Below, one piece after another: positions 1 to 64,000 of a stretch of DNA of 64,000 nt. Positions within the stretch are counted from its first letter, which is position 1. Each line of letters starts with the position of its first letter. The translations under genes were made by a program, and so were the position numbers. Source of the DNA: Flavobacteriaceae bacterium EG-1 (GTDB lineage Bacteria; Bacteroidota; Bacteroidia; Flavobacteriales; Flavobacteriaceae); assembly GCF_009649685.1 (NCBI RefSeq), contig NZ_WJPK01000001.1, positions 62,001 to 126,000 of the forward strand, read 5' to 3'. The notes beneath the pieces are model-generated. The model was not told where the DNA came from. It saw only the letters and a list, made by a program, of their open reading frames with translations, and made no database searches.

Positions 1-641
1 GTAACCAATCCTACTTTAGTAAAAAAGTAAACGATAATTGGAAGTTCAAATATCAAACCACAAGCAATTACAGAAGTTCTAACAGTACCAATGAAGGAAG
101 ATAAATCAATATTGTTACTTACCTCTTTACTAACTGTAAAAGTTGCTAAATAATTAATTGAAAGCGGTGCAACTAAATAATAGCCAAACAAGACCCCAGT
201 AAAAAACAAGAATGAAGCTGCAAATATAAATCCTCTAGAATGCTTTCTTTCATTAGGATGTAGGCCTGGACTAATAAATTTCCACATTTCATAAAGTATG
301 TATGGAAACCCTAAAATAAAACCTGCCCAGATAGAGGTCCAAATAAAAGCAGAAAACTGGCCAGACATTTCACGACTTTGAATAATTATAGGCAATTCAT
401 CAGCACAAAAATTAGAATCAATACCTAGAAATGTACCTACTTTACAAAAGAACCTATAGGTTGGGAAATCCATGCTTTTAGGCCCAAAAATGATAATGTC
501 AAAGATAAAGTCGCTAAGTAACAATGCAATTGCTGCAATAATTACTACCGCTAAGGTAGAACGAATGAGATGCCAGCGTAGTTCTTCAAGATGGTCTAAA
601 AACGACATTTCATCAGGAGATTTGGTATTCTTTTTTGCCAT
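1..641 (-). CDS. tatC: Twin-arginine translocase subunit TatC (3' end cut by window edge)
   Basis: TatC is the polytopic inner-membrane receptor of the Tat pathway, which exports folded proteins. I translated the minus strand from the ATG at 641: the N-terminus reads MAKKNTKSPDEMSFLDHLEEL, with the family hallmark SFLDHLEELR directly before the first membrane segment. The FxxGFPYxxYEMWKFISPGL block and a series of hydrophobic segments follow. About 213 residues are present; the last part (after FFTKVGLV) lies beyond position 1. The start codon overlaps the stop of the upstream kdsD gene by one base (TAATG), so the two are probably co-transcribed and translationally coupled. A predicted Tat substrate, the oxidoreductase at 29046-30404, is in the same window. 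Family assignment is certain; completeness cannot be judged. Confidence 0.95.
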   Translation of the reverse strand, partial: MAKKNTKSPDEMSFLDHLEELRWHLIRSTLAVVIIAAIALLLSDFIFDIIIFGPKSMDFPTYRFFCKVGTFLGIDSNFCADELPIIIQSREMSGQFSAFIWTSIWAGFILGFPYILYEMWKFISPGLHPNERKHSRGFIFAASFLFFTGVLFGYYLVAPLSINYLATFTVSKEVSNNIDLSSFIGTVRTSVIACGLIFELPIIVYFFTKVGLV

Positions 642-1606
642 TATAGGATGCCTTCGTTGATTAGGTTGTGCAAATGTACAACGCCTGAATATTTTTCACC
701 ATCTACAACTAACAATTGTGAGATACCTTTTTCTTGCATAATTTTTAATGCTTTAACAGCCAAAGCATCAGCTGAGATAGTTTTTGGATTTTTCGTCATT
801 ATATCATTAGCGCTCAAACCATTTATTGTGTCATAATTGTTAAGCATTCGTCTAATATCGCCATCTGTTATTATTCCCACAACTTTATTGTCTTTAATTA
901 CGGCAGCAGCACCCAGCATTTTTTTTGATATTTCAACTATTACTTCTTTAATGTCCGAATTATGAGCAATTTGCGGTTTTTGATTTTTTTCAGAAATATC
1001 CGATACACGCAGGTATAATTTTTTACCAAGAGCACCGCCAGGATGATATTTTGCAAAATCATCACTATCAAATCCTTTGATCTTAAGAAGGCATATGGCC
1101 AGAGCATCACCCATAACCATTTGCGCCGTTGTGCTTGTTGTTGGAGCTAGATTGTTTGGACAAGCTTCTTTTTCTACAAATGTGTTTAGCATAAAATCTG
1201 CTTGTTTTCCTAAAAATGAATCTTTCTTTCCGGTCATTGCTACTAACTTGTTATTAGCGCGCTTTATAAGTGGGACTAACATCTTTATTTCAGGGGTGTT
1301 TCCACTGTTGGAAATGCATATTACTACATCATCTTTTTGTATAGTACCAAGATCTCCATGTATAGCATCTGCGGCATGCATAAAAATTGCAGGTGTACCT
1401 GTAGAATTTAATGTGGCCACAATTTTATTTGCAACGATTGCACTTTTACCAATCCCAGAGACAATAACGCGACCCTTTGAAGCAATAATACATTCTACAA
1501 TAGCAGTAAAATCATTATCTAATAAATTGGATAAGTTTTGAATTGCTGCAGATTCTTCTAGAATTGTTTTTTTTGCTAGACTTAAAATTTGATTTGAATT
1601 ACTCAA
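641..1606 (-). CDS. kdsD: D-arabinose 5-phosphate isomerase (KdsD/KpsF/GutQ family)
   Basis: This enzyme interconverts ribulose 5-phosphate and arabinose 5-phosphate, the first step of Kdo synthesis for lipopolysaccharide. The 321 residues match the family length. An N-terminal SIS domain (about residues 35-170) carries the sugar-phosphate motifs GIGKSAIVANK and CISNSGNTPE, and two C-terminal CBS domains (about 205-321) include GIITDGDIRR. The YHPGGALGKKL linker between SIS and CBS is typical of the family. It is divergent from recQ across a 241-bp intergenic region and overlaps tatC by one base. Whether it serves Kdo or capsule synthesis cannot be decided; no other Kdo genes are in view. Confidence 0.93.
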   Translation of the reverse strand: MSNSNQILSLAKKTILEESAAIQNLSNLLDNDFTAIVECIIASKGRVIVSGIGKSAIVANKIVATLNSTGTPAIFMHAADAIHGDLGTIQKDDVVICISNSGNTPEIKMLVPLIKRANNKLVAMTGKKDSFLGKQADFMLNTFVEKEACPNNLAPTTSTTAQMVMGDALAICLLKIKGFDSDDFAKYHPGGALGKKLYLRVSDISEKNQKPQIAHNSDIKEVIVEISKKMLGAAAVIKDNKVVGIITDGDIRRMLNNYDTINGLSANDIMTKNPKTISADALAVKALKIMQEKGISQLLVVDGEKYSGVVHLHNLINEGIL

Positions 1607-1847
1607 GTATTTTATTTGTGTTCGATTCGCTAATTAATAAAACTATAAAATTATGCGAACATTTTTAAAAGAATGTTTTATATTTATAAGAATACAAAAT
1701 TAAGTATTCTATGCGTATACTAGGATAATTATTACAATCAGTTGATTATCTTTGAACTAGCAAAATTAAAATGATACAATACCTCTCAAACTATATTTTC
1801 CAATTCGTAAGAATTTTATTACTAAATTGTAAAAATAAAACCCCGTT
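1607..1847. promoter_or_regulatory. Divergent promoter region between kdsD and recQ
   Basis: This 241-bp AT-rich gap must hold promoters for both divergent genes. On the plus strand, TATCTTTG at 1747-1754 fits the Bacteroidetes -7 consensus TAnnTTTG, which would give a recQ leader of about 85 nt. I found no convincing -33 TTTG at the right distance, so the assignment is weak. Confidence 0.3.
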
Positions 1848-4040
1848 TTGAAGGAAATCGATATACATTCACCATTAAAAAAGTTCTTTGGATTTAATAA
1901 GTTTAAAGGACTGCAAGAAAGCGTAGTACAGAATATTGTTCAAGGAAATAATACTTTTGTTATTATGCCAACTGGCGGAGGAAAGTCACTCTGCTATCAA
2001 TTACCAGCATTAATGCAAGAAGGAACAGCTATTGTTGTTTCACCATTAATTGCATTAATGAAAAACCAAGTAGATGCCATACGTGGAATATCTTCGGAAT
2101 TTGGAATTGCACATGTACTTAACTCTTCTTTAAATAAAACAGAAGTAAAGCAAGTAAAAGAAGACATTGTAAACGGAATAACCAAGTTATTATATGTTGC
2201 ACCTGAATCTTTAACAAAAGATGAAAATGTTGAGTTTCTACAATCTGTAAAACTTTCATTTGTTGCAGTAGATGAAGCACATTGTATTTCTGAATGGGGC
2301 CACGATTTTAGACCTGAATATAGAAATTTAAGGTCTATAGTAAGCCGCTTAGGAGAAAAAATTCCAATTATTGGTTTAACAGCTACTGCTACACCAAAAG
2401 TACAAGAAGATATTATAAAGAATCTCGGTATTACCGATGCTAAGGTTTTTAAAGCATCATTTAATAGGCCAAATCTTTATTACGAAGTAAGGCCGAAAAC
2501 TTCACAAGTAGATTCAGATATAATCCGTTTTGTGAAAAAGAATGCTGGTAAGTCTGGTATAGTTTATTGCTTAAGTAGAAAGCGAGTTGAAGAATTGGCT
2601 CAAGTTTTACAAGTAAATGGAATAAGTGCAGTTCCATATCACGCTGGTTTTGATGCAAAAACACGTTCAAAATACCAAGATATGTTCTTAATGCAAGACG
2701 TTGATGTAGTAGTTGCTACGATAGCTTTTGGTATGGGAATAGACAAACCGGATGTGCGTTTCGTTATACATCATGATATTCCTAAAAGTATTGAAAGTTA
2801 TTATCAAGAAACAGGAAGAGCAGGCAGGGATGATGGTGAAGGACATTGTTTAGCATTTTATGCATATAAGGATATTGAGAAATTAGAAAAGTTTATGTCT
2901 AATAAACCTGTCGCTGAACAGGAAATTGGTAATGCGCTGTTGCAGGAAGTTGTGGCGTATGCAGAAACTTCGATGTCTAGAAGACAATTTATGCTTCATT
3001 ATTTTGGTGAAGAGTTTGACCCTATAAACGGGGAAGGTGCGGATATGGATGATAATGCAAGACATCCAAAGCCAACTCAAGAAGCCAAAAATGAAGTTGT
3101 TCAATTAATTACAGCGGTTCAAGAAACCAATGAAAAGTTTAAATCAAAAGAGGTGGTTAATACGCTTTTAGGTAATGTAAATGCCTTAATTACTTCGCAT
3201 AAAGCTAACGAGAAAAAGGTTTTTGGTTCTGGTTCTGATAAAGATAAAGGCTATTGGATGGCTCTAATTCGTCAGGTACTTGTAGCTAAATTATTAAAGA
3301 AAGAAATAGAACAGTACGGAATTTTACATGTAACTGATTTAGGAAAGGAATTCTTGAAAAAACCATCATCTTTTATGATGACACACGATCATGCATATGA
3401 AGAAGTGGATACTAGAGATATTATAGGCAAAGAAAAAAGTACTGGAGTTACCGACGAAAAATTGTTGAAGCAACTAAAATCTTTGCGCAAGGTACAAGCA
3501 GATAAATTGGGCGTGCCTCCTTTTGTAGTTTTTCAAGATCCTTCTTTGGACGATATGGCTTTAAAATATCCAATATCTACTGAAGAACTTTTAAATATAC
3601 ATGGAGTAGGTGAGGGTAAAGCTAGAAAGTACGGTAAACCATTTGTTAAATTAATAGCAGATTATGTTGAAGAAAACGATATATTAAGACCAGACGATTT
3701 GGTGGTTAAAAGTACCGGGGCGAATTCTGCACTTAAGCTATACATTATTCAGAACGTAGACCGTAAATTACCTTTAAATGATATTGCTTCTGCTAAAGGG
3801 TTAGAAATTCCTGAGCTAATAAAAGAAATGGAACAAATTGTCTTTAGTGGTACAAAACTTAATTTAAATTATTGGGTAGACGAGGTTTTAGATGAAGATC
3901 AGCAAGAAGAAATTCATGATTATTTTCTAGAGGCTGAATCTGATGATTTGGATCAAGCAATGGAAGAATTTGATGGAGATTATGAAGATGAAGAGTTGCG
4001 ATTATATCGATTAAAATTTATTAGCGAAGTTGCGAATTAA
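1848..4040 (+). CDS. recQ: ATP-dependent DNA helicase RecQ
   Basis: RecQ is a 3'-5' superfamily 2 helicase for recombination and fork repair. Over 730 residues the order is: helicase core with Walker A MPTGGGKS (near residue 40), Walker B/DEAH box VDEAHCISEWGHDFRPEY (near 145), SATs-like motif GLTATATP, motif V/VI (ATIAFGMGIDKPDVRFVIH, QETGRAGRD), an RQC region, and an HRDC-like domain near 525-600. The start is TTG at 1848; no ATG or GTG gives a better N-terminus, and the residues right after it already belong to the family. The four zinc-binding cysteines that normally follow the helicase core are absent; the equivalent stretch reads ETSMSRRQFMLHYFGEEF and then an acidic segment without Cys. 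It is convergent with the protease gene across a shared terminator. Confidence 0.95.
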   Translation: MKEIDIHSPLKKFFGFNKFKGLQESVVQNIVQGNNTFVIMPTGGGKSLCYQLPALMQEGTAIVVSPLIALMKNQVDAIRGISSEFGIAHVLNSSLNKTEVKQVKEDIVNGITKLLYVAPESLTKDENVEFLQSVKLSFVAVDEAHCISEWGHDFRPEYRNLRSIVSRLGEKIPIIGLTATATPKVQEDIIKNLGITDAKVFKASFNRPNLYYEVRPKTSQVDSDIIRFVKKNAGKSGIVYCLSRKRVEELAQVLQVNGISAVPYHAGFDAKTRSKYQDMFLMQDVDVVVATIAFGMGIDKPDVRFVIHHDIPKSIESYYQETGRAGRDDGEGHCLAFYAYKDIEKLEKFMSNKPVAEQEIGNALLQEVVAYAETSMSRRQFMLHYFGEEFDPINGEGADMDDNARHPKPTQEAKNEVVQLITAVQETNEKFKSKEVVNTLLGNVNALITSHKANEKKVFGSGSDKDKGYWMALIRQVLVAKLLKKEIEQYGILHVTDLGKEFLKKPSSFMMTHDHAYEEVDTRDIIGKEKSTGVTDEKLLKQLKSLRKVQADKLGVPPFVVFQDPSLDDMALKYPISTEELLNIHGVGEGKARKYGKPFVKLIADYVEENDILRPDDLVVKSTGANSALKLYIIQNVDRKLPLNDIASAKGLEIPELIKEMEQIVFSGTKLNLNYWVDEVLDEDQQEEIHDYFLEAESDDLDQAMEEFDGDYEDEELRLYRLKFISEVAN

Positions 4041-4061
4041 TTTATGCGATTTAAAATAAAT

Positions 4062-4098
4062 AAAGCCCCGAGTATTAATAAATGCTCGGGGCTTTTTT
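4062..4098. terminator. Rho-independent terminator, probably bidirectional
   Basis: An 11-bp perfect stem AAAGCCCCGAG (4062-4072) pairs with CTCGGGGCTTT (4085-4095) across a 12-nt loop and continues into a T-run on the plus strand. It lies between the convergent recQ and protease genes. Read on the minus strand the stem is followed by TTTA, so it can serve both. Confidence 0.9.
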
Positions 4099-4119
4099 CA
4101 AGATTTAATTTGAGTCATA

Positions 4120-5190
4120 TTACACTTCCTTAGCTTCAATGGCCATTTCGCAGCCATAATTATCCATAAAGAAATTATCTAAATCATCTGCCTTGAGGGC
4201 TAAATTCTTTAAATTCTCTTTTACGATATTTGCTCCATCAGTAAAGATGTCTGAAAGGTGAACACGATAGGAAATGTAAATTTTGTTATCGCTAACTCCT
4301 AAGTAATATGGGTCAACATTTCGTTGTAGTAAATACTCCATTAGTTGTTCTAAATTTTGTTTAGGTAAATTATTTAATGGAGAGGTAGCAACAAGGTAAT
4401 CTCGTTTGTAAACGAAAATTCTAATTAATGCACTACCTTGATGAAATTCCCAAAAATCTTTACCTGCTCTACCAAGAACCGGGTTCATATTTAATTCTGA
4501 TAAAGATTCTTCAACAAAATTGGCGAAGTGACTTTTTTCAAATTCCTCAAATACGCTTATATCAACATCATTACCACAATTTGAACAAAATTCAGCTTCT
4601 TTGTCTGAATATGAATCACAACTATTACATTTTAAACGGTATGCATTATCTGTAAAAGTGAAATCAGCTAGCTCTTTTATAAGGTCGGTATGCTTTATTC
4701 CAAAACCAACATTATCAGCATTCGTGAATTTTGAAGTTGTTACACCAACTAAGTTACCTGCTTCATTTAGCATGGGTCCTCCAGAATTTCCCGGGTTAAC
4801 TGCTGCATCTGTCTGTAAATACGCTCTAGATCCCATAGGTTGGTTTACAGCAGATACAATGCCTTCTGTTACTGTATATGGCATTCCGAATGGAAAACCA
4901 TGAATGAATGTCTTAGACATATTATCTATAGTAACATCCGATTGCAAGGTTAAATCATTAAAGTTATTAATGAACCCATCAATATGTAAAAAGGCTAAAT
5001 CAACTTCAGGATTAACCATAACCACATTAGCTACATGTCTATCTTTTTTGTGGTCTTCTACGGCTACCACTTTGTTTCCTGCTACTACATGGTAGTTTGT
5101 TATTACTAAGTTATTTCCACTCACAGTAAAGCCACTACCAGTACCTGAAGCTGTAATTATTTTAAATATAGATTTTTGAATATTTTCCAT
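4120..5190 (-). CDS. Trypsin-like serine protease with C-terminal zinc ribbon, no signal peptide
   Basis: A chymotrypsin-fold protease of the HtrA/DegP type (S1C-like) occupies about residues 1-175. The catalytic triad is visible: His in TNYHVVAG, Asp in PEVDLAFLHID and Ser in NPGNSGGP. The DegP PDZ domains are missing. Instead a CxxC...CxxC zinc ribbon (KCNSCDS...FCSNCGND, about residues 188-208) is followed by about 140 residues I do not recognise, which include repeated aromatic/hydrophobic strands. I prefer the ATG at 5190 (356 aa); a TTG at 5208 would add six residues (MQKRKN). There is no signal peptide or membrane segment, so it should act in the cytoplasm, which is unusual for this fold. 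It lies 26 bp after the unknown gene at 5217-6380 and is probably co-transcribed with it. Confidence 0.85.
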   Translation of the reverse strand: MENIQKSIFKIITASGTGSGFTVSGNNLVITNYHVVAGNKVVAVEDHKKDRHVANVVMVNPEVDLAFLHIDGFINNFNDLTLQSDVTIDNMSKTFIHGFPFGMPYTVTEGIVSAVNQPMGSRAYLQTDAAVNPGNSGGPMLNEAGNLVGVTTSKFTNADNVGFGIKHTDLIKELADFTFTDNAYRLKCNSCDSYSDKEAEFCSNCGNDVDISVFEEFEKSHFANFVEESLSELNMNPVLGRAGKDFWEFHQGSALIRIFVYKRDYLVATSPLNNLPKQNLEQLMEYLLQRNVDPYYLGVSDNKIYISYRVHLSDIFTDGANIVKENLKNLALKADDLDNFFMDNYGCEMAIEAKEV

Positions 5191-5216
5191 GTTTTTTCTT
5201 TTTTGCAATATTTATT

Positions 5217-6380
5217 TTACCCGAACAATTTAGAGAACAATCCTTTCCTTCCTGACTTTACAGTTGTCTTGCCTAATAAGAAACCATTATAGGTTTCTAG
5301 CAACTTTGGCACAGCATCGTGAGGTTCAAGGCCAGATACAGATTCTAGAACATCATAAATAGTGTTTTTATGATTTTCTTCTAAATTGTAATTGTAAATA
5401 AGATATAGGTAATTATATTGAAGAAAATAGGAAAGGGCAAAGTTGTCATTATCCTTAATATATCTATTAACAGTGTTTTCCCAATTCTTTACGTCATCTT
5501 GTAGAATTTGAGTAGAACTTCTCCATTTTAATGAAATAAAAGAATCAGCATGATAAATATCATTTAAAAACTCTTCCTTAGATTTAGCGCAAAGTTCTTG
5601 CATGAACTTTTTTCCTTTATCTATTCGATATTGAAAATCTATTTGACCATTAAACATGTTGTTGACATATTCTTGTAGTTTCGTTCTTAGGTTACCATGA
5701 ACGTAAGGCATGTTAACCAGTTTCAGTATCGAAATAACCGTAATGTCCCATTGAAAGGCGTCCCATCTTTTCTCCTTAAAGAATTCACTAAAGGTTTTGT
5801 AATCTTCAGTAATCTGCGAGATTTGTTGCCACACTTGGTCTATTTCACTACTAGTAAGGGGTTGAACATTAGGATCTTTGTAAAAGGAAGCTTTGTATTT
5901 ATCTACAAACTCATCATCATAATCATCTGCATAAACACAAATTTCACGGAGTATATCATACACTTTATTTGGTTGTCCTAATTCAATTGGCATTTCATAT
6001 TCAAACCAAAGTTCTTTGTTGTTTAGTTGAATTTGGGTTAGTGTTAAGGGATGAAAATTTACTTCGGCTATTTTACGATAAAGTGCAACTTTATTAGTGT
6101 TTTCTGTAACTCTAAGAAAAGGAGCTTTTAATATAAATTTATCTTCACTTATTGTTACCTGAATTTCTGCAGATCCTTGTCCTTGTACAATGTTTAAAGT
6201 GCCACTGGTGTCTTTATTTAATAATACCTCAGGATTTATATAGTTAATAGTTTCTAGTAAAGCATTTCTAAAATCTTTTGCTTCATGGGCATCCATTGCC
6301 TTATCCCAATGAGAGACTTCGGTTTTAGGTTCATTTATGCCTTGTATTGGCCTTTGAAATCTGGGTAATACGTTTTTCAT
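5217..6380 (-). CDS. Unrecognised protein encoded upstream of the zinc-ribbon protease
   Basis: I do not recognise this 387-residue protein. It is soluble-looking, acidic and rich in aromatic residues, with no signal peptide, no transmembrane segment and no nucleotide-binding motif. The N-terminal half (about 25-150) has alternating hydrophobic strands around FILKAPFLRV and LWFEYEMP, possibly a beta-sandwich similar to type III secretion chaperone-like folds. The C-terminal half looks mainly helical, and the last residues are basic (SGRKGLFSKLFG). It is the first gene of a likely two-gene minus-strand operon with the protease, which suggests it is a partner, substrate or regulator of that enzyme. 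Function is unknown. Confidence 0.7.
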   Translation of the reverse strand: MKNVLPRFQRPIQGINEPKTEVSHWDKAMDAHEAKDFRNALLETINYINPEVLLNKDTSGTLNIVQGQGSAEIQVTISEDKFILKAPFLRVTENTNKVALYRKIAEVNFHPLTLTQIQLNNKELWFEYEMPIELGQPNKVYDILREICVYADDYDDEFVDKYKASFYKDPNVQPLTSSEIDQVWQQISQITEDYKTFSEFFKEKRWDAFQWDITVISILKLVNMPYVHGNLRTKLQEYVNNMFNGQIDFQYRIDKGKKFMQELCAKSKEEFLNDIYHADSFISLKWRSSTQILQDDVKNWENTVNRYIKDNDNFALSYFLQYNYLYLIYNYNLEENHKNTIYDVLESVSGLEPHDAVPKLLETYNGFLLGKTTVKSGRKGLFSKLFG

Positions 6381-6795
6381 ATGAAGTTATTTATGGTTTG
6401 TAGTTCGACTTGATTTAAGCTAAAACGAGGCATTAATCTTTAGAATTATGATTCCCAAATTTGTACGACATAATTGGTTGGGAAATTAAAAAATGCTATA
6501 TCACAACGGGAGAGAACTGTATTTATTTTTTAATTCTAAAATTGAAGAGTGTTATTCATCGAATAAGTTGAAATGCGAATTAATTTGTAATAAATTATAG
6601 CGATTTATTACAAAGAATAAATGTTATTAAAATAACTTTTTGATACAATTACGGGCTAATTATTAGGTATTAGCAATTGTCTAATGGGATTGTATTCAAA
6701 ATTTAATTTAGAAGTAGATATTTATTGCACTACTAGTTTAGTGAATTTTAAGCGAAAAGAAATTTTATAGCGTGTTTTTATTTTTATGATAATAA
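6381..6795. other. 415-bp intergenic region with an AT-rich inverted repeat
   Basis: No gene is apparent on either strand. The region should contain the promoter of the 6380-5217 operon and the 3' end of the gene at 6796-8127. Its one clear structure is the inverted repeat at 6584-6614. Confidence 0.5.
6584..6614. repeat. Perfect 12-bp inverted repeat
   Basis: TTTGTAATAAAT at 6584-6595 is the exact reverse complement of ATTTATTACAAA at 6603-6614, with a 7-nt spacer. It is about 205 bp upstream of the minus-strand gene that starts at 6380. No T-run follows, so an operator is as likely as an RNA hairpin. Confidence 0.6.
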
Positions 6796-8127
6796 TTATT
6801 GGCCAGTGCCGCCGCTTGGTTTAGCCCTTTTAAGTTGTCTTTTTATCTTTTTAATTGCCGTTTCAATGGACTTTTCTGGCTCAATAATATTGTGTGCCCC
6901 CCAAAAATCTGGATCAGCAAAACCAATGGCTTCATCACTAAGAATAATAGATGATTTTATTCGATCTTTCATTTTTGGAAAATCATCCTCTTGATTCTTT
7001 TTCCAATCAGTTACTGCCATTTCACAGGTCATGCTATAAATCGAATTAAAAAGTTTTTTGTCCCAATCTATTTTAAATTCTAGCAATACATTGCTATAAC
7101 CGTAATACCATTTATTATTTTTTTCTCGATAATCTACACGATATGCAACCTCGGTTGGCCAAACTTGAGCATTTCTTGGTTTTCTTCGAACAAACATTCG
7201 TGATGCTTCTTCTTTATCAGTAATATTTAATGTATATATAGCACTGGTAAGAATCTTACGTTCAGCATCAACATACAGTTTGCCTTGGTATAATGGGTCT
7301 TTTAAATCTTCACGTTGTTTAAAATTAACAATATATATTAACTTGCCGTTTACCCTAGTAGAACCATCAAATGCATAAGTATAATTAGAAATTGACTCTT
7401 CAGCAAAGATATAATCGGGGTATTTCATTAAATCGACAAATAGTGCATTAAAGGGACCACCTTGCAATTTTAAAGCAACGGTATCCAATTTATCATAATC
7501 AGTGCTTTTTCGAGCTTTATAGAGTTGTACTGCGTCCCGTCTTTTAGTAGTATATGGTGTTTTGTATATATTTACTACGGCTTCAGATAGTGAAACATTT
7601 TTTTTGCGTTTTTTAATGGTTTCCCTATAAAAAGCAGTCATTAAGGTTGGGTCATCAAAATAATTTTCTCCTTTTCTACTGAGTGTTTCACGAACTAATT
7701 TTTCTGCATCTTTAGGTACCGCAATATTTACTTCGGTAAGTTTTGTAATGGAAACACTAAGAAATATTTTATTACCATCTGTTTTAAGTTGTGTTAACGG
7801 AATTGTCTTAGATCCATAACCTAAAAAGGATACTAGTATATTGCCATTCTTTACTGCTAGAGGTATTTTAAGAGAAAATTCACCTTCAGTGTTGCTAATA
7901 GTACTAATGTTAGTGTTTTCTAATGCTAAAGTTGCAAATACTAAAGGCTTTTTAGATTTTTCGTCAAGAATTTTGCCCTTATACTCTTTAAAAGAGGTGT
8001 CATTATTTTCGATATTAGTTTGAATAGCATAGGTACATGGAGCACTAAAATTCAATACCAAGAAAAGTATTACAAACAATCTAAATATCGATATATTAAA
8101 GACGCTATGTTTTTGAATGATATTCAT
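6796..8127 (-). CDS. Exported protein with carboxypeptidase-D regulatory-like domain
   Basis: The 443-residue protein begins with a hydrophobic signal sequence (about residues 12-35). A CarboxypepD_reg-like beta-sandwich follows (about 46-125, YKGKILDEKSKKPLVFATL... ending VSFLGYGSKTIPL), the module that precedes many TonB-dependent receptors. The remaining 300 residues are rich in Tyr/Trp and alternate in a beta pattern, as in periplasmic or outer-membrane DUF5686-like proteins. There is no plug or barrel of SusC length, so it is not a receptor. It probably resides in the periplasm or at the outer membrane; the ligand is unknown. It stands alone, about 196 bp from rluF. Confidence 0.7.
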   Translation of the reverse strand: MNIIQKHSVFNISIFRLFVILFLVLNFSAPCTYAIQTNIENNDTSFKEYKGKILDEKSKKPLVFATLALENTNISTISNTEGEFSLKIPLAVKNGNILVSFLGYGSKTIPLTQLKTDGNKIFLSVSITKLTEVNIAVPKDAEKLVRETLSRKGENYFDDPTLMTAFYRETIKKRKKNVSLSEAVVNIYKTPYTTKRRDAVQLYKARKSTDYDKLDTVALKLQGGPFNALFVDLMKYPDYIFAEESISNYTYAFDGSTRVNGKLIYIVNFKQREDLKDPLYQGKLYVDAERKILTSAIYTLNITDKEEASRMFVRRKPRNAQVWPTEVAYRVDYREKNNKWYYGYSNVLLEFKIDWDKKLFNSIYSMTCEMAVTDWKKNQEDDFPKMKDRIKSSIILSDEAIGFADPDFWGAHNIIEPEKSIETAIKKIKRQLKRAKPSGGTGQ

Positions 8128-8323
8128 GATTTTTAATTCTTAATTTTAGCTCAATGGACTAATAATTCTCATAAATAGGTTGAGCTATGTTCCTAAGTTA
8201 GTGAATATTACAGTAAAAATCTGTTAAATTTTGGATGATTTTTAATCAATTCGATGTAAGAACTGATTTTGCACTTTGTTAATCGTTTCTAAATTGTAAT
8301 TTATTTTATTAGCTTCCAAGATT

Positions 8324-9058
8324 TTAGTCATCATGAGTTTTGTGTGAATCAGAAACTAATCTCTTTATTTCATCTAGTTCTGCTTTAGTAAGGTCACGGT
8401 AACTACCAATAGGAATATCCAAAGTGACATTCATTATTCTAACACGTTTTAATTTTTTTACGCGATAGCCTAAAAATTCACACATTCTCCGAATTTGTCT
8501 ATTAAGACCTTGTGTTAAAACAATTTTGAAAGTGTTATTACTAATTTTTTCCACTTCGCATTTACGCGTAATAGTATCTAAAATAGGCACCCCATTTCGC
8601 ATTTTTCGAAGAAAATGCTCATTAACAGGTTTATCTACTTGAACTATATATTCTTTTTCATGATGATTTCTTGCACGTAAAATTTTGTTGACGATATCAC
8701 CGTCATTGGTAAGAAAAATTAGTCCCTCACTAGGCTTATCTAATCTGCCAATGGGGAAAATCCGTTTAGGGTAATTTATAAAGTCTATTATGTTGTCCTT
8801 TTCTATACGAGTATCGGTAGTACAGACAATTCCAATAGGTTTGTTGAAAGCAAGGTAAACCGGATTTTCATTAGGTTCAGAAATTAAAACACCATCAACC
8901 TGTACTTCATCACCTGGAGAAATTTTTGTTCCCATTTCTGGAATTTTACCATTTATGGTTACTCTACCTTGATCAATTAGTTTATCTGCTGCACGACGCG
9001 AACAATAACCTACTTCGCTTAGGTATTTGTTAATTCGAGTTTGCTTCGGTTCACTCAT
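8324..9058 (-). CDS. rluF: 23S rRNA pseudouridine(2604) synthase RluF
   Basis: This enzyme makes pseudouridine in 23S rRNA. An N-terminal S4 RNA-binding domain (about 7-55, [21 protein letters not shown]) is followed by the RsuA/RluB/RluF-type catalytic domain with the active-site motif [18 protein letters not shown], where the Asp is the catalytic residue. The blocks [15 protein letters not shown] and [29 protein letters not shown] match RluF better than RluB or RsuA. At 244 residues it is shorter than the E. coli enzyme, which carries a longer C-terminal tail. It is monocistronic by spacing (about 200 bp on each side). Confidence 0.9.
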
Positions 9059-9269
9059 AAATACAATGACAAATTATTGTTCTTTGTATAGCAAAGATAG
9101 CTAATCGATTCATCAGAAAATAGATCACGAGTTTTATTTAAGACAGCAATAAACTTCTAATTTTTTAGGTAAAATTGGTCTAAAAACATTAAAACCTTTA
9201 AATGGTCGTGAGTAAATTGTTAGTTGTCTCCTTTAATTTTAGGATGTTTCGAAGCTCTTATAAAAAATG

Positions 9270-10424
9270 TTAATGTGATTTTCGATTTAATTCATATGCA
9301 TAAAATTGCCTTCCAATCTCGGCTAAAAATGGTAACGCAATGGTGTTGTAGTCATAAGTGTTATCATTGAGTATTTTATTTGAATTCGCATAAATAGTTG
9401 AGGTAAGCATAAACTCGATTCCACTATTTGAATCTACTATATATGCACAATCTGTTAAGGTGCCATATGCTCCTCCAATTTTATTGTAAATTTTAATATA
9501 ATTGGGGATTTCTTCTTTGGTGTCTCCATACATAAAGTATTTGCCATAACCATCAAAATAAGTAGTTGGGTCATAGCCTACTTCTCTTGGTAGTTTGTGC
9601 ATAGCTTCTAATAGAAAATTTCGTTGATTTTCTGTTAAATTAAATCGTTGTTCCTTATTGAAGTATTCAGGAAAGATAATACGTTTTAAAAGTGCGTGTT
9701 GCGATTCAATAGGGTAGTAGTTCTTTAAGCTGAAATCAAAGGGTTCCGAAATTAATGAGTCATCCTCGATATAACCGATTCCTTTTTTTAGGTTGTTCAA
9801 CATTAATTTATTTGGGTAAGGATTAATTGTTCCTTTATAATTCATCGTAGTACTATCATTCAGATAAATTACCAAAGGAGTTGTAGCAGTATCGTCTGTA
9901 TGATAGCCTAGCCGATGCGAAATTCTAATCGGGGAAACTCCTCGTTTTTTCATTCTTCTGTTGAGGTCTTCTTGTCCTAAATATTCAATTAGCCTGTTAT
10001 TTGCATCATTGTTACTAACCGCAAATATCTCTGATATGGCTCTGGCAAAAGTTGTTTCTATAGAGTCTCCTTCAACGTAAAAGCGCGTATTTCTATTTAG
10101 TGAATCATTTTTATTTAATTTCTCTAAAGTCGCAACAGCAGCAGGAAATTTCACAGTACTTGCTGGATAGAAATAATTTTGGCTATCCACTTGAAAATTG
10201 TAATCTATAAAAATGATAGAATCATTTTTATGTTCAATTTGAGTATATAAGATTTGCACTTCGAATTGAGCTACACTATCTATAACTCTTTTTATTTTTT
10301 CATTCTTGGAATTTAATACAAATTGGATAGGATTTGCAGTTACAACTTTTTCTTTACAAGAATAAAGTAGAGCGGAAACTATTAATAATAGAAATATGAT
10401 TTTAGTATGTAGCTTTAATCTCAT
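9270..10424 (-). CDS. Class A beta-lactamase-fold serine hydrolase lipoprotein
   Basis: This 384-residue protein has a lipoprotein signal ending in LLYSC (Cys23), so it is likely anchored in the envelope. It carries serine beta-lactamase/DD-peptidase motifs: SxxK as STVK (Ser89-Lys92), an SxN motif as SNN (Ser137-Asn139), and the K-(T/S)-G equivalent as KIGGAYG near residue 325. The usual T/S after the lysine is Ile, and I see no clear class A ExxLN omega-loop motif. It could be a peptidoglycan hydrolase/DD-peptidase-like enzyme or another esterase rather than a true beta-lactamase. It starts 2 bp after the small gene at 10427-10663, so the two form an operon. Confidence 0.75.
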   Translation of the reverse strand: MRLKLHTKIIFLLLIVSALLYSCKEKVVTANPIQFVLNSKNEKIKRVIDSVAQFEVQILYTQIEHKNDSIIFIDYNFQVDSQNYFYPASTVKFPAAVATLEKLNKNDSLNRNTRFYVEGDSIETTFARAISEIFAVSNNDANNRLIEYLGQEDLNRRMKKRGVSPIRISHRLGYHTDDTATTPLVIYLNDSTTMNYKGTINPYPNKLMLNNLKKGIGYIEDDSLISEPFDFSLKNYYPIESQHALLKRIIFPEYFNKEQRFNLTENQRNFLLEAMHKLPREVGYDPTTYFDGYGKYFMYGDTKEEIPNYIKIYNKIGGAYGTLTDCAYIVDSNSGIEFMLTSTIYANSNKILNDNTYDYNTIALPFLAEIGRQFYAYELNRKSH

Positions 10425-10426
10425 AA

Positions 10427-10663
10427 CTATTCAACATAAATTTCTCCCCGATGCGGTTTTAAGGCGTCGCGAACCATTATCATATCCTTCTCATTAACAA
10501 CCATATAAGCCAAGCTGTGTATGTTATTAATTTGTTGAATTCCAGTGATTTTCAACTCTATTTTCTCAGCAGTAATATATTCCTTCAAGTGAATTTCGTG
10601 GTGTTTCGCTATTTTATGGGCATCCATTCCTCTAAAATCCCAAATTAATTTTATTTTCTTCAA
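10427..10663 (-). CDS. Small conserved hypothetical protein
   Basis: This 78-residue protein is rich in His and Lys and has no signal peptide. The sequence (KLIWDFRGMDAHKIAKHHEIHL, ...YMVVNEKDMIMVRDALKPHRGEIYVE) suggests a compact alpha/beta fold of about 75 residues, like the short conserved proteins common in flavobacterial genomes. I do not recognise a function. It directly precedes the serine hydrolase with a 2-bp gap and starts 134 bp from the divergent chaperone gene. Tight coupling and normal composition argue that it is a real gene. Confidence 0.7.
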   Translation of the reverse strand: MKKIKLIWDFRGMDAHKIAKHHEIHLKEYITAEKIELKITGIQQINNIHSLAYMVVNEKDMIMVRDALKPHRGEIYVE

Positions 10664-10763
10664 AAGTCTTAATATCTGATTTTATAATCAATCAATGTAA
10701 TAAATATGTTTTCGAAACCAACATTCTTTCTAACAAAAAATCTATTAAGAAATAATTTGTTGA

Positions 10764-10793
10764 TTGTTCGCCAAAATGTATTTGTTATTTTTG
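10764..10793 (+). promoter_or_regulatory. Bacteroidetes-type promoter immediately before a start codon
   Basis: TTG at 10764-10766 and TATTTTTG at 10786-10793, 19 bp apart, match the Bacteroidetes TTTG/TAnnTTTG promoter. The -7 element ends only 4 bp before the ATG at 10798, so transcription would begin at or next to the start codon. Confidence 0.5.
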
Positions 10794-10797
10794 CGCC

Positions 10798-11685
10798 ATG
10801 CAAATAAAAATAGTGTATTCTCGGATTATATTTTTAGGCTTAGTTTTTAGCCTATTAATTCTGCTTCCAACAGCATGTGGTCTAAAAAATAAGGAAGCAG
10901 GTGGCGTATTGGCACGTGTTGGACAAAACTATTTGTATGTTGAAGATGTTGCTCCGCTACTGAGTAAAAATCTATCAGATCAAGATAGTGCTACAATAGT
11001 TTCTAACTTTATAAATAATTGGGCAGCAAAACAACTTTTGTTAGAAAAGGCGAGAATTAACCTCTCTGAAGAAAAATTAGCAGAATTTGACGCATTAGTT
11101 GCCGATTATAAAGCGGACTTGTATACCAGAGCATACAAAGATGCATTGGTATGGAAAGGCACAGATTCTACAATTAGTAGTTCTCAATTACGTAGCTTTT
11201 ATGAGAAAGAGAAAGAAAATTATAAGTTACGAGAACGTATCGTTAAATTACGTTTTATTCAGTTGCCAAAACAGTTCCTAAACAAAAAGAAAGTTAGTAG
11301 TAGTTTAAAGAGTTTTTCAGTAAAAGATAAGCTTTATCTAGATTCGATTGCAGTACAGTTTAGTAAAATGAATTTTAATGATTCATTATGGATTGGTGTA
11401 TCAAAAGTTATAAAAGAGATACCTCCATTAAATCGGGATAATGAGAATAAATACCTAAATAAATCACAATTTTTTGAGCTAGAGGACGCAAAGGGGCTAT
11501 ATTTGGCAATGATATTAGAGGTTCGTGATGTAAATGATGTAGCACCACTTTCATATGTTGAACCAACATTAAGACAGGTGTTATTAAATAGACGAAAACT
11601 AGAATATGCAAGAAAACTTAATGCCGAAATAATTGATGAGGCAATTAAGGATAAAGAATTTGAAATTTATGGAAAAAGTGAGTAA
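10798..11685 (+). CDS. SurA-like periplasmic chaperone lipoprotein lacking a rotamase domain
   Basis: The 295-residue protein has a lipoprotein signal (LLILLPTACG, Cys near residue 27) and then a mostly helical region resembling the N-terminal chaperone domain of SurA/PpiC proteins (LARVGQNYLYVEDVAPLL..., ...FINNWAAKQLLLEKARINL). No parvulin active-site region is visible. The C-terminal helix (PTLRQVLLNRRKLEYARKLNAEIIDEAI) also matches SurA-like proteins. It overlaps the next gene, a full parvulin isomerase, by 17 bp, so both probably act together in outer-membrane protein maturation. No alternative Met exists upstream of the signal peptide, which supports this start. Confidence 0.75.
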   Translation: MQIKIVYSRIIFLGLVFSLLILLPTACGLKNKEAGGVLARVGQNYLYVEDVAPLLSKNLSDQDSATIVSNFINNWAAKQLLLEKARINLSEEKLAEFDALVADYKADLYTRAYKDALVWKGTDSTISSSQLRSFYEKEKENYKLRERIVKLRFIQLPKQFLNKKKVSSSLKSFSVKDKLYLDSIAVQFSKMNFNDSLWIGVSKVIKEIPPLNRDNENKYLNKSQFFELEDAKGLYLAMILEVRDVNDVAPLSYVEPTLRQVLLNRRKLEYARKLNAEIIDEAIKDKEFEIYGKSE

Positions 11686-13132
11686 GTATATTTTATTAAC
11701 ATTGGCTATTTTATCGACGGGATTGATAGCGGCACAAGAGGTTGAAGATATTGTGCCAGAAACCAATACGGATGTTATAGATGATATGGTAGTTGATTCG
11801 GTGGCAATAAGCACGGCAGAGGTTAAATCTGAACCATCTAAGCGCACTAAGATAGATGGTATATCGGCTGTTATTGGTGATTATGTGATTTTGGAATCTG
11901 ATGTTGAAAAAGCATTAATCGATTTAAAAACTCAAGGTGTTTCAATGGAAGATGTTACGAAATGTGGTCTTCTTGGTAAGCTAATGGAAGATAGATTGTA
12001 TGCACACCAAGCAGTACAAGACAGTTTATTAGTTTCCGATGACGAAGTTGCTGCACAAAGTGATCGCCAACTTCAAGGTTTGGTTCAACAAGTTGGTTCT
12101 ATGGAAAAAGTTCTTAAATTTTATAGAAAAGAAGACGAGGCTAGTTTAAGACAAGAAATTCAAAAAATAAATAAGCTTCAAATGCTTTCAGGTAAAATGC
12201 AACAAAGCATTGTAGAAGGTATTGAAATTACTCCGGAAGAGGTACGCCAGTTTTTTAATAAAATTCCAGAAAATGAACGACCAGTTTTTGGTGCAGAAAT
12301 GGAAATTTCTCAGATTGTTAAACAGCCAAAAGCAACAGAGGAGGAAAAACAACGTACTATTGACAAGTTGAACGCAATTAAAGAAGATATTGAAGATAAC
12401 GATGCAAGTTTTAATGTAAAGGCTATATTGTACTCAGAAGGTCCTTCTAAATCCAATGGTGGATTACTAGGAGTAATAACTAAGGATTCAGGTTATGATA
12501 AGGACTTTAAAGATGTAGTGTTTGGTTTACAGGAAGGTGAAATATCAGAACCTTTCGAAACCCAATTTGGTTATCACATTGCTTTTGTTGAAAAGATTAG
12601 AGGACAAGAGCGAGATGTTAGACATATTATTATGCAACCAGAGATATCTCAAGAATCAATGGACAAAGCAAAAGCCGAATTAGATACAATAAGAAAACAT
12701 ATTATTGAGGGTAAGTATTCATTTGCAGTGGCAGCTCGTAACTTTTCTGATGAAAAGGAGACTAAATTTGATGGTGGACTTTTAAGAAACCCACAAGATT
12801 TTAGCTCACGCTTCGAACTTACTAAAATGGATCCCACGTTGTATAATCAAGTGAGAAATTTAAAAGACAATGATGTGTCTTATCCTATTTTGGAAAATGA
12901 CCCAAGAGGTGGAGCTTCAAAATATAAGTTACTTCAGGTAACCAACAGGTATGATGAACATGTTGCAGATTTTTCTAAAGACTATATGAAAATTCAGCAA
13001 TTAGCCAAAACCGAGAAGCAATATGAAGCCATTAAGAAATGGATGGACGAGCATATTGAGGATACTTATATTAGTGTAAATGGCAGCAGTAGGGAGTGTG
13101 AGTTTGAGAATAATTGGCTAAAAGCAGAGTAA
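11669..13132 (+). CDS. Periplasmic peptidyl-prolyl cis-trans isomerase (SurA-like)
   Basis: SurA-type chaperones escort outer-membrane proteins through the periplasm. I start it at ATG 11669 (487 aa), where a standard signal peptide begins (MEKVSKYILLTLAILSTGLIAAQ); an upstream start at 11633 would put 12 charged residues before it. After a low-complexity acidic stretch comes a SurA-N-like helical domain (about residues 60-180, VIGDYVILESDVEKAL), followed by two parvulin domains. The first (about 200-310) includes SKSNGGLLGVI and FETQFGYHIAFVEK; the second, RDVRHIIMQPE...FDGGLL. The 17-bp overlap with the preceding gene and the 2-bp gap to the MoxR gene indicate one operon. Confidence 0.88.
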   Translation: MEKVSKYILLTLAILSTGLIAAQEVEDIVPETNTDVIDDMVVDSVAISTAEVKSEPSKRTKIDGISAVIGDYVILESDVEKALIDLKTQGVSMEDVTKCGLLGKLMEDRLYAHQAVQDSLLVSDDEVAAQSDRQLQGLVQQVGSMEKVLKFYRKEDEASLRQEIQKINKLQMLSGKMQQSIVEGIEITPEEVRQFFNKIPENERPVFGAEMEISQIVKQPKATEEEKQRTIDKLNAIKEDIEDNDASFNVKAILYSEGPSKSNGGLLGVITKDSGYDKDFKDVVFGLQEGEISEPFETQFGYHIAFVEKIRGQERDVRHIIMQPEISQESMDKAKAELDTIRKHIIEGKYSFAVAARNFSDEKETKFDGGLLRNPQDFSSRFELTKMDPTLYNQVRNLKDNDVSYPILENDPRGGASKYKLLQVTNRYDEHVADFSKDYMKIQQLAKTEKQYEAIKKWMDEHIEDTYISVNGSSRECEFENNWLKAE

Positions 13133-13134
13133 GC

Positions 13135-14088
13135 ATGTCAGATGTAACTGCGGTACAAAGCTTAGTTAAAAAGCACATTGCCCTTAAAAATGAGATTGCT
13201 AAAGTAATAATTGGTCAAGATGCGGTTGTTGATCAAATACTATTATCAATATATACGGGAGGCCATTCATTATTAATAGGTGTGCCAGGGTTAGCGAAAA
13301 CCCTAATGGTGAATACAATTGCCAAAACATTAGGCTTAGATTTTAAAAGAATTCAATTTACACCAGATTTAATGCCTAGTGATATATTAGGTAGTGAAGT
13401 TTTGGATCAAAATCGAAATTTTAAATTTATTAAAGGTCCAGTATTTGCTAATATTATTTTAGCAGACGAAATAAACCGAACTCCCCCAAAAACGCAGGCC
13501 GCACTATTAGAAGCTATGCAGGAACGTTCTGTTACTATTGCAGGGCAACGACATCAATTGGATTTGCCTTATTTTGTATTAGCTACTCAGAATCCAATTG
13601 AACAAGAAGGTACATATCCTTTACCAGAAGCTCAATTAGATCGTTTCATGTTTGCTATTGAGCTGAAATATCCAACAAAAGAAGAAGAAATAAGAGTCGT
13701 AAAGAATACTACCTCCGATAATACTACAAATGTAAGTGCTTTGTTTAATGCAGAAGAAATTACACAGGTACAACGACTAATTCGTCGTATTCCTGTTCCT
13801 GATAATGTTATTGAGTATGCGGTGAACTTAGCTAGTGCTACTAGACCAAAAGAACAAGGTGCTTCAGACTTTGTAAAGCAGTATCTCGATTGGGGTGCTG
13901 GGCCAAGAGCTTCTCAGAACTTAATATTAGCCGCCAAAGCTCATGCAGCTATTTCAGGTAAATTCTCCCCAGATATTGAAGATGTTAAAGCTGTTGCACA
14001 TGGAATACTTAGGCACAGAGTAATTAAAAATTATAAAGCGGAAGCTGAAGGTATATCTGAAGATAGCATAATTAATAAGCTATTGTAA
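13135..14088 (+). CDS. MoxR-family AAA+ ATPase
   Basis: MoxR ATPases act as chaperones that mature or insert cofactors into protein complexes, often with VWA-domain partners. The protein is 317 residues from ATG 13135; a TTG at 13114 inside the upstream gene would add seven residues. It has Walker A GVPGLAKT, Walker B ILADEINR, sensor region LATQNPIEQEGTYPLPEAQLDRF and the C-terminal lid GASDFVKQYLDWGAGPRAS, all typical of the MoxR clade. Unlike most Bacteroidetes MoxR loci, no DUF58 or VWA gene follows; it is the last gene of the SurA-like operon and a 204-bp gap separates it from acnB. Confidence 0.92.
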   Translation: MSDVTAVQSLVKKHIALKNEIAKVIIGQDAVVDQILLSIYTGGHSLLIGVPGLAKTLMVNTIAKTLGLDFKRIQFTPDLMPSDILGSEVLDQNRNFKFIKGPVFANIILADEINRTPPKTQAALLEAMQERSVTIAGQRHQLDLPYFVLATQNPIEQEGTYPLPEAQLDRFMFAIELKYPTKEEEIRVVKNTTSDNTTNVSALFNAEEITQVQRLIRRIPVPDNVIEYAVNLASATRPKEQGASDFVKQYLDWGAGPRASQNLILAAKAHAAISGKFSPDIEDVKAVAHGILRHRVIKNYKAEAEGISEDSIINKLL

Positions 14089-14292
14089 GTTTCGTTAATT
14101 TTTCTTCTCCAAAAAAACGAAATTCATAGAATTTTATTCCATTTTTTCCGTTTATTGTAAACTGAAATTAACAATTGCTAAATATCTCACAAAGCTTGTA
14201 TATTTACTTAAAATTGCAATGAATTTGGAAATAGATTCCTGAGAAATACTACTTATTAATTTCAGCTAACTTAATAATCTAATCACTTTTTA

Positions 14293-17067
14293 ATGAGCAT
14301 TTATACTGATTACTTAAAAGAGATCGAAGAACGCAAAAGTCAAGGTCTTCAACCCAAACCAATTGATGGTTCGGAATTACTTAGTAAAATTATAGAACAA
14401 ATTAAAGACGTAGATAATGAGTACAGAGAAGCGTCTCTTAACTTTTTCATCTACAATGTTTTGCCTGGTACAACAAGTGCCGCCGGAGTAAAAGCAAAAT
14501 TTTTAAAAGAAATTATTCTCGGGGAGTCAGTTGCAGATGAGATAACGCCTTCATTTGCTTTTGAGCAATTATCGCATATGAAAGGAGGACCTTCGGTAAA
14601 GGTTTTATTAGACCTTGCTTTGGGAGAAGATGAAGCTATTGCGCTAGAAGCCGCTAAAGTTTTAAAAACCCAAGTGTTTTTATACGAAGCGGATACAGAC
14701 CGTTTAGAAGAAGCTTTAAAAGCCGGTAGTGAAATTGCTAGAGATATCATCGAAAGCTATGCACAAGCCGAGTTTTTTACCAAACTACCAGAAGTAGAAG
14801 AAGAAATAGAAGTGGTAACTTACATCGCCGGTGTTGGTGATATCTCAACAGATTTACTATCTCCTGGTGGTGATGCACACTCACGTTCTGATCGTGAACT
14901 ACATGGACAATGTATTTTTGAGCACAATAAAGAAATGCAAAAAGAGGTGTTGGAGCTAAAGGAAAAACACCCTGATAAAAGAGTAATGCTAATTGCCGAA
15001 AAAGGAACTATGGGAGTTGGTTCTTCCAGAATGTCCGGTGTGAACAACGTAGCATTGTGGACCGGTATTCCTTCTAGTCCTTATGTTCCTTTTATAAACA
15101 TTGCTCCAGTAATTGCTGGTACTAATGGTATTGCTCCAATTTTCTTAACAACTGTAGGTGTAACTGGTGGTATTGGTTTAGACCTTAAAAACTGGGTACA
15201 ACAAAAAGATGAAAATGGAAACACTATAGTTGATAAAGATGGTGAACCTGTATTAAAGCAAATGTATTCTGTTGAAACAGGTACTGTTTTGACCATAAAT
15301 ACAAAGGAGAAAAAATTGTATCATGGTAAAGTAGAATTAAAAGATATTTCTGCAGCTTTTACTCCTCAAAAAATGGAGTTTATGAAAGCAGGAGGTTCTT
15401 ATGCTGTAGTTTTTGGTAAAAAATTACAAACTTTTGCTTGTAAAGTTTTAGGTATAGATGTACCTCAAGTTTACGCGCCTTCAAAAGAAGTTTCTATAGA
15501 AGGGCAAGGGTTAACTGCCGTGGAGAAAATATTTAATAAAAATGCAGTTGGTACTTCAGGAGCTACACTTCATGCAGGTTCGTATGTACGTGCAGAAGTA
15601 AATATTGTAGGTTCTCAAGATACAACTGGTTTAATGACCTCTCAAGAATTAGAAATGATGGCTGCAACGGTAATATCGCCCATAGTTGACGGGGCATACC
15701 AATCGGGTTGCCATACCGCATCTGTTTGGGATGACAAGTCAAAAGCTAACATCCCAAGATTAATGAAATTTATGAACGACTTTGGTTTAATTACTGGTCG
15801 TGATCCAAAAGGGGTATATTTTCCAATGACAGATGTTATCCACAAAGTATTAAATGATATTACAGTAGGAGACTGGGATATTATTATTGGTGGAGATTCA
15901 CACACACGTATGTCTAAAGGAGTTGCATTTGGTGCAGATTCAGGAACAGTAGCCTTAGCATTAGCAACAGGTGAGGCTTCTATGCCAATTCCAGAATCTG
16001 TTAAAGTAACTTTTAAAGGAGAAATGAAATCGTATATGGATTTCCGTGATGTTGTACATGCCACGCAACAACAAATGCTTAAGCAATTTGGTGGCGAAAA
16101 TGTTTTTCAAGGTCGTGTTATAGAAGTGCATATAGGAACATTAACAGCAGATCAAGCCTTTACTTTTACAGATTGGACGGCAGAAATGAAAGCAAAAGCA
16201 TCTATCTGTATTTCCGAAGATGAAACTTTAATAGAATCTTTAGAAATTGCTAAAGGTCGTATCCAAATCATGATTGATAAGGGTATGGATAATACAAAAC
16301 AAGTACTTAAAGGTCTTGTTGAAAAAGCAGAAAATAGAATTACGGAACTTAAAACAGGTATTAAACCATCTTTAAGACCAGATGCTAATGCTAAATACCA
16401 TGCAGAAGTACTTATTGATCTAGATGAGATTGCGGAACCGATGATAGCTGATCCAGATGTAAATAACGAAGATGTTTCTAAGCGTTATACACACGATACT
16501 ATTAGACCGTTATCTTACTACGGTGGAACTAAAAAAGTAGATTTAGGTTTTGTGGGATCTTGTATGGTTCATAAAGGGGATATGAAGATTTTAGCGCAAA
16601 TGCTTAAAAACATTGAAGCACAAAAAGGTGAAGTTGTATTTAACGCACCATTGGTTGTAGCTCCTCCTACATATAATATTGTTGATGAATTAAAAGAAGA
16701 AGGAGATTGGGAAGTTTTACAAAAATACTCAGGTTTTGAATTTGATGATAGCGCTCCTAAAGGATTAGCACGTACTAAATATGAAAATATGTTATACTTA
16801 GAGCGTCCGGGTTGTAACCTTTGTATGGGTAACCAAGAAAAAGCAGAACCAGGTGATACGGTAATGGCAACATCTACACGTTTATTCCAAGGTAGAGTAG
16901 TAAAAGATTCTGGGGAGAAAAAGGGAGAATCATTATTATCTTCAACTCCTGTAGTTGTACTATCTACAATTTTAGGAAGAACACCGACAATGGCAGAATA
17001 TGAAGCTGCTGTAGATGCTATTGTTTTAACGAAGTTTAAGCCGTCTACAAAACAATTAGTTAGATAA
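14293..17067 (+). CDS. acnB: Aconitate hydratase B (AcnB)
   Basis: AcnB interconverts citrate and isocitrate in the TCA cycle (and often hydrates 2-methyl-cis-aconitate) with a 4Fe-4S cluster. At 924 residues it is about 60 longer than the E. coli enzyme. The N-terminal HEAT-like AcnB domain (about 1-160, LPGTTSAAGVKAKFLKEI) is followed by the swivel domain and the aconitase core. Cluster ligands are visible as GSCMVHKGD and PGCNLCMGN; substrate-site blocks include VGSQDTTG and GGDSHTR. Part of the extra length lies around residues 320-350, where a charged loop (QQKDENGNTIVDKDGEPV) is inserted. A terminator follows, so it is probably transcribed separately from acnA. Confidence 0.95.
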   Translation: MSIYTDYLKEIEERKSQGLQPKPIDGSELLSKIIEQIKDVDNEYREASLNFFIYNVLPGTTSAAGVKAKFLKEIILGESVADEITPSFAFEQLSHMKGGPSVKVLLDLALGEDEAIALEAAKVLKTQVFLYEADTDRLEEALKAGSEIARDIIESYAQAEFFTKLPEVEEEIEVVTYIAGVGDISTDLLSPGGDAHSRSDRELHGQCIFEHNKEMQKEVLELKEKHPDKRVMLIAEKGTMGVGSSRMSGVNNVALWTGIPSSPYVPFINIAPVIAGTNGIAPIFLTTVGVTGGIGLDLKNWVQQKDENGNTIVDKDGEPVLKQMYSVETGTVLTINTKEKKLYHGKVELKDISAAFTPQKMEFMKAGGSYAVVFGKKLQTFACKVLGIDVPQVYAPSKEVSIEGQGLTAVEKIFNKNAVGTSGATLHAGSYVRAEVNIVGSQDTTGLMTSQELEMMAATVISPIVDGAYQSGCHTASVWDDKSKANIPRLMKFMNDFGLITGRDPKGVYFPMTDVIHKVLNDITVGDWDIIIGGDSHTRMSKGVAFGADSGTVALALATGEASMPIPESVKVTFKGEMKSYMDFRDVVHATQQQMLKQFGGENVFQGRVIEVHIGTLTADQAFTFTDWTAEMKAKASICISEDETLIESLEIAKGRIQIMIDKGMDNTKQVLKGLVEKAENRITELKTGIKPSLRPDANAKYHAEVLIDLDEIAEPMIADPDVNNEDVSKRYTHDTIRPLSYYGGTKKVDLGFVGSCMVHKGDMKILAQMLKNIEAQKGEVVFNAPLVVAPPTYNIVDELKEEGDWEVLQKYSGFEFDDSAPKGLARTKYENMLYLERPGCNLCMGNQEKAEPGDTVMATSTRLFQGRVVKDSGEKKGESLLSSTPVVVLSTILGRTPTMAEYEAAVDAIVLTKFKPSTKQLVR

Positions 17068-17088
17068 TCGATTAATTCATTTTAAATA

Positions 17089-17119
17089 AAATCCCGAGTC
17101 TTTGGCTCGGGATTTTTTT
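17089..17119 (+). terminator. Rho-independent terminator of acnB
   Basis: A 10-bp stem AAATCCCGAG (17089-17098) pairs with CTCGGGATTT (17106-17115) across a 7-nt loop, followed by further T residues. Confidence 0.9.
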
Positions 17120-17225
17120 ATTGGTTCTTTTAGAGTCATTCTATATATGAATTACGATTTTAAAATCAGTGTACATTTCGTATCTTGTACAAGTAAGATA
17201 GATAAACAATTATTAAATAGATTTT

Positions 17226-19499
17226 ATGGCATTCGATATCGACATGATTAAAGGGGTGTATGCAAATATGGCGGAGCGAGTTGATAAAGCTCGCGAAATC
17301 GTAGGCAAACCTTTAACCCTTTCAGAAAAGATTTTATACTCTCATTTATGGGACGGTAACCCTACAAAGGCCTTTACAAGGGGTAAAGACTATGTAGATT
17401 TTGCACCAGATCGTATCGCTTGTCAAGATGCAACGGCACAAATGGCATTGTTGCAATTTATGCAAGCTGGAAAACCGAAAGTAGCGGTTCCTACAACAGT
17501 GCATTGCGATCATTTAATTCAAGCAAAAAGTGGTGCTGCTGCAGATTTAAAAATGGCAAATAGTACAAGTGCTGAGGTTTTCGATTTTTTAGAATCTGTT
17601 TCTAATAAATATGGAATAGGATTTTGGAAACCAGGTGCAGGTATTATTCACCAAGTAGTACTTGAAAATTATGCATTTCCTGGTGGTATGATGATTGGTA
17701 CAGATTCGCATACCGTAAATGCAGGTGGTTTAGGAATGGTAGCGATAGGTGTTGGGGGTGCAGATGCTGTTGATGTAATGGCTGGAATGGCCTGGGAACT
17801 AAAATTTCCTAAATTAATTGGGGTACGCTTAACTGGTACAATTTCTGGTTGGACAGCTCCCAAAGACGTTATATTAAAAGTTGCTGAAATTCTTACTGCT
17901 AAAGGTGGTACGGGAGCCATTGTAGAATATTTCGGTCCAGGAGCGAAATCACTTTCATGTACAGGTAAAGGTACCATTTGTAATATGGGTGCTGAAATAG
18001 GTGCAACTACTTCTACATTTGGTTATGATGAGTCAATGGAGCGTTATTTACGTGCAACTGATAGATCAGATGTTGCAGATGCGGCTAATGAGGTTAAAAC
18101 ATATTTAACTGCTGATGCTGAAGTATATGAAAATCCAGAAAATTATTTTGATCAAGTAATTGATATAGATCTTTCAAAGTTAACACCATTATTAAATGGT
18201 CCATTTACGCCAGATTTGTCAACTTCTGCAGGTTCAGATATGACAGAAAAGGCAACGGAAAACGATTGGCCATTACAAGTAGAATGGGGGTTAATAGGTT
18301 CTTGTACAAACTCTTCTTATGAAGATTTATCAAGAGCTTCGTCAATAGCACAACAAGCGTTAGATAAGGGAATAAAAATGAAAGCTGAGTTGGGAATTAA
18401 TCCTGGATCAGAACAAGTGCGTTTTACTGCAGAGCGTGATGGCATATTAGGAGTTTTTGAAAAACTAGATGCCAAAATATTTACCAATGCATGTGGTCCT
18501 TGTATTGGACAATGGGCACGTTACAGTGATCCAAAAAATGCACCTAAAAATAGTATTGTTCATTCATTTAACAGAAACTTTGCTAAAAGAGCAGATGGCA
18601 ATCCAAATACACATGCCTTTGTAGCTTCGCCAGAATTAACTGCTGCTATTGCAGTTGCTGGTCGTTTAGATTTTAATCCAGTTACCGATACTTTAATTAA
18701 TGAGAATGGTGAAGAGGTAAAATTTGATGAGCCAACAGGGTGGGAGTTGCCACCTAAAGGTTTTGAAGTTGAAGATGCTGGTTTTTTAGCTCCAGATGAA
18801 GATGGTTCTGGTGTTGAAGTTGTAGTGTCTGAGAGCTCTGAACGTTTGCAATTGTTGGAGGCGTTTACCCCAATAGCCGATTCTGAGTTAAAAGGTGTAA
18901 AATTGCTTATAAAAGCTTTCGGTAAATGTACTACGGATCACATTTCAATGGCAGGCCCTTGGTTGCGTTTTAGAGGGCATTTAGATAATATTTCTAATAA
19001 CTGTTTAATTGGTGCCGTGAATGCGTACAATCAGAAAACAAATTTTGTAAAAAATCAATTAGACGGTGAGTATGGTGGTGTGCCTGATACACAACGAGCT
19101 TATAAAGCAGCAGGAATTAGAACTATTGTAGTAGGTGATCATAATTACGGAGAAGGTTCTTCAAGAGAACATGCAGCTATGGAACCAAGACATTTAGGTG
19201 TTGCTGCAGTTTTAGTTAAATCTTTCGCTCGTATTCACGAAACTAATCTTAAGAAGCAAGGTATGCTTGGGTTGACTTTTGCTAATGAAAGCGATTATGA
19301 TTTAATTCAAGAAGATGATACTTTCGACTTTGTAGATATTGCAGATTTTGCTCCAGGGAAACCATTAACAATAAAGGTTACTCACGCGGATGGTAGTACA
19401 GACACCATTTTGGCAAATCACACATATAATGATGCACAAATAGAATGGTATAGAGAGGGTTCTGCATTAAATGTTATTAAACGTGAAAATGCAGTGTAA
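17226..19499 (+). CDS. acnA: Aconitate hydratase, mitochondrial type (AcnA group)
   Basis: This second aconitase resembles eukaryotic mitochondrial aconitase rather than E. coli AcnA: 757 residues, with the stretch [16 protein letters not shown] typical of that clade. Cluster ligands are in [10 protein letters not shown] and [10 protein letters not shown]. Active-site segments include GTDSHT, the HCDH block and the C-terminal swivel [15 protein letters not shown]. It duplicates the reaction of the adjacent acnB, 159 bp upstream and in the same direction. The leader contains TATCTTG at 17181-17187, one base off a -7 element, which could give it its own promoter. The two enzymes may divide oxidative-stress and growth roles, as in E. 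coli, but that is inference. Confidence 0.93.
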
Positions 19500-19514
19500 T
19501 TTTTATAAATAATA

Positions 19515-19546
19515 AAAAAACTCCTGATTTTAGTCAGGAGTTTTTT
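19515..19546 (+). terminator. Rho-independent terminator of acnA
   Basis: A stem of A-run plus CTCCTGA (19515-19527) pairs with TCAGGAG plus T-run (19534-19546) across a 6-nt loop. Confidence 0.88.
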
Positions 19547-19572
19547 AGTTTTGAGGAAATCCTCCAGATTTA

Positions 19573-20130
19573 ATGATAAAGAAAAAGACAGTTTTAAATG
19601 TTCTATTAATAGGCTTAATATTGTCTTTTTTTGTTACGCCTTTAGGTGATTTTAGCAAAGAGTTATTAAATAAATGGTTTGCTACTTCGCCGACGATTAT
19701 AACTCTTGAAAAACAGCATAATATTGACAATTATAATTGGAGGCTAAAGGATGCCGATTGGAATATAATTAATTTTAATAAATCTACTGGGAAAGTAGTT
19801 TTTATTAATTTTTGGACGACTTGGCATTTACCGTCAAGAGCACAATTAGATGACATACAAATACTCTATAACCGGTACAAAGGGCAAGTTGACTTTTATA
19901 TCATTACCGACGAGGAAAAAGAAATACCAGCTGAATTTATTTCTAAAAAAGGATATACTTTTCCAATAACTTATCAAATAATCGGAGAGCCAAGTCCTAT
20001 TAAATTATTAAAGCCTTCAGGTTCATATTTGTTAGATAAAGAGGGTAATATTGTAATACATCAAACAGCAATTGCCGACTGGGATAATAACAATGTCTAT
20101 GATTTAATTAATTCGCTTTTAATAAACTAA
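19573..20130 (+). CDS. TlpA/ResA-like thioredoxin-fold protein without the CxxC
   Basis: The 185-residue protein has an N-terminal membrane anchor or signal (about residues 7-23) and a thioredoxin fold of the TlpA/ResA type: GKVVFINFWTTW, then a helix, VDFYIITDEE, and a cis-proline-side region ending SYLLDKEGNIV. At the catalytic site, where family members read WCGPCR, it reads WHLPSR: both cysteines are replaced (His and Ser). It therefore cannot act as a disulfide oxidoreductase, though it may bind partners or be decaying. It begins 27 bp after the acnA terminator. No frameshift or early stop is seen, so it looks maintained. Confidence 0.8.
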   Translation: MIKKKTVLNVLLIGLILSFFVTPLGDFSKELLNKWFATSPTIITLEKQHNIDNYNWRLKDADWNIINFNKSTGKVVFINFWTTWHLPSRAQLDDIQILYNRYKGQVDFYIITDEEKEIPAEFISKKGYTFPITYQIIGEPSPIKLLKPSGSYLLDKEGNIVIHQTAIADWDNNNVYDLINSLLIN

Positions 20131-20675
20131 TTTCCTTTGAGTACTTTCTTTTAGTAATTCTAAAGACCGAATACCTCCATTGGCACCTTAATTAATTGTT
20201 ACATACTTGTAAATTTAAACGTAACGTTAAGTAAATATTCATTTTTGTCTTCTCGGCCAACAGAGATTTGGAAATTTTATCCTTCTGACATAAAATCAAA
20301 ATAAATCTTATTATTTTGATTTATAGTAAAAACCGATTCATTATTAGTTATAATAGTCAAATTTCTTGATTGGCCCATAATTAAGCTCTGTGGTATCTGC
20401 AAGCTCCCATATTAAATAATAATAAAATATTTATTAAGCTTCCTTTAACAATGTTTAGACAGGTTTTGTGCTTTTCTAATATTAGCAAATTTGTACTCTT
20501 AATTAATTAAATGAGAAAATATTTTCTTGAATAAACCAGAATAAACCATGTTGCAGATGAATTAGAATTCTTTAATCAACCCCGCCTTTAAAATCGCTTA
20601 TCACTATAGCTTGATATGTTTAAAACCTCAGGACGAGATAAGTTAGTATAAAATCAAAAAAATAAAACCAATATT
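20131..20675. other. 545-bp intergenic region before the first susC
   Basis: I find no gene on either strand. It should contain the promoter of the susC/susD pair. The only motif of note is TAACGTTAA at 20222-20230, which matches the centre of the LacI-type palindrome found elsewhere in the window but lacks the outer CG pairs, so I do not call it an operator. Confidence 0.4.
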
Positions 20676-23600
20676 ATGCTATTCCTTCGAGAAAAAAATA
20701 GAAGTGCATATCCCTTATTTATTAAAAACCAAAGTAAGATCAGTTGCATGTTATTTCTTGTTTTTGTAACGTTAACTTCAATTAGTTACGCAAGTGTATA
20801 CGAATCAAATGTATATTTCAATATAAATTACCAACAATCCATAACTGGTACTGTTAAAGACAATCTGGGAGAGCCTCTTCCAGGAGCTAGTATAGTTGTA
20901 AAAGGAACAACTAATGGAGCAACATCAGATTTTGATGGTAATTTCACCATTAATATTCAAGACCCTAACGCCATTTTAGTAATCTCTTATGTAGGTTTCG
21001 CTACCCAAGAAATTTCAACTGATGGAAATACAAATATTACAGTAACATTATTAGAGAATGCTTCGGCTCTATCTGAGGTAGTTGTTACTGGATATACTTC
21101 CGAACGAAAAAGCGATTTAACTGGAGCTGTGGCAATTGTAGATATGGCAGACGTAGTAAGTCAACCTGTTGCCAGTGTAGATAACATGTTGCAAGGTCAA
21201 GTTTCCGGAGTTAATGTGGTAAGTTCTGGTTCACCAGGTGGGGCTAGTACGCTTAGAATTAGGGGTTATAGTACTATACGTAATAATGATCCATTGTATG
21301 TAATTGATGGAGTACCGACAACTTCAGGTATTAATTTAATAAACCCTAATGATATTGCTTCGTTACAGGTTTTAAAAGACGCATCTTCCTCAAGTATATA
21401 TGGTTCAAGAGCAGCAAATGGTGTTGTTATTATTACAACTAAGAAGGGGAAGTCTGACCAGACAAAAATTTCATTTAACATGCACGCTGGAGTTCAGAAT
21501 ACGAACAATTTACCAAGTAACTTAAGTGCTCAAAATTATGGTGAGGTTTATTGGCAAGGTTTTTCTAATGATGGAATTACACCTTCACATTCAATTTACG
21601 GTAATGGTACTTCACCTGTAATTCCAAATTTTTTGGATGCTGATAATACCATTCCTGCAGCGAATACCAATTGGGTTGAAGAAATTTTTTCACCGGCATT
21701 TATTCAATCATATAACTTGAGTTTGGCTAAAGGCGGAGAGAAATCGCATAGCATGTTTTCATTAGGTTATTTCGACCAAGAGGGTACTTTGGAATATACA
21801 GATTTTAGTAGAATAACTGCCAGATTAAATTCTGATTACAAATTGTTTGAAGATGTTGTTACTATTGGCGAAAATTTAACTGTTGCTTATTCTAAAAGTG
21901 TAGGAACAAGTACCAACTCATTGTTAGGAAATGCGGTATATGATGCGTATCGTATACCTAGTATCGCTCCGGTTTATAATATAAATGGTGATTTTACAGG
22001 CTATCCATTATCCGATGTTCAAAATCCTCTAGGTAATTTAGAACGTAATAGAGATAATATTCAAAATAATCTACGTGTATTTGGGAATGTTTTTACGGAG
22101 ATTAAGTTATTTGATGATTTAACTTTTAAAACAAATTTTGGGTTAAATTATACAACATTTAAGCAAACTTCATTTTCGCCAACCTATGAAGAGCCCAATG
22201 CACAGCGCGTAATTAATAGCTTAACGGTTCGAGATAATGTGCAATTCGATTGGGTTTGGTCAAACACTTTAAATTATTCAAAAACTATTGGAGACAAACA
22301 TCAAATAAATGTATTAGCAGGTGTCGAAAGTATAGAGAATTTGTACGAGGTAACTACCGCTTCAATTGATGATTTACCGACAAACGAATTGAATATTAGA
22401 ATCTTAAACGCGGGTGATCAGGGCACGCAAACGAATAGTGGCGATAAAATCGAATATTCCTTATTTTCTTATTTTGGAAAATTAAATTATACCTATGATA
22501 ACAAATACTTGTTCTCTGCTACATTAAGACGAGATGGTACATCTAAATTATTTACGAATAGATGGGGCACTTTTCCGGCCTTGTCTGTAGGATGGAAAAT
22601 ATCAGAAGAAAACTTCTTTAATGAAGAAGGAGCAATCTCAAATTTAAAATTACGTGCAGGATGGGGTATTACTGGTAACCAAGATATTCCGGCGTATCAA
22701 ACAATGTCAGGTTATAGTAGTAATCCAAATTATTCAAATTATGCTATCGATGGTTCACAAAATAGCACGCAAACTGGATTTACTTTATCTAGAATAGCCA
22801 ATCCAGATTTAAAATGGGAAACGACAATGCAAACTAATATTGGTTTGGATTTTGGTTTTCTTAATAACGACTTAACTTTTTCTGCAGATTACTTCTATAA
22901 AAATACAGAAGATTTATTGCTGTTTAAAACACTGGCATCTGATCAAGCAGGAATCTCTAATAGTGGTCAATGGCAGAATGTTGGTGAAATGGAAAATAAA
23001 GGATTAGAATTTACAGCCAATTATCAAAGTAATCGTAGTAAGGATTTTAATTACAATATTGGATTTAATATTTCAATTATAGATAATGAATTATTATCGT
23101 TAGGGGAGGGTATTAGCTTTATAGAAACTGACCCTGGTGTTTTACATAGTGTAAATTTTGATCAAAACACTTCTAGAACTGCTGTTGGGCAACCCATTGC
23201 ATCATTTTATGGGCACACGGTAGATGGAATTTTTCAAACGGATGCTGAGGCAGCAGCGAGTATTCAACCCAATGCAGTAGCAGGAGATTATAGATTTAAG
23301 GATATCAATAATGATAATGTTATTGATGACAACGATCGTGATTTTATTGGTTCACCTCATGCAGATTTTACCTATGGTTTAAACTTTTCAGCTAATTATA
23401 AGGCTTTTGATTTAGCATTGTTATTTCAAGGAAGCCAAGGCAACGATATATATGATTTGTCCCGTTACTATAGTGATTTCTTTAATTTGGCAAACTATAA
23501 TAAAAACGATCGCATATTAAATGCGTGGACACCTGAAAATACAAATACAGATTTAGCAAGAGTTTCACTAAATGATCCGAACAACAATATAAGACCATCA

Positions 23601-23876
23601 TCATATTATGTGCAAGATGGATCATTTTTACGTCTCAAAACTTTGCAATTAGGTTTTTCACTTCCTGAAAATGTAATTGAGAAAATAAATGCTTCTCGAA
23701 TTAGAATTTACGTTGAAGCCTACAACTTATTCACAATTACTGGATACGATGGATTGGATCCGGAAATAGGGTTGCAAAATTACGATTCTGATGATCGCAA
23801 CCTAGATATTGGAGTGGATAGAGGGATATATCCAAGTTCACAGACATTTACGTTAGGCCTTAATTTTAACTTTTAA
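20676..23876 (+). CDS. SusC/RagA-type TonB-linked outer membrane receptor (pair 1)
   Basis: SusC proteins form the outer-membrane channel for oligosaccharides or other large nutrients, capped by a SusD lipoprotein and energised by TonB. This 1066-residue protein has a signal sequence (about 25-42), a CarboxypepD_reg-like domain (about 55-130, ITGTVKDNLGEPLPGASIVV), a TonB box-like stretch (LSEVVVTGY), a plug domain (LRIRGYSTIRNNDPLYVIDGVP ... IYGSRAANGVVIITTKKG) and a 22-strand barrel ending in aromatic FTLGLNFNF. It is 10 bp upstream of its susD partner. No glycoside hydrolase, polysaccharide lyase or ECF sigma/anti-sigma gene is next to it, so the substrate is not predictable. Confidence 0.95.
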   Translation: MLFLREKNRSAYPLFIKNQSKISCMLFLVFVTLTSISYASVYESNVYFNINYQQSITGTVKDNLGEPLPGASIVVKGTTNGATSDFDGNFTINIQDPNAILVISYVGFATQEISTDGNTNITVTLLENASALSEVVVTGYTSERKSDLTGAVAIVDMADVVSQPVASVDNMLQGQVSGVNVVSSGSPGGASTLRIRGYSTIRNNDPLYVIDGVPTTSGINLINPNDIASLQVLKDASSSSIYGSRAANGVVIITTKKGKSDQTKISFNMHAGVQNTNNLPSNLSAQNYGEVYWQGFSNDGITPSHSIYGNGTSPVIPNFLDADNTIPAANTNWVEEIFSPAFIQSYNLSLAKGGEKSHSMFSLGYFDQEGTLEYTDFSRITARLNSDYKLFEDVVTIGENLTVAYSKSVGTSTNSLLGNAVYDAYRIPSIAPVYNINGDFTGYPLSDVQNPLGNLERNRDNIQNNLRVFGNVFTEIKLFDDLTFKTNFGLNYTTFKQTSFSPTYEEPNAQRVINSLTVRDNVQFDWVWSNTLNYSKTIGDKHQINVLAGVESIENLYEVTTASIDDLPTNELNIRILNAGDQGTQTNSGDKIEYSLFSYFGKLNYTYDNKYLFSATLRRDGTSKLFTNRWGTFPALSVGWKISEENFFNEEGAISNLKLRAGWGITGNQDIPAYQTMSGYSSNPNYSNYAIDGSQNSTQTGFTLSRIANPDLKWETTMQTNIGLDFGFLNNDLTFSADYFYKNTEDLLLFKTLASDQAGISNSGQWQNVGEMENKGLEFTANYQSNRSKDFNYNIGFNISIIDNELLSLGEGISFIETDPGVLHSVNFDQNTSRTAVGQPIASFYGHTVDGIFQTDAEAAASIQPNAVAGDYRFKDINNDNVIDDNDRDFIGSPHADFTYGLNFSANYKAFDLALLFQGSQGNDIYDLSRYYSDFFNLANYNKNDRILNAWTPENTNTDLARVSLNDPNNNIRPSSYYVQDGSFLRLKTLQLGFSLPENVIEKINASRIRIYVEAYNLFTITGYDGLDPEIGLQNYDSDDRNLDIGVDRGIYPSSQTFTLGLNFNF

Positions 23877-23886
23877 AAAAAATATA

Positions 23887-25539
23887 ATGAAAAACTTAAT
23901 ATTATTATTAGTCCTTTTAGGAGTGATAGTTTCCTGTAGCGATGAGTTCCTAGATAAAGAACCCTTTGGAGAGCTTACTGATGAACAAGTTGTACAATCT
24001 GAAAATTTAGAAGCTTTAATTATTTCCGCATACAGTATATTAAATGGTCAAGGAAACGATGCTTCTAATGCATTTAATTCACCGGCTTCAAATTGGAGTT
24101 TTGGAGATGTGCTTTCTGATGATGCCTATAAAGGTGGGGGAGGTACAGGTGATCAAAATCAAATACACCGAATGGAAATATACAATATTGATGGTCAAAT
24201 TATAGATGTTGTACAAAAATGGAGTGTTTTATATGAAGGTGTTTATCGTGTGAATACTGTGTTAAAAGCATTAAAAAACACGACAGATTTTGATGAGAAT
24301 ACCAAAATTCAACGTACAGCTGAGATGCAGTTTTTGAGAGGACATTTTTATTTTGAACTTAAAAAACTATATAATAGAATTTCATATACAGATGAGGATG
24401 GTAATTATTTTTCAAATACTCAAATAACACCAGAAGAAATATGGACTAAGATAGAAGAAGATTTTAGCGCTGCATATAATGTGTTGCCGGCTACACAAGA
24501 GGATTTGGGAAGACCAACCAAATGGGCGGCTATGGCATACTTAAGTAAAACGTATTTGTATCAAGAAAAATGGCAGCAAGCTAGTGATGCGGCCGATGAG
24601 GTTATTACTAATGGCGGGTACAGTTTAACACCAAATTTTGGGGAAATATTTATACCTGAAAATGATAATGGAGAAGAGGTTGTTTTTGCGATTCAATACT
24701 CAATAAATGATGGGTCGCCTAGTAATTATAATGGTTCTATTGGAGATCGTTTAATGCCTCCTGGTGGACCAAGATATCCAGCCTATGGATTTTTACGTCC
24801 TTCTCAGAATTTAGTTAATGCCTTTAAAACTGATGATACTGGAATGCCAATAGAAGACAATATAGATGTTACCGAAACTGATAATGTGGATCCTAGATTA
24901 GATATTACAATTGGCAGACCAGGTATTCCTTATAAAGATTTAGAAATTACTTATGAAGAAGATTGGGCAAGAGATTTGGCTACTTATGGACCTTACGGAC
25001 CTAAGAAAAGGGTTGTTTCTGCTAATCACCCAGACTATCTTCCAACTTGGCCTTATGTGACGGCGGCTAATTATAGCATTATTCGTTATGCTGATGTTTT
25101 ATTATGGAAGGCAGAAGCTGCGATAGCGCTTGATGATTTAGAAGAAGGAAGAATCTATATTAATATGGTGAGAAATAGAGCTAAGACGAGCCAATATGTT
25201 CAAAATTTAGAAGGTAATGCTGATGCGGCGAATTATGAAATTGATATATATAACGATGCATTTAATACGAAAGAAGAGGCAATCGCAGCGCTAAGAATTG
25301 AACGACGATTAGAAATGGCTCATGAAGGGCATCGATTTTTCGATTTGGTTCGATGGGGAATCGCTGCTGATGTGATAAATACCTATTTGGCGAAAGAAAA
25401 GGTGGCGCGCGGGTTTTTAACCGGAGCTAATTTTGTAGCCGGAAAACATGAATACATGCCAATACCACAAAGTCAGATAGATGCGGCAGGCACCGATGCT
25501 AGTGGAAATTCATTAACAACACAGAATCCGGGTTATTAA
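23887..25539 (+). CDS. SusD/RagB-family nutrient-binding lipoprotein (pair 1)
   Basis: The partner of the upstream SusC, this is a surface lipoprotein that closes the SusC pore over the ligand. The 550 residues start with a lipobox (LLGVIVSCSDEFL, Cys at about 17) and contain the four-TPR SusD fold: MQFLRGHFYFELKKLYN, KWAAMAYLSKTYLYQEKW, SIIRYADVLLWKAEAAI and the late RRLEMAHEGHRFFDLVRWG signature, ending QNPGY. It is the last gene of the pair, with a terminator about 27 bp downstream. The ligand is unknown. Confidence 0.95.
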   Translation: MKNLILLLVLLGVIVSCSDEFLDKEPFGELTDEQVVQSENLEALIISAYSILNGQGNDASNAFNSPASNWSFGDVLSDDAYKGGGGTGDQNQIHRMEIYNIDGQIIDVVQKWSVLYEGVYRVNTVLKALKNTTDFDENTKIQRTAEMQFLRGHFYFELKKLYNRISYTDEDGNYFSNTQITPEEIWTKIEEDFSAAYNVLPATQEDLGRPTKWAAMAYLSKTYLYQEKWQQASDAADEVITNGGYSLTPNFGEIFIPENDNGEEVVFAIQYSINDGSPSNYNGSIGDRLMPPGGPRYPAYGFLRPSQNLVNAFKTDDTGMPIEDNIDVTETDNVDPRLDITIGRPGIPYKDLEITYEEDWARDLATYGPYGPKKRVVSANHPDYLPTWPYVTAANYSIIRYADVLLWKAEAAIALDDLEEGRIYINMVRNRAKTSQYVQNLEGNADAANYEIDIYNDAFNTKEEAIAALRIERRLEMAHEGHRFFDLVRWGIAADVINTYLAKEKVARGFLTGANFVAGKHEYMPIPQSQIDAAGTDASGNSLTTQNPGY

Positions 25540-25566
25540 GTCCAATTTTCTAATTAAAATAGAAAG

Positions 25567-25599
25567 GAGACGGCTAATTTATTGGCCGTCTCTTTTTTT
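25567..25599 (+). terminator. Rho-independent terminator of susC/susD pair 1
   Basis: An 8-bp stem GAGACGGC (25567-25574) pairs with GCCGTCTC (25585-25592) across a 10-nt loop and is followed by T7. Confidence 0.9.
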
Positions 25600-25631
25600 G
25601 TAATTTGTTCAGTTGTACACAGTAACTTTAG

Positions 25632-25712
25632 TCATTCCGAAGTATGAGATATCTTCTAACCAAAGTAAGAGATTCCTCGTAGATCATGCTTTAATTTGTC
25701 AAAATAACAAGC
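25632..25712. repeat. Possible degenerate intergenic palindromic repeat
   Basis: The segment opens with GTCATTCCGA and closes with GTCAAAATAAC, an imperfect inverted pair, with a GAGATTCCTCG block between. This resembles the palindromic intergenic repeats often seen between Bacteroidetes genes. It is degenerate and not repeated elsewhere in the window, so the call is tentative. Confidence 0.3.
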
Positions 25713-25732
25713 CTAGTCAAATTTGTTTTGTT

Positions 25733-25770
25733 CGCACGAGAACCCGGACGATACCGGGGAACTTCCAAGG
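25733..25770 (-). pseudogene. Degenerate tRNA-Leu 3'-end fragment
   Basis: Read on the minus strand, this stretch shares TGGAAGTTC and TTCTCGTGCG, in the same order, with the 3' half of the tRNA-Leu gene 60 bp away. Between them the T-arm segment is replaced by a GC-rich hairpin (CCCGG/CCGGG with a 6-nt loop). It is consistent with a partial, decayed duplication of the tRNA 3' end. Confidence 0.45.
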
Positions 25771-25799
25771 TTAATTTTTACGTTTAGGATAAAAAAAGA

Positions 25800-25827
25800 A
25801 AACCATCCGATATAAATCAAATGGTTT
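25800..25827 (-). terminator. Terminator-like hairpin after tRNA-Leu
   Basis: AAACCAT (25821-25827 on the minus strand) pairs with ATGGTTT (25800-25806), followed on the minus strand by TCTTTTTTT. It begins 2 bp after the mature 3' end of the tRNA. Confidence 0.75.
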
Positions 25828-25829
25828 AG

Positions 25830-25913
25830 TGCGCACGAGAAGACTCGAACTTCCACGGCCTAGTGGCCACCAGCCCCTCAAGCTGGCGCGTCTACCAATT
25901 CCGCCACGTGCGC
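25830..25913 (-). tRNA. tRNA-Leu (anticodon GAG)
   Basis: The minus strand folds into a class II tRNA of 84 nt. The 7-bp acceptor stem is GCGCACG/CGTGCGC with discriminator A, as leucine tRNAs require. The D-arm contains GGTAGACGC, the anticodon stem CCAGC/GCTGG encloses loop TTGAGGG with anticodon GAG (reads CUC/CUU), a long variable arm follows, and the T-loop is GTTCGAGTC. The CCA end is not encoded. It lies between the first susD and uxaC. Confidence 0.95.
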
Positions 25914-25960
25914 TTAATTTGATAGAGATGGCAAATATAAGTTCCTTTTTGATTTATAGT

Positions 25961-27349
25961 TTAGAAATTAAAATATTCTTTGGCGTTATTGTAGCAAATG
26001 TCTTGAACAATTTTACCAATCCATTCCATATCATTTGGTAATTCGCCACTTTCTATTTCCTTTCCGAAGAGGTTGCATAATATTCTTCTAAAATATTCAT
26101 GTCTAGGAAACGATAGAAAACTTCTTGAATCAGTAAGCATTCCAACAAAGGTGCTTAAAATTCCCATATTAGATAGCACGTTCATTTGGTCAATCATACC
26201 TTCTTTTTGGTCTAGAAACCACCAGCCAGACCCCCATTGTACTTTACCCTTAACGCTACCATCGTTATAATTTCCAATCATTGTAGCCATTACTTCATTG
26301 TCAGTAGGGTTTAGATTGTAAATGATAGTTTTTGTCAATTTGTCTTTAGAATCCAAACGGTCGAAGAAAGAAGAAAGTCCTTCTGCTTGTTTAAAATCTC
26401 CCATAGAATCCCATCCAGTATCAGGGCCTAGAATTTTATGCATTCGACTATTGTTATTCCGTAAAGCACCTAAATGAAATTGTTGCACCCAACCATGTTC
26501 ATGATATAATTCAGAAAGAAATTGTAACAATGCCATTTGAAACTTCTTAGCTTCATCAAAACTAACAGCCTTTCCTTCTCTTTTCTTTTTGAAAATAGCA
26601 GCTACTTCAGTTTCGGTAAAATCTACTTTAAACAACTGATTTAATCCATGATCACATAAACGACAACCGTATTTGTGAAAGTATTCGATTCGGTTCTTCA
26701 AAGCACTACATAAATCGGTATATGTGGTAATAGTAATATTAGCAATCTGCCCAAGGCTATCTATATATGCATTATAACCTTCATTCTGAATTATTATAGA
26801 TTTATCTGGTCTAAATGCAGTTGTTACTTTTGTTTTAAAATCACTGTTTAGTAAACTTTGATGGTGTTCTAAATTATCAGTAGGATCTTCAGTAGTACAA
26901 AGCAATTCTACATTCATCATAGAAATAAGTCCACGAGCTGAAAAGTTGGGAGAATTTAGTTTAGTATGTGTTTCTTCAAAAATTTCTTTTGAATTTTTTG
27001 GGGTCAACAGATCATTAATTTCAAAATAACGTGAAAGTTCTAGATGTGTCCAATGATATAAAGGGTTGCGCATTGTGTATGGAACAGCATAGGCCCATTT
27101 TTCAAATTTTTCTATATCCGTAGCGTCGCCGGTTATGTATTTTTCATTTATACCTAAAGTTCGCATTGCTCGCCATTTGTAATGATCCCCATCAATCCAT
27201 GCTTTTGTAATATTTTTAAAAGTGTGATTGCTAGCCAATAATTCTGGAGATAGATGATTGTGATAATCAATTATGGGCATTTTTTTTGCGAAATCGTGAT
27301 AGAGTTCTTCTGAGAATTTGTTGTCTAAAATAAAGTTGTCCTGTATCAA
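25961..27349 (-). CDS. uxaC: Glucuronate (uronate) isomerase
   Basis: UxaC converts D-glucuronate to D-fructuronate and D-galacturonate to D-tagaturonate, the first cytoplasmic step of hexuronate breakdown. The 462-residue length is typical. Family segments include the metal-site motif IDYHNHLSPE near residue 28, LCTTEDPTDNLEHH, and VQQFHLGALRNNNSRM; WWFLDQKEGMIDQMN and FVGMLTDSRSFLSFPRHEYFRRILC lie near the C-terminus. It is transcribed away from the DUF1080 cluster, and the intervening 256 bp carries a perfect LacI-type palindrome 174 bp from its start. Control by the LacI protein at 32204 is therefore likely. Confidence 0.95.
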   Translation of the reverse strand: MIQDNFILDNKFSEELYHDFAKKMPIIDYHNHLSPELLASNHTFKNITKAWIDGDHYKWRAMRTLGINEKYITGDATDIEKFEKWAYAVPYTMRNPLYHWTHLELSRYFEINDLLTPKNSKEIFEETHTKLNSPNFSARGLISMMNVELLCTTEDPTDNLEHHQSLLNSDFKTKVTTAFRPDKSIIIQNEGYNAYIDSLGQIANITITTYTDLCSALKNRIEYFHKYGCRLCDHGLNQLFKVDFTETEVAAIFKKKREGKAVSFDEAKKFQMALLQFLSELYHEHGWVQQFHLGALRNNNSRMHKILGPDTGWDSMGDFKQAEGLSSFFDRLDSKDKLTKTIIYNLNPTDNEVMATMIGNYNDGSVKGKVQWGSGWWFLDQKEGMIDQMNVLSNMGILSTFVGMLTDSRSFLSFPRHEYFRRILCNLFGKEIESGELPNDMEWIGKIVQDICYNNAKEYFNF

Positions 27350-27514
27350 ATTGGTTGTGTTTAAAGGTTTTTTTTAAAAGTAACTCTAAAAGCAAATGTA
27401 TATTACAATAGAGATGTCAATTGTAATCGAAAGTGTCTAGTTTTGGTCCTGTCTTTAAAGCTTAAATTAAATAAACTAGAATAATATGGGTACAAGTTAA
27501 AAATATTTTTTACA

Positions 27515-27532
27515 TTCGTTAACGTTAACGAA
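27515..27532. promoter_or_regulatory. LacI-family operator between uxaC and the DUF1080 cluster
   Basis: TTCGTTAACGTTAACGAA is an 18-bp perfect palindrome with a central CG, as LacI-family operators usually have. The core CGTTAACGTTAACG (27517-27530) recurs at 38514, 38535 and 63497. It is centred 82 bp before the plus-strand start at 27606 and 174 bp before the uxaC start. Confidence 0.8.
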
Positions 27533-27605
27533 GATTTTTTTTGATTAACTTATTTTTTAATTACCTATCAATATTTACATTTAACTCACTAAAAAACAAG
27601 TACTT

Positions 27606-28982
27606 ATGATTAATAATACAACTTTTAAGTTGGTTTTTGCTTTACTTATAAGCTTTTCCTGCTCTGCTCAAGACAATTGGGAAATGCTTTTCAACGGAAA
27701 AGACTTAAAAAACTTTGAACAATTGAATGGAAATGCCCCATATAAAATTCAAAATAAAGAATTAATTGGTACGTCTAAAATGGGTACACCAAATAGTTTT
27801 ATGGCAACGAAAAAAAAATATTCTGACTTTATTTTGGAGTTCGATGTATTTGTAGAAAACGGACTTAATTCGGGAGTACAATTTAGAAGTATTAGTTCTC
27901 CAGATATTATGGATGGTCGTGTACACGGTTATCAATGTGAAATAGAAACCAGTGCTAGAAAATGGGCAGGAGGTATCTATGACGAAGCTAGAAACGGATG
28001 GTTATACCCGTTAACAAGAAACAAAAAAGGGCAACAAGCTTTTGTTCCAGGGCAATGGAATCACTATAGAATAGAAGCCATAGGCAATAAAATTCGCACT
28101 TGGGTAAATGATGTACAATGTGCCAATTTGGTAGACGATACTACAGCAGAAGGTATAATTGCATTTCAGGTACACGGTATCGGAAAGCATGAGGAACTAG
28201 AAGGTAAAATAGTGAAGTGGAAGAACATTAGAATAAAAACTACCGGGCTAGAAGCGGCTCGTAAAAGTGTAGATTCAGATGTGCCTGAAATTAGCTATAT
28301 CGATCACCAATTAACCGAAACTGAAAAACGCAAAGGATGGCGTTTTCTATGGGATGGTAAAACAACAAATGGTTGGAGAGGAGCTAAGTTAGATAAGTTT
28401 CCAGAAAAAGGTTGGGTCATGAAAGACGGTATCCTAACCGTACTTTCTTCAGGTGGTGCTGAGTCTAGAAATGGTGGCGATATTGTAACCACTAGTTCGT
28501 ACAGTGATTTCGAAATAAGTGTTGATTTTAAAATGACTACGGGTGCCAATAGTGGGTTGAAATATTTTGTGGATTCAGAACTTAATAAAGGTGCAGGTTC
28601 TGCTATTGGTTTAGAATTTCAAATTTTAGATGATAAAGTACACCCAGATGCCAAAAAGGGGCATAATGGTAATAGAACGGTTGGATCACTTTATGACTTA
28701 ATTCGTGCCGAAAACAGCGATAGCTCTAGAGGTAAGAATTTTAAAGGTATCGGTAAATGGAACAATGCAAGAGTTGTAGTTAAAGGAGGGCATGTAGAGC
28801 ATTGGTTAAATCATACTAAAGTGGTGGAGTTCGATAGATTTAGTCAATTATTTAAAATGTTAGTAGAGAAAAGTAAATATGAAAAATGGGAGAACTTTGG
28901 TCGTTTACCAGAAGGACTAATTTTATTACAAGATCACGGTGATGAAGTTTCTTTCAAGAACATTAAAATAAGAGAATTTTAA
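27606..28982 (+). CDS. Exported protein with two DUF1080 (3-keto-disaccharide hydrolase) domains
   Basis: DUF1080 (PF06439) proteins have a concanavalin-like lectin fold; members hydrolyse 3-keto-glycosides formed by Gfo/Idh dehydrogenases. This 458-residue protein has a signal peptide (about 1-21, ending SFSCSAQ, possibly a lipobox-like SCSA) and two tandem DUF1080 domains. Domain 1 (about 24-210) contains [16 protein letters not shown] and [17 protein letters not shown]; domain 2 (about 245-458) contains [18 protein letters not shown] and [18 protein letters not shown]. The repeated N-S-G-(V/L) motif marks equivalent sites. It heads a plus-strand operon of four exported proteins and lies 74 bp after a LacI-type operator. 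Substrate unknown. Confidence 0.87.
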
Positions 28983-29045
28983 TATAAAAGTTAATTAACC
29001 TATTGGAATATTCCCCAGGTTAAAATACTTCAAAATAGCATTTAA

Positions 29046-30404
29046 GTGGATAAAGCAAGAAGAGATTTTATAAAGAAAACATCACTAGCCTCTAGTGGTA
29101 TTATTTTAGGTGCCAATGCAATGAGTGCCAAGAGTTACAATAAGATTATAGGAGCAAATGATCGTGTTAGAGTGGGTATTGCAGGTTTTTCTAATCGTGC
29201 AAAAGGTGCGTTAATACCAGCTTTTACGGGTCATAGTAAAGCCCAAAATTTCGAAATTGTCGGCGTTTCTGATATTTGGAATAGACGACGAGATGAAGGA
29301 GTTGCCTTTATTAAAGAGCTTACTGGAGATAAAATTGCACAATGGAAGAACAATGAAGAAATGTATGATAAGAATAAGATTGATGCCGTACTTATTTCTA
29401 CGGCAGATTTCCAACATGCATTACATACAGTGCAAGCAGCTAAAGCAAAAAAGGATGTTTATTGCGAAAAACCTTTTGCAGAAACTATGGATGATGCGCG
29501 TGTTGGTATGAAAGCTGTAAAAGAGTCGGGTATTGTTTTTCAGATTGGGTCGCAACGTAGAAGTGGTGCAAATTATCATCGTGCAAATGACTACATAAAA
29601 TCAGGTGAGTTTGGTGATATTGTTATGGTTGAAATGACTTGGAATGTAAACCAGCCTGGTAGATGGCGATTACCAAAATTAACCAAAGAAATTAGAGAGT
29701 CAGATGTAGATTGGAAACGCTATCAAATGAACAGACCTGAGACGGCATGGGATCCTAGAAAGTATCTAGAATACCGTTTATTCTGGCCGTATTCTTCTGG
29801 TATTCCGGGGCAATGGATGTCACATCAAATAGATACAGTACACTGGTTTTCTGGTTACAATCACCCACGAAGTGTTGCAGCCAATGGCGGCATTTATTTA
29901 TGGAAAGATGGTAGAAAAAACTTTGATACCATGTCTGCTGTTTTCGATTATGGTCCTGCAGACGACGCTAGTTCTGGTTTTCAAGTAACCTATTCGTCGC
30001 GTTTTACCAATTCGGCAGGAGGTACCAAAGAAATATATTACTCTAATGGTGGCGAGTTAAATTTAGATACCAATAAGGTAAGTGATAATGGTGGACTCTC
30101 AGAACGCCATGCCCAAGCAATGGGTATGGAACCAAATAAGCTTAAAGGATTTAATCTTGCAGACGATGCACCAAAAGTAGTTACTTCGGCAAATACAGGT
30201 GCCGATAATATGACTTCGTTACATATGTTAAATTGGATGGAATGTGTACGTAGTCGAAAGACAACTAACGGTCCAATTGAAGCAGGTTATAATCACTCCA
30301 TTGCAAATATTATGACCACTGCTGCTTTAAGAACAGGGTTAAAAGCAACCTTCGATGAGGCTACACAAAATGTATTGGCTGGTGGAAAAGTATTCAAATA
30401 TTAA
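29046..30404 (+). CDS. Tat-exported Gfo/Idh/MocA-family oxidoreductase
   Basis: These NAD(P)-dependent dehydrogenases oxidise or reduce sugars. The 452-residue protein starts with GTG at 29046 and has a twin-arginine signal (ARRDFIKKTSLASSGIILGANAMS), implying export with its cofactor already bound. The Rossmann domain opens with VRVGIAGFSNRAKGAL and continues with CEKPFAETMDDARVGMKA, the EKP motif that carries the conserved Lys. The C-terminal Gfo domain contains WPYSSGIPGQWMSHQIDTVHWF. Its operon neighbours are two DUF1080 proteins and a DUF6807 lipoprotein, so it probably makes or processes 3-keto-sugars in the periplasm. The natural substrate is not known. Confidence 0.9.
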   Translation: MDKARRDFIKKTSLASSGIILGANAMSAKSYNKIIGANDRVRVGIAGFSNRAKGALIPAFTGHSKAQNFEIVGVSDIWNRRRDEGVAFIKELTGDKIAQWKNNEEMYDKNKIDAVLISTADFQHALHTVQAAKAKKDVYCEKPFAETMDDARVGMKAVKESGIVFQIGSQRRSGANYHRANDYIKSGEFGDIVMVEMTWNVNQPGRWRLPKLTKEIRESDVDWKRYQMNRPETAWDPRKYLEYRLFWPYSSGIPGQWMSHQIDTVHWFSGYNHPRSVAANGGIYLWKDGRKNFDTMSAVFDYGPADDASSGFQVTYSSRFTNSAGGTKEIYYSNGGELNLDTNKVSDNGGLSERHAQAMGMEPNKLKGFNLADDAPKVVTSANTGADNMTSLHMLNWMECVRSRKTTNGPIEAGYNHSIANIMTTAALRTGLKATFDEATQNVLAGGKVFKY

Positions 30405-30413
30405 AAATAAAAA

Positions 30414-31496
30414 ATGTTGAAATATTCAAATAATTCTGTTGTAAAATACGCGTTGGTATCACTGTTATTAGTGCTTTCATGTAAAGAGAAAAAGTCAGAA
30501 GCAAACAAAGCTGAACAAGAAGTTATGCCAGAAACATCAAAAGTTAGTTTTATAAAAGATGATGTAAACCAAAAAGTTGATGTAAAAATAGATGGTAATT
30601 TGTTTACAAGCTATGTATACGATGGGCAAACTCCTAAACCTATTTTATATCCAGTTATAACTAAAAGTGGCAAAACGGTAACAAGAGGTTTTCCATATGC
30701 TCCCAGACCTAACGAGCGCGTAGATCACCCGCATCATGCTGGTTTGTGGTTTAACTATGGTGATGTGAATGGGTTGGATTTTTGGAACAACTCTTATGCT
30801 ATTCCAGAAGATGAAAAAGATAAATACGGAAGTATTATTCATCAAGAAATTTTAGAAAGTAATGATGATTTTGGAGTTTTAAAAATTAGAGCTATATGGC
30901 GTTCTCCTAAAGAGGTAGATTTATTGGAAGAGATTGCTGAATTTAAGTTTTCGGAAGATGGAGATACTAGAATAATTGACCGCACATCTACATTAAATGC
31001 TCTTGAAGATGTTTCTTTCGATGATAATAAAGAGGGTATGATAGCAATTCGAGTTACTCGTGAGTTAGAATTACCTACAGATAAACCTGCTGTTTATACT
31101 GATGCAGAAGGTAATGTAACAGAGGTGAAGGCTCTAAATAATGAGGGTGTAAATGGAAATTATTTTGCTAGTGAAGGACTAACGGGTAATGATGTTTGGG
31201 GTACTCGTAATAAATGGGTGAAGTTGGAAAGTAATATTGAAGGCGATAATGTTTCGGTGACTATTATAGATAATAAGAAAAATGTTGGATATCCAACTTA
31301 TTGGCATGCCCGTGATTATGGTCTTTTTGCAGCAAATCCTTTAGGGCAAGAAGTTTTTTCTGAAGGAAAAGAAGTTTTAAAGTTCAAATTAGCGAAAGGT
31401 GAATCAACAACTTTCAATTATCGAATTTTAGTACATAGTGGATCAGAATTATCAAAAGGAAGTATCGATAAATCATTTGAAGAATTCAATAAATAA
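30414..31496 (+). CDS. DUF6807 (PmoA-like) lipoprotein
   Basis: The 360-residue protein has a lipobox (LLLVLSCKEK, Cys at about 23), so it should be anchored in the envelope. The rest matches the DUF6807 family, often annotated as PmoA-like: an early strand-rich part (KPILYPVITKSGKTVTRGFPYAP), then RVDHPHHAGLWFNYGDVNGLDFW with a conserved His cluster, and a late PTYWHARDYGLFAANPLG. The annotation as a methane monooxygenase subunit is not supported; family members sit with carbohydrate genes. It starts 9 bp after the Gfo/Idh gene and 16 bp before a DUF1080 gene, clearly one operon. Its biochemical role is unknown. Confidence 0.8.
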   Translation: MLKYSNNSVVKYALVSLLLVLSCKEKKSEANKAEQEVMPETSKVSFIKDDVNQKVDVKIDGNLFTSYVYDGQTPKPILYPVITKSGKTVTRGFPYAPRPNERVDHPHHAGLWFNYGDVNGLDFWNNSYAIPEDEKDKYGSIIHQEILESNDDFGVLKIRAIWRSPKEVDLLEEIAEFKFSEDGDTRIIDRTSTLNALEDVSFDDNKEGMIAIRVTRELELPTDKPAVYTDAEGNVTEVKALNNEGVNGNYFASEGLTGNDVWGTRNKWVKLESNIEGDNVSVTIIDNKKNVGYPTYWHARDYGLFAANPLGQEVFSEGKEVLKFKLAKGESTTFNYRILVHSGSELSKGSIDKSFEEFNK

Positions 31497-31512
31497 ATAC
31501 AAATAAAAATCA

Positions 31513-32124
31513 ATGAGAGTTATTTTATCAATTATATCCGCATTAATTATAAGCAGTAGTGCCCTTTATGCTCAAGAAAGTGAGCCTAAGGAAGATAACC
31601 TTTATGATGGAGGCGATTTAAATCAGTGGGTATTACCAGAAAATAATGTTTTCTGGTCTAGCAAAGATGGAAGTCTTTGGGCGGTTAGTGATGCTAAGAA
31701 AACGGGTTCTATTCTATGGACAAAAAACAGTTATAAAGATTTTATTATTCAGTTAGATTTTAAATTTGGAAAGGGCACAGTTGATTCAGGTATTTTTATG
31801 AGGGGTGATGATGAAAAGAATGCTCAAATTCAAATAGGGGAGTCGGGCTCTTTAAAAAGAGATATGACAGGTTCTCCTTATATTCCAAAATTAAGTTACC
31901 CTGTAGAAGCTGAAGGAGTAAAAGAATTGTTGAAAATGAACGATTGGAATACTATGAAAGCAATGGCGGTTGGTAATACGTATACTGCCTGGTTAAACGG
32001 TGTGAAAGTGATGACATATACGTTAAAGGATGCAAATTTGGAAGGACCAATTGGATTACAATTGCATCCGAATAGAGATATGAGTATTCAATTTAAAAAT
32101 ATTACAGCAGTGACGATTAAATAA
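31513..32124 (+). CDS. Exported single-domain DUF1080 (3-keto-disaccharide hydrolase) protein
   Basis: At 203 residues this is a single DUF1080 domain behind a signal peptide (about 1-21, ALIISSSALYAQ). It has the family strands LYDGGDLNQWVLPENN, FIIQLDFKFGKGTVDSGIFMRGDD, WNTMKAMAVGNTYTAWLNGVKVM and GPIGLQLHPNRDMSIQFKNI. It is the last gene of the four-gene operon that starts at 27606 and so complements the two-domain DUF1080 protein at its front. It may hydrolyse the product of the Gfo/Idh enzyme; this is inference from family and context. Confidence 0.87.
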   Translation: MRVILSIISALIISSSALYAQESEPKEDNLYDGGDLNQWVLPENNVFWSSKDGSLWAVSDAKKTGSILWTKNSYKDFIIQLDFKFGKGTVDSGIFMRGDDEKNAQIQIGESGSLKRDMTGSPYIPKLSYPVEAEGVKELLKMNDWNTMKAMAVGNTYTAWLNGVKVMTYTLKDANLEGPIGLQLHPNRDMSIQFKNITAVTIK

Positions 32125-32130
32125 ACTTTT

Positions 32131-32176
32131 AAGGCAAAATAGTACACTAAAGAATAAAGTATACTATTTTTGCCTT
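32131..32176 (+). terminator. AT-rich hairpin after the DUF1080 operon
   Basis: AAGGCAAAATAGTA (32131-32144) pairs with TACTATTTTTGCCTT (32162-32176), with one bulged T, across a 17-nt loop. It lies between the DUF1080 operon and the LacI gene. It lacks a T-run, so it may attenuate rather than fully terminate. Confidence 0.45.
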
Positions 32177-32203
32177 AATTGATAGAAATTTAACCCTATA
32201 GGT

Positions 32204-33238
32204 ATGGGAATAAAAGGAATAGCTAAGCTTGCAAATGTATCAATAGGTACTGTTGATAGAGTTTTGCATAATCGCCCCGGGGTATCTAAAGAAACGGAAG
32301 AAAAAGTTCTTAAGATAATAAAGGAGACTGGCTATACCAGAAATACTTATGCCAGTCGTTTAAAACTAGCATCGCTAAGAAAGCTTAAAATTGCGGTACT
32401 AATTCCTGAAGCCAAGCATAATTGGAATTATTGGAAACTTCCTAAAAAAGGAATTACTAAAGCCATAAATGAGTTAAGTGAATTAGGTGTTGTCGTCGAT
32501 AATTTCTTATTTATTGACTCCAATACCTTTAAAAATTTAGCTAACAAAATTATAGAGGAAGACTACGACGCAATAGTTACCGTGCCTTTTTTTGAAAAGG
32601 AAAGTAATGTATTGTTACAGAAAGCCAATCTAAAGGAAATTCCATTAGTATTTATTGATACTAAATTAGAATTGGAAAGCCCTGCAAACTTTATTCGTCA
32701 AGATTCTCATAAAGCAGGAATGGTAGCTGCAAGATTATTACATGGATTAGTTGGAAATGAAGGACAATATTTTGTGGTAAATATGCTTAACGATCGCGGA
32801 ATACATGCCAATAACAAGCAAAGAGAATCTGGTTTTCGTGAGTATTTTAAAAAGCGTAAAACAGAAGTGCCGATTAAGACCATTAATTATTCGATGAATA
32901 ATGAATTTACGGTAACTCAGGAGATGAAAGAATGGTTTAATTTTAAAGGACCAAAAGGAGTTTTTGTTACGAATTCCAAATCTCATTTATTACCAGAAAT
33001 ATTTGATAAGTATGACGTAACTAATACATCAATTGTAGGTTTCGATGTAAACAAGTCGAATTTAAAGTATTTAAAGAAGGAAAAGATAAATTTTTTAATA
33101 CATCAGCAACCCAGATATCAGGGTTATGCAGCAATAAAAGGATTATTCAACTTTTTGGCTAAGGGTGAAAAATCAGATTTAAATATTGATATTCCCATAG
33201 AAATAGTTGTAAAAGAGAATGTGCCTGAAATTGGTTAA
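32204..33238 (+). CDS. LacI-family transcriptional regulator
   Basis: The 344-residue protein has an N-terminal LacI helix-turn-helix with hinge (IKGIAKLANVSIGTVDRVLHNRPGVSKETEEKV...) and a periplasmic-binding-protein-like effector domain (about 60-344, LKIAVLIPEAKHNWNYWKLPKKGITKAI; DAIVTVPFF; IVGFDVNKSNL). The divergent helix is consistent with recognition of an AT-rich palindrome. It lies between the DUF1080 operon and the convergent second susC/susD pair, both preceded by the CGTTAACGTTAACG palindrome, so it is the natural candidate to bind it. The operator is absent from the 79 bp before this gene. The effector is likely a hexuronate-pathway sugar, by context with uxaC. Confidence 0.9.
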   Translation: MGIKGIAKLANVSIGTVDRVLHNRPGVSKETEEKVLKIIKETGYTRNTYASRLKLASLRKLKIAVLIPEAKHNWNYWKLPKKGITKAINELSELGVVVDNFLFIDSNTFKNLANKIIEEDYDAIVTVPFFEKESNVLLQKANLKEIPLVFIDTKLELESPANFIRQDSHKAGMVAARLLHGLVGNEGQYFVVNMLNDRGIHANNKQRESGFREYFKKRKTEVPIKTINYSMNNEFTVTQEMKEWFNFKGPKGVFVTNSKSHLLPEIFDKYDVTNTSIVGFDVNKSNLKYLKKEKINFLIHQQPRYQGYAAIKGLFNFLAKGEKSDLNIDIPIEIVVKENVPEIG

Positions 33239-33404
33239 TTGCTAATTTAAGACAGACTACTGTTTTATTCTTAAACAAAAACAAACGTTAATTACTTTAA
33301 TTATTACTTACTGTTAGGGCTTTTAGTATACGTTGCATTGTACAATTTAAATATGTTTATTTCCCACGTTTTATTATAATATTGAATGCATATAGTATAT
33401 AGAA

Positions 33405-33438
33405 AAACCCTCTAGAGTATAAATACTCGAGAGGGTTT
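33405..33438 (-). terminator. Terminator of the second susC/susD operon
   Basis: A 16-bp stem with one mismatch (AAACCCTCTAGAGTAT / ATACTCGAGAGGGTTT, spacer 2 nt) lies 29 bp after the end of susD. On the minus strand it is followed by TTTTTC; on the plus strand by A-rich sequence, so it works for the minus-strand operon. Confidence 0.85.
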
Positions 33439-33466
33439 AAAAAAACTAACTCAAACAAATACTATC

Positions 33467-35116
33467 TTATTGAGGATAACCTGGGTTTTGTGGGTAGCCA
33501 CCAACAGTTCTGTCAATTTGGTCTAAAGGTATAGGTCTAAGCACATGATAATCTTGAATGTTTCCAGCGGCATCTGGATTGTGAAGCCTTACACGTTCTA
33601 CCAATTTTCCAGTTCGGGTAAGATCCCACCAACGGGCATGCTCGCCATACACTTCCCGAGCACGTTCATCTAGTAAAAAGTCCAAAGTTACGTCAGCGCC
33701 TGTTACTTGCATGGCGGCTTCTTGTCCTGGCACTGCAGCTCTGGTACGAACAACATTGAGATCATCAGCTGCACCTCCAGGGTTCGATTGTTTTAATTTG
33801 GCTTCGGCACGCAACAAATAAGCATCAGCCAAACGCATTAATACTACATCACGTTGCCCTTGAACATGTTGAACGCCAGGTCTTGTCGGGTCTATCCATT
33901 TGTTAACAGTCGGGTATAGTCGTTCTGTGAAATCCTCTGTAGTATACACCATGTAGGGTGCTGCAGCCTTAGCGGCCTCTGTCCATGGAGCTTCACGAAA
34001 AGGACCAGGAATATACAATGCTGTATCTCCAATAGCCAAATTTCCACGTTCATCACTTACTTCATTATTTGCATACCAAACATGTTTGAAACCTTTGTCA
34101 TATCTCGTGTCAATATCACGATCCCATAGGCCTAACATAAATGGAGTAGGTCGGAACCTTTTCCATGGTCTCCCGTTTTCTGTGTCACGAGACATTCCTC
34201 TTAATTTGTCATATTCCATTAAGAAGTACAAATGCCCACGATGACCTTCTGAGTCTACAGCAGTATCTGCTAATTCTTTATTTACTACTCTATTCCAAAT
34301 TATTTCACTATTCTGTTGATTGTTAATATCCCATAAGTCTCCCCAGTCAGCTAACAATTCAAATCCATAATTGTTAATGACATTGGTGAATAAGGTCTCC
34401 GCTCTTGAAGCATCATCGGCTCCCGCATAGGAAGTATAACTTCTTCTCAATAGGGCTTTACCTAATAAAAATTCGGCTGCTGCTTTTGTAGCTCTTCCAT
34501 AGTCATCTTGTTCATTGGGCAAATTAGCAATTGCAAATTCCAAATCAGGGATAATCGCTTGTGAATACACTTCTGAGGCTGCCGTTCTATTCGCTTCTAC
34601 TTCTACACCTTCCGTCTCCTCTAAGGAGAGGTGGCAATCACCAAAAGTTCTTACAAGATCGAAATAATAAAAAGCTCTTAACCAACGTACTTCTGCAATC
34701 CATCTTGTTTTTGTAGCCTCATCCATTTCCACATCTGCCGAACGGTTAATTACGGCATTGGCCTGATTAATTCCTTTGTACCAGTCTCTCCAAGAATCTC
34801 TTACATATGACGCTTCGGCATTTAGACCTCCGTCATACCAATTAAAGATTTTATGACTTCCGTCAGATCCATTGGTGAAGATATCCGTGCCAAAAGTTGT
34901 CATTGTAAATCCGCGTTCCCCTCCATAAAAGAAACGAAGATATGAATAGGTTGCTTCAACACCATCAGCCAGTCCTGATTCTGTAAGATAGTATGTTCCT
35001 GCAACATTACTAACCAGTTCTTCTTCTAAATAATCATCACAAGATTCAAACATTATTGCAAACCCAGAAATCAGTGTTAAGAGAACTGCTTTTTTTATTG
35101 TTATATTAAATTTCAT
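33467..35116 (-). CDS. SusD/RagB-family nutrient-binding lipoprotein (pair 2)
   Basis: This 549-residue protein has a lipobox (GFAIMFESCDDYL, Cys at about 26) and the SusD fold. Family blocks are ARWIAEVRWLRAFYYFDLVRTFGDC, TKAAAEFLLGKALLRR, DVVLMRLADAYLLRAEAKLK and the closing DERAREVYGEHARWWDLTRTGKL ... NPGYPQ. It is 11 bp downstream of its SusC partner and closes the operon. It is longer than pair 1 in the TPR region and has an extra charged segment around residues 270-300. The ligand is probably a uronate-containing oligosaccharide, by context with uxaC and the shared operators; this is inference. Confidence 0.95.
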   Translation of the reverse strand: MKFNITIKKAVLLTLISGFAIMFESCDDYLEEELVSNVAGTYYLTESGLADGVEATYSYLRFFYGGERGFTMTTFGTDIFTNGSDGSHKIFNWYDGGLNAEASYVRDSWRDWYKGINQANAVINRSADVEMDEATKTRWIAEVRWLRAFYYFDLVRTFGDCHLSLEETEGVEVEANRTAASEVYSQAIIPDLEFAIANLPNEQDDYGRATKAAAEFLLGKALLRRSYTSYAGADDASRAETLFTNVINNYGFELLADWGDLWDINNQQNSEIIWNRVVNKELADTAVDSEGHRGHLYFLMEYDKLRGMSRDTENGRPWKRFRPTPFMLGLWDRDIDTRYDKGFKHVWYANNEVSDERGNLAIGDTALYIPGPFREAPWTEAAKAAAPYMVYTTEDFTERLYPTVNKWIDPTRPGVQHVQGQRDVVLMRLADAYLLRAEAKLKQSNPGGAADDLNVVRTRAAVPGQEAAMQVTGADVTLDFLLDERAREVYGEHARWWDLTRTGKLVERVRLHNPDAAGNIQDYHVLRPIPLDQIDRTVGGYPQNPGYPQ

Positions 35117-35127
35117 AGTTGTATTTT

Positions 35128-38100
35128 TTAAAAGGTGACATTTAATCCAACAGAAAACATTTTGTTGCTAGGTACTGTTGAACTTGAAACTCCATTTCCG
35201 TCGAATACACCACTTCCATTGGTATTGTCCGCTTCAGAAACTTCTGGGTCAAAAGTATCATAATCAGAAATAAACCATAAGTTCTGACCAGCAAGATAAA
35301 GTCGAAGGTTAGATATTTTTAACTGCTCACAAAGTTTATTTGGGAAATTATATCCTAAAGTAACATTACGAAGTTTTAAATAGCTGCCATCGAAATAAGA
35401 AAGTGTTGAGCTGTTACGAGGGCTTTCCTGATTTTGGTTCGGTCTTGGAGAAGCATTTGTTGGATTGTCAATTGTCCAATAATCAACATCAAGGTTATTA
35501 TAACGGCCAAAAAGGCTATTGTTGCTATCATGAAAACGAGAACGAATGGTTTGCCCTTGTTTAAAATAGAAGAAGAAACTCAAATCAATTCCTTTATAAG
35601 AGAAGCTGTTTGTTATACCACCAAAATAATCGGCAATATCAGATCCAATAATAACTCTATCATCTGGGGTTATAACGCCATCACCGTTGACATCTTCCAA
35701 TTTAATCTCACCTGGTACTTTATCTTCCATCGCTAGGGCTTCGGCTGCCTCATCTGCCTGCCAAATTCCAATTTTTCTATAGTCATAAAATGTACCCAAT
35801 GGTTGACCGATAAACCAATTGTTACCTACGTCATCGGCAATATTTCCGTTTTCATCTCTTTGGTCAACATCAATGATTTGCTCGGTAGGTAGGGTGAAAT
35901 TCACACTCATGTCCCAGTTAAAACCTTCAGGATTTTGTACGATACTCGTGTTTAGAGCAAGTTCAAATCCTGTAGTTTCGGTTTCACCAACATTTATCAA
36001 GGCATCTTCATAGCCAGAGGTATACGGAACACCACGATTTAACAATAAATCTTCAGTCTTTGTTTTATAATAGTCTAATGAACCATTAATACGATTGTTA
36101 AAAAGTGCATAATCAACACCGAAATTAATAGTCTTAGAAATTTCCCATCCTAAGGCTGGGTTTGGGATGTCACTTAAGCTAAAGCCTAGAGCACTACTAT
36201 CGGCCCATCCATAAACAGAATTACCAAGCGTACCCTGAACAGAGTAAGGATCAATCGCAGTGTTACCAACTTCACCATAAGAAGCTCTTAATTTAAGGTC
36301 ATTTACTACATTACTATCTACTAGAAAGTTTTCTTGAGACATTCTCCATCCAATTGAAGCTCCTGGGAAATATGTCCATTTGGATCCAGGTGCTAAACGA
36401 GAAGAACCATCGGCACGTAGTGAAGCCTGTAAGAGGTATTTACCATCGATATCGTAGTTTACTCTACCCATAAAAGAGGCTAATTTCCATTCTTCCAAAG
36501 ATGAACTTGTCAAAGAGTTGGTTTCAGCCGTTTGTAAATTATAAAACAGTTGTTCTTCATAGGGTAGGTTTTGTACATTGGCTTGATATTTTTCTAATCT
36601 TGATCCTTGAATACTTTGAAGTAGTGTAACTCCTAGACTATGTCTATCATCGAAAAAATTCTTATTGTAATTAAGTATGTTTTCTAGGGTATAACCAAAG
36701 CTTTGATCATTGTAGACTTGTGCATCAGGTGGTCCATTACGATGCGTATTGGTTTCACTACCTCTAAATAAACCGCGTCTATAATAACGTATATCTGGGC
36801 CAAAGTTAGTTGTCCATTTTAAGCCGTCCGCAATATTGATATTTAGGTAGAATGGTGCGAATATCCGTGTTACCTTGCGTTCATCAATGTAGGCATTTTC
36901 CACCAATTCACTCAAAGGGTTGGTGCGAATACCATCATTGGTAGGTTGTAATCTTAACTCACCGTTTTCATCATAAGGTTGTCCTAGAGGTACTGCTGCT
37001 AGAGCCTCGCTCATTACTGCATTAGAACCCCAGTTCTGAACACTATGAGAAGTGGTGAAAGACATTCCCACCTTAAAAGTATCACTTATTTTATGATCAA
37101 GGTTAATTCTTGCAGTAACACGTTCGAAGTCTTGACTACTAATTATACCTTGTTCATTGAAATACCCTAGTGAAGTGTTGAAATTTGTTTTTTCAGAACC
37201 ACCACTTACACTTATTTGGTGATCCGTTTGCCAACCTGCATCGAGAACAAGATCGAGGTAGTCCACAGAACGACCCAAAGCTATAGATTCCAATTCTATA
37301 GGATCTTCAAAAACCACATCGTCAGCTGGTATAGTTCCATTCCATGCTGTTCTATTTGCTTCTCTTTTCATGTTAGCATATTCTACGCCATTCATCATGT
37401 CAACCGTTCTGGTTACAGATGTCACGCCATATCGGCTACTGTATCTAACTTTAGTATCTTCACCAACGCGCCCTCTTTTGGTAGTAATCAATACTACACC
37501 ATTTGCACCTCTTGACCCATAAATAGCAGTGGCTGCCGCATCTTTAAGAATGTTCATCGATTCTATATCCTGAGGATTTATATCAGCAATGGTTTCATTA
37601 CCACTTATCTGTGGTATACCATCGATAACATATAAAGGGTCATTGGTAGCTGTAATTGATCGTCTACCACGAATTCTTATCGTGGAGTTTTGACCTGGGC
37701 GACCACCATCAGACTGAATATCTACACCAGCTATTTGACCTTTAACGGCATCAACACTACTTGGTGTAGCTATTTTTTCTATAGTTTCTGCGCCTACAGT
37801 CGATATTGCTGCTGTAACTTCTCCCTTACGCTGCGTACCATAACCGACCACTACCACTTCATCTAATTGGCTAGCATCTACTTCTAAACCTACATTAACG
37901 ACTGATTTTCCATTGACGGAAACTTGAGCCGTTTGATAACCAACATAGCTTATGAGTAAAACGGCATCTGAGCTTGCGCTAATGGAATAATTTCCATCAA
38001 AATCTGTAACTGCTCCAGTAGTTGTGCCTTTTACAACAACACTAGCTCCTGGTAATGGAGATCCATTTTCATCTGTTACATTACCTGTAATAGTCGATTG

Positions 38101-38238
38101 TAATTCTTCAATAGAAGAATAACTTTTATTTATTCGTATATCTGCATAGGCTATGTTTGTACCTATAATACAGCATATGAATAAAATAGAAAAACATTTT
38201 GCTATATGCAATTGCTTTTTCAGAAATAATTTTTTCAT
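35128..38238 (-). CDS. SusC/RagA-type TonB-linked outer membrane receptor (pair 2)
   Basis: The 1036-residue protein has a signal peptide (about 10-32), a CarboxypepD_reg-like domain (about 48-120, ITGNVTDENGSPLPGASVVVKGTTTG), a TonB-box-like LDEVVVVGYGTQRKGEVTAA, a plug domain (STIRIRGRRSITATNDPLYVIDGIP ... IYGSRGANGVVLITTKRG) and a barrel ending in MFSVGLNVTF. Two copies of the LacI-type palindrome lie about 280-310 bp upstream, 21 bp apart, so expression is probably repressed without inducer. The operon is convergent with the LacI gene and ends at the hairpin at 33405. The substrate is probably a uronic-acid polymer or oligomer, by context only. Confidence 0.95.
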   Translation of the reverse strand: MKKLFLKKQLHIAKCFSILFICCIIGTNIAYADIRINKSYSSIEELQSTITGNVTDENGSPLPGASVVVKGTTTGAVTDFDGNYSISASSDAVLLISYVGYQTAQVSVNGKSVVNVGLEVDASQLDEVVVVGYGTQRKGEVTAAISTVGAETIEKIATPSSVDAVKGQIAGVDIQSDGGRPGQNSTIRIRGRRSITATNDPLYVIDGIPQISGNETIADINPQDIESMNILKDAAATAIYGSRGANGVVLITTKRGRVGEDTKVRYSSRYGVTSVTRTVDMMNGVEYANMKREANRTAWNGTIPADDVVFEDPIELESIALGRSVDYLDLVLDAGWQTDHQISVSGGSEKTNFNTSLGYFNEQGIISSQDFERVTARINLDHKISDTFKVGMSFTTSHSVQNWGSNAVMSEALAAVPLGQPYDENGELRLQPTNDGIRTNPLSELVENAYIDERKVTRIFAPFYLNINIADGLKWTTNFGPDIRYYRRGLFRGSETNTHRNGPPDAQVYNDQSFGYTLENILNYNKNFFDDRHSLGVTLLQSIQGSRLEKYQANVQNLPYEEQLFYNLQTAETNSLTSSSLEEWKLASFMGRVNYDIDGKYLLQASLRADGSSRLAPGSKWTYFPGASIGWRMSQENFLVDSNVVNDLKLRASYGEVGNTAIDPYSVQGTLGNSVYGWADSSALGFSLSDIPNPALGWEISKTINFGVDYALFNNRINGSLDYYKTKTEDLLLNRGVPYTSGYEDALINVGETETTGFELALNTSIVQNPEGFNWDMSVNFTLPTEQIIDVDQRDENGNIADDVGNNWFIGQPLGTFYDYRKIGIWQADEAAEALAMEDKVPGEIKLEDVNGDGVITPDDRVIIGSDIADYFGGITNSFSYKGIDLSFFFYFKQGQTIRSRFHDSNNSLFGRYNNLDVDYWTIDNPTNASPRPNQNQESPRNSSTLSYFDGSYLKLRNVTLGYNFPNKLCEQLKISNLRLYLAGQNLWFISDYDTFDPEVSEADNTNGSGVFDGNGVSSSTVPSNKMFSVGLNVTF

Positions 38239-38511
38239 ATTTAATAATTGTTAAGTGAGTTGTTTTAAAAAAAAATGTTGATTTTATCAGTTGACAATAA
38301 AAGCAACTTCTTTAAAATAGTCGAATTAGGAGGTTTCAATCCGCCCTAATATTTTAAGTTAATTTAAGGGTCTTTTTTAGTACGTTTCATTTTAGATTGT
38401 TTGAGGGTTAATAATTATTTCTATTTAATGCTATAATCTCATTTTCAGTTAAATCCATGTTTTTAAAATCATATTTTCTTCTAGATTCTATCCAAATATG
38501 AAATTTAATCA

Positions 38512-38529
38512 TTCGTTAACGTTAACGAA
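38512..38529. promoter_or_regulatory. LacI-family operator (proximal) of susC pair 2
   Basis: TTCGTTAACGTTAACGAA, identical over all 18 bp to the operator at 27515. It is centred 21 bp from the next operator, two helical turns. Confidence 0.8.
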
Positions 38530-38534
38530 ACAAG

Positions 38535-38548
38535 CGTTAACGTTAACG
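38535..38548. promoter_or_regulatory. LacI-family operator (distal) of susC pair 2
   Basis: The 14-bp core CGTTAACGTTAACG is present exactly; the flanks are AAG before and AA after, so one outer pair is broken. Its centre is 21 bp from the operator at 38512, on the same face of the helix. A further half site, GTTAACGC, lies at 38580-38587. Confidence 0.75.
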
Positions 38549-38803
38549 AATATAGAAGATTATTTAGTCATAAAAAAATGTTAACGCAATAAAAAGTTGA
38601 TAAATAACAGAATGTATTAAAAAAGTGAGGGAAAAAATTATTTATTAATAATTACAGTCTTTCTATTTGAAATATTAATAAAAACCAGATAATTATGATT
38701 TTTATTTGAAATAAGAAGATGAAACTATAATTTAATAATTAATAGTTATTACAAATATTATTAATGATAACCTGAACAGGATAACCAAAATTAACGATGA
38801 ATG

Positions 38804-39469
38804 TTAGTTTAATTTTCTACCGTCTAATAACTTAATAATACGTTTACCATATTTAGCATTATTCTCAGAATGTGTAACCTGAATGATTGTAACACCTTCT
38901 TCATTTAATTCTTTAAAGAGTTCCATGATTTCTATGCCTTGTTGTGAGTTTAAATTTCCTGTTGGTTCGTCAGCCAAAATAAGTTTGGGTTTAGATATTA
39001 AGGCACGTGCCACTCCAACTAATTGCTGCTGGCCACCACTTAACTGACTTGGAAATAAATCTTTCTTGCCAACAATATTAAAACGGTCTAACATATCAGC
39101 CACCATTGCTTTTCGTTCCGAACTTTTAAGTTTTTTGTACAATAAAGGCATTTCTAAGTTTTCATAAACTGTTAATTCGTCAATTAAGTGATAGGCCTGA
39201 AAAACGAAACCAATATATTGCTTATATAAATTGGTGCGATGTTTCTCTTTAAGTCGATGCACGGGTTCGTCGAAAAAATTATATTCACCTTCATCAAAAC
39301 CATCGAGCATTCCGATGACATTGAGTAAAGTTGATTTACCTGAACCAGAGGGTCCCATAATAGAAATAAATTCACCTTCTTCAACTTGAAGGTTAATATC
39401 CTTTAAAAGGAAAACACGTTGTCCACCTTGTTGTACCCATTTGAAAATGTTGTGTAATTGTAGTAGCAT
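38804..39469 (-). CDS. ABC transporter ATP-binding protein (LolD/MacB type), variant
   Basis: The nucleotide-binding subunit for FtsX-family permeases, 221 residues. Visible are Walker [10 protein letters not shown] (39-47), Q-loop [13 protein letters not shown], signature LSGGQQQ (143-149), Walker B LILADE (163-168) and the switch His200 in VTHS. Two positions differ from the other ATPase in this island: the residue after LSGGQQQ is Leu rather than the usual Arg, and the D-loop reads GNLNS rather than GNLDS. It is the last gene of the minus-strand array, 35 bp after a permease gene, and about 18 kb from the second ATPase, so it may pair with the permeases nearest to it. Confidence 0.92.
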
Positions 39470-39504
39470 TTTTTTAAGTTAAGATATTAGATTATAAAAT
39501 TAAA

Positions 39505-41934
39505 TCATTCCGTTCGTAAACTTTTTACAGGATTGACCGTTGCTGCTTTTAAAGCCTGAAAACTTACTGTTATTGCTCCTATAAGTAAAGAAACCACACC
39601 TGCAAGGGTAATCAACCAAATAGATATCTCTATTCGATATGCAAAATTTTGAAGCCAATAATCAGCTGACCACCAAGCTATAGGGGCAGCAATTATAAAG
39701 GCAAGTATAACCAACCGCAGAAAATTAGTGGTGTGTAGCCTTACTATTTGCGAAACAGACGCTCCTAAAACTTTCCGAACTCCAATTTCTTTTATACGCT
39801 GATTTATAGATAAGCGAGCCATACCCAATAGACCGAAACAACAGATAATCAAAGACAGAAAAGTGGCTATATTGACTAACTTTTGCCATTGCTGCTCTTG
39901 TTTGTATTGTTTTGCATTTAGCTCATACAGAAAATTATAAGTAAAAACGGCATCTGGCATAATGGTTCTATAAACCTTTTCTAAGGCTAGTATAGCTTCT
40001 TGTTGTTTTGATTTTTCAAACTTGACTAGTATTTTGTCTATTGGAACTTGAAGCATAGACATGAACAAAGGTTTAATAGGTTCTCTAAGTGAACCTGAAT
40101 GAAAGTCTTTTACCACCCCTATAATTGTTTTATTTTGATTGCCTTCATCATTTTCTATTAATTTAATGGATTGTCCTACAGGGTCAGATAAATTGAATTC
40201 TTTCACAAAAGTTTCATTTACAATAACTGCATCGGTGGGGTCGGTTGAAAAATCAGCAGAAAAATTTCGCCCTAAAAGTATCGGAATTTCAACATCAGTT
40301 AAGTAATTTTCATCAATCCTTAAAAGAGAAGTTTCTATTTGCAAATTATTAACCATTACTGCATCCGAAAAATGATTATGAGCATAAGAGACAGAGGTTA
40401 TTGCCGATTCTTTCGATAATTCTTCTTTTAGTACTTTGCCTATGGCAGCATAATCTCGGTTTCCTGAAATAGTTGTGGTTATAATTTGATGAGGGTTATA
40501 ACCTAAATCTTTGGTGCGTATATAATCCATCTGCGAATGGAATACGATGGCTGCAATAAGCAAAAATATGCCTAAGGAAAATTGAAAAACAACCAATCCA
40601 CGTCCCGCCAAATTTCTACCGCTCCATTTTAGTTTATTATAAAGTACTGCAGCTGGTTGTAACTTAGCAAGAACAAAAGCTGGATAAAGTCCGGTAAGTA
40701 AAATAATAGAACCAAAAATTAAAAGTAGCAATGCTCCAAATTGAAAATTAAGCATTTCTGCAAATGCAAACTGTTTAGCCGTAAGCTCATTGAAAATTGG
40801 AATCAATAGTTTTATAGCCAAAAGTGATATTAAAAACGAAATGCCACAAAGCAGGCTTGATTCAATAAGAAATTGAAAAATAATTTGAGTTTTGTTACCA
40901 CCTGATATTTTTCTGACTCCTATTTCTTTAGCTCTTTTTATGGCAGTAGCAATACTTATATTTATAAAATTGATGGCTGCCATTATCAAAATGAGTAAGG
41001 CTATGGAGATAAAAACAATAGAATATATGCGATTGCTGGTGTTTACAACCCCAGACTCAATATTAGAATTATCGTTTTTAAGAAGTGGGTTCAAGTGCAC
41101 ATCTATAATATTCTGTAAGCCATAATTAATTTCAGGGTCAAAGCCATAGCGTGCTAATTTTTGTTCTATTTGGTCTTTGCCGTTTATAGCAAAAACACGA
41201 GCGAACTTTTCTTTTATTGCTGCTAAATCCGCAGTAGGCTCTAAAACCACAAAGGTTCCTAAATAGGCATTGAGCCAATTGGTGTCGATAAAGGCAAGTT
41301 CTAGAAAACTGAAAGGAAGTAAAATTTCAAATTGAATTGAAGAGTTTTTTGGAGCATCTTTTACTACAGCAGAAATAACCATGGGTTTTTTTAATCGCTG
41401 AAATGAAGGGTCGTTATTCATTCGCAACACCCGACCCACCACATCGGTAGAATTAAAAAGTCGCATAGCGGTACTTTCTGAAATCACCACCGAGTTTACG
41501 TCGCTTAAAGCTGTTTGAGTATTCCCATATAGTGATGGGAATGTAAAAACATCAAAAAAATTAGTATCGACGAAAAGTATATTTAATTTTAGGGTTTTTT
41601 CTTCGGTAGAAACTTCGTTGAATATTTCACCACCCATTATCCGAGTATATTTCTCTATTTCTGGAATAGCCTCTTTAAATGCCTTTCCTTGTACTTGGCC
41701 TGTTCCACCAGAGGTTTTTGCGATAGCTCCCTTATGATCCACCATTTTGGTAGTGATTCTGTATAAGTTGGGATTATTGGCATGAAAATCATCATAACTA
41801 TGTTCCTCATTCCAATAAATTCCGGCAAAAAGCAAACAGATTATAGCGACTGCCATTCCCGATATATTTATCAAAGAATAAAACTTGTTGTTCACAAGAT
41901 TCCGATAGGCTATTTTGATATAATTTAGAAACAT
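39505..41934 (-). CDS. FtsX/MacB-family ABC transporter permease 1 of 7
   Basis: One of seven paralogous ~800-residue permeases in tandem. At 809 residues it contains two FtsX-type halves. Each has an N-terminal helix (first: INISGMAVAIICLLFAG), a large extracytoplasmic MacB-PCD-like domain, and three membrane helices. The coupling motif occurs in both halves: KRAKEIGVRKISGGNKTQII (near 333) and QRIKEIGVRKVLGASVSQIV (near 693). The protein ends NPVKSLRTE, and the DNA coding for this end is a 20-bp sequence found identically in two sister genes. It is 67 bp from the next permease upstream and is followed by the variant ATPase. The substrate is unknown; such permeases move peptides, lipids or drugs, or act as mechanotransmitters. 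Confidence 0.9.
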   Translation of the reverse strand: MFLNYIKIAYRNLVNNKFYSLINISGMAVAIICLLFAGIYWNEEHSYDDFHANNPNLYRITTKMVDHKGAIAKTSGGTGQVQGKAFKEAIPEIEKYTRIMGGEIFNEVSTEEKTLKLNILFVDTNFFDVFTFPSLYGNTQTALSDVNSVVISESTAMRLFNSTDVVGRVLRMNNDPSFQRLKKPMVISAVVKDAPKNSSIQFEILLPFSFLELAFIDTNWLNAYLGTFVVLEPTADLAAIKEKFARVFAINGKDQIEQKLARYGFDPEINYGLQNIIDVHLNPLLKNDNSNIESGVVNTSNRIYSIVFISIALLILIMAAINFINISIATAIKRAKEIGVRKISGGNKTQIIFQFLIESSLLCGISFLISLLAIKLLIPIFNELTAKQFAFAEMLNFQFGALLLLIFGSIILLTGLYPAFVLAKLQPAAVLYNKLKWSGRNLAGRGLVVFQFSLGIFLLIAAIVFHSQMDYIRTKDLGYNPHQIITTTISGNRDYAAIGKVLKEELSKESAITSVSYAHNHFSDAVMVNNLQIETSLLRIDENYLTDVEIPILLGRNFSADFSTDPTDAVIVNETFVKEFNLSDPVGQSIKLIENDEGNQNKTIIGVVKDFHSGSLREPIKPLFMSMLQVPIDKILVKFEKSKQQEAILALEKVYRTIMPDAVFTYNFLYELNAKQYKQEQQWQKLVNIATFLSLIICCFGLLGMARLSINQRIKEIGVRKVLGASVSQIVRLHTTNFLRLVILAFIIAAPIAWWSADYWLQNFAYRIEISIWLITLAGVVSLLIGAITVSFQALKAATVNPVKSLRTE
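39507..39526 (-). repeat. 20-bp direct repeat at permease gene end (copy 1)
   Basis: ATTCCGTTCGTAAACTTTTT (plus-strand reading), identical at 42004-42023 and 49341-49360. It encodes the KSLRTE C-terminus in each gene. Confidence 0.85.
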
Positions 41935-42001
41935 TAACTCCGTTTATTGTTGATGGTAGTCCGTTAATTAAAATTTGATATTCTTAGTTTTTAAATATTT
42001 T

Positions 42002-44362
42002 TCATTCCGTTCGTAAACTTTTTGAAGGATTTGTTGTAGCAACTTTTAGGGTCTGATAACTAACAGTTACTAATGCAATAGCTAGCAGAAGTACACCTGC
42101 TGAAAGAAACATCCACCATTGTATGGTAATGTGAAAAGCAAAGTTTTGTATCCAATGCTGCATCACGTACCACGAAATAGGCACTGCAATTAATAACGCT
42201 AGACCAACTAATTTTATAAAATCTTTAGAGAGTAATTTGAACAGCCCTACAATATTTGCCCCTAAAATTTTGCGTACAGCTATTTCCTTGATTCTTTGAT
42301 TGGCAGTGAACATAGCCAATCCGAAAAGTCCTAAACATGAAATTATTATAGCTAAGGATGTAAAAATTGTGGACAGTTGTTGTATTTTTTGTTCTTCGCG
42401 ATAGCCATTTTCAATTGCCTGATCTAAGAAGTGATATGAAAAAGGTAGATCACTAAATTTTTCATGCGTTTTTTGCATATGTGCAATTGCATCTTGAGTG
42501 CTACCTACTGTTGTTTTTATATACAGTAACCATGTTTCATTGGGTCTGCATCGTAAGATCATAGGTGCAATTTGGTTATGCAAAGAGTTGAAATGAAAGT
42601 CTTTAACGACACCCACAATTTTACCGCCTTCATCACCCCAAAACTGCATCGATTTTCCTATTGGATCATCCAAGTTCATAAGTTTTAAGGCAGCTTCGTT
42701 AATCATATAATTAAGTGTGTCAGTGGCGAATGTTTTTGAAAAACTACGACCTTCTACAACCTGAATATTGAGCATTTCTAAAAGTTCAAAATCTAAGGTT
42801 ATAATTGAAAATGATTTTATAGCATCATTAGTAGGTCGGCCTTCCCAAGTTGGATCTTGTGTTGAACCGCCCATATCTATAAAATTTGTTCCTGCAGCGC
42901 TAACATTTTTTATTCCAGCGAAATTAGCGAGTTCATCTTTTATGGTTTTAGATTGCGAGATGGTCTGCCCATCCAACGGCATAAAAATGATATTTTCTTT
43001 ATTAAGGCCTAAATTTTTGTTTTGAATAAAATCAAGTTGAAGATATACGACTAATGTTCCTGAAATCAGGGCCATGCATAAAATGAATTGGAATACGACC
43101 AATCCTTTGCGTAATGCTGATTCAGCACCATTGCCCTGCAGTTTTTCATGGAGTGCATTTGTGCTTCTAAAAGAAGCCATACTGTAGGCAGGATAAATTC
43201 CGGAAAGTAGTATTGCAGCTAATGCGATGGTACTCAAAATACCATAAAAACGTGGTTCAGTAAGATCTAATGCAAGCGACTTCTCGGTAATTACATTGAA
43301 GAATGGCATTGAAATATAAGAAAGCACAACAGCGACCAGCACTGAAATAAAAACCAAGACAATAGATTCAACAAAAAACTGGGTTAACAAAGAAAGTTTG
43401 CCAGCCCCTAAAACCTTTTTTATTCCAACCTCTTTGGAACGTTTTATGGCCCACGCCGTGGTTAAATTAACAAAATTGAAACAAGCGATTAGTAAGGTGA
43501 AAACTGCTATAATTCCAAACAAAATTACATTGTCTATTCGCCCGCCAATAGGAGTTCCATTTTCAAATTTAGAATAGAGGTATCTATCCTTTAAAAGTTG
43601 TAATGATAAAGTTCTATTGGCATCACCACCAATTGTATTAGGAATGTCATTTATCTTTTTACTTAGTTCAGTTAAATCGGCGTTTTTTTCATTCAAAATA
43701 TAGGTTTGTAGCCAAGTGTTACCCCAACTTTTATTATTCATTGGTAAAAAAGTATCTAACGGAACTACGGCTTCAAATTGTAAAGTGGAATTATCTGGTA
43801 GCGATTCAAAAACAGCAGTAACCAAAAAGGGTTCTTCTGTTTCATCTAAAATTAGATTAATCGTTTTCCCTAAAGCATTTCCATCAGGAAAAAAAAGTTG
43901 CGCCTTTTCTTCAGATAGCACGATACTTTTTAAATCGTTCAAACATTTTTTTCCATCACCTTCTTTTAATGGAAACGAAAACAATTCAAAAAATCCACCA
44001 TCAGCGCCAATTACTTTTGTATTTATGGTTTTTTCGCCAAAGCTTGTTACAACATCACGTTGCCCAGTAGTTCGAACAACTTTTTCAATCTCGGGAACGT
44101 TATCTAAAAGGGCTTCGCCAACAGGGTAACCTGTTCCATTCCATGAATCGCCTATGCCATCTTCAGAAACAAAAGTGCTCATTACTTGACATATTCGGTC
44201 ACCATTGGTATGAAAGCCATCTTTGTCTAATTCATCAGCAATCCAAAGTCCAATCATTAAAGTACACCACAGGCCAAGCGATAGACCAACTATATTAATT
44301 GTAGCATAACCCTTTCTTTTTAAGAGATTTCTGAAGGCTATTTTAAAGTGATTTTTTAGCAT
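42002..44362 (-). CDS. FtsX/MacB-family ABC transporter permease 2 of 7
   Basis: A 786-residue member of the permease array. The first half opens LLKRKGYATINIVGLSLGLWCTLMIGLWI and has its coupling motif as KRSKEVGIKKVLGAGKLSLL; the second half has NQRIKEIAVRKILGANIVGL. The extracytoplasmic domains (about 45-270 and 450-640) carry the MacB-PCD signature IVGVVKDFHFNSLHNQI. It ends NPSKSLRTE. It is the shortest of the seven, with a tighter first periplasmic domain. It begins 42 bp after permease 3 and ends 67 bp before permease 1, so it is co-transcribed. Confidence 0.9.
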   Translation of the reverse strand: MLKNHFKIAFRNLLKRKGYATINIVGLSLGLWCTLMIGLWIADELDKDGFHTNGDRICQVMSTFVSEDGIGDSWNGTGYPVGEALLDNVPEIEKVVRTTGQRDVVTSFGEKTINTKVIGADGGFFELFSFPLKEGDGKKCLNDLKSIVLSEEKAQLFFPDGNALGKTINLILDETEEPFLVTAVFESLPDNSTLQFEAVVPLDTFLPMNNKSWGNTWLQTYILNEKNADLTELSKKINDIPNTIGGDANRTLSLQLLKDRYLYSKFENGTPIGGRIDNVILFGIIAVFTLLIACFNFVNLTTAWAIKRSKEVGIKKVLGAGKLSLLTQFFVESIVLVFISVLVAVVLSYISMPFFNVITEKSLALDLTEPRFYGILSTIALAAILLSGIYPAYSMASFRSTNALHEKLQGNGAESALRKGLVVFQFILCMALISGTLVVYLQLDFIQNKNLGLNKENIIFMPLDGQTISQSKTIKDELANFAGIKNVSAAGTNFIDMGGSTQDPTWEGRPTNDAIKSFSIITLDFELLEMLNIQVVEGRSFSKTFATDTLNYMINEAALKLMNLDDPIGKSMQFWGDEGGKIVGVVKDFHFNSLHNQIAPMILRCRPNETWLLYIKTTVGSTQDAIAHMQKTHEKFSDLPFSYHFLDQAIENGYREEQKIQQLSTIFTSLAIIISCLGLFGLAMFTANQRIKEIAVRKILGANIVGLFKLLSKDFIKLVGLALLIAVPISWYVMQHWIQNFAFHITIQWWMFLSAGVLLLAIALVTVSYQTLKVATTNPSKSLRTE
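42004..42023 (-). repeat. 20-bp direct repeat at permease gene end (copy 2)
   Basis: Identical to the copies at 39507 and 49341; encodes the last residues of permease 2. Confidence 0.85.
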
Positions 44363-44404
44363 GATTTTAAAAGTTGTTATATGCCATTATATTTTCTATA
44401 AAAT

Positions 44405-46888
44405 TTATTCGTTTCGTAAAGCTTCAGCCGGATTTATCAAAGCTGATTTTAAAGATTGCGAAATAATTGAAATGGCTGCAACTAAAAGTACAATGAGTAA
44501 AGGCACAAGAAACATCCAAATATTTAGTTCAATCTTAAAAGCATAGTTGTCTAGCCAATTAATAGTAATTATGTAAATAATTGGGAGTGCAATAATGCCA
44601 GATATGAGAACTAAGCTGAGTAATTTTTTGGGGATTATTGAAAGTGCTTGAATCACCGTTGCCCCCATAACTTTTCGCACACTTATCTCCTTTGTTTTTT
44701 GCATTGCCATATGTGACCCCAGACCGAACAGACCCAAAGCAGCTATAAATATTGCGATAATTGAAAATATTAGACAGATTGTACCGAATTTGGAATCGGC
44801 TTGGTATTGTCGATTGAAATAATCGTCGATAAAAAATGAATTGTAAATATCATCTGGAAAAAATTCTTTGAACGTACTTTCTATTTGATTTGAAGTTTCT
44901 CGAATGTTATCACCTTCAATATTTACAGTAATATACGATGCACCGAAGCCTTTAAAATTCATGAAAACTATAGGGTCGTATGCTTTTTTTAAAGATTGTT
45001 GATGATGGTCTTCAACTACACCTATTATTTCGGCTGTGCGATCTATTGGTCCAAATTTATAAATCATCTTTTGGTCTATTGCATCTTCAGGATTCATAAA
45101 ACCTAAAGATTTAGCTGCGGAACGATTGATAAGTACGCGGTGTCCATTGGCTATGGGTCCATTACGAGAATACATTGTTGTTGCATCTTCTTTAACAAAA
45201 TCTCTTCCCGCCAAAAGATTAATGGCATAAGTTTTAATGAAATCGTGATCTATGGTAACAAAATTGGCATTTACACCTTGTTCTAATTGTTCATGGGCTT
45301 GTCGTATAGTATTCCCTTGAATTATAGCACTGCCTGGTATTTCATCAGATAATGCAGCATTTTTAACCTGAGGATTTTGAATTAACTGGCGTTTAAAAGT
45401 TTCGATTTTATATTGAGTTGTAGAATCTTTATAGGTTGGCGCAGCAAGTACTAAGTTTTGACTTGAATTGAATCCAAGGTCTTGATTTTGCATAAATGAA
45501 AATTGATTATACACAATGTATGTTCCTGCTATTAGTGCAATGGATATAGCAAATTGCGCAATTACCAACCCTTTTTGTAAAGCATTTCCTTTTGTGGTTT
45601 TATGAAATTTTCCTCTTAAGACTTCAATAGGTTCAAAACCAGATAAAACAAAAGCGGGGTAGAGGCCAGCTAAAATTCCACCGACTAGAAAAATTCCGAA
45701 CAAGGATAACCAGACTTGCCATTGAGCCCATATTCCAAAATTTAGTACTTCAATTCCAATTAAAGAATTAAAAGAAGAGATTAATAGGTTGATTAAAACA
45801 AATGATACAATTATTGCGAAGAAATTAATTATCAACGACTCATATAGAAATTGATTTATAAGTGTTGATCTATCGGCACCAACCACTTTTTTAAGTCCTA
45901 CTTCTTTAGCACGCTCCATTGATTTTGCAGTCGATAAATTAATAAAATTTATCATTGCTATAGCGATGATGAATCCTGCAACGAGTAATAAAAAGTATAA
46001 AGTACCATTACTTCCGTTTGGTGATATTTCTTTTAGTAGATTAGATTTTAAATGAATGTCTTTTACAGGTTGTAATGCCATTCTAGCTTCAAAGCCATGT
46101 TCATTCATGATATCACCTAAATATTTTTTTACGAAGGATGGGAATTTTGCGTTAACAGTACTTGGATCCATGCCTGGTTTTAATTTTACATAATTGTAAA
46201 ATTCAGGCCATACCCAACTATTTGCAAAATCGCCCTCCTGACCGAAAATATTAAAGGAGATAATCATACCCATTGGTAAATGAGTATTTTCTGGTCTTTC
46301 TTCAAAAACACCTGAAACTTGTAATGCAAAATTATCGTTGATTTCTAAAAGCTTACCGATTGGATCTTCATTTCCGAAAAAACGTTGTGCTATTTTCTTG
46401 GTCAGAATTATTGAATTAGGTTCGGTAAGTGCAGTTAAAGCATCACCTTGTATTAATGAAATATCAAAAAGATCGATAATTTCATTATTAGCAAAATAGA
46501 TATAATCATCTTCCGCCGAGGTTTTTATTTCTTCGCCTAATGGGTTAGAATAAGAAAAATGCACTGTTCCTCCTAACGGAATAGGTTTATCCATTAGGCG
46601 GGCGTAACTATCAACCTCTGGAAAATCTGCAACCATTGCAGCGCCCACTGTAGGATGATTTGTAGCAGAGGTTACAAAACCATTATCTCCTAAATTTGTA
46701 GTTAAGGTTACACGGTATAAATCATCTACATCAGTAATAAAATCATCATAACTTTTTTCAAATGAAATGTATTGAATCAGCAAAATAAAGGCTGTAATAC
46801 CTATTGAAAGTCCAAATACATTAATAGCCGTAAAAAGTTTGTTCTTTAAAAAGAACCGTAATGCGATTTTTAAGTGGTTTCTGAACAT
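44405..46888 (-). CDS. FtsX/MacB-family ABC transporter permease 3 of 7
   Basis: At 827 residues, the longest of the array. It opens LKIALRFFLKNKLFTAINVFGLSIGITAFILLIQYI; coupling motifs are ERAKEVGLKKVVGADRSTLI and QKTKEISVRKVMGATVIQAL. The second extracytoplasmic domain carries EIIGVVEDHHQQSLKKAYDPIVF, where the usual KDFH is EDHH. Its C-terminus, NPAEALRNE, differs from the KSLRTE shared by the others, so it is the most divergent in that tail. It lies 55 bp after permease 4 and 42 bp before permease 2. Confidence 0.9.
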   Translation of the reverse strand: MFRNHLKIALRFFLKNKLFTAINVFGLSIGITAFILLIQYISFEKSYDDFITDVDDLYRVTLTTNLGDNGFVTSATNHPTVGAAMVADFPEVDSYARLMDKPIPLGGTVHFSYSNPLGEEIKTSAEDDYIYFANNEIIDLFDISLIQGDALTALTEPNSIILTKKIAQRFFGNEDPIGKLLEINDNFALQVSGVFEERPENTHLPMGMIISFNIFGQEGDFANSWVWPEFYNYVKLKPGMDPSTVNAKFPSFVKKYLGDIMNEHGFEARMALQPVKDIHLKSNLLKEISPNGSNGTLYFLLLVAGFIIAIAMINFINLSTAKSMERAKEVGLKKVVGADRSTLINQFLYESLIINFFAIIVSFVLINLLISSFNSLIGIEVLNFGIWAQWQVWLSLFGIFLVGGILAGLYPAFVLSGFEPIEVLRGKFHKTTKGNALQKGLVIAQFAISIALIAGTYIVYNQFSFMQNQDLGFNSSQNLVLAAPTYKDSTTQYKIETFKRQLIQNPQVKNAALSDEIPGSAIIQGNTIRQAHEQLEQGVNANFVTIDHDFIKTYAINLLAGRDFVKEDATTMYSRNGPIANGHRVLINRSAAKSLGFMNPEDAIDQKMIYKFGPIDRTAEIIGVVEDHHQQSLKKAYDPIVFMNFKGFGASYITVNIEGDNIRETSNQIESTFKEFFPDDIYNSFFIDDYFNRQYQADSKFGTICLIFSIIAIFIAALGLFGLGSHMAMQKTKEISVRKVMGATVIQALSIIPKKLLSLVLISGIIALPIIYIITINWLDNYAFKIELNIWMFLVPLLIVLLVAAISIISQSLKSALINPAEALRNE

Positions 46889-46943
46889 ATCTTTTGGTTT
46901 TTGTTGTGCTTATATATTAAAATACATTTGCATTTTTGCTTCT

Positions 46944-49331
46944 CTATTCTCTTCTTAAACTTTTAACAGGGTTTTGTATGGCAGCCCTATAACTTTGCCA
47001 GCTTACGGCTAATAGCGTTATTAAAATGACTAATGCACCAGAAAAAAGAAACATCCAAGGGCTTATAGTAATCTTATAAGCAAAACCTTCCAACCATTCA
47101 TTTACGGCAAAATATGCAAGCGGTACAGCTACAATAAATGATACTAATAGCCATTTAATAAAGTCTCGATTAAGCAATGTTAAAATTTCGGTTCTACTAG
47201 CCCCATTAACTTTACGGATTCCTATCTCTTTATACCTACTCTGAGTGATCATAAGGGCTAGACCTAATACACCCATGGTACAAACAAAAATGGATATAAG
47301 GGCAAATAGTAAAATTAATCTTTTCTGAAGGAGCTCTGTTTTATAAACATTTTTATAAATTGAATTCACTTCAACATAATCTATTGGGTACTCTGGAAAT
47401 AGATCGCTCCAAATAGTATTCAAACTTAAAAGAGCTTCCCTTTTAGAGGTAGCGCTATAAGAAATGACAATACTGTTCAACCAACTATTTTCCCTTTTAA
47501 AAAGCACGAGCGGTTCTACTTTATTTTGTAATCCTGACAAATGAAAATCTTTAACTACTCCAATGATTTTCCCTTCAGGAAGCGTTACGCCTGGCACAGG
47601 AGAAAGCAAAGAAAATTGTTTGTTAATAATTGCTTGCGGATTCTGATAACCCAATTGATGTAAAGCACTTTCATTGATAAGGTATTCTCCATTACCGGGT
47701 TCATCAATATTCGAGTGAGTAAAATTTTTACCTCCTAGAAAGGAAAGTCCAAATACTTCTGCAAAAGAGTAGTCTGCAGCAAAGACTCCAATTGCATTGC
47801 TACCAGGTTCAGTTTCAGGTGCATCTTGAAGTACATATGAAAACATGTCATGGGTTTCACTCCCAGGCGTATCCATCATAGCGGAGACAGATGTGATACT
47901 ACTTTCTTTTAGGAGCTCTGATTTAAAAAGGCTAAAATCTTTTTGTATTTCAGAATGCACCAATGGCAAGCAAACAATATTTTCTTTTGCTCCCAAAGCT
48001 TTATCCATGGCAAAATTCGTCTGTTCAGAAATAACCACAACCATAACAAGTAAAACAATAGCGAGACTAAATTGAGTAATAAGTAAGGCTTTATGCACTT
48101 GGGTCTTACTATCCTTTTGCAGTCTTTTTTGGAGCGAAGCTTTCTCGAAACGTTGTTTAAGTACTGGTTGCAAACCTGCAACAATCATTAAAAGGGCTAC
48201 TGCTGCTATAATTAATACAATGAACAATTCATTATTTTCCAAAAGATTAAGCTGATAACTTTCATAAAACAAAGCATTTAAAGGATTCATTAACAGTAGT
48301 GTAATGGTAATAGAAAACAATACAATTAAGGTGTTTTCTATTAAAAAATAAGAGCTGATAAAACGTTTGGAAGAACCCAGAATTTGGTTTAGCGTTAAAA
48401 ATGTAGACAGATATCCTGCCATTCCTAAATTTAAACTTGCAAAATTGCTTAATGCTATTAATAAAAGTATGAGTGCAGCAATTACTAAAACCCAAATATT
48501 GGTCATAGTACTATTTGGTTCTATTTCACGAAACAAGTCCGATTGTAAATGAATAGCGCTTATATTCATCAGGTGGGCATTCACTACGTTCTTATCTGTT
48601 GCAATATCATCTGCAAATATATTTGTTAGGGCAAGTGATAATTTACTTTCAACTAATTCAGGATTGGCATTTTCTTTTAGAAGTAAGTATTGGTACGCCC
48701 AACCTTTAATTTTATCTTTTCCTGGCATAAATAGAATATCAGGATGAAGGTGACTTTCCTGTTTAGAATCTTGCATTACACCTGAAATTTGAAAATCTTC
48801 TTTGGTGCTGTTAAAATGCCCTTGCGGCAATGAGATTATTTTCCCAATGGGATTGGTACTGCCGAAAATATTATTTGCTAGCGATTTGGAAACAACAACA
48901 GAATTTGCATTTTGAAAAACAGTTTTTACATTCCCTTGTAGTAATGGTATATCAAAAAGTTCAAAAAAAGTAGCATCAACCGAAAAACCTTGTTGAATGT
49001 TATAAAATTGCTCTTCATGTTTTATCAATTTTCCGCGAATGGGCGCCAAACGTACAAATTTTTCAACCTCAGGAATTGATGCTGTAAGTACTGGTAAATC
49101 TTGTGCAGCAAAAAAACGCGCAAAATGATTGTTCTCTAAAAACGCTCGACTAGTAGCCGTTAACCGATAACTATTTTCTGCTTTTAAAAACTGTTTATCA
49201 TAACTCAATTCATTTTTTATAAAAAGCGCGATAAATAAAATACCACATAAGCCCAGAGATATCCCAACTATTTTTATACCGTTTAAAACGGGTCTTTTTT
49301 TGATGTTTCTTAAGGCATATTTTAAGAGCAT
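46944..49331 (-). CDS. FtsX/MacB-family ABC transporter permease 4 of 7, half-degenerate
   Basis: At 795 residues it keeps the overall fold (opens LKYALRNIKKRPVLNGIKIVGISLGLCGILFIALFI), but the cytoplasmic coupling motif in the first half is lost: where the sisters read KRAKEIGVRK-GA, this one reads NLGMAGYLSTFLTLNQILGSSKRF. The second half keeps SRYKEIGIRKVNGASRTEIL and ends NPVKSLRRE. So only one half can contact an ATPase in the usual way. It is 7 bp from the end of permease 5 and 55 bp from permease 3. There is no stop or frameshift, so it is maintained. Confidence 0.88.
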   Translation of the reverse strand: MLLKYALRNIKKRPVLNGIKIVGISLGLCGILFIALFIKNELSYDKQFLKAENSYRLTATSRAFLENNHFARFFAAQDLPVLTASIPEVEKFVRLAPIRGKLIKHEEQFYNIQQGFSVDATFFELFDIPLLQGNVKTVFQNANSVVVSKSLANNIFGSTNPIGKIISLPQGHFNSTKEDFQISGVMQDSKQESHLHPDILFMPGKDKIKGWAYQYLLLKENANPELVESKLSLALTNIFADDIATDKNVVNAHLMNISAIHLQSDLFREIEPNSTMTNIWVLVIAALILLLIALSNFASLNLGMAGYLSTFLTLNQILGSSKRFISSYFLIENTLIVLFSITITLLLMNPLNALFYESYQLNLLENNELFIVLIIAAVALLMIVAGLQPVLKQRFEKASLQKRLQKDSKTQVHKALLITQFSLAIVLLVMVVVISEQTNFAMDKALGAKENIVCLPLVHSEIQKDFSLFKSELLKESSITSVSAMMDTPGSETHDMFSYVLQDAPETEPGSNAIGVFAADYSFAEVFGLSFLGGKNFTHSNIDEPGNGEYLINESALHQLGYQNPQAIINKQFSLLSPVPGVTLPEGKIIGVVKDFHLSGLQNKVEPLVLFKRENSWLNSIVISYSATSKREALLSLNTIWSDLFPEYPIDYVEVNSIYKNVYKTELLQKRLILLFALISIFVCTMGVLGLALMITQSRYKEIGIRKVNGASRTEILTLLNRDFIKWLLVSFIVAVPLAYFAVNEWLEGFAYKITISPWMFLFSGALVILITLLAVSWQSYRAAIQNPVKSLRRE

Positions 49332-49338
49332 AGTATTT

Positions 49339-51735
49339 TTATTCCGTTCGTAAACTTTTTACCGGATTTGCATTTGCGGCTTTTATAGCTTGGAAACTTA
49401 CAGTTAATATTGTTATTGCCATTGCACCAATTACGGCCAAAGCAAAAATCCACCATTCTAATAGTACATGATAGGGGTAGTCTTGTAACCATCCGTTCAT
49501 TACATAGTATGAAATTGGAATAGCTATAAAACATGAAATAATTACCAATTTTAAAAAGTCTTTTGAAAGCATGTTCCAGACATTAAAAACAGATGCTCCT
49601 AACACTTTTCTTACTCCAATTTCTTTGGTACGTTGCTCAGCGACAAAAGATGTTAGCCCAAATAATCCTAGACAACTAATAAGTATTGCCAAGGCTGTGA
49701 AAACTCCAGATAATGTGCCAATACGTTCTTCGGCGGCAAACTTCTCTCCATATTCATCATCAATAAAATCATACTCAAATGGTAAGTCTGGAAAATGTTG
49801 TTTAAAAATGGTTTCTATAGTCGATAAATTCTGAGTAGCACTTTGCTTCGGATTCAAACGCAAGTTATAATAGCTAGAACCATTTTTAGCAAAGACATAA
49901 ACACCTTGTTTTACAGGTTGATAGGGCGATTGTGTAATCATATCCTGTACAACACCTATTATTTTCAACGGCGGATTGGGATCTTCCTCGTCATCATCTC
50001 TTAAAAATTTACCAACCGGATTTTTTATACCCATATATTTAACGGCCGTTTCGTTAAGTAATACCGCATTCGAATCTGATGCAAATTCTCTTGAGAAATC
50101 TCTTCCTTCAACTATTGTCATATTCAATGACTTCGCATATTCATGGGTAACTTCAGTCCATGCAAGGTCTTCTTGAAAACCTTCGGGTTTTCCATCCCAA
50201 ATAAATCCACTTCTGTTCGACCAAATTTGTGTTGTTGGGCTACTTGATGCAGACATTTCAATGATGGCATTTGACTTTAAAAATTCGTCGCGCATTAAAT
50301 CGTACTTACCAGCAAAGTCGTTACTTAGTGTTGGTATCTGAACTAGACCTTCTTTGTCATAGCCAACGGGTCTATTTTTGGCATGATTAATTTGCTGCAT
50401 TACTATTACGGTTCCGATAATAAACGCCACAGAAACTGTAAATTGAACTATTACTAAAATTTTTCGTGGCAAGCCTGCATATTTTCCAGCTTTAAATGTA
50501 CCCTTTAATACATCCACGGGTTTAAATGAAGATAAATAAAGAGCAGGGTAGCTTCCGGCAGCTAAAGAAGTAAATAAAACAAATACAATTGAAGTTAACC
50601 AAAAGAGACTATTATTCCATGGAAAAGTTATTTCTTTTTTAGATAAATCATTAAAGCCATCCATTGAGATTAAAACGATAATAGCAGCAATAAAAAATGC
50701 AAATAAAACCACCAAAAAAGACTCTATTAAGAACTGATAGATTAATTGTTTTCTTTGTGATCCAATGGATTTACGAATGCCTACTTCTTTTGATCTTTTT
50801 TCGGATCGGGCTGTACTCAAATTCATAAAATTGATGCATGCCAAAAGCAATACAAAAGCGCCTATAATTCCAAATAGCCAAACATATTTAATGCGGCCAC
50901 CAGTTTGCTTTCCATTTTCAAAATTGTTTCGTAAATACCAATCGTCCATTGGCAATAGAAAAATTTGCGGATTGAATTCTGCACTTTCTTCATCCGCTTC
51001 TTTTTTCACATTAAGTATTGTCTGTGTAATTCCCTCCATAGTGGTGTGGTCTTGTATCTGCACAAACATTTGAAACGAATTATTGCCCCATTGATCTACT
51101 GCATTTTTCATCCATTCCTGTGTGGCTAATAATTTATCCCAAGGCATAATAAATTCTAAATCGTGAAAAGAATTATTAGCAGGAATATCTTCATAAACAG
51201 CGGTGACTGCTACATCATATTGATTATTTATTTCCACTGCTTTACCGATAGGATCTTCATCTCCAAATAATGCATCGGCAACAGACTCAGATAGCATAAC
51301 CGAATTAATATCGCGTAAACCATTTTTCTCACCTTTAATGATTTTAAGATCAAGCATTTCTGGTGCAGCGGGTTGCATATAATTCCCGACTTTTGACAAG
51401 CTTTTTTCTTTATAGCCTAAATACCTAGATATATTCCAGGAAGACATTATCAAATGTTTAAAATTATCTTGATAACCTTCTCTAAGAACCATTTCCAAAG
51501 GTCTCGGAATTGCTGGGTTCGTACTTATTTCACCGTTAAAAGTTTGCGATTGAAAGACTTGGGCAATTTGATTATGATTGCTGAAATAATTATTATGTGT
51601 TAATTCATCTTCAATCCACAAACCAATAATTAAAGTTACAGCCATACCTAAGGCTAATCCACCAATATTAATAATTGAATAGCCTTTGTTTTTCCAAAGA
51701 TTTCGCCAGGCAATTTTTAAATAATTCTTAAACAT
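49339..51735 (-). CDS. FtsX/MacB-family ABC transporter permease 5 of 7
   Basis: The 798-residue permease starts MFKNYLKIAWRNLWKNKGYSIINIGGLALGMAVTLIIGLWI. Coupling motifs are KRSKEVGIRKSIGSQRKQLI and QRTKEIGVRKVLGASVFNVW, and it ends NPVKSLRTE. It is preceded by a 206-bp gap, by far the largest in the array, which holds a candidate sigma-54 element and an inverted-repeat activator site. It and its downstream neighbours could therefore be transcribed from an internal promoter. The sequence before the start codon contains the leader TCAAAAAACGA, also found before permeases 6 and 7. Confidence 0.9.
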   Translation of the reverse strand: MFKNYLKIAWRNLWKNKGYSIINIGGLALGMAVTLIIGLWIEDELTHNNYFSNHNQIAQVFQSQTFNGEISTNPAIPRPLEMVLREGYQDNFKHLIMSSWNISRYLGYKEKSLSKVGNYMQPAAPEMLDLKIIKGEKNGLRDINSVMLSESVADALFGDEDPIGKAVEINNQYDVAVTAVYEDIPANNSFHDLEFIMPWDKLLATQEWMKNAVDQWGNNSFQMFVQIQDHTTMEGITQTILNVKKEADEESAEFNPQIFLLPMDDWYLRNNFENGKQTGGRIKYVWLFGIIGAFVLLLACINFMNLSTARSEKRSKEVGIRKSIGSQRKQLIYQFLIESFLVVLFAFFIAAIIVLISMDGFNDLSKKEITFPWNNSLFWLTSIVFVLFTSLAAGSYPALYLSSFKPVDVLKGTFKAGKYAGLPRKILVIVQFTVSVAFIIGTVIVMQQINHAKNRPVGYDKEGLVQIPTLSNDFAGKYDLMRDEFLKSNAIIEMSASSSPTTQIWSNRSGFIWDGKPEGFQEDLAWTEVTHEYAKSLNMTIVEGRDFSREFASDSNAVLLNETAVKYMGIKNPVGKFLRDDDEEDPNPPLKIIGVVQDMITQSPYQPVKQGVYVFAKNGSSYYNLRLNPKQSATQNLSTIETIFKQHFPDLPFEYDFIDDEYGEKFAAEERIGTLSGVFTALAILISCLGLFGLTSFVAEQRTKEIGVRKVLGASVFNVWNMLSKDFLKLVIISCFIAIPISYYVMNGWLQDYPYHVLLEWWIFALAVIGAMAITILTVSFQAIKAANANPVKSLRTE
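49341..49360 (-). repeat. 20-bp direct repeat at permease gene end (copy 3)
   Basis: Identical to the copies at 39507 and 42004; encodes the last residues of permease 5. Confidence 0.85.
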
Positions 51736-51762
51736 GATTGTTCGTTTTTTGATTGATGATGA
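51736..51762 (-). repeat. Shared leader upstream of permease 5 (copy 1)
   Basis: The minus strand reads CAATCAAAAAACGAACAATC before the start codon. Near copies are at 54375-54400 and 56839-56860, sharing TCAAAAAACGA at nearly the same distance from the ATG. These leaders probably derive from the duplications that made the array. Confidence 0.6.
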
Positions 51763-51780
51763 TTACTACTTTTATTAGCG

Positions 51781-51795
51781 ACTAATTTCATGCCA
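51781..51795 (-). promoter_or_regulatory. Candidate internal sigma-54 element before permease 5
   Basis: The minus strand reads TGGCATGAAATTAGT: the -24 half is good (TGGCATG), but the -12 half (TAGT) matches the TTGC consensus in only two of four bases. It is 46 bp from the start codon and about 74 bp from the inverted repeat at 51860. Confidence 0.35.
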
Positions 51796-51859
51796 TACTG
51801 TTAAGTAGCTGTTATACAGTGCATTTTGCGACAATTTGATTTTAAAAAGTGTAAAATTT

Positions 51860-51878
51860 TTTGACACTATTTGTACAA
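51860..51878. promoter_or_regulatory. Candidate activator site inside the permease array
   Basis: TTTGACA-N5-TGTACAA has the same 7-5-7 spacing as the perfect repeat at 60467-60485 and matches 12 of its 14 arm bases. Confidence 0.55.
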
Positions 51879-51941
51879 TATATTTACAAGGATCTATCTC
51901 ATAATTTTAATAGAAACACTAAAATTTTCTAAAAAACCAAA

Positions 51942-54374
51942 TTACTCAGACCGTAAACTTTTCACTGGGTTTACAATTGCCGCTTTTATGCTTTGAAAAC
52001 TAACTGTAACTACTGCTACTACAATTGCCAATAATGCTGCTACCGCAAAAATCTCCCAGCCAATATGTATTCGATATGAAAAATCTTCAAGCCATTTGTT
52101 CATGGCATACCAACCAATAGGTAGTGAAATACAAATACCAATTGCCACCAATTTCAGAAAGTCCATAGTAAGGCGATACGAAATTTGCCCGACAGTCGCG
52201 CCCAATACTTTTCGCACTCCGATTTCTTTGGTTCGTTTCTCGGCATTAAAAGCTGCCAGTCCAAAAAGACCTAAGCAGGCGATAAAAATTGAGAGAATTG
52301 TAAATACCATAAATATGCTGCCAAGGCGCTGTTCAGATTCGTAGGTATTATTAAAAGACTCATCTAAAAAGAAATAATTGAAAGGTTGCCCCGGAGCAAT
52401 TTTGTTCCAAGAGGTTTCAATACCACTAATCGCACTTGCTAAATCTGCTTCATTTATTTTAATGGAAAGCATGCTAGAGAAGTCTCCCAAATACAGACTT
52501 AATGCACCAACGTTTTCACGAAGCGATTCAAAATGAAAGTTCTTAACAACACCAATTACTTTATAAAAAAATGGATTTTCAACTCCTGCATCTCTTGAGA
52601 GCCGAATTCCTAGTGCCTCATCTGGCGATAAACCTAAGACTTTAATAGCAGATTCATTTAATAATATAGCAGTTGAGTCGGTTGAAATTTGAGGGTCAAA
52701 ATCTCTTCCTGCAATTATTTCAATATTCAAAGTGCTCATGTAGTCGTGATCAACACCCCATGTTTGCATATTTAAAGCATCTTCTTGGTCTGGGGATCCA
52801 TCTTTAAAAAAAGTAGTATTATTTCGTGAAGATGGAGTAGGTAAAAAACTGGATAATGTAGCGCTTTTTACCTGTGAAAGTTGTTCAACCTCTTCTTTAA
52901 AAGTATGCCTTTTATTATCTAAAGTATACACATCGTCTACTACTAAAATTTGATCTTTAGCAAATCCTACATCTTTACTTTGAATAAATTGCAACTGCTG
53001 AAAGACTACTAAGGTGCTTACAATTAGAAAGACTGAAATAGCAAATTGAAAAATAACAAGGGAGTTTCTAACTTTTCCCCCACCAATTCCTGTTGTACCA
53101 GAACCCTTTAATACTTTTACAGGCATAAATTTTGACATAAAAAATGCAGGATAACTACCAGAAATCAGTCCAAGTAAAAGTGTAGCGCTAACTAATATAA
53201 GCCAGAAGAATGGATTGTTAAAAGGTATGGTTGTTGACCTACCAGAGAGTTCATTAAAAAATGGCAATGCAATTAATGCAATTACAATTGCTAACAATAA
53301 TGATATAAAAGATATGAGTCCAGATTCGGTAAGAAACTGTTTTATTAAATCGCCTTTGTTAGAGCCTAATGTTTTTCGGACTCCAACTTCCTTTGCTCTT
53401 TTTAGGGAGTGTGCTGTGGATAAATTCATGAAATTAACACTGGCTAATACAATCAAGAAAATACCAATAAAAGAGAGAATGTATACATTTTCCATACTAC
53501 TGTTAGCACTTAGTTCAATATCTCTATTAGAATGTAGATGTATATCTAAGAATGGAATTGTGCTATATATGAGATAATTACCAGAAGCTTTAAATGCTTC
53601 TTCGGTCATACCCGGATAAATATTTTGTACCCACGGAATTAAATATTTACCTACCATATCTTGAATAATAGGATTTACGTCTTCTATGGAGGCAGTAGGT
53701 AATAATTTTATATAGGTGTAGTAATTGTGACTTCCCCATTCACCTTCTTGCGCATCTTCATGACCAGCCATGGCCATAAAAACAGTATGTTCTCTTAAAA
53801 ATGAATTTTTCGGCAGGTCTTCGATAATTCCAGTTACGGTATAGGTGTTTTCATTATTTAATATAAGTGTTTGATTAAGAGCATTGTTTATTCCAAAATG
53901 TTTTTCCGCCGCTGATCTTGTCATCACTAAAGTATTTGGGTTTTTCAAAGCAGTTTTGGCGTTACCTACAAGCAATTCTATACCAAACATTTCAAACATA
54001 CTAGCATCGGCAAATGCAATTCTGGATTCTTTTGTGTTGGCGACTGTATTACTTTTTCGAATTAAAGCACCACCACGATTTCGAATTCGTGTGGTCATTT
54101 CAACCTGAGAAATGTCGTTTAGAATTGCTTCTGCCATGGGGGCTGATACTTCAGCAGATGCTGTTTCTTCACCACCAAATTTTATATCAGTGTTTACACG
54201 ATAAATTCTATCTGCATCTGCAAACATTTTATCGAAACTAAATTCATCATAGATGTATAACGAAATAAGCAAACCTCCTGCCATCCCAACTGCAAGACCG
54301 AAGGTATTTAAGAAGGTAAAGAAGGGCTGTTTTTTTAAACTTCGCCAAGCTATTTTTATATAGTTTTTAAACAT
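51942..54374 (-). CDS. FtsX/MacB-family ABC transporter permease 6 of 7
   Basis: The 810-residue permease opens MFKNYIKIAWRSLKKQPFF and has a first membrane helix at about 20-40. Coupling motifs are KRAKEVGVRKTLGSNKGDLI and KRTKEIGVRKVLGATVGQIS. The second extracytoplasmic domain carries VIGVVKNFHFESLRENV. It ends NPVKSLRSE. It lies 34 bp after permease 7, with the shared leader TCAAAAAACGA before the start, and the 206-bp gap lies downstream of it. Confidence 0.9.
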   Translation of the reverse strand: MFKNYIKIAWRSLKKQPFFTFLNTFGLAVGMAGGLLISLYIYDEFSFDKMFADADRIYRVNTDIKFGGEETASAEVSAPMAEAILNDISQVEMTTRIRNRGGALIRKSNTVANTKESRIAFADASMFEMFGIELLVGNAKTALKNPNTLVMTRSAAEKHFGINNALNQTLILNNENTYTVTGIIEDLPKNSFLREHTVFMAMAGHEDAQEGEWGSHNYYTYIKLLPTASIEDVNPIIQDMVGKYLIPWVQNIYPGMTEEAFKASGNYLIYSTIPFLDIHLHSNRDIELSANSSMENVYILSFIGIFLIVLASVNFMNLSTAHSLKRAKEVGVRKTLGSNKGDLIKQFLTESGLISFISLLLAIVIALIALPFFNELSGRSTTIPFNNPFFWLILVSATLLLGLISGSYPAFFMSKFMPVKVLKGSGTTGIGGGKVRNSLVIFQFAISVFLIVSTLVVFQQLQFIQSKDVGFAKDQILVVDDVYTLDNKRHTFKEEVEQLSQVKSATLSSFLPTPSSRNNTTFFKDGSPDQEDALNMQTWGVDHDYMSTLNIEIIAGRDFDPQISTDSTAILLNESAIKVLGLSPDEALGIRLSRDAGVENPFFYKVIGVVKNFHFESLRENVGALSLYLGDFSSMLSIKINEADLASAISGIETSWNKIAPGQPFNYFFLDESFNNTYESEQRLGSIFMVFTILSIFIACLGLFGLAAFNAEKRTKEIGVRKVLGATVGQISYRLTMDFLKLVAIGICISLPIGWYAMNKWLEDFSYRIHIGWEIFAVAALLAIVVAVVTVSFQSIKAAIVNPVKSLRSE

Positions 54375-54400
54375 GATTCTCGTTTTTTGATTTGATTGAT
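54375..54400 (-). repeat. Shared leader upstream of permease 6 (copy 2)
   Basis: The minus strand carries AATCAAAAAACGAGAATC just before the start codon, matching the leaders of permeases 5 and 7. Confidence 0.6.
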
Positions 54401-54408
54401 GTTTTATT

Positions 54409-56838
54409 TCATTCCGTACGCAAACTTTTTACAGGGTTCGCTACTGCAGATTTTAAAGATTGAAATCCTACAGTAAGTAATGTGATAACAATCGCAAAGC
54501 CACCTGCTAACCCAAAGACCCACCATTGTATATCGATACGATAGGTAAAATCTTCAAGCCAACGTTCAATTAATAAATAGGAAATAGGCGTAGCAATTAA
54601 AAAAGCCATACATACCAATTTTATAAAATCTTTAGTGAGTAAGTGTACTACTGAATGAATGCTGGCACCTAATACTTTTCGAATGCCAATTTCCTTTTTC
54701 TTTTGTTCTGCTACATAAGAGATAAGACCGAAAAGTCCGAGACAACTGATTAAAATTGCAAGTATTGTAAAGACTATAGAAATTTGACCCAAGCGCTTTT
54801 CTTCATCATATAGTTTCTCAACTTCTTTATCAACGAACCTGTAATCAAACGGAACGTTATTCACAACGGCATTCCATTTATTTTCTAAACTAGATAGCAG
54901 CTGGTCATAATTTTCACTTTCAGTTTTTATAAATAGCCAGTTGGGTTCATTTTCTTTATGCAGGAACAAAGGTTCTATTGCATCTTTTAAAGAAGCATAA
55001 TGAAAATCGGATACGAGGCCAATAATTTCCATTTCAAAAGTTTCATCTCCAAAACTTTGTACAAGTTTTGAATTTATCGCTTCTTCTCTTTTAATATTAA
55101 AAGCATTAATAGTGGCTTCATTCACAATAATTTGGTTGGTAGTATCTCCTTCACGGAAATCTCTTCCTTCTAAAAAGGGAATACCCATAGTTTTAAAATA
55201 ACCATCGCTAACACCATTGCGTTTTACAATAATATTTTTTTCTCTACTGCCACCAGGTAAGTATAAACCGTTATCTGCTAGTACAATTTCTGATGGCGCA
55301 TAATTTCCACTAGATACATTTAGGACACCTGGGATATTTAAAAAAGCAGTTTTAATAGATTCAAACTTACTCGATGCTTCATTGGTGCCAATGCGTAACG
55401 CTAATAGATTATTTTTTTGAAAGCCTAGATTTTTACTCTGGGTATATTGAAATTGTTGGGTAATAACAATAACTGTTGCAACTAAACCTATTGAAACCAC
55501 AAACTGAAAAACAACCAAAGTCTTTCTAAAATTTCCATTTCCAGAGTTTAATAAATTTGAACCTTTCAATGCTTTTACTGGTTTTATTGAGGATAATATA
55601 ATTGCGGGATAGATACCAGCGACAAGACCCGTGAAAATTCCTAATCCTAATAAAATGAAACCGACTTTCCCGTTTAACAAATCAAGATAGCTCAAAGATT
55701 CTTGTGTAAGATCGTTGACAAATGGTAAAAGAAAAATAGCAATGGGTATACTTATTATCATTGCGAAAATTGATAGCAAAATTGATTCGCTTAAGAATTG
55801 TCGCATTAGTGCATTTTTACCAGCACCAACTACTTTGCGAACCCCAATTTCTTTTGCACGTTTACTAGCTCTTGCAGTGCTGAGGTTTATGAAGTTGATA
55901 CAAGCTACAAGTTGAATAAAAAAAGCAAGGCTTAATAAAAAGTATAGGTATTTAATATTTGAAACACTATCAATTTGATTTTTGCGCCCGTCTGAATATA
56001 AATGTATATCCGTAGCTTTTTTAAGTGTTAGTATCTTATTGTCCATACCGGCATCGCTAAGGTTTTTACTTCCTCTTTTTTGAATAAATTCAGGTAGCTT
56101 ACTTTGCAAATTGGCCGCGCTACTATTAGTAGAAAGCTTTATGTAACTGTAAACAAAATTATTGGTAGCAAAGTCGTCAAATGTTTGTACAAACGTTCCC
56201 ATACCAGGGGTACTCATGCTAACAATGTAATTTGGGTTAAGGTGTGTTTTGTCAGATTTCTCATCAAAAACACCTTTTATAGTCAGTATTTGTGCATCTT
56301 CACCTGTACCCCAAACCACCGTTTTATCCAATACATCATAATTACCAAACAATTTATTTGCCAATTGTGATGAAAGTACTAAAGCATTCGGTCCGTTAAG
56401 TGCAGTTTTACTATTGCCTTTTAAAAACTTATAATCAAACATTTTAAAAAATGTAGAATCTGCCATGTAACTTCTAGGCTCATAAAAGGCATCTTTACTT
56501 TCAGATGCTCGAATTAAATTGCTATAGAAAACATCGGTAAGTACAATTCTGGTAACTTCTTCAACTTCGCCAAAATCTTCTTTCATAGCAAAAGCAATAG
56601 GAGGGGAGGTAGTTGCAGAATTAAAACTTTCCTGACCGTCACGTTCAATTATCGTTTCTACTCTATAAATAGATGCCGCATCAGTGAAATGAACATCAAA
56701 ACCAAACTGTGCAAAAACATAAAGCAGAATAGTAAGGCAACTAACGGTACCCAAGGTTAATCCCAACAGATTAATAATAGTTTGTTGCTTATTCTTAGAA
56801 AGATTTCTCCAAGCTATTTTGATGTTATTTTTTAACAT
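54409..56838 (-). CDS. FtsX/MacB-family ABC transporter permease 7 of 7
   Basis: The 809-residue permease is the first permease transcribed after the ATPase at 56931. It opens MLKNNIKIAWRNLSKNKQQTIINLLGLTLGTVSCLTILLYV. Coupling motifs are KRAKEIGVRKVVGAGKNALM and QKKKEIGIRKVLGASIHSVV. The second extracytoplasmic domain carries EIIGLVSDFHYASLKDAI. It ends NPVKSLRTE, but its terminal DNA differs from the 20-bp repeat in a few bases. Being next to the ATPase with complete motifs, it is the most likely core partner of that subunit. Confidence 0.9.
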   Translation of the reverse strand: MLKNNIKIAWRNLSKNKQQTIINLLGLTLGTVSCLTILLYVFAQFGFDVHFTDAASIYRVETIIERDGQESFNSATTSPPIAFAMKEDFGEVEEVTRIVLTDVFYSNLIRASESKDAFYEPRSYMADSTFFKMFDYKFLKGNSKTALNGPNALVLSSQLANKLFGNYDVLDKTVVWGTGEDAQILTIKGVFDEKSDKTHLNPNYIVSMSTPGMGTFVQTFDDFATNNFVYSYIKLSTNSSAANLQSKLPEFIQKRGSKNLSDAGMDNKILTLKKATDIHLYSDGRKNQIDSVSNIKYLYFLLSLAFFIQLVACINFINLSTARASKRAKEIGVRKVVGAGKNALMRQFLSESILLSIFAMIISIPIAIFLLPFVNDLTQESLSYLDLLNGKVGFILLGLGIFTGLVAGIYPAIILSSIKPVKALKGSNLLNSGNGNFRKTLVVFQFVVSIGLVATVIVITQQFQYTQSKNLGFQKNNLLALRIGTNEASSKFESIKTAFLNIPGVLNVSSGNYAPSEIVLADNGLYLPGGSREKNIIVKRNGVSDGYFKTMGIPFLEGRDFREGDTTNQIIVNEATINAFNIKREEAINSKLVQSFGDETFEMEIIGLVSDFHYASLKDAIEPLFLHKENEPNWLFIKTESENYDQLLSSLENKWNAVVNNVPFDYRFVDKEVEKLYDEEKRLGQISIVFTILAILISCLGLFGLISYVAEQKKKEIGIRKVLGASIHSVVHLLTKDFIKLVCMAFLIATPISYLLIERWLEDFTYRIDIQWWVFGLAGGFAIVITLLTVGFQSLKSAVANPVKSLRTE

Positions 56839-56860
56839 GACTTTCGTTTTTTGATTGATT
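56839..56860 (-). repeat. Shared leader upstream of permease 7 (copy 3)
   Basis: The minus strand carries AATCAAAAAACGAAAGTC just before the start codon, matching the leaders of permeases 5 and 6. Confidence 0.6.
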
Positions 56861-56930
56861 ACTGCAATATTGTCCTTGATTAAGGGACCTTGATTGATGA
56901 ATAAACTCCTTTTACTTCGAGAATTTACTT

Positions 56931-57626
56931 TTATATGGATGTGCCAATGGCTCTATTTTGATTTTCAGTAACAATTTGACCATCGAATAAATTAATAACT
57001 CTGTGTGCGTAATGTGAGTCACGATCAGAGTGGGTTACCATTACTATAGTTGTGCCTTCTTGATTTAATTCTGTTAAAAGATTCATGACTTCAATTCCGT
57101 TTTTTGAATCTAAATTACCCGTTGGCTCATCTGCAAGAATTAATTTTGGATTAGTAACCACCGCTCTTGCGATGGCAACACGTTGTTGCTGACCACCAGA
57201 TAATTGATGTGGGAAATGCTTTTCTCTATGTGCAATTTTCATTCGTTCTAAAACCTTCATTACTTTTTCTCTACGTTCACTTTTTCCCATTTTCAAATAG
57301 ATAAGAGGCAGCTCTACATTTTCAAAAACGGTTAGTTCGTCGATGAGGTTAAAACTTTGAAAAACGAAACCTAAGTTCCCTTTCCGTAATTCGGTACGTT
57401 GGCGTTCTTTGAGTCCGCCTACTTCATGACCAGCAAATTTGTAACTGCCTTCGGTAGGATTATCTAGCATTCCAATAATATTCAATAATGTAGATTTGCC
57501 ACAACCGGAGGGTCCCATTATTGCCGCAAACTCACCATCTTCAACTTTAAAGTTTACATTGTTTAGCGCCAAGGTTTCCACTTCTTCAGTTCTAAAACTT
57601 TTCTTTAAATTTTGTATTTGTATCAT
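56931..57626 (-). CDS. ABC transporter ATP-binding protein (LolD/MacB type)
   Basis: This 231-residue ATPase has canonical motifs throughout: Walker A GPSGCGKST (38-46), Q-loop FVFQSFNLIDELTVFENVELPL, signature LSGGQQQRVAIAR, Walker [14 protein letters not shown] and switch His in MVTHSDRDSHYAHR. It should power one or more of the FtsX-type permeases that follow. It lies 61 bp after the adaptor gene and 92 bp before permease 7, so the order is TolC, adaptor, ATPase, permeases, as in MacAB-like efflux operons. Compare the variant ATPase at 38804, with altered signature and D-loop. Confidence 0.95.
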   Translation of the reverse strand: MIQIQNLKKSFRTEEVETLALNNVNFKVEDGEFAAIMGPSGCGKSTLLNIIGMLDNPTEGSYKFAGHEVGGLKERQRTELRKGNLGFVFQSFNLIDELTVFENVELPLIYLKMGKSERREKVMKVLERMKIAHREKHFPHQLSGGQQQRVAIARAVVTNPKLILADEPTGNLDSKNGIEVMNLLTELNQEGTTIVMVTHSDRDSHYAHRVINLFDGQIVTENQNRAIGTSI

Positions 57627-57687
57627 ATCTTGTTTTCTAATTGATTGTTGTTATAAAAGACTATTGTATTTTGTTTTCGTAACAGTT

Positions 57688-58938
57688 TTATTTTAAAACT
57701 ATTTTCTCCGCTTCACCGAAGGAATCATAATTACTCGTAATAACTTTTTCACCAGCCTGTAGGCCTTCTAACACCTCATAGTATCTGGAGTTTTGTTTTC
57801 CGATACGTATGTTTCGTTTTAATGCTTCATCACCGTCGGCGTTTACTACAAAAATCCATTGACCACCCGTACTTTGAAAAAAGCTGCCTTTCGGTAACAA
57901 TAAGGCATCGTTTGATTCACCTAATTGTAATTTGATATTATAGCTTTGACCAGATCTAATGGTTTCTGGTTTATCTTCTGTAAAAACCAAATCCACTTTA
58001 AACTTTCCGTTACGTACTTCCGGGTATACTTTGCGTAAGCGCAACGGAAACGCATTGCCATTACGCTCTAGTACAGCTACTAAATCGCGTTGTACACGAT
58101 CAATATAATGTTCGTCTATACTAGCTTCAATTTTGTAATCCGTTAGTACGTTAATTTGTCCGATGCGCTGACCTTGGGTTATATTTTGGCCAATTTCGGC
58201 ATCAAGAAAACCCAGTTGCCCATCTGCAGGAGCACGTACGTTAAGATGATCTAAACGTTGGTAAACCATACCCAATGTTTTATGCATCCGATTTAAATCA
58301 GCTTCCAAAACAGGTAAGGAAGTCTCTCTTAATTCATCGTCATTTTCGGTCTGTACTTTTACTATTTCATATTGTTTTTGAGAAAGTTCATAGTTTTCTT
58401 TTGAGAGTTGGTATTCTTCTTTCGAGATTAATTCATCTTCAAATAAGGCTTGGTTTTGTTCAAAATTTCTTTTCAATCGTTGCAACTCTGTGCTAGCCGT
58501 TGCTAAGGACTTTCTTCCATTTATTTGTCGAGAATCAAATTCAAGTCTTGTAGAACGCAAATTGTTTTCCTTTAAAGCCATATTGCTTTCGCTGTTTAAA
58601 ATCTGCTCGTAAAGACCAATGTTATCGAGTTTTAAAATAATATCACCCTTTTTGACCATGGCACCTTCTTCAATCAATTTTTCATCAACACGGCCACCTT
58701 CGTATGCATCCATATAAATAGTAGCAATAGGAGCAACGTTACCGTTTATAGTAATATAGTCATCAAACTTTCCCTGGCTAACATCAGCTATAGATAGCTT
58801 ATCTTTTTCAGTTCTGAAGGTTGAAACCGATGTTGCGAATATTAATTGATATCCTACATAAAGAATTAAAATGCCTAGCGCAATATATCCGTAATGTTTT
58901 GGGCGTAATCCTTTTTTCTTTTCTAGTTGTATGTCCAT
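57688..58938 (-). CDS. MacA/HlyD-type periplasmic adaptor protein
   Basis: Adaptors link inner-membrane transporters to TolC-type outer-membrane channels. The 416-residue protein has one N-terminal membrane anchor (about 17-35, YGYIALGILILYVGYQLIF) and a lipoyl-like first half (VAPIATIYMDAYEGGRVDEKLIEEGAMVKKGDIILKLD). A long helical hairpin rich in Glu/Gln/Lys (about 105-215) is followed by the second lipoyl half (VRAPADGQLGFLDAEIGQNITQGQRIGQI) and a beta-barrel/membrane-proximal region. It sits between the TolC-like gene (67 bp away) and the ATPase (61 bp), and supports a tripartite route across the envelope. Confidence 0.93.
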   Translation of the reverse strand: MDIQLEKKKGLRPKHYGYIALGILILYVGYQLIFATSVSTFRTEKDKLSIADVSQGKFDDYITINGNVAPIATIYMDAYEGGRVDEKLIEEGAMVKKGDIILKLDNIGLYEQILNSESNMALKENNLRSTRLEFDSRQINGRKSLATASTELQRLKRNFEQNQALFEDELISKEEYQLSKENYELSQKQYEIVKVQTENDDELRETSLPVLEADLNRMHKTLGMVYQRLDHLNVRAPADGQLGFLDAEIGQNITQGQRIGQINVLTDYKIEASIDEHYIDRVQRDLVAVLERNGNAFPLRLRKVYPEVRNGKFKVDLVFTEDKPETIRSGQSYNIKLQLGESNDALLLPKGSFFQSTGGQWIFVVNADGDEALKRNIRIGKQNSRYYEVLEGLQAGEKVITSNYDSFGEAEKIVLK

Positions 58939-59005
58939 TTTTTCTTATTCGTTGTTTGCTATCGCTTGATAGATTTTGAAATGCAAAAGCACTTCATACT
59001 GTTTT

Positions 59006-60352
59006 TTAATTTATATTAAATACGGGTAACCCATTATAAAAATCGAGTGTACTTTGATTGATTTCTGACCTTAATCGCACTTGTAAATTTTCGTTTTGAG
59101 CACTTGCAAATAGATTTTTCGCTGTAAAAAGTTCAATTGCATTTATCATCCCTTTTTCATATCGTTTTTGTGCAATAGTAAAGGCTAAGCTTTGAGCTTC
59201 CATTTTTCTTGTACTTTGATCTTTTTCAACAGCCAAAGACTCCTGTTCTTGTACTAATTGTTGAATAGTTTGGAAAAGTTCTTGTTCTTGTATTTCTAAA
59301 TTATTTTCGGAGCGTAGCCGTTCTATTTTTGCTTGTTTTACCCTAGATCTAGCAGACCAACCATTACTAATAGGTACACTTAAATTTATACCAACATATT
59401 TAGAGGTATTATCTCTAAATTGCTCACGAAATGGAAGGGTATTTCCCAAGGTGTCTCTTGTTGTTTCAAAATATCCAGTGCCGGTTCCTGCAAAAAATGT
59501 TAATGATGGGTATAAACTACCACGAGCTATTAACACTTGTTTTTTAGCAGCCTTAGCCCGTAATTCTTGTGCTTTTAATAAAGGAATAAACTTACGTGCT
59601 TTAGCATAAACAGAATCTGATTTTTTTTCAATGCTGATAGATTCATTTTCGGTAGTTATTAATGCCGTTTGAATAGCAATGTTAGAGACATTTTCTAAAT
59701 TCATTTCTTGAATCAGTTTTAATTTTGCTGCCTTTAATTGATTCTCACTTTGGGTAACATTTAATTTGTCTGTTAGTAATATCGACTGGGCCTCATAGCG
59801 ATCAGCACCAGCTTTTAATCCTAATTCAATTTGCTTTTCAACCAAATTGAAATTTGTTTGTGATACATTTAATTGTTCATTAGAAATCGCAACTAAACCT
59901 TCATAGAATTGAATGTCATAAAAAGCTTGCATAACTCGGAAAGCAAGTAAGTATTTTTGTTGTAAAGTTTCCTGCTGCATAGCTTTATATAGAAACTTAG
60001 AAGCTTGAATCGAATTAATCTTTTGAAAACCTTGAAAGAGATCAATAGTAGATTCAAGTGAATAATTGTTTGAAAAGAATTTAGAAGTAACTACATCATT
60101 TGTAAAAGGGTCTGTACTTCTACCGTAATTAATAGCATAACTAGAAGATGCATTTACATTTGGTAAAAGGTTACGAACAGATTGTCTGTAGGTATCTTTA
60201 CTAGCCTGTTCAGTAAAATTAAGGTCGTTTAGTTGTAGATTGTGTTGTAATGCATATGCAACACATTCGTCTAAAGTCCATTTTTCTTGAGCAGAAATAA
60301 AAGTTCTAGACCAAAATACGAGAACTATTAATATTGAAAATTTTAGATTCAT
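59006..60352 (-). CDS. TolC-family outer membrane efflux protein
   Basis: The 448-residue protein has a signal peptide (about 1-21, ending FISAQ) and the duplicated outer-membrane efflux protein domain: WTLDECVAYALQHNLQLNDLNF at the start of the first and SKYVGINLSVPISNGWSARSRVKQAKIERL in the second. Long Gln/Glu-rich helices occupy about 150-240 and 345-430, as expected for the periplasmic tunnel. It is the first gene of the minus-strand operon, 14 nt after the predicted sigma-54 transcription start, and is divergent from the response regulator. It should form the outer-membrane exit of the transporter island. Confidence 0.93.
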   Translation of the reverse strand: MNLKFSILIVLVFWSRTFISAQEKWTLDECVAYALQHNLQLNDLNFTEQASKDTYRQSVRNLLPNVNASSSYAINYGRSTDPFTNDVVTSKFFSNNYSLESTIDLFQGFQKINSIQASKFLYKAMQQETLQQKYLLAFRVMQAFYDIQFYEGLVAISNEQLNVSQTNFNLVEKQIELGLKAGADRYEAQSILLTDKLNVTQSENQLKAAKLKLIQEMNLENVSNIAIQTALITTENESISIEKKSDSVYAKARKFIPLLKAQELRAKAAKKQVLIARGSLYPSLTFFAGTGTGYFETTRDTLGNTLPFREQFRDNTSKYVGINLSVPISNGWSARSRVKQAKIERLRSENNLEIQEQELFQTIQQLVQEQESLAVEKDQSTRKMEAQSLAFTIAQKRYEKGMINAIELFTAKNLFASAQNENLQVRLRSEINQSTLDFYNGLPVFNIN

Positions 60353-60375
60353 AATTTGTTAATATGCTTTATTGT

Positions 60376-60393
60376 AAGCCACTCTTGTGCCAA
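60376..60393 (-). promoter_or_regulatory. Sigma-54 promoter of the tolC-like/adaptor/ABC operon
   Basis: The minus strand reads TTGGCACAAGAGTGGCTT: -24 TGGCAC exact, N5, -12 TGGCT (TTGCW with one mismatch), with GG and GC at the required spacing. It predicts transcription from about 60366, 14 nt before the tolC-like start. It fits the sigma-54 activator encoded divergently next door. Confidence 0.75.
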
Positions 60394-60466
60394 AAAAATT
60401 ATAGCAATGATAATCAGGTAGTTAAGATTTAAATTTGATTCGTTTTTTATATATCCTGTAAAATAG

Positions 60467-60485
60467 TTTGACAGCTATTGTCAAA
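60467..60485. promoter_or_regulatory. Activator-binding site upstream of the sigma-54 promoter
   Basis: TTTGACA-GCTAT-TGTCAAA is a perfect inverted repeat with 7-bp arms, centred about 86 bp upstream of the -24 element. Next to it at 60489-60505, TTGGACA-N3-TGTAAAA looks like a weaker second site. A close relative lies at 51860-51878. Confidence 0.65.
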
Positions 60486-60636
60486 AATTTGGACACTTTG
60501 TAAAATATATTAAATACTAATTGTAGCTTTAAAAATTAAAGAATCATAATGTAAATAGTGCATTAGAAGGCCATTTTGCAATTCGCCATTTAAATGGAAT
60601 ATTTATTGAAGCGTAATTGTATATTAATTTCTTATT

Positions 60637-61998
60637 ATGTTAGATGCTAAAATTTTGGTTGTAGATGACAACAAAAGTGTATTGAGTGCACTGGAGATAC
60701 TTTTGCAATTTGAGTATAAAACAGTACAAACAATTTTTAATCCCAATCAACTTCCAACACTAAAAGGATTACCCGATTTTGATATCGTACTGCTCGATAT
60801 GAATTTCTCTGCTGGTGTGAATACAGGAAACGAAGGCCTCTATTGGTTGCGAGAAATTAGGAAAAAGGCACCAGAGATTTCTGTTATAATGATGACGGCC
60901 TATGGGGCTGTTGATTTAGCCGTTAAAGCGCTAAAAGAAGGTGCTGCAGATTTTGTTTTAAAACCTTGGAATAATGATAAACTTTTGGCTACAGTAAAAT
61001 CTGCTTATGAATTGCGACAATCGCGCAAAGAGGTGATACAATTAAAACAAAAAGAAGATAATCTTAAACAGGTTATAAATCAGCGTAAGAATTATATTGT
61101 CGGTAACTCCAAGGCATTAAATATGGTGCTTAAATTGGTAGGTAAAGTTGCTAAAACTGATGTAAATGTTTTGGTTACAGGTGAAAATGGAACTGGAAAA
61201 GAATTGATAGCTAGGGAGTTACATAATTCTTCAAAGCGGAATGATGAAGTCTTTATAGCAGTTGATATGGGATCTATTTCTGAGCATCTTTTTGAAAGCG
61301 AATTATTTGGACATACAAAAGGTTCTTTTACTGATGCTAAAGAAGACCGTGCCGGAAAATTTGAAGCGGCCAATGGCGGAACTTTATTTTTAGATGAAAT
61401 TGGAAACCTATCATTACAAACGCAGGCTAAATTATTGTCAGCTATTCAAAATAGAACTGTTGTTAGAGTAGGGTCGAACAAACCAATTCCTGTCGATATT
61501 CGATTAATTTGTGCCACAAACGAGAATCTCGATAAAATGGTTGCAGATGGCCTTTTTAGAGAAGATTTATTATATCGTATAAACACCATTTCAGTTGAGG
61601 TTCCAGCATTGCGCGACAGAGATCAAGATGTTTTGGTTTTAGCAGATTTTTACTTGAAAAAATTTGCTGCTAAATATGGTAAATCAGGAATACGGATAAA
61701 TCAAATCGCTCAAGATAAATTGTTGTCTTATTCATGGCCTGGTAATGTTCGTGAACTTTTACATACGGTTGAAAGAGCTGTAATACTTTCGGAAGGAAAT
61801 GTATTGAAATCGGAAGATTTTTTGTTGAATGCTAAGCCTAACAATTCACCAGAAATAGGTTTAAAAACCTTGGAAGAAATGGAGGTGCAAATGATAACTA
61901 ATGCGCTGGCTAAAAACGAAGGCAATTACAGTGCAGCTGCTGAGCAATTAGGCATTTCTAGGCAAACTTTATATAATAAGATGAAGAAAATAAAGTGA
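60637..61998 (+). CDS. Sigma-54-dependent response regulator (NtrC family)
   Basis: The 453-residue protein has a receiver domain (1-125) with phosphoacceptor Asp54 in VLLDMNF, acidic pair Asp10-Asp11 and Lys109; a sigma-54 AAA+ domain (about 155-385) with Walker A GENGTGKE (182-189), Walker B FLDEIG (251-256) and WPGNVREL; and a Fis-type helix-turn-helix (AAAEQLGISRQTLYNKMKKI) at the C-terminus. The sigma-54-contacting GAFTGA loop reads GSFTDA (229-234), a tolerated but non-standard form. It is divergent from the tolC-like operon, whose promoter has sigma-54 elements and an inverted-repeat site, so that operon is its likely target. It is followed 52 bp later by its histidine kinase. Confidence 0.95.
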   Translation: MLDAKILVVDDNKSVLSALEILLQFEYKTVQTIFNPNQLPTLKGLPDFDIVLLDMNFSAGVNTGNEGLYWLREIRKKAPEISVIMMTAYGAVDLAVKALKEGAADFVLKPWNNDKLLATVKSAYELRQSRKEVIQLKQKEDNLKQVINQRKNYIVGNSKALNMVLKLVGKVAKTDVNVLVTGENGTGKELIARELHNSSKRNDEVFIAVDMGSISEHLFESELFGHTKGSFTDAKEDRAGKFEAANGGTLFLDEIGNLSLQTQAKLLSAIQNRTVVRVGSNKPIPVDIRLICATNENLDKMVADGLFREDLLYRINTISVEVPALRDRDQDVLVLADFYLKKFAAKYGKSGIRINQIAQDKLLSYSWPGNVRELLHTVERAVILSEGNVLKSEDFLLNAKPNNSPEIGLKTLEEMEVQMITNALAKNEGNYSAAAEQLGISRQTLYNKMKKIK

Positions 61999-62050
61999 TT
62001 TTAGATGTAAATCGATAATCTTAATTCAGTGTTTTAATTTAAAATTAAAA

Positions 62051-63400
62051 ATGGTAAGTAGAAGTATTTATTTGCAGCTTGTAGTTCGTATAGTATTATT
62101 AACTGTAGCTGGATTAGGGGTAGGTTTTTTCTTTTTCTCGAAGCAATATATTCTAGCTATTTTGAGCTTGTTAATATTAATCATCCTTACTACTACCTTA
62201 ATTCACTACGTAAATCAAACCAACAGAAAGATTGCTTATTTTTTTGATGCTATTAAAAATGAAGATTTCACGCTACGTTTTCCGGAGAAATTGAGTGTAA
62301 AGTCATTAGAAGAACTGAATCATAGTCTAAATATGTTGAATGAAATGATTCAAGAAATTCATTTAAAAAAATTAGCACAAGAACAATATTATAAAGAGAT
62401 AATTAAACAAGCAGATATTGGAATTTTAACCGTAAACGAAAAGGGCCACATTCTTTTTGCAAATAGTACAATCGAAAAATTGTTTAATTATACTCCATTA
62501 AATCATATAAAACAATTGGCGCTGGTTGACAAAAATTTGTACACCCTTTTTGAAGAATTAAAACCTTTCGAAAGTAAGTTAGTGCAATTAACTAATGAAC
62601 GTGAAAAAAAACAATTATCAGTAAAATCAACAGCAATTACTTTTGAGGATAAAGAACTTTTATTAGTTGTCGTACAAGACATTGATAAAGAGTTAGATGA
62701 AAAAGAAACAGATTCGTGGGTGAAATTAATAAGAGTTTTAACTCATGAAATTATGAATACGATAACACCTATTACTTCAATTTCAGAATCTATTTTAAAG
62801 TATTATAAAACAGAGAAAGGTTTATTAACTAAAGATACAATACAAGAAAATCATATTCGAAATACAGCTAAAGGCTTAGAGGTTATTAAAGAGCAAGGGA
62901 GTGACTTAATGGAGTTTGTGCAGTCTTATCGCAGTATCTTAAGTATGCCAAAACCCGATAAAAGCCTTATAAAAGCAGACCGCTTGTTGGAAAAGGTTAG
63001 GGTTTTAATGGAGCAAGAGAGTAGTGGAGGAAAAGTAAAATTCGAGATTATTGTTAATCCTTTAGATCTTGAGCTATATATTGATGAAAAGCAAATCTCT
63101 CAAATTTTAATAAATCTTACAAAGAATGCATTACAATCTCTTAAGGGTAAAGAGGATGGTAAAATAAAAGTCATAGCAGCATTATCAACAGGTGGTGAAA
63201 AATATATACAAATCTTAGACAACGGACCGGGTATTCCTGAAGATTTAATAGATGAAATTTTTGTTCCCTTTTTCACTACCAAAGAAACAGGAACAGGTAT
63301 AGGATTAAGTTTATCGAAACAAATAATGCATCTACATGGAGGTACAATTAAAGCACATTCGATACCACATAAACAAACATCATTTTTATTAGTATTTTAG
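62051..63400 (+). CDS. Histidine kinase with intramembrane-type sensor region
   Basis: The 449-residue kinase has two membrane helices (about 9-29 and 33-53) separated by only three or four residues, so it has essentially no extracytoplasmic sensor domain. A cytoplasmic linker follows, then a PAS domain (about 113-215, ADIGILTVNEKGHILFANSTI), a phosphoacceptor His232 in LTHEIMNTITPI and a HATPase domain with NLTKNALQSL, DNGPGIP and GTGIGLSLS. The NTITPI box after the His matches NtrB/NtrY-like kinases. It is the second gene of a two-component operon with the sigma-54 regulator and sits next to an FtsX-permease island, as Bce-type kinases do in Firmicutes. Confidence 0.93.
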   Translation: MVSRSIYLQLVVRIVLLTVAGLGVGFFFFSKQYILAILSLLILIILTTTLIHYVNQTNRKIAYFFDAIKNEDFTLRFPEKLSVKSLEELNHSLNMLNEMIQEIHLKKLAQEQYYKEIIKQADIGILTVNEKGHILFANSTIEKLFNYTPLNHIKQLALVDKNLYTLFEELKPFESKLVQLTNEREKKQLSVKSTAITFEDKELLLVVVQDIDKELDEKETDSWVKLIRVLTHEIMNTITPITSISESILKYYKTEKGLLTKDTIQENHIRNTAKGLEVIKEQGSDLMEFVQSYRSILSMPKPDKSLIKADRLLEKVRVLMEQESSGGKVKFEIIVNPLDLELYIDEKQISQILINLTKNALQSLKGKEDGKIKVIAALSTGGEKYIQILDNGPGIPEDLIDEIFVPFFTTKETGTGIGLSLSKQIMHLHGGTIKAHSIPHKQTSFLLVF

Positions 63401-63419
63401 TAATTCAGCATATTACATA

Positions 63420-63440
63420 AAATATTAAGTAATAATATTT
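63420..63440 (+). terminator. Weak AT hairpin after the kinase gene
   Basis: AAATATTA (63420-63427) pairs with TAATATTT (63433-63440). The stem has no GC, so it is a poor terminator. Confidence 0.25.
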
Positions 63441-63496
63441 ATTATTGGCAAAAAACCTAGTTTTATTTCCGAATGTGGAAAAGAATTCTATATTTG

Positions 63497-63510
63497 CGTT
63501 AACGTTAACG
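63497..63510. promoter_or_regulatory. LacI-family operator before the terminal SDR gene
   Basis: The core CGTTAACGTTAACG is present exactly, with flanking AA on one side, matching the site at 38535 best. It is centred 142 bp before the start at 63646 and links that gene to the uxaC/susC regulon 25 kb away. Confidence 0.75.
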
Positions 63511-63645
63511 AAAATTAGAATATTTAATTACCAGTTTTTTTTGAACAACGTATGTAATTGTTCATTTTCACTTATTTAGTAATTAGTGATATTGTAATTT
63601 TCTATTTATTAAACAGCTTAAGATTAATACATTAAAAAATATAGA

Positions 63646-64000
63646 ATGACAAAACCTAACTTATTTGATATTTCTGGAAAAGTAATTGTAGTTACAGGAG
63701 GGGCAGGAGCGCTTGGAGGCAATATGGCTGGTTATTTGCTTACACAGGGTGCAAAAATTGTAATACTAGATTTATTTCAAGAAAGCGTTACAAAAAGAGT
63801 TGGTGAACTTAAAAAAATTGGACCAGATGTAATAGGAATTGCAGGTAGTGTTTTAGATCAAGAGCATTTAGAAAAAGCCAAGAGTGAAATTCTAGATAAA
63901 TGGGAAAAAATAGATGTATTAATAAATGCTGCTGGTGGTAATATGCCGGGTGCAACCATTGGAGTAGATCAAACTATTTTCGATCTTAAGATGGATGATT
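63646..64000 (+). CDS. SDR-family oxidoreductase, possibly D-mannonate oxidoreductase (3' end cut by window edge)
   Basis: I translated from ATG 63646: the first 118 residues form an SDR Rossmann domain with the dinucleotide motif TGGAGALGG (TGxxxGxG), a downstream acidic residue (LDLF) suggesting NAD preference, and NAAGG at the position of the usual NNAG. The sequence resembles the SDR-type fructuronate reductases/mannonate oxidoreductases found with uxaC and uxuA in Bacteroidetes, but the catalytic Ser-Tyr-Lys lies beyond the window. The operator at 63497 supports a place in hexuronate catabolism downstream of UxaC. The specific substrate is inferred. Confidence 0.75.
   Translation, partial: MTKPNLFDISGKVIVVTGGAGALGGNMAGYLLTQGAKIVILDLFQESVTKRVGELKKIGPDVIGIAGSVLDQEHLEKAKSEILDKWEKIDVLINAAGGNMPGATIGVDQTIFDLKMDD

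Follow-up and report, generated by a model that had tools for sequence, protein, structure and literature searches.

Introduction

Sigma-54 control regions of the NtrC/NifA type combine upstream dyads for an AAA+ activator, a bending site in between, and a −24/−12 promoter. Control regions of this type with IHF were reportedly described by Hoover in 1990, in a work cited in PMC7057263. An NtrC-type activator acting with IHF and sigma-54 is an already known kind of system.

Several more specific precedents bear on the locus studied here. In the sections cited, a survey (PMC12316311, PLoS One 2025) reports predicted sigma-54 promoters before FtsX-like permeases (COG0577) in Bacteroidia and calls the GAFTGA motif invariant. 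For Flavobacterium psychrophilum, the cited part of PMC9723704 describes sigma-54 promoters (motif SM4) mapped by 5'-end RNA-seq. Bce-type modules, as outlined in excerpts of PMC3023708 and PMC10314905, pair an intramembrane-sensing kinase with an FtsX-type ABC transporter. Here, we analyzed a control region in Flavobacteriaceae bacterium EG-1 which, judging from its sequence and that of its relatives, is very probably a switch through which a two-component system controls, by way of sigma-54, an ABC efflux system of the MacB/FtsX type. All coordinates refer to the window, i.e., the whole analyzed stretch of 64,000 nucleotides.

Gene content of the locus

A 284-bp gap separates a tolC-like gene (start 60352) from a divergent NtrC-type regulator gene (start 60637). 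The tolC operon encodes, in order, a TolC-like outer membrane efflux protein (59006–60352, − strand; Pfam OEP, 1e-43), a HlyD/MacA-like periplasmic adaptor (57688–58938, −; Pfam HlyD_3), an ABC ATPase of the MacB/LolD/DarD type (56931–57626, −; Pfam ABC_tran, 1.9e-38), and two MacB_PCD/FtsX permeases (gene 1, 54409–56838, −, by Pfam and NCBIfam; gene 2, 51942–54374, −). Among NCBIfam models, DarC was the best for the adaptor by E-value, under its cut-off, and RND_mfp scored over its cut-off; DarD was the best for the ATPase, under its cut-off. Permease gene 2 is followed by a 206-bp gap and then by five more permease genes and an ATPase gene. These are MacB_PCD/FtsX permease gene 3, the first after a second promoter (49339–51735, −; Pfam), four further permease genes (49331–46944, 46888–44405, 44362–42002, and 41934–39505, all −), and the ABC ATPase gene ending this second run (39469–38804, −). 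The cluster at 39505–56838 thus holds seven MacB_PCD/FtsX permease genes of ~800 aa; an ATPase gene lies ahead of the leading pair and a second one behind the remaining five. One permease run against NCBIfam matched the ADOP and darobactin-exporter models, under cut-off.

The regulator gene (60637–61998, +) encodes a receiver (Response_reg, 8.3e-19), an AAA+ sigma-54 activation domain (Sigma54_activat, 5.3e-68), and a Fis-type helix-turn-helix (HTH_8, 1.8e-15). A preliminary description of this DNA had rightly named this divergent neighbor a sigma-54 activator, but had also called it an orphan, which does not hold: a histidine kinase gene (62051–63400, +; PAS, HATPase) begins 52 bp past its end. 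Read by eye, the kinase translation begins with what appear to be two hydrophobic segments joined by a very short loop, and its gene lies beside those of an FtsX-type transporter. The genome also contains rpoN (a single match, Sigma54_DBD 6.9e-51), the absence of which the preliminary description had named as grounds for abandoning its promoter assignment.

Tandem dyads as the predicted operator

The preliminary description had proposed the perfect repeat TTTGACA-N5-TGTCAAA as the activator site. The repeat does exist (TTTGACAGCTATTGTCAAA, 60467–60485) and is the single exact copy in the 4.45-Mb genome, but it is composed of the right half of one dyad and the left half of another. These two dyads of the form TGT-N11-ACA, dyad 1 (TGTCCAAATTTTTGACA, 60479–60495, −) and dyad 2 (TGTCAAACTATTTTACA, 60457–60473, −), are 17 bp each with 5 bp between them, and their centers are 22 bp apart, or about two helical turns, which puts both on one face of the helix. 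A second tandem operator, TGTAAATATATTGTACA-N5-TGTCAAAAAATTTTACA (51850–51888, −), lies with a predicted promoter of its own in the 206-bp gap ahead of permease gene 3, 8.6 kb from the first. These are the only two exact tandem sites in the genome (zero in the reversed control); both are in this cluster, and both have TGGCAY in register.

Based on window trinucleotide frequencies, 0.23 tandem dyads would be expected by chance (P of two or more ~0.02), and 0.008 when TGGCA is included within a 16-bp range of gaps on either side. This frequency estimate was used in place of simulated sequence, 12 Mb of which contained zero tandem sites. It is the arrangement and its conservation, not the single elements, that exceed expectation. 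The repeat TTTGACA-N5-TGTCAAA was found five times in the window with up to three mismatches (10.0 expected) and at 33 sites genome-wide with up to two (42 in the reversed control). A genome-wide regulon of this repeat was rejected, the two-mismatch counts being at control level.

For comparison, orthologues were taken as the best 80 of 473 relatives, of which 77 had enough upstream DNA (that of L259, L265, and L269 was too short). Their genera include Aurantibacter, Maribacter, Zobellia, Pricia, Cellulophaga, relatives of Muricauda, Arenibacter, and others. Tandem dyads were present in all 77 orthologous regions (72 exact, five with one mismatch). All 77 also had GGCAY downstream of the dyads, at 62 bp (8), 63 bp (66), or 64 bp (3), in a search that imposed GGCAY (and thus GG) and permitted gaps of 55–70 bp.

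These regions also bear on whether the single palindrome TTTGACA-N5-TGTCAAA, bound by one dimer, could itself be the operator, as its perfection in the window and uniqueness in the genome might imply. The exact repeat occurred in none of the 77, a result of the very scan, next to the same operon in related genomes, that the preliminary description had recommended. Complementarity at inner pairs 4, 5, 6, and 7 (pair 4 being the outermost) was found in 41, 33, 77, and 61 of the 77 regions for dyad 1, in 73, 9, 76, and 64 for dyad 2, and in 11, 28, 76, and 69 for the junction. Pairs 6 and 7 would thus suit a junction palindrome, as would pair 5 when set against dyad 2. Pair 4 argues for the dyads, as does the joint count, since all four pairs were complementary at the junction in 0/77 regions versus 13/77 in dyad 1 and 8/77 in dyad 2. 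Moreover, the outer TGT and ACA, which lie beyond the repeat, were kept like the inner ones (37–38 of 38 at each base, in sites mostly selected for these triplets). In more distant paralogues (group B, below), the inter-dyad spacer varies from 4 to 6 bp and the centers remain 21–22 bp apart. Taken together, an operator made of the single palindrome is very unlikely.

The 38 sites behind the count of outer and inner triplets were exact sites selected for TGT/ACA, two loci excepted; L108 and L096 were admitted with one and two mismatches, respectively. L152, from genome G098, which has no close regulator, was left out, as was one spurious L108 match. Symmetry within the dyads was assessed by column shuffling. 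For the 20 main sites, the shuffles supported the symmetry of dyad 1 (reached by 7/500) but not that of dyad 2 (reached by 129/500); for the 18 other sites, dyad 1 fell below its shuffle (reached by 493/500). Across all 38 sites, the symmetry of neither dyad exceeded the column shuffle. As symmetry is modest and mixed, the support for reading these sites as dyads comes from the constancy of the TGT/ACA triplets and from their period. We infer that the operator consists of two tandem TGT-N11-ACA dyads, the predicted site of the divergent regulator.

Sigma-54-type promoters

The predicted main promoter, TGGCAC-N5-TGGCT (TGGCACAAGAGTGGCT, 60392–60377, −), lies 24–41 nt ahead of the tolC ATG (60352–60350) and has GG at −24 and GC at −12 with correct spacing, just as first described. 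The start predicted from its position, near 60366, agrees with the one proposed earlier, both being sequence-derived. No exact copy of the rival promoter motif TAnnTTTG occurred in the 100 bp ahead of the tolC ATG. The second sigma-54-type promoter, TGGCAT-N5-TAGTC (51780–51795, −; predicted +1 near 51769), is 54 bp from its operator and has no −12 C. The textbook consensus TGGCACNNNNNTTGCW, with up to two mismatches, gave 20 matches in the window versus 23.6 expected, i.e., no excess.

The −12 box contained T (position 12) and G (position 14, G(−13)) in 77/77 orthologous regions, neither of which was imposed by the search, and the −12 C was present in only 18/77. A link between the missing −12 C and the loop sequence of the regulator (GSFTDA, see below) was considered and dropped because only 1 of 10 sigma-54-like promoters without dyads has that C. 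The sigma-54-type promoter and its predicted link to the neighboring activator are well supported. In 62/77 orthologues (68/77 within one base), a second GGCAY coincides with the predicted transcription start, 24 bp past the −24 box; in the window (60352–60370, −) it is degenerate, and no −12 partner was seen by reading.

On the other side of the operator, a −7-like box of the regulator gene, TAGCTTTA (60524–60531, +; compare TAnnTTTG), was identified by reading, 28 bp from the dyad edge. The pattern TAGnTTTR was found ahead of the regulator gene at 62/77 loci and at exactly 28 bp from the dyad edge in 59/77, and the operator therefore probably also touches regulator expression. Feedback of the regulator on its own expression is likely on this basis. 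The same fixed distance could be taken to mean that the dyads serve this housekeeping-type promoter, by autoregulation, and that the TGGCAY boxes are incidental. We consider this very unlikely: dyads with in-register TGGCAY also occur where the regulator gene is not adjacent (at 51850 in the window and at dispersed permease promoters), and GGCAY deviates by no more than 3 bp from a single position in 77/77 regions, all of which have T and G in the −12 box.

Distribution and candidate targets of the composite site

Across 149 family genomes, the tandem site with TGGCA was found at 41 places in 23 genomes, versus 3 for the reversed pattern; across 299 family genomes, the composite motif was found at 86 places in 53 genomes, versus 7 for the reversed control. 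The compared sites stem from related genomes and are not independent events, and the site was present in 22 of 45 genomes with a regulator relative (E ≤1e-100) and in 1 of 104 without (149 family genomes). This agrees with the earlier assignment of an upstream activator site to the divergent NtrC-type gene. The promoter, the existence of an upstream site, and its regulator, as first described, are supported; the 19-bp repeat as operator is not, nor is the orphan status. An exact composite match was absent from 23 of the 45 regulator-bearing genomes; 11 of these 23 belong to group B, with 16-bp dyads.

The gap from operator to −24 was 51–54 or 62–65 bp at 84 of the 86 places, in a search that permitted 46–76 bp; the remaining two gaps were 58 and 74 bp. 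Two of the 86 places, one in G077 (in phase) and one in G020 (58 bp), belong to tandems that had been counted from their opposite side. The target of a site was defined as the closest open frame downstream that phmmer matched, at E ≤1e-10, to one of the proteins encoded in the window. Among 43 newly fetched places, 41 precede TolC (19), adaptor (9), or permease (13) genes, and two had no match; the target lay within 170 bp in 40 cases and at 434 bp in one. The regulator gene was divergent in all 28 TolC and adaptor cases. Twelve earlier dispersed sites, from five regulator-bearing genomes, precede nine MacB/FtsX permeases, one ABC ATPase, and one DUF2807 gene, with no recognized gene at the twelfth. 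A thirteenth, in G098 (no close regulator), has no related target, and the in-phase sites of G098 and G161, which lack a related target, were taken as chance.

In G020, an in-phase operator-promoter (L141) precedes no recognized gene, and another (L143) precedes a DUF2807 gene; both are possible extra regulon members outside transport. In a genus relative (G001, L163), a homologue of permease gene 5 is preceded by a third tandem operator, and TGGCA lies 63 bp from it. At the equivalent position, the window has only a 55-bp gap and no exact site.

Loop variants and paralogues of the regulator

The sigma-54 loop of the regulator reads GSFTDA in place of the literal GAFTGA. Among the 80 orthologous regulators (best 80 of 473), 70 have GSFTDA and 10 GAFTDA; among 21 group A regulators, 20 have G[AS]FTDA and one has GAFTDS (L039). 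Two other activators read from the same genome have GSFTGA and GAFTGA. The group B regulators, more distant paralogues with 42–49% identity that are mostly divergent from adaptor genes, comprise 27 with G[AS]FTDA, two with GAFTGA, one with GAFTNA, and one with GAFTSA (31 in total).

The literal GAFTGA is thus missing from 21/21 group A and 80/80 orthologous regulators, which could mean that the regulator bypasses sigma-54 and acts on ordinary RNA polymerase. A partial parallel comes from VfmH, which also has GAFTDA, the effect of which is called unknown in the cited passages of PMC10714721; RpoN was not found in the VfmH pull-down reported there. However, the target promoters keep a −24/−12-like box at fixed phase, and the genome contains rpoN. 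In addition, PMC4641369, in the part cited, includes GAFTDA in a list of loop variants that would remain active and, after earlier work, gives sigma-54 targets to the GAFTDA regulator DVU2106. As that source counts GAFTDA among sigma-54 activators, GSFTDA was treated as a variant within the family, and a bypass of sigma-54 seems very improbable.

Group B operators follow the same plan with other inner bases, e.g., TGTATCGGCAGCGTACA or the 16-bp TGTTCGAAAACGAACA. Dyads (up to one mismatch, best of four lengths) together with TGGYAY were found for 29 of 31 group B regulators. As dyad length changes, so does the inter-dyad spacer, which leaves the distance between centers at 21–22 bp. The recognition helix reads TLYNK in 21/21 group A regulators and ALYRR (28/31) or SLYRR (3/31) in group B. 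Two sigma-54 activator paralogues from genus relatives (L010 and L013) have in-frame stops in the match and may be decayed genes, sequencing errors, or matches past the gene end.

An IHF-like palindrome between operator and promoter

Between the operator and −24 lies a palindromic element, TAACTACCTGATTATCATTGCTATA (60400–60424), with a counterpart at the second promoter, AAATGCACTGTATAACAGCTACTTA (51802–51826); they rank 22 and 27 of 38 by score. Read on the + strand, positions 60412–60424 (AATCAGGTAGTTA) fit WATCARNNNNTTR, the 13-bp IHF consensus given in the cited section of PMC9820253, at every position. The second copy fits less well. The family consensus is a 25-bp palindrome, TAAnnnnYTGATWATCARnnnnTTA, each half of which fits WATCARNNNNTTR, so that both strands match. 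With up to three mismatches, this pattern had no match in the EG-1 genome; the copy at the main promoter is offset by one base, and its counterpart is imperfect.

A weight matrix built from the 38 sites located the palindrome 18–20 bp above −24 in 41/41 new sites, all at p ≤0.05; these sites, from which L175 and L189 were left out, come from related genomes and are not fully independent. The matrix also placed it in each of the 29 group B sites, with p ≤0.05 in 27; there it lies 18–19 bp from −24 in 15 short-gap sites and 28–30 bp in 14 with 16-bp dyads. For matches at p ≤0.05, the distance from palindrome to operator was 34–36 or 44–46 bp. Spacers read backwards gave 12/70 matches at p ≤0.05, at scattered positions. 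Spacing therefore shifts by whole turns, with ~35 or 45 bp from operator to element and ~19 or 29 bp from element to −24, in line with a need for the parts to be turned toward each other.

The palindrome might instead be bound by some other dimeric regulator or by the C-terminal domains of the polymerase alpha subunits. Its symmetry would suit such proteins, and it sits about where upstream promoter elements lie. Conversely, both halves fit the IHF consensus (PMC9820253, section cited), and the genome has two DNABII genes, one IHF-like by reading its translation. A homodimer reading the symmetric site is therefore plausible. The palindrome is also common to promoters with different operators and to dyad-free sigma-54-like promoters, and in one subgroup it lies one helical turn farther from −24, a shift that a polymerase contact should not allow. 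We regard these other binders as rather unlikely, though with a substantial share of probability, and favor a DNABII bending site.

The palindrome is not confined to promoters with dyads. In 149 family genomes, palindrome plus TGGCA (up to two mismatches) was found at 65 places in 47 genomes, versus 1 for the reversed pattern. Thirty of these places were read, and 24 keep TGGCA: 11 have TGT dyads at operator distance (eight with two, three with one) and 13 do not. At ten of the 13 dyad-free places, T-N-G occupies −12 and the site is intergenic by gene prediction. These sigma-54-like promoters (L205, L211, L213, L215, L217, L221, L223, L224, L230, and L231) are presumably served by other activators. 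Among the downstream products at these ten places, judging from the translations, are a UDP-glucose dehydrogenase-like protein and others that resemble secreted proteins or lipoproteins. In a phylum sample, palindrome plus TGGCA matched in 17 of the 49 genomes that share the class of EG-1, compared with 6 of the 149 that do not (reversed control, 1); among matches read, TGGCA was intact in 12/49 and 2/149, respectively. Given the dyad-free occurrences and the class bias, the palindrome seems to be characteristic of Bacteroidia sigma-54 promoters and not just of this regulon.

We tentatively propose, at slightly less than an even chance, that Bacteroidia sigma-54 promoters may have three parts: −24, −12, and a symmetric double IHF half-site at fixed helical phase, read by a homodimeric IHF-like protein. 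This element would be standard whatever the activator, and the GSFTDA/GAFTDA regulator would use it for a dispersed MacB/FtsX regulon.

Proposed mechanism

In the mechanism suggested by these features, the kinase (62051–63400) would phosphorylate the regulator (60637–61998) on an envelope signal. By analogy with Bce systems, its stimulus may be a peptide substrate or stress on the envelope, possibly relayed by the permeases. Regulator dimers are predicted, from conservation, to bind the two TGT-N11-ACA dyads, 22 bp from center to center, and, as is typical of the family, would assemble an AAA+ hexamer. An IHF-like DNABII protein would bend the DNA at the palindrome between operator and promoter, and the hexamer, again as in the family, would contact sigma-54 RNA polymerase at TGGCAY-N5-T-N-G and open the promoter with ATP. 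Transcription by sigma-54 would start near 60366 and 51769. The first promoter would drive tolC-adaptor-ATPase-permease-permease and the second module (51888–51780) the five permease genes and terminal ATPase gene, each putatively as a single transcript. The regulator-kinase pair is probably read from the housekeeping-type promoter TAGCTTTA.

Implications and comparison with known systems

The analysis gives a predicted regulator, operator, spacing rule, and targets for a MacB/FtsX efflux regulon of marine Flavobacteriaceae, and knock-outs and reporters could therefore be designed directly. It adds to the preliminary description a second operator-promoter 8.6 kb away, the IHF-like palindrome, helical phasing, and the GSFTDA loop. 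The spacing rule picks targets with few false matches (41/43), compared with the textbook consensus TGGCACNNNNNTTGCW, which yields only four sites genome-wide, all overlapping predicted open reading frames. Filters for the literal GAFTGA or a −12 C would miss the system. If general, the double IHF half-site would be a testable third sigma-54 promoter element in a class with little-studied promoters.

A literature search on sigma-54 with MacB/FtsX or Bacteroidetes, covering titles, abstract starts, and few subscription papers, did not find a regulator with this operator. As far as these searches show, the activator, operator, phase rule, target list, and symmetric middle element are new. The survey PMC12316311 likewise ties sigma-54 to the FtsX-like permease family in Bacteroidia, but its cited sections do not connect COG0577 with any activator, operator, IHF site, or rule of spacing. 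As the activator filter described there demands the literal GAFTGA, it would exclude this regulator.

The F. psychrophilum study (PMC9723704, in the part cited) resembles our findings in having one sigma-54 and a −24/−12 motif in Flavobacteriaceae, with one promoter region mutation-tested. Its SM4 targets, in a selected table, are mainly chaperones, gliding, and exported proteins, with no TolC or permease, and, unlike here, the cited text assigns no activators to these promoters. As in the Bce modules of the excerpts cited above, the kinase appears, by reading, to have almost no extracellular loop and is encoded beside FtsX-type permeases. It differs from them in that the regulator is a sigma-54 activator and the host is a diderm with TolC and an adaptor. 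The adaptor, ATPase, and permease resemble the darobactin exporter DarBCD and MacAB-TolC through matches to DarC, DarD, ADOP/DarB, and MacB or MacA models; these fall below curated cut-offs.

With NtrC/NifA-type control regions, this locus shares upstream dyads, a middle site, and a −24/−12 promoter. It differs from them in that its middle site fits the IHF consensus whichever strand is read and that spacing changes by whole helical turns. The −12 C is missing from most of the promoters, G[AS]FTDA is the loop sequence of the activator, and the targets are MacB/FtsX transporters.
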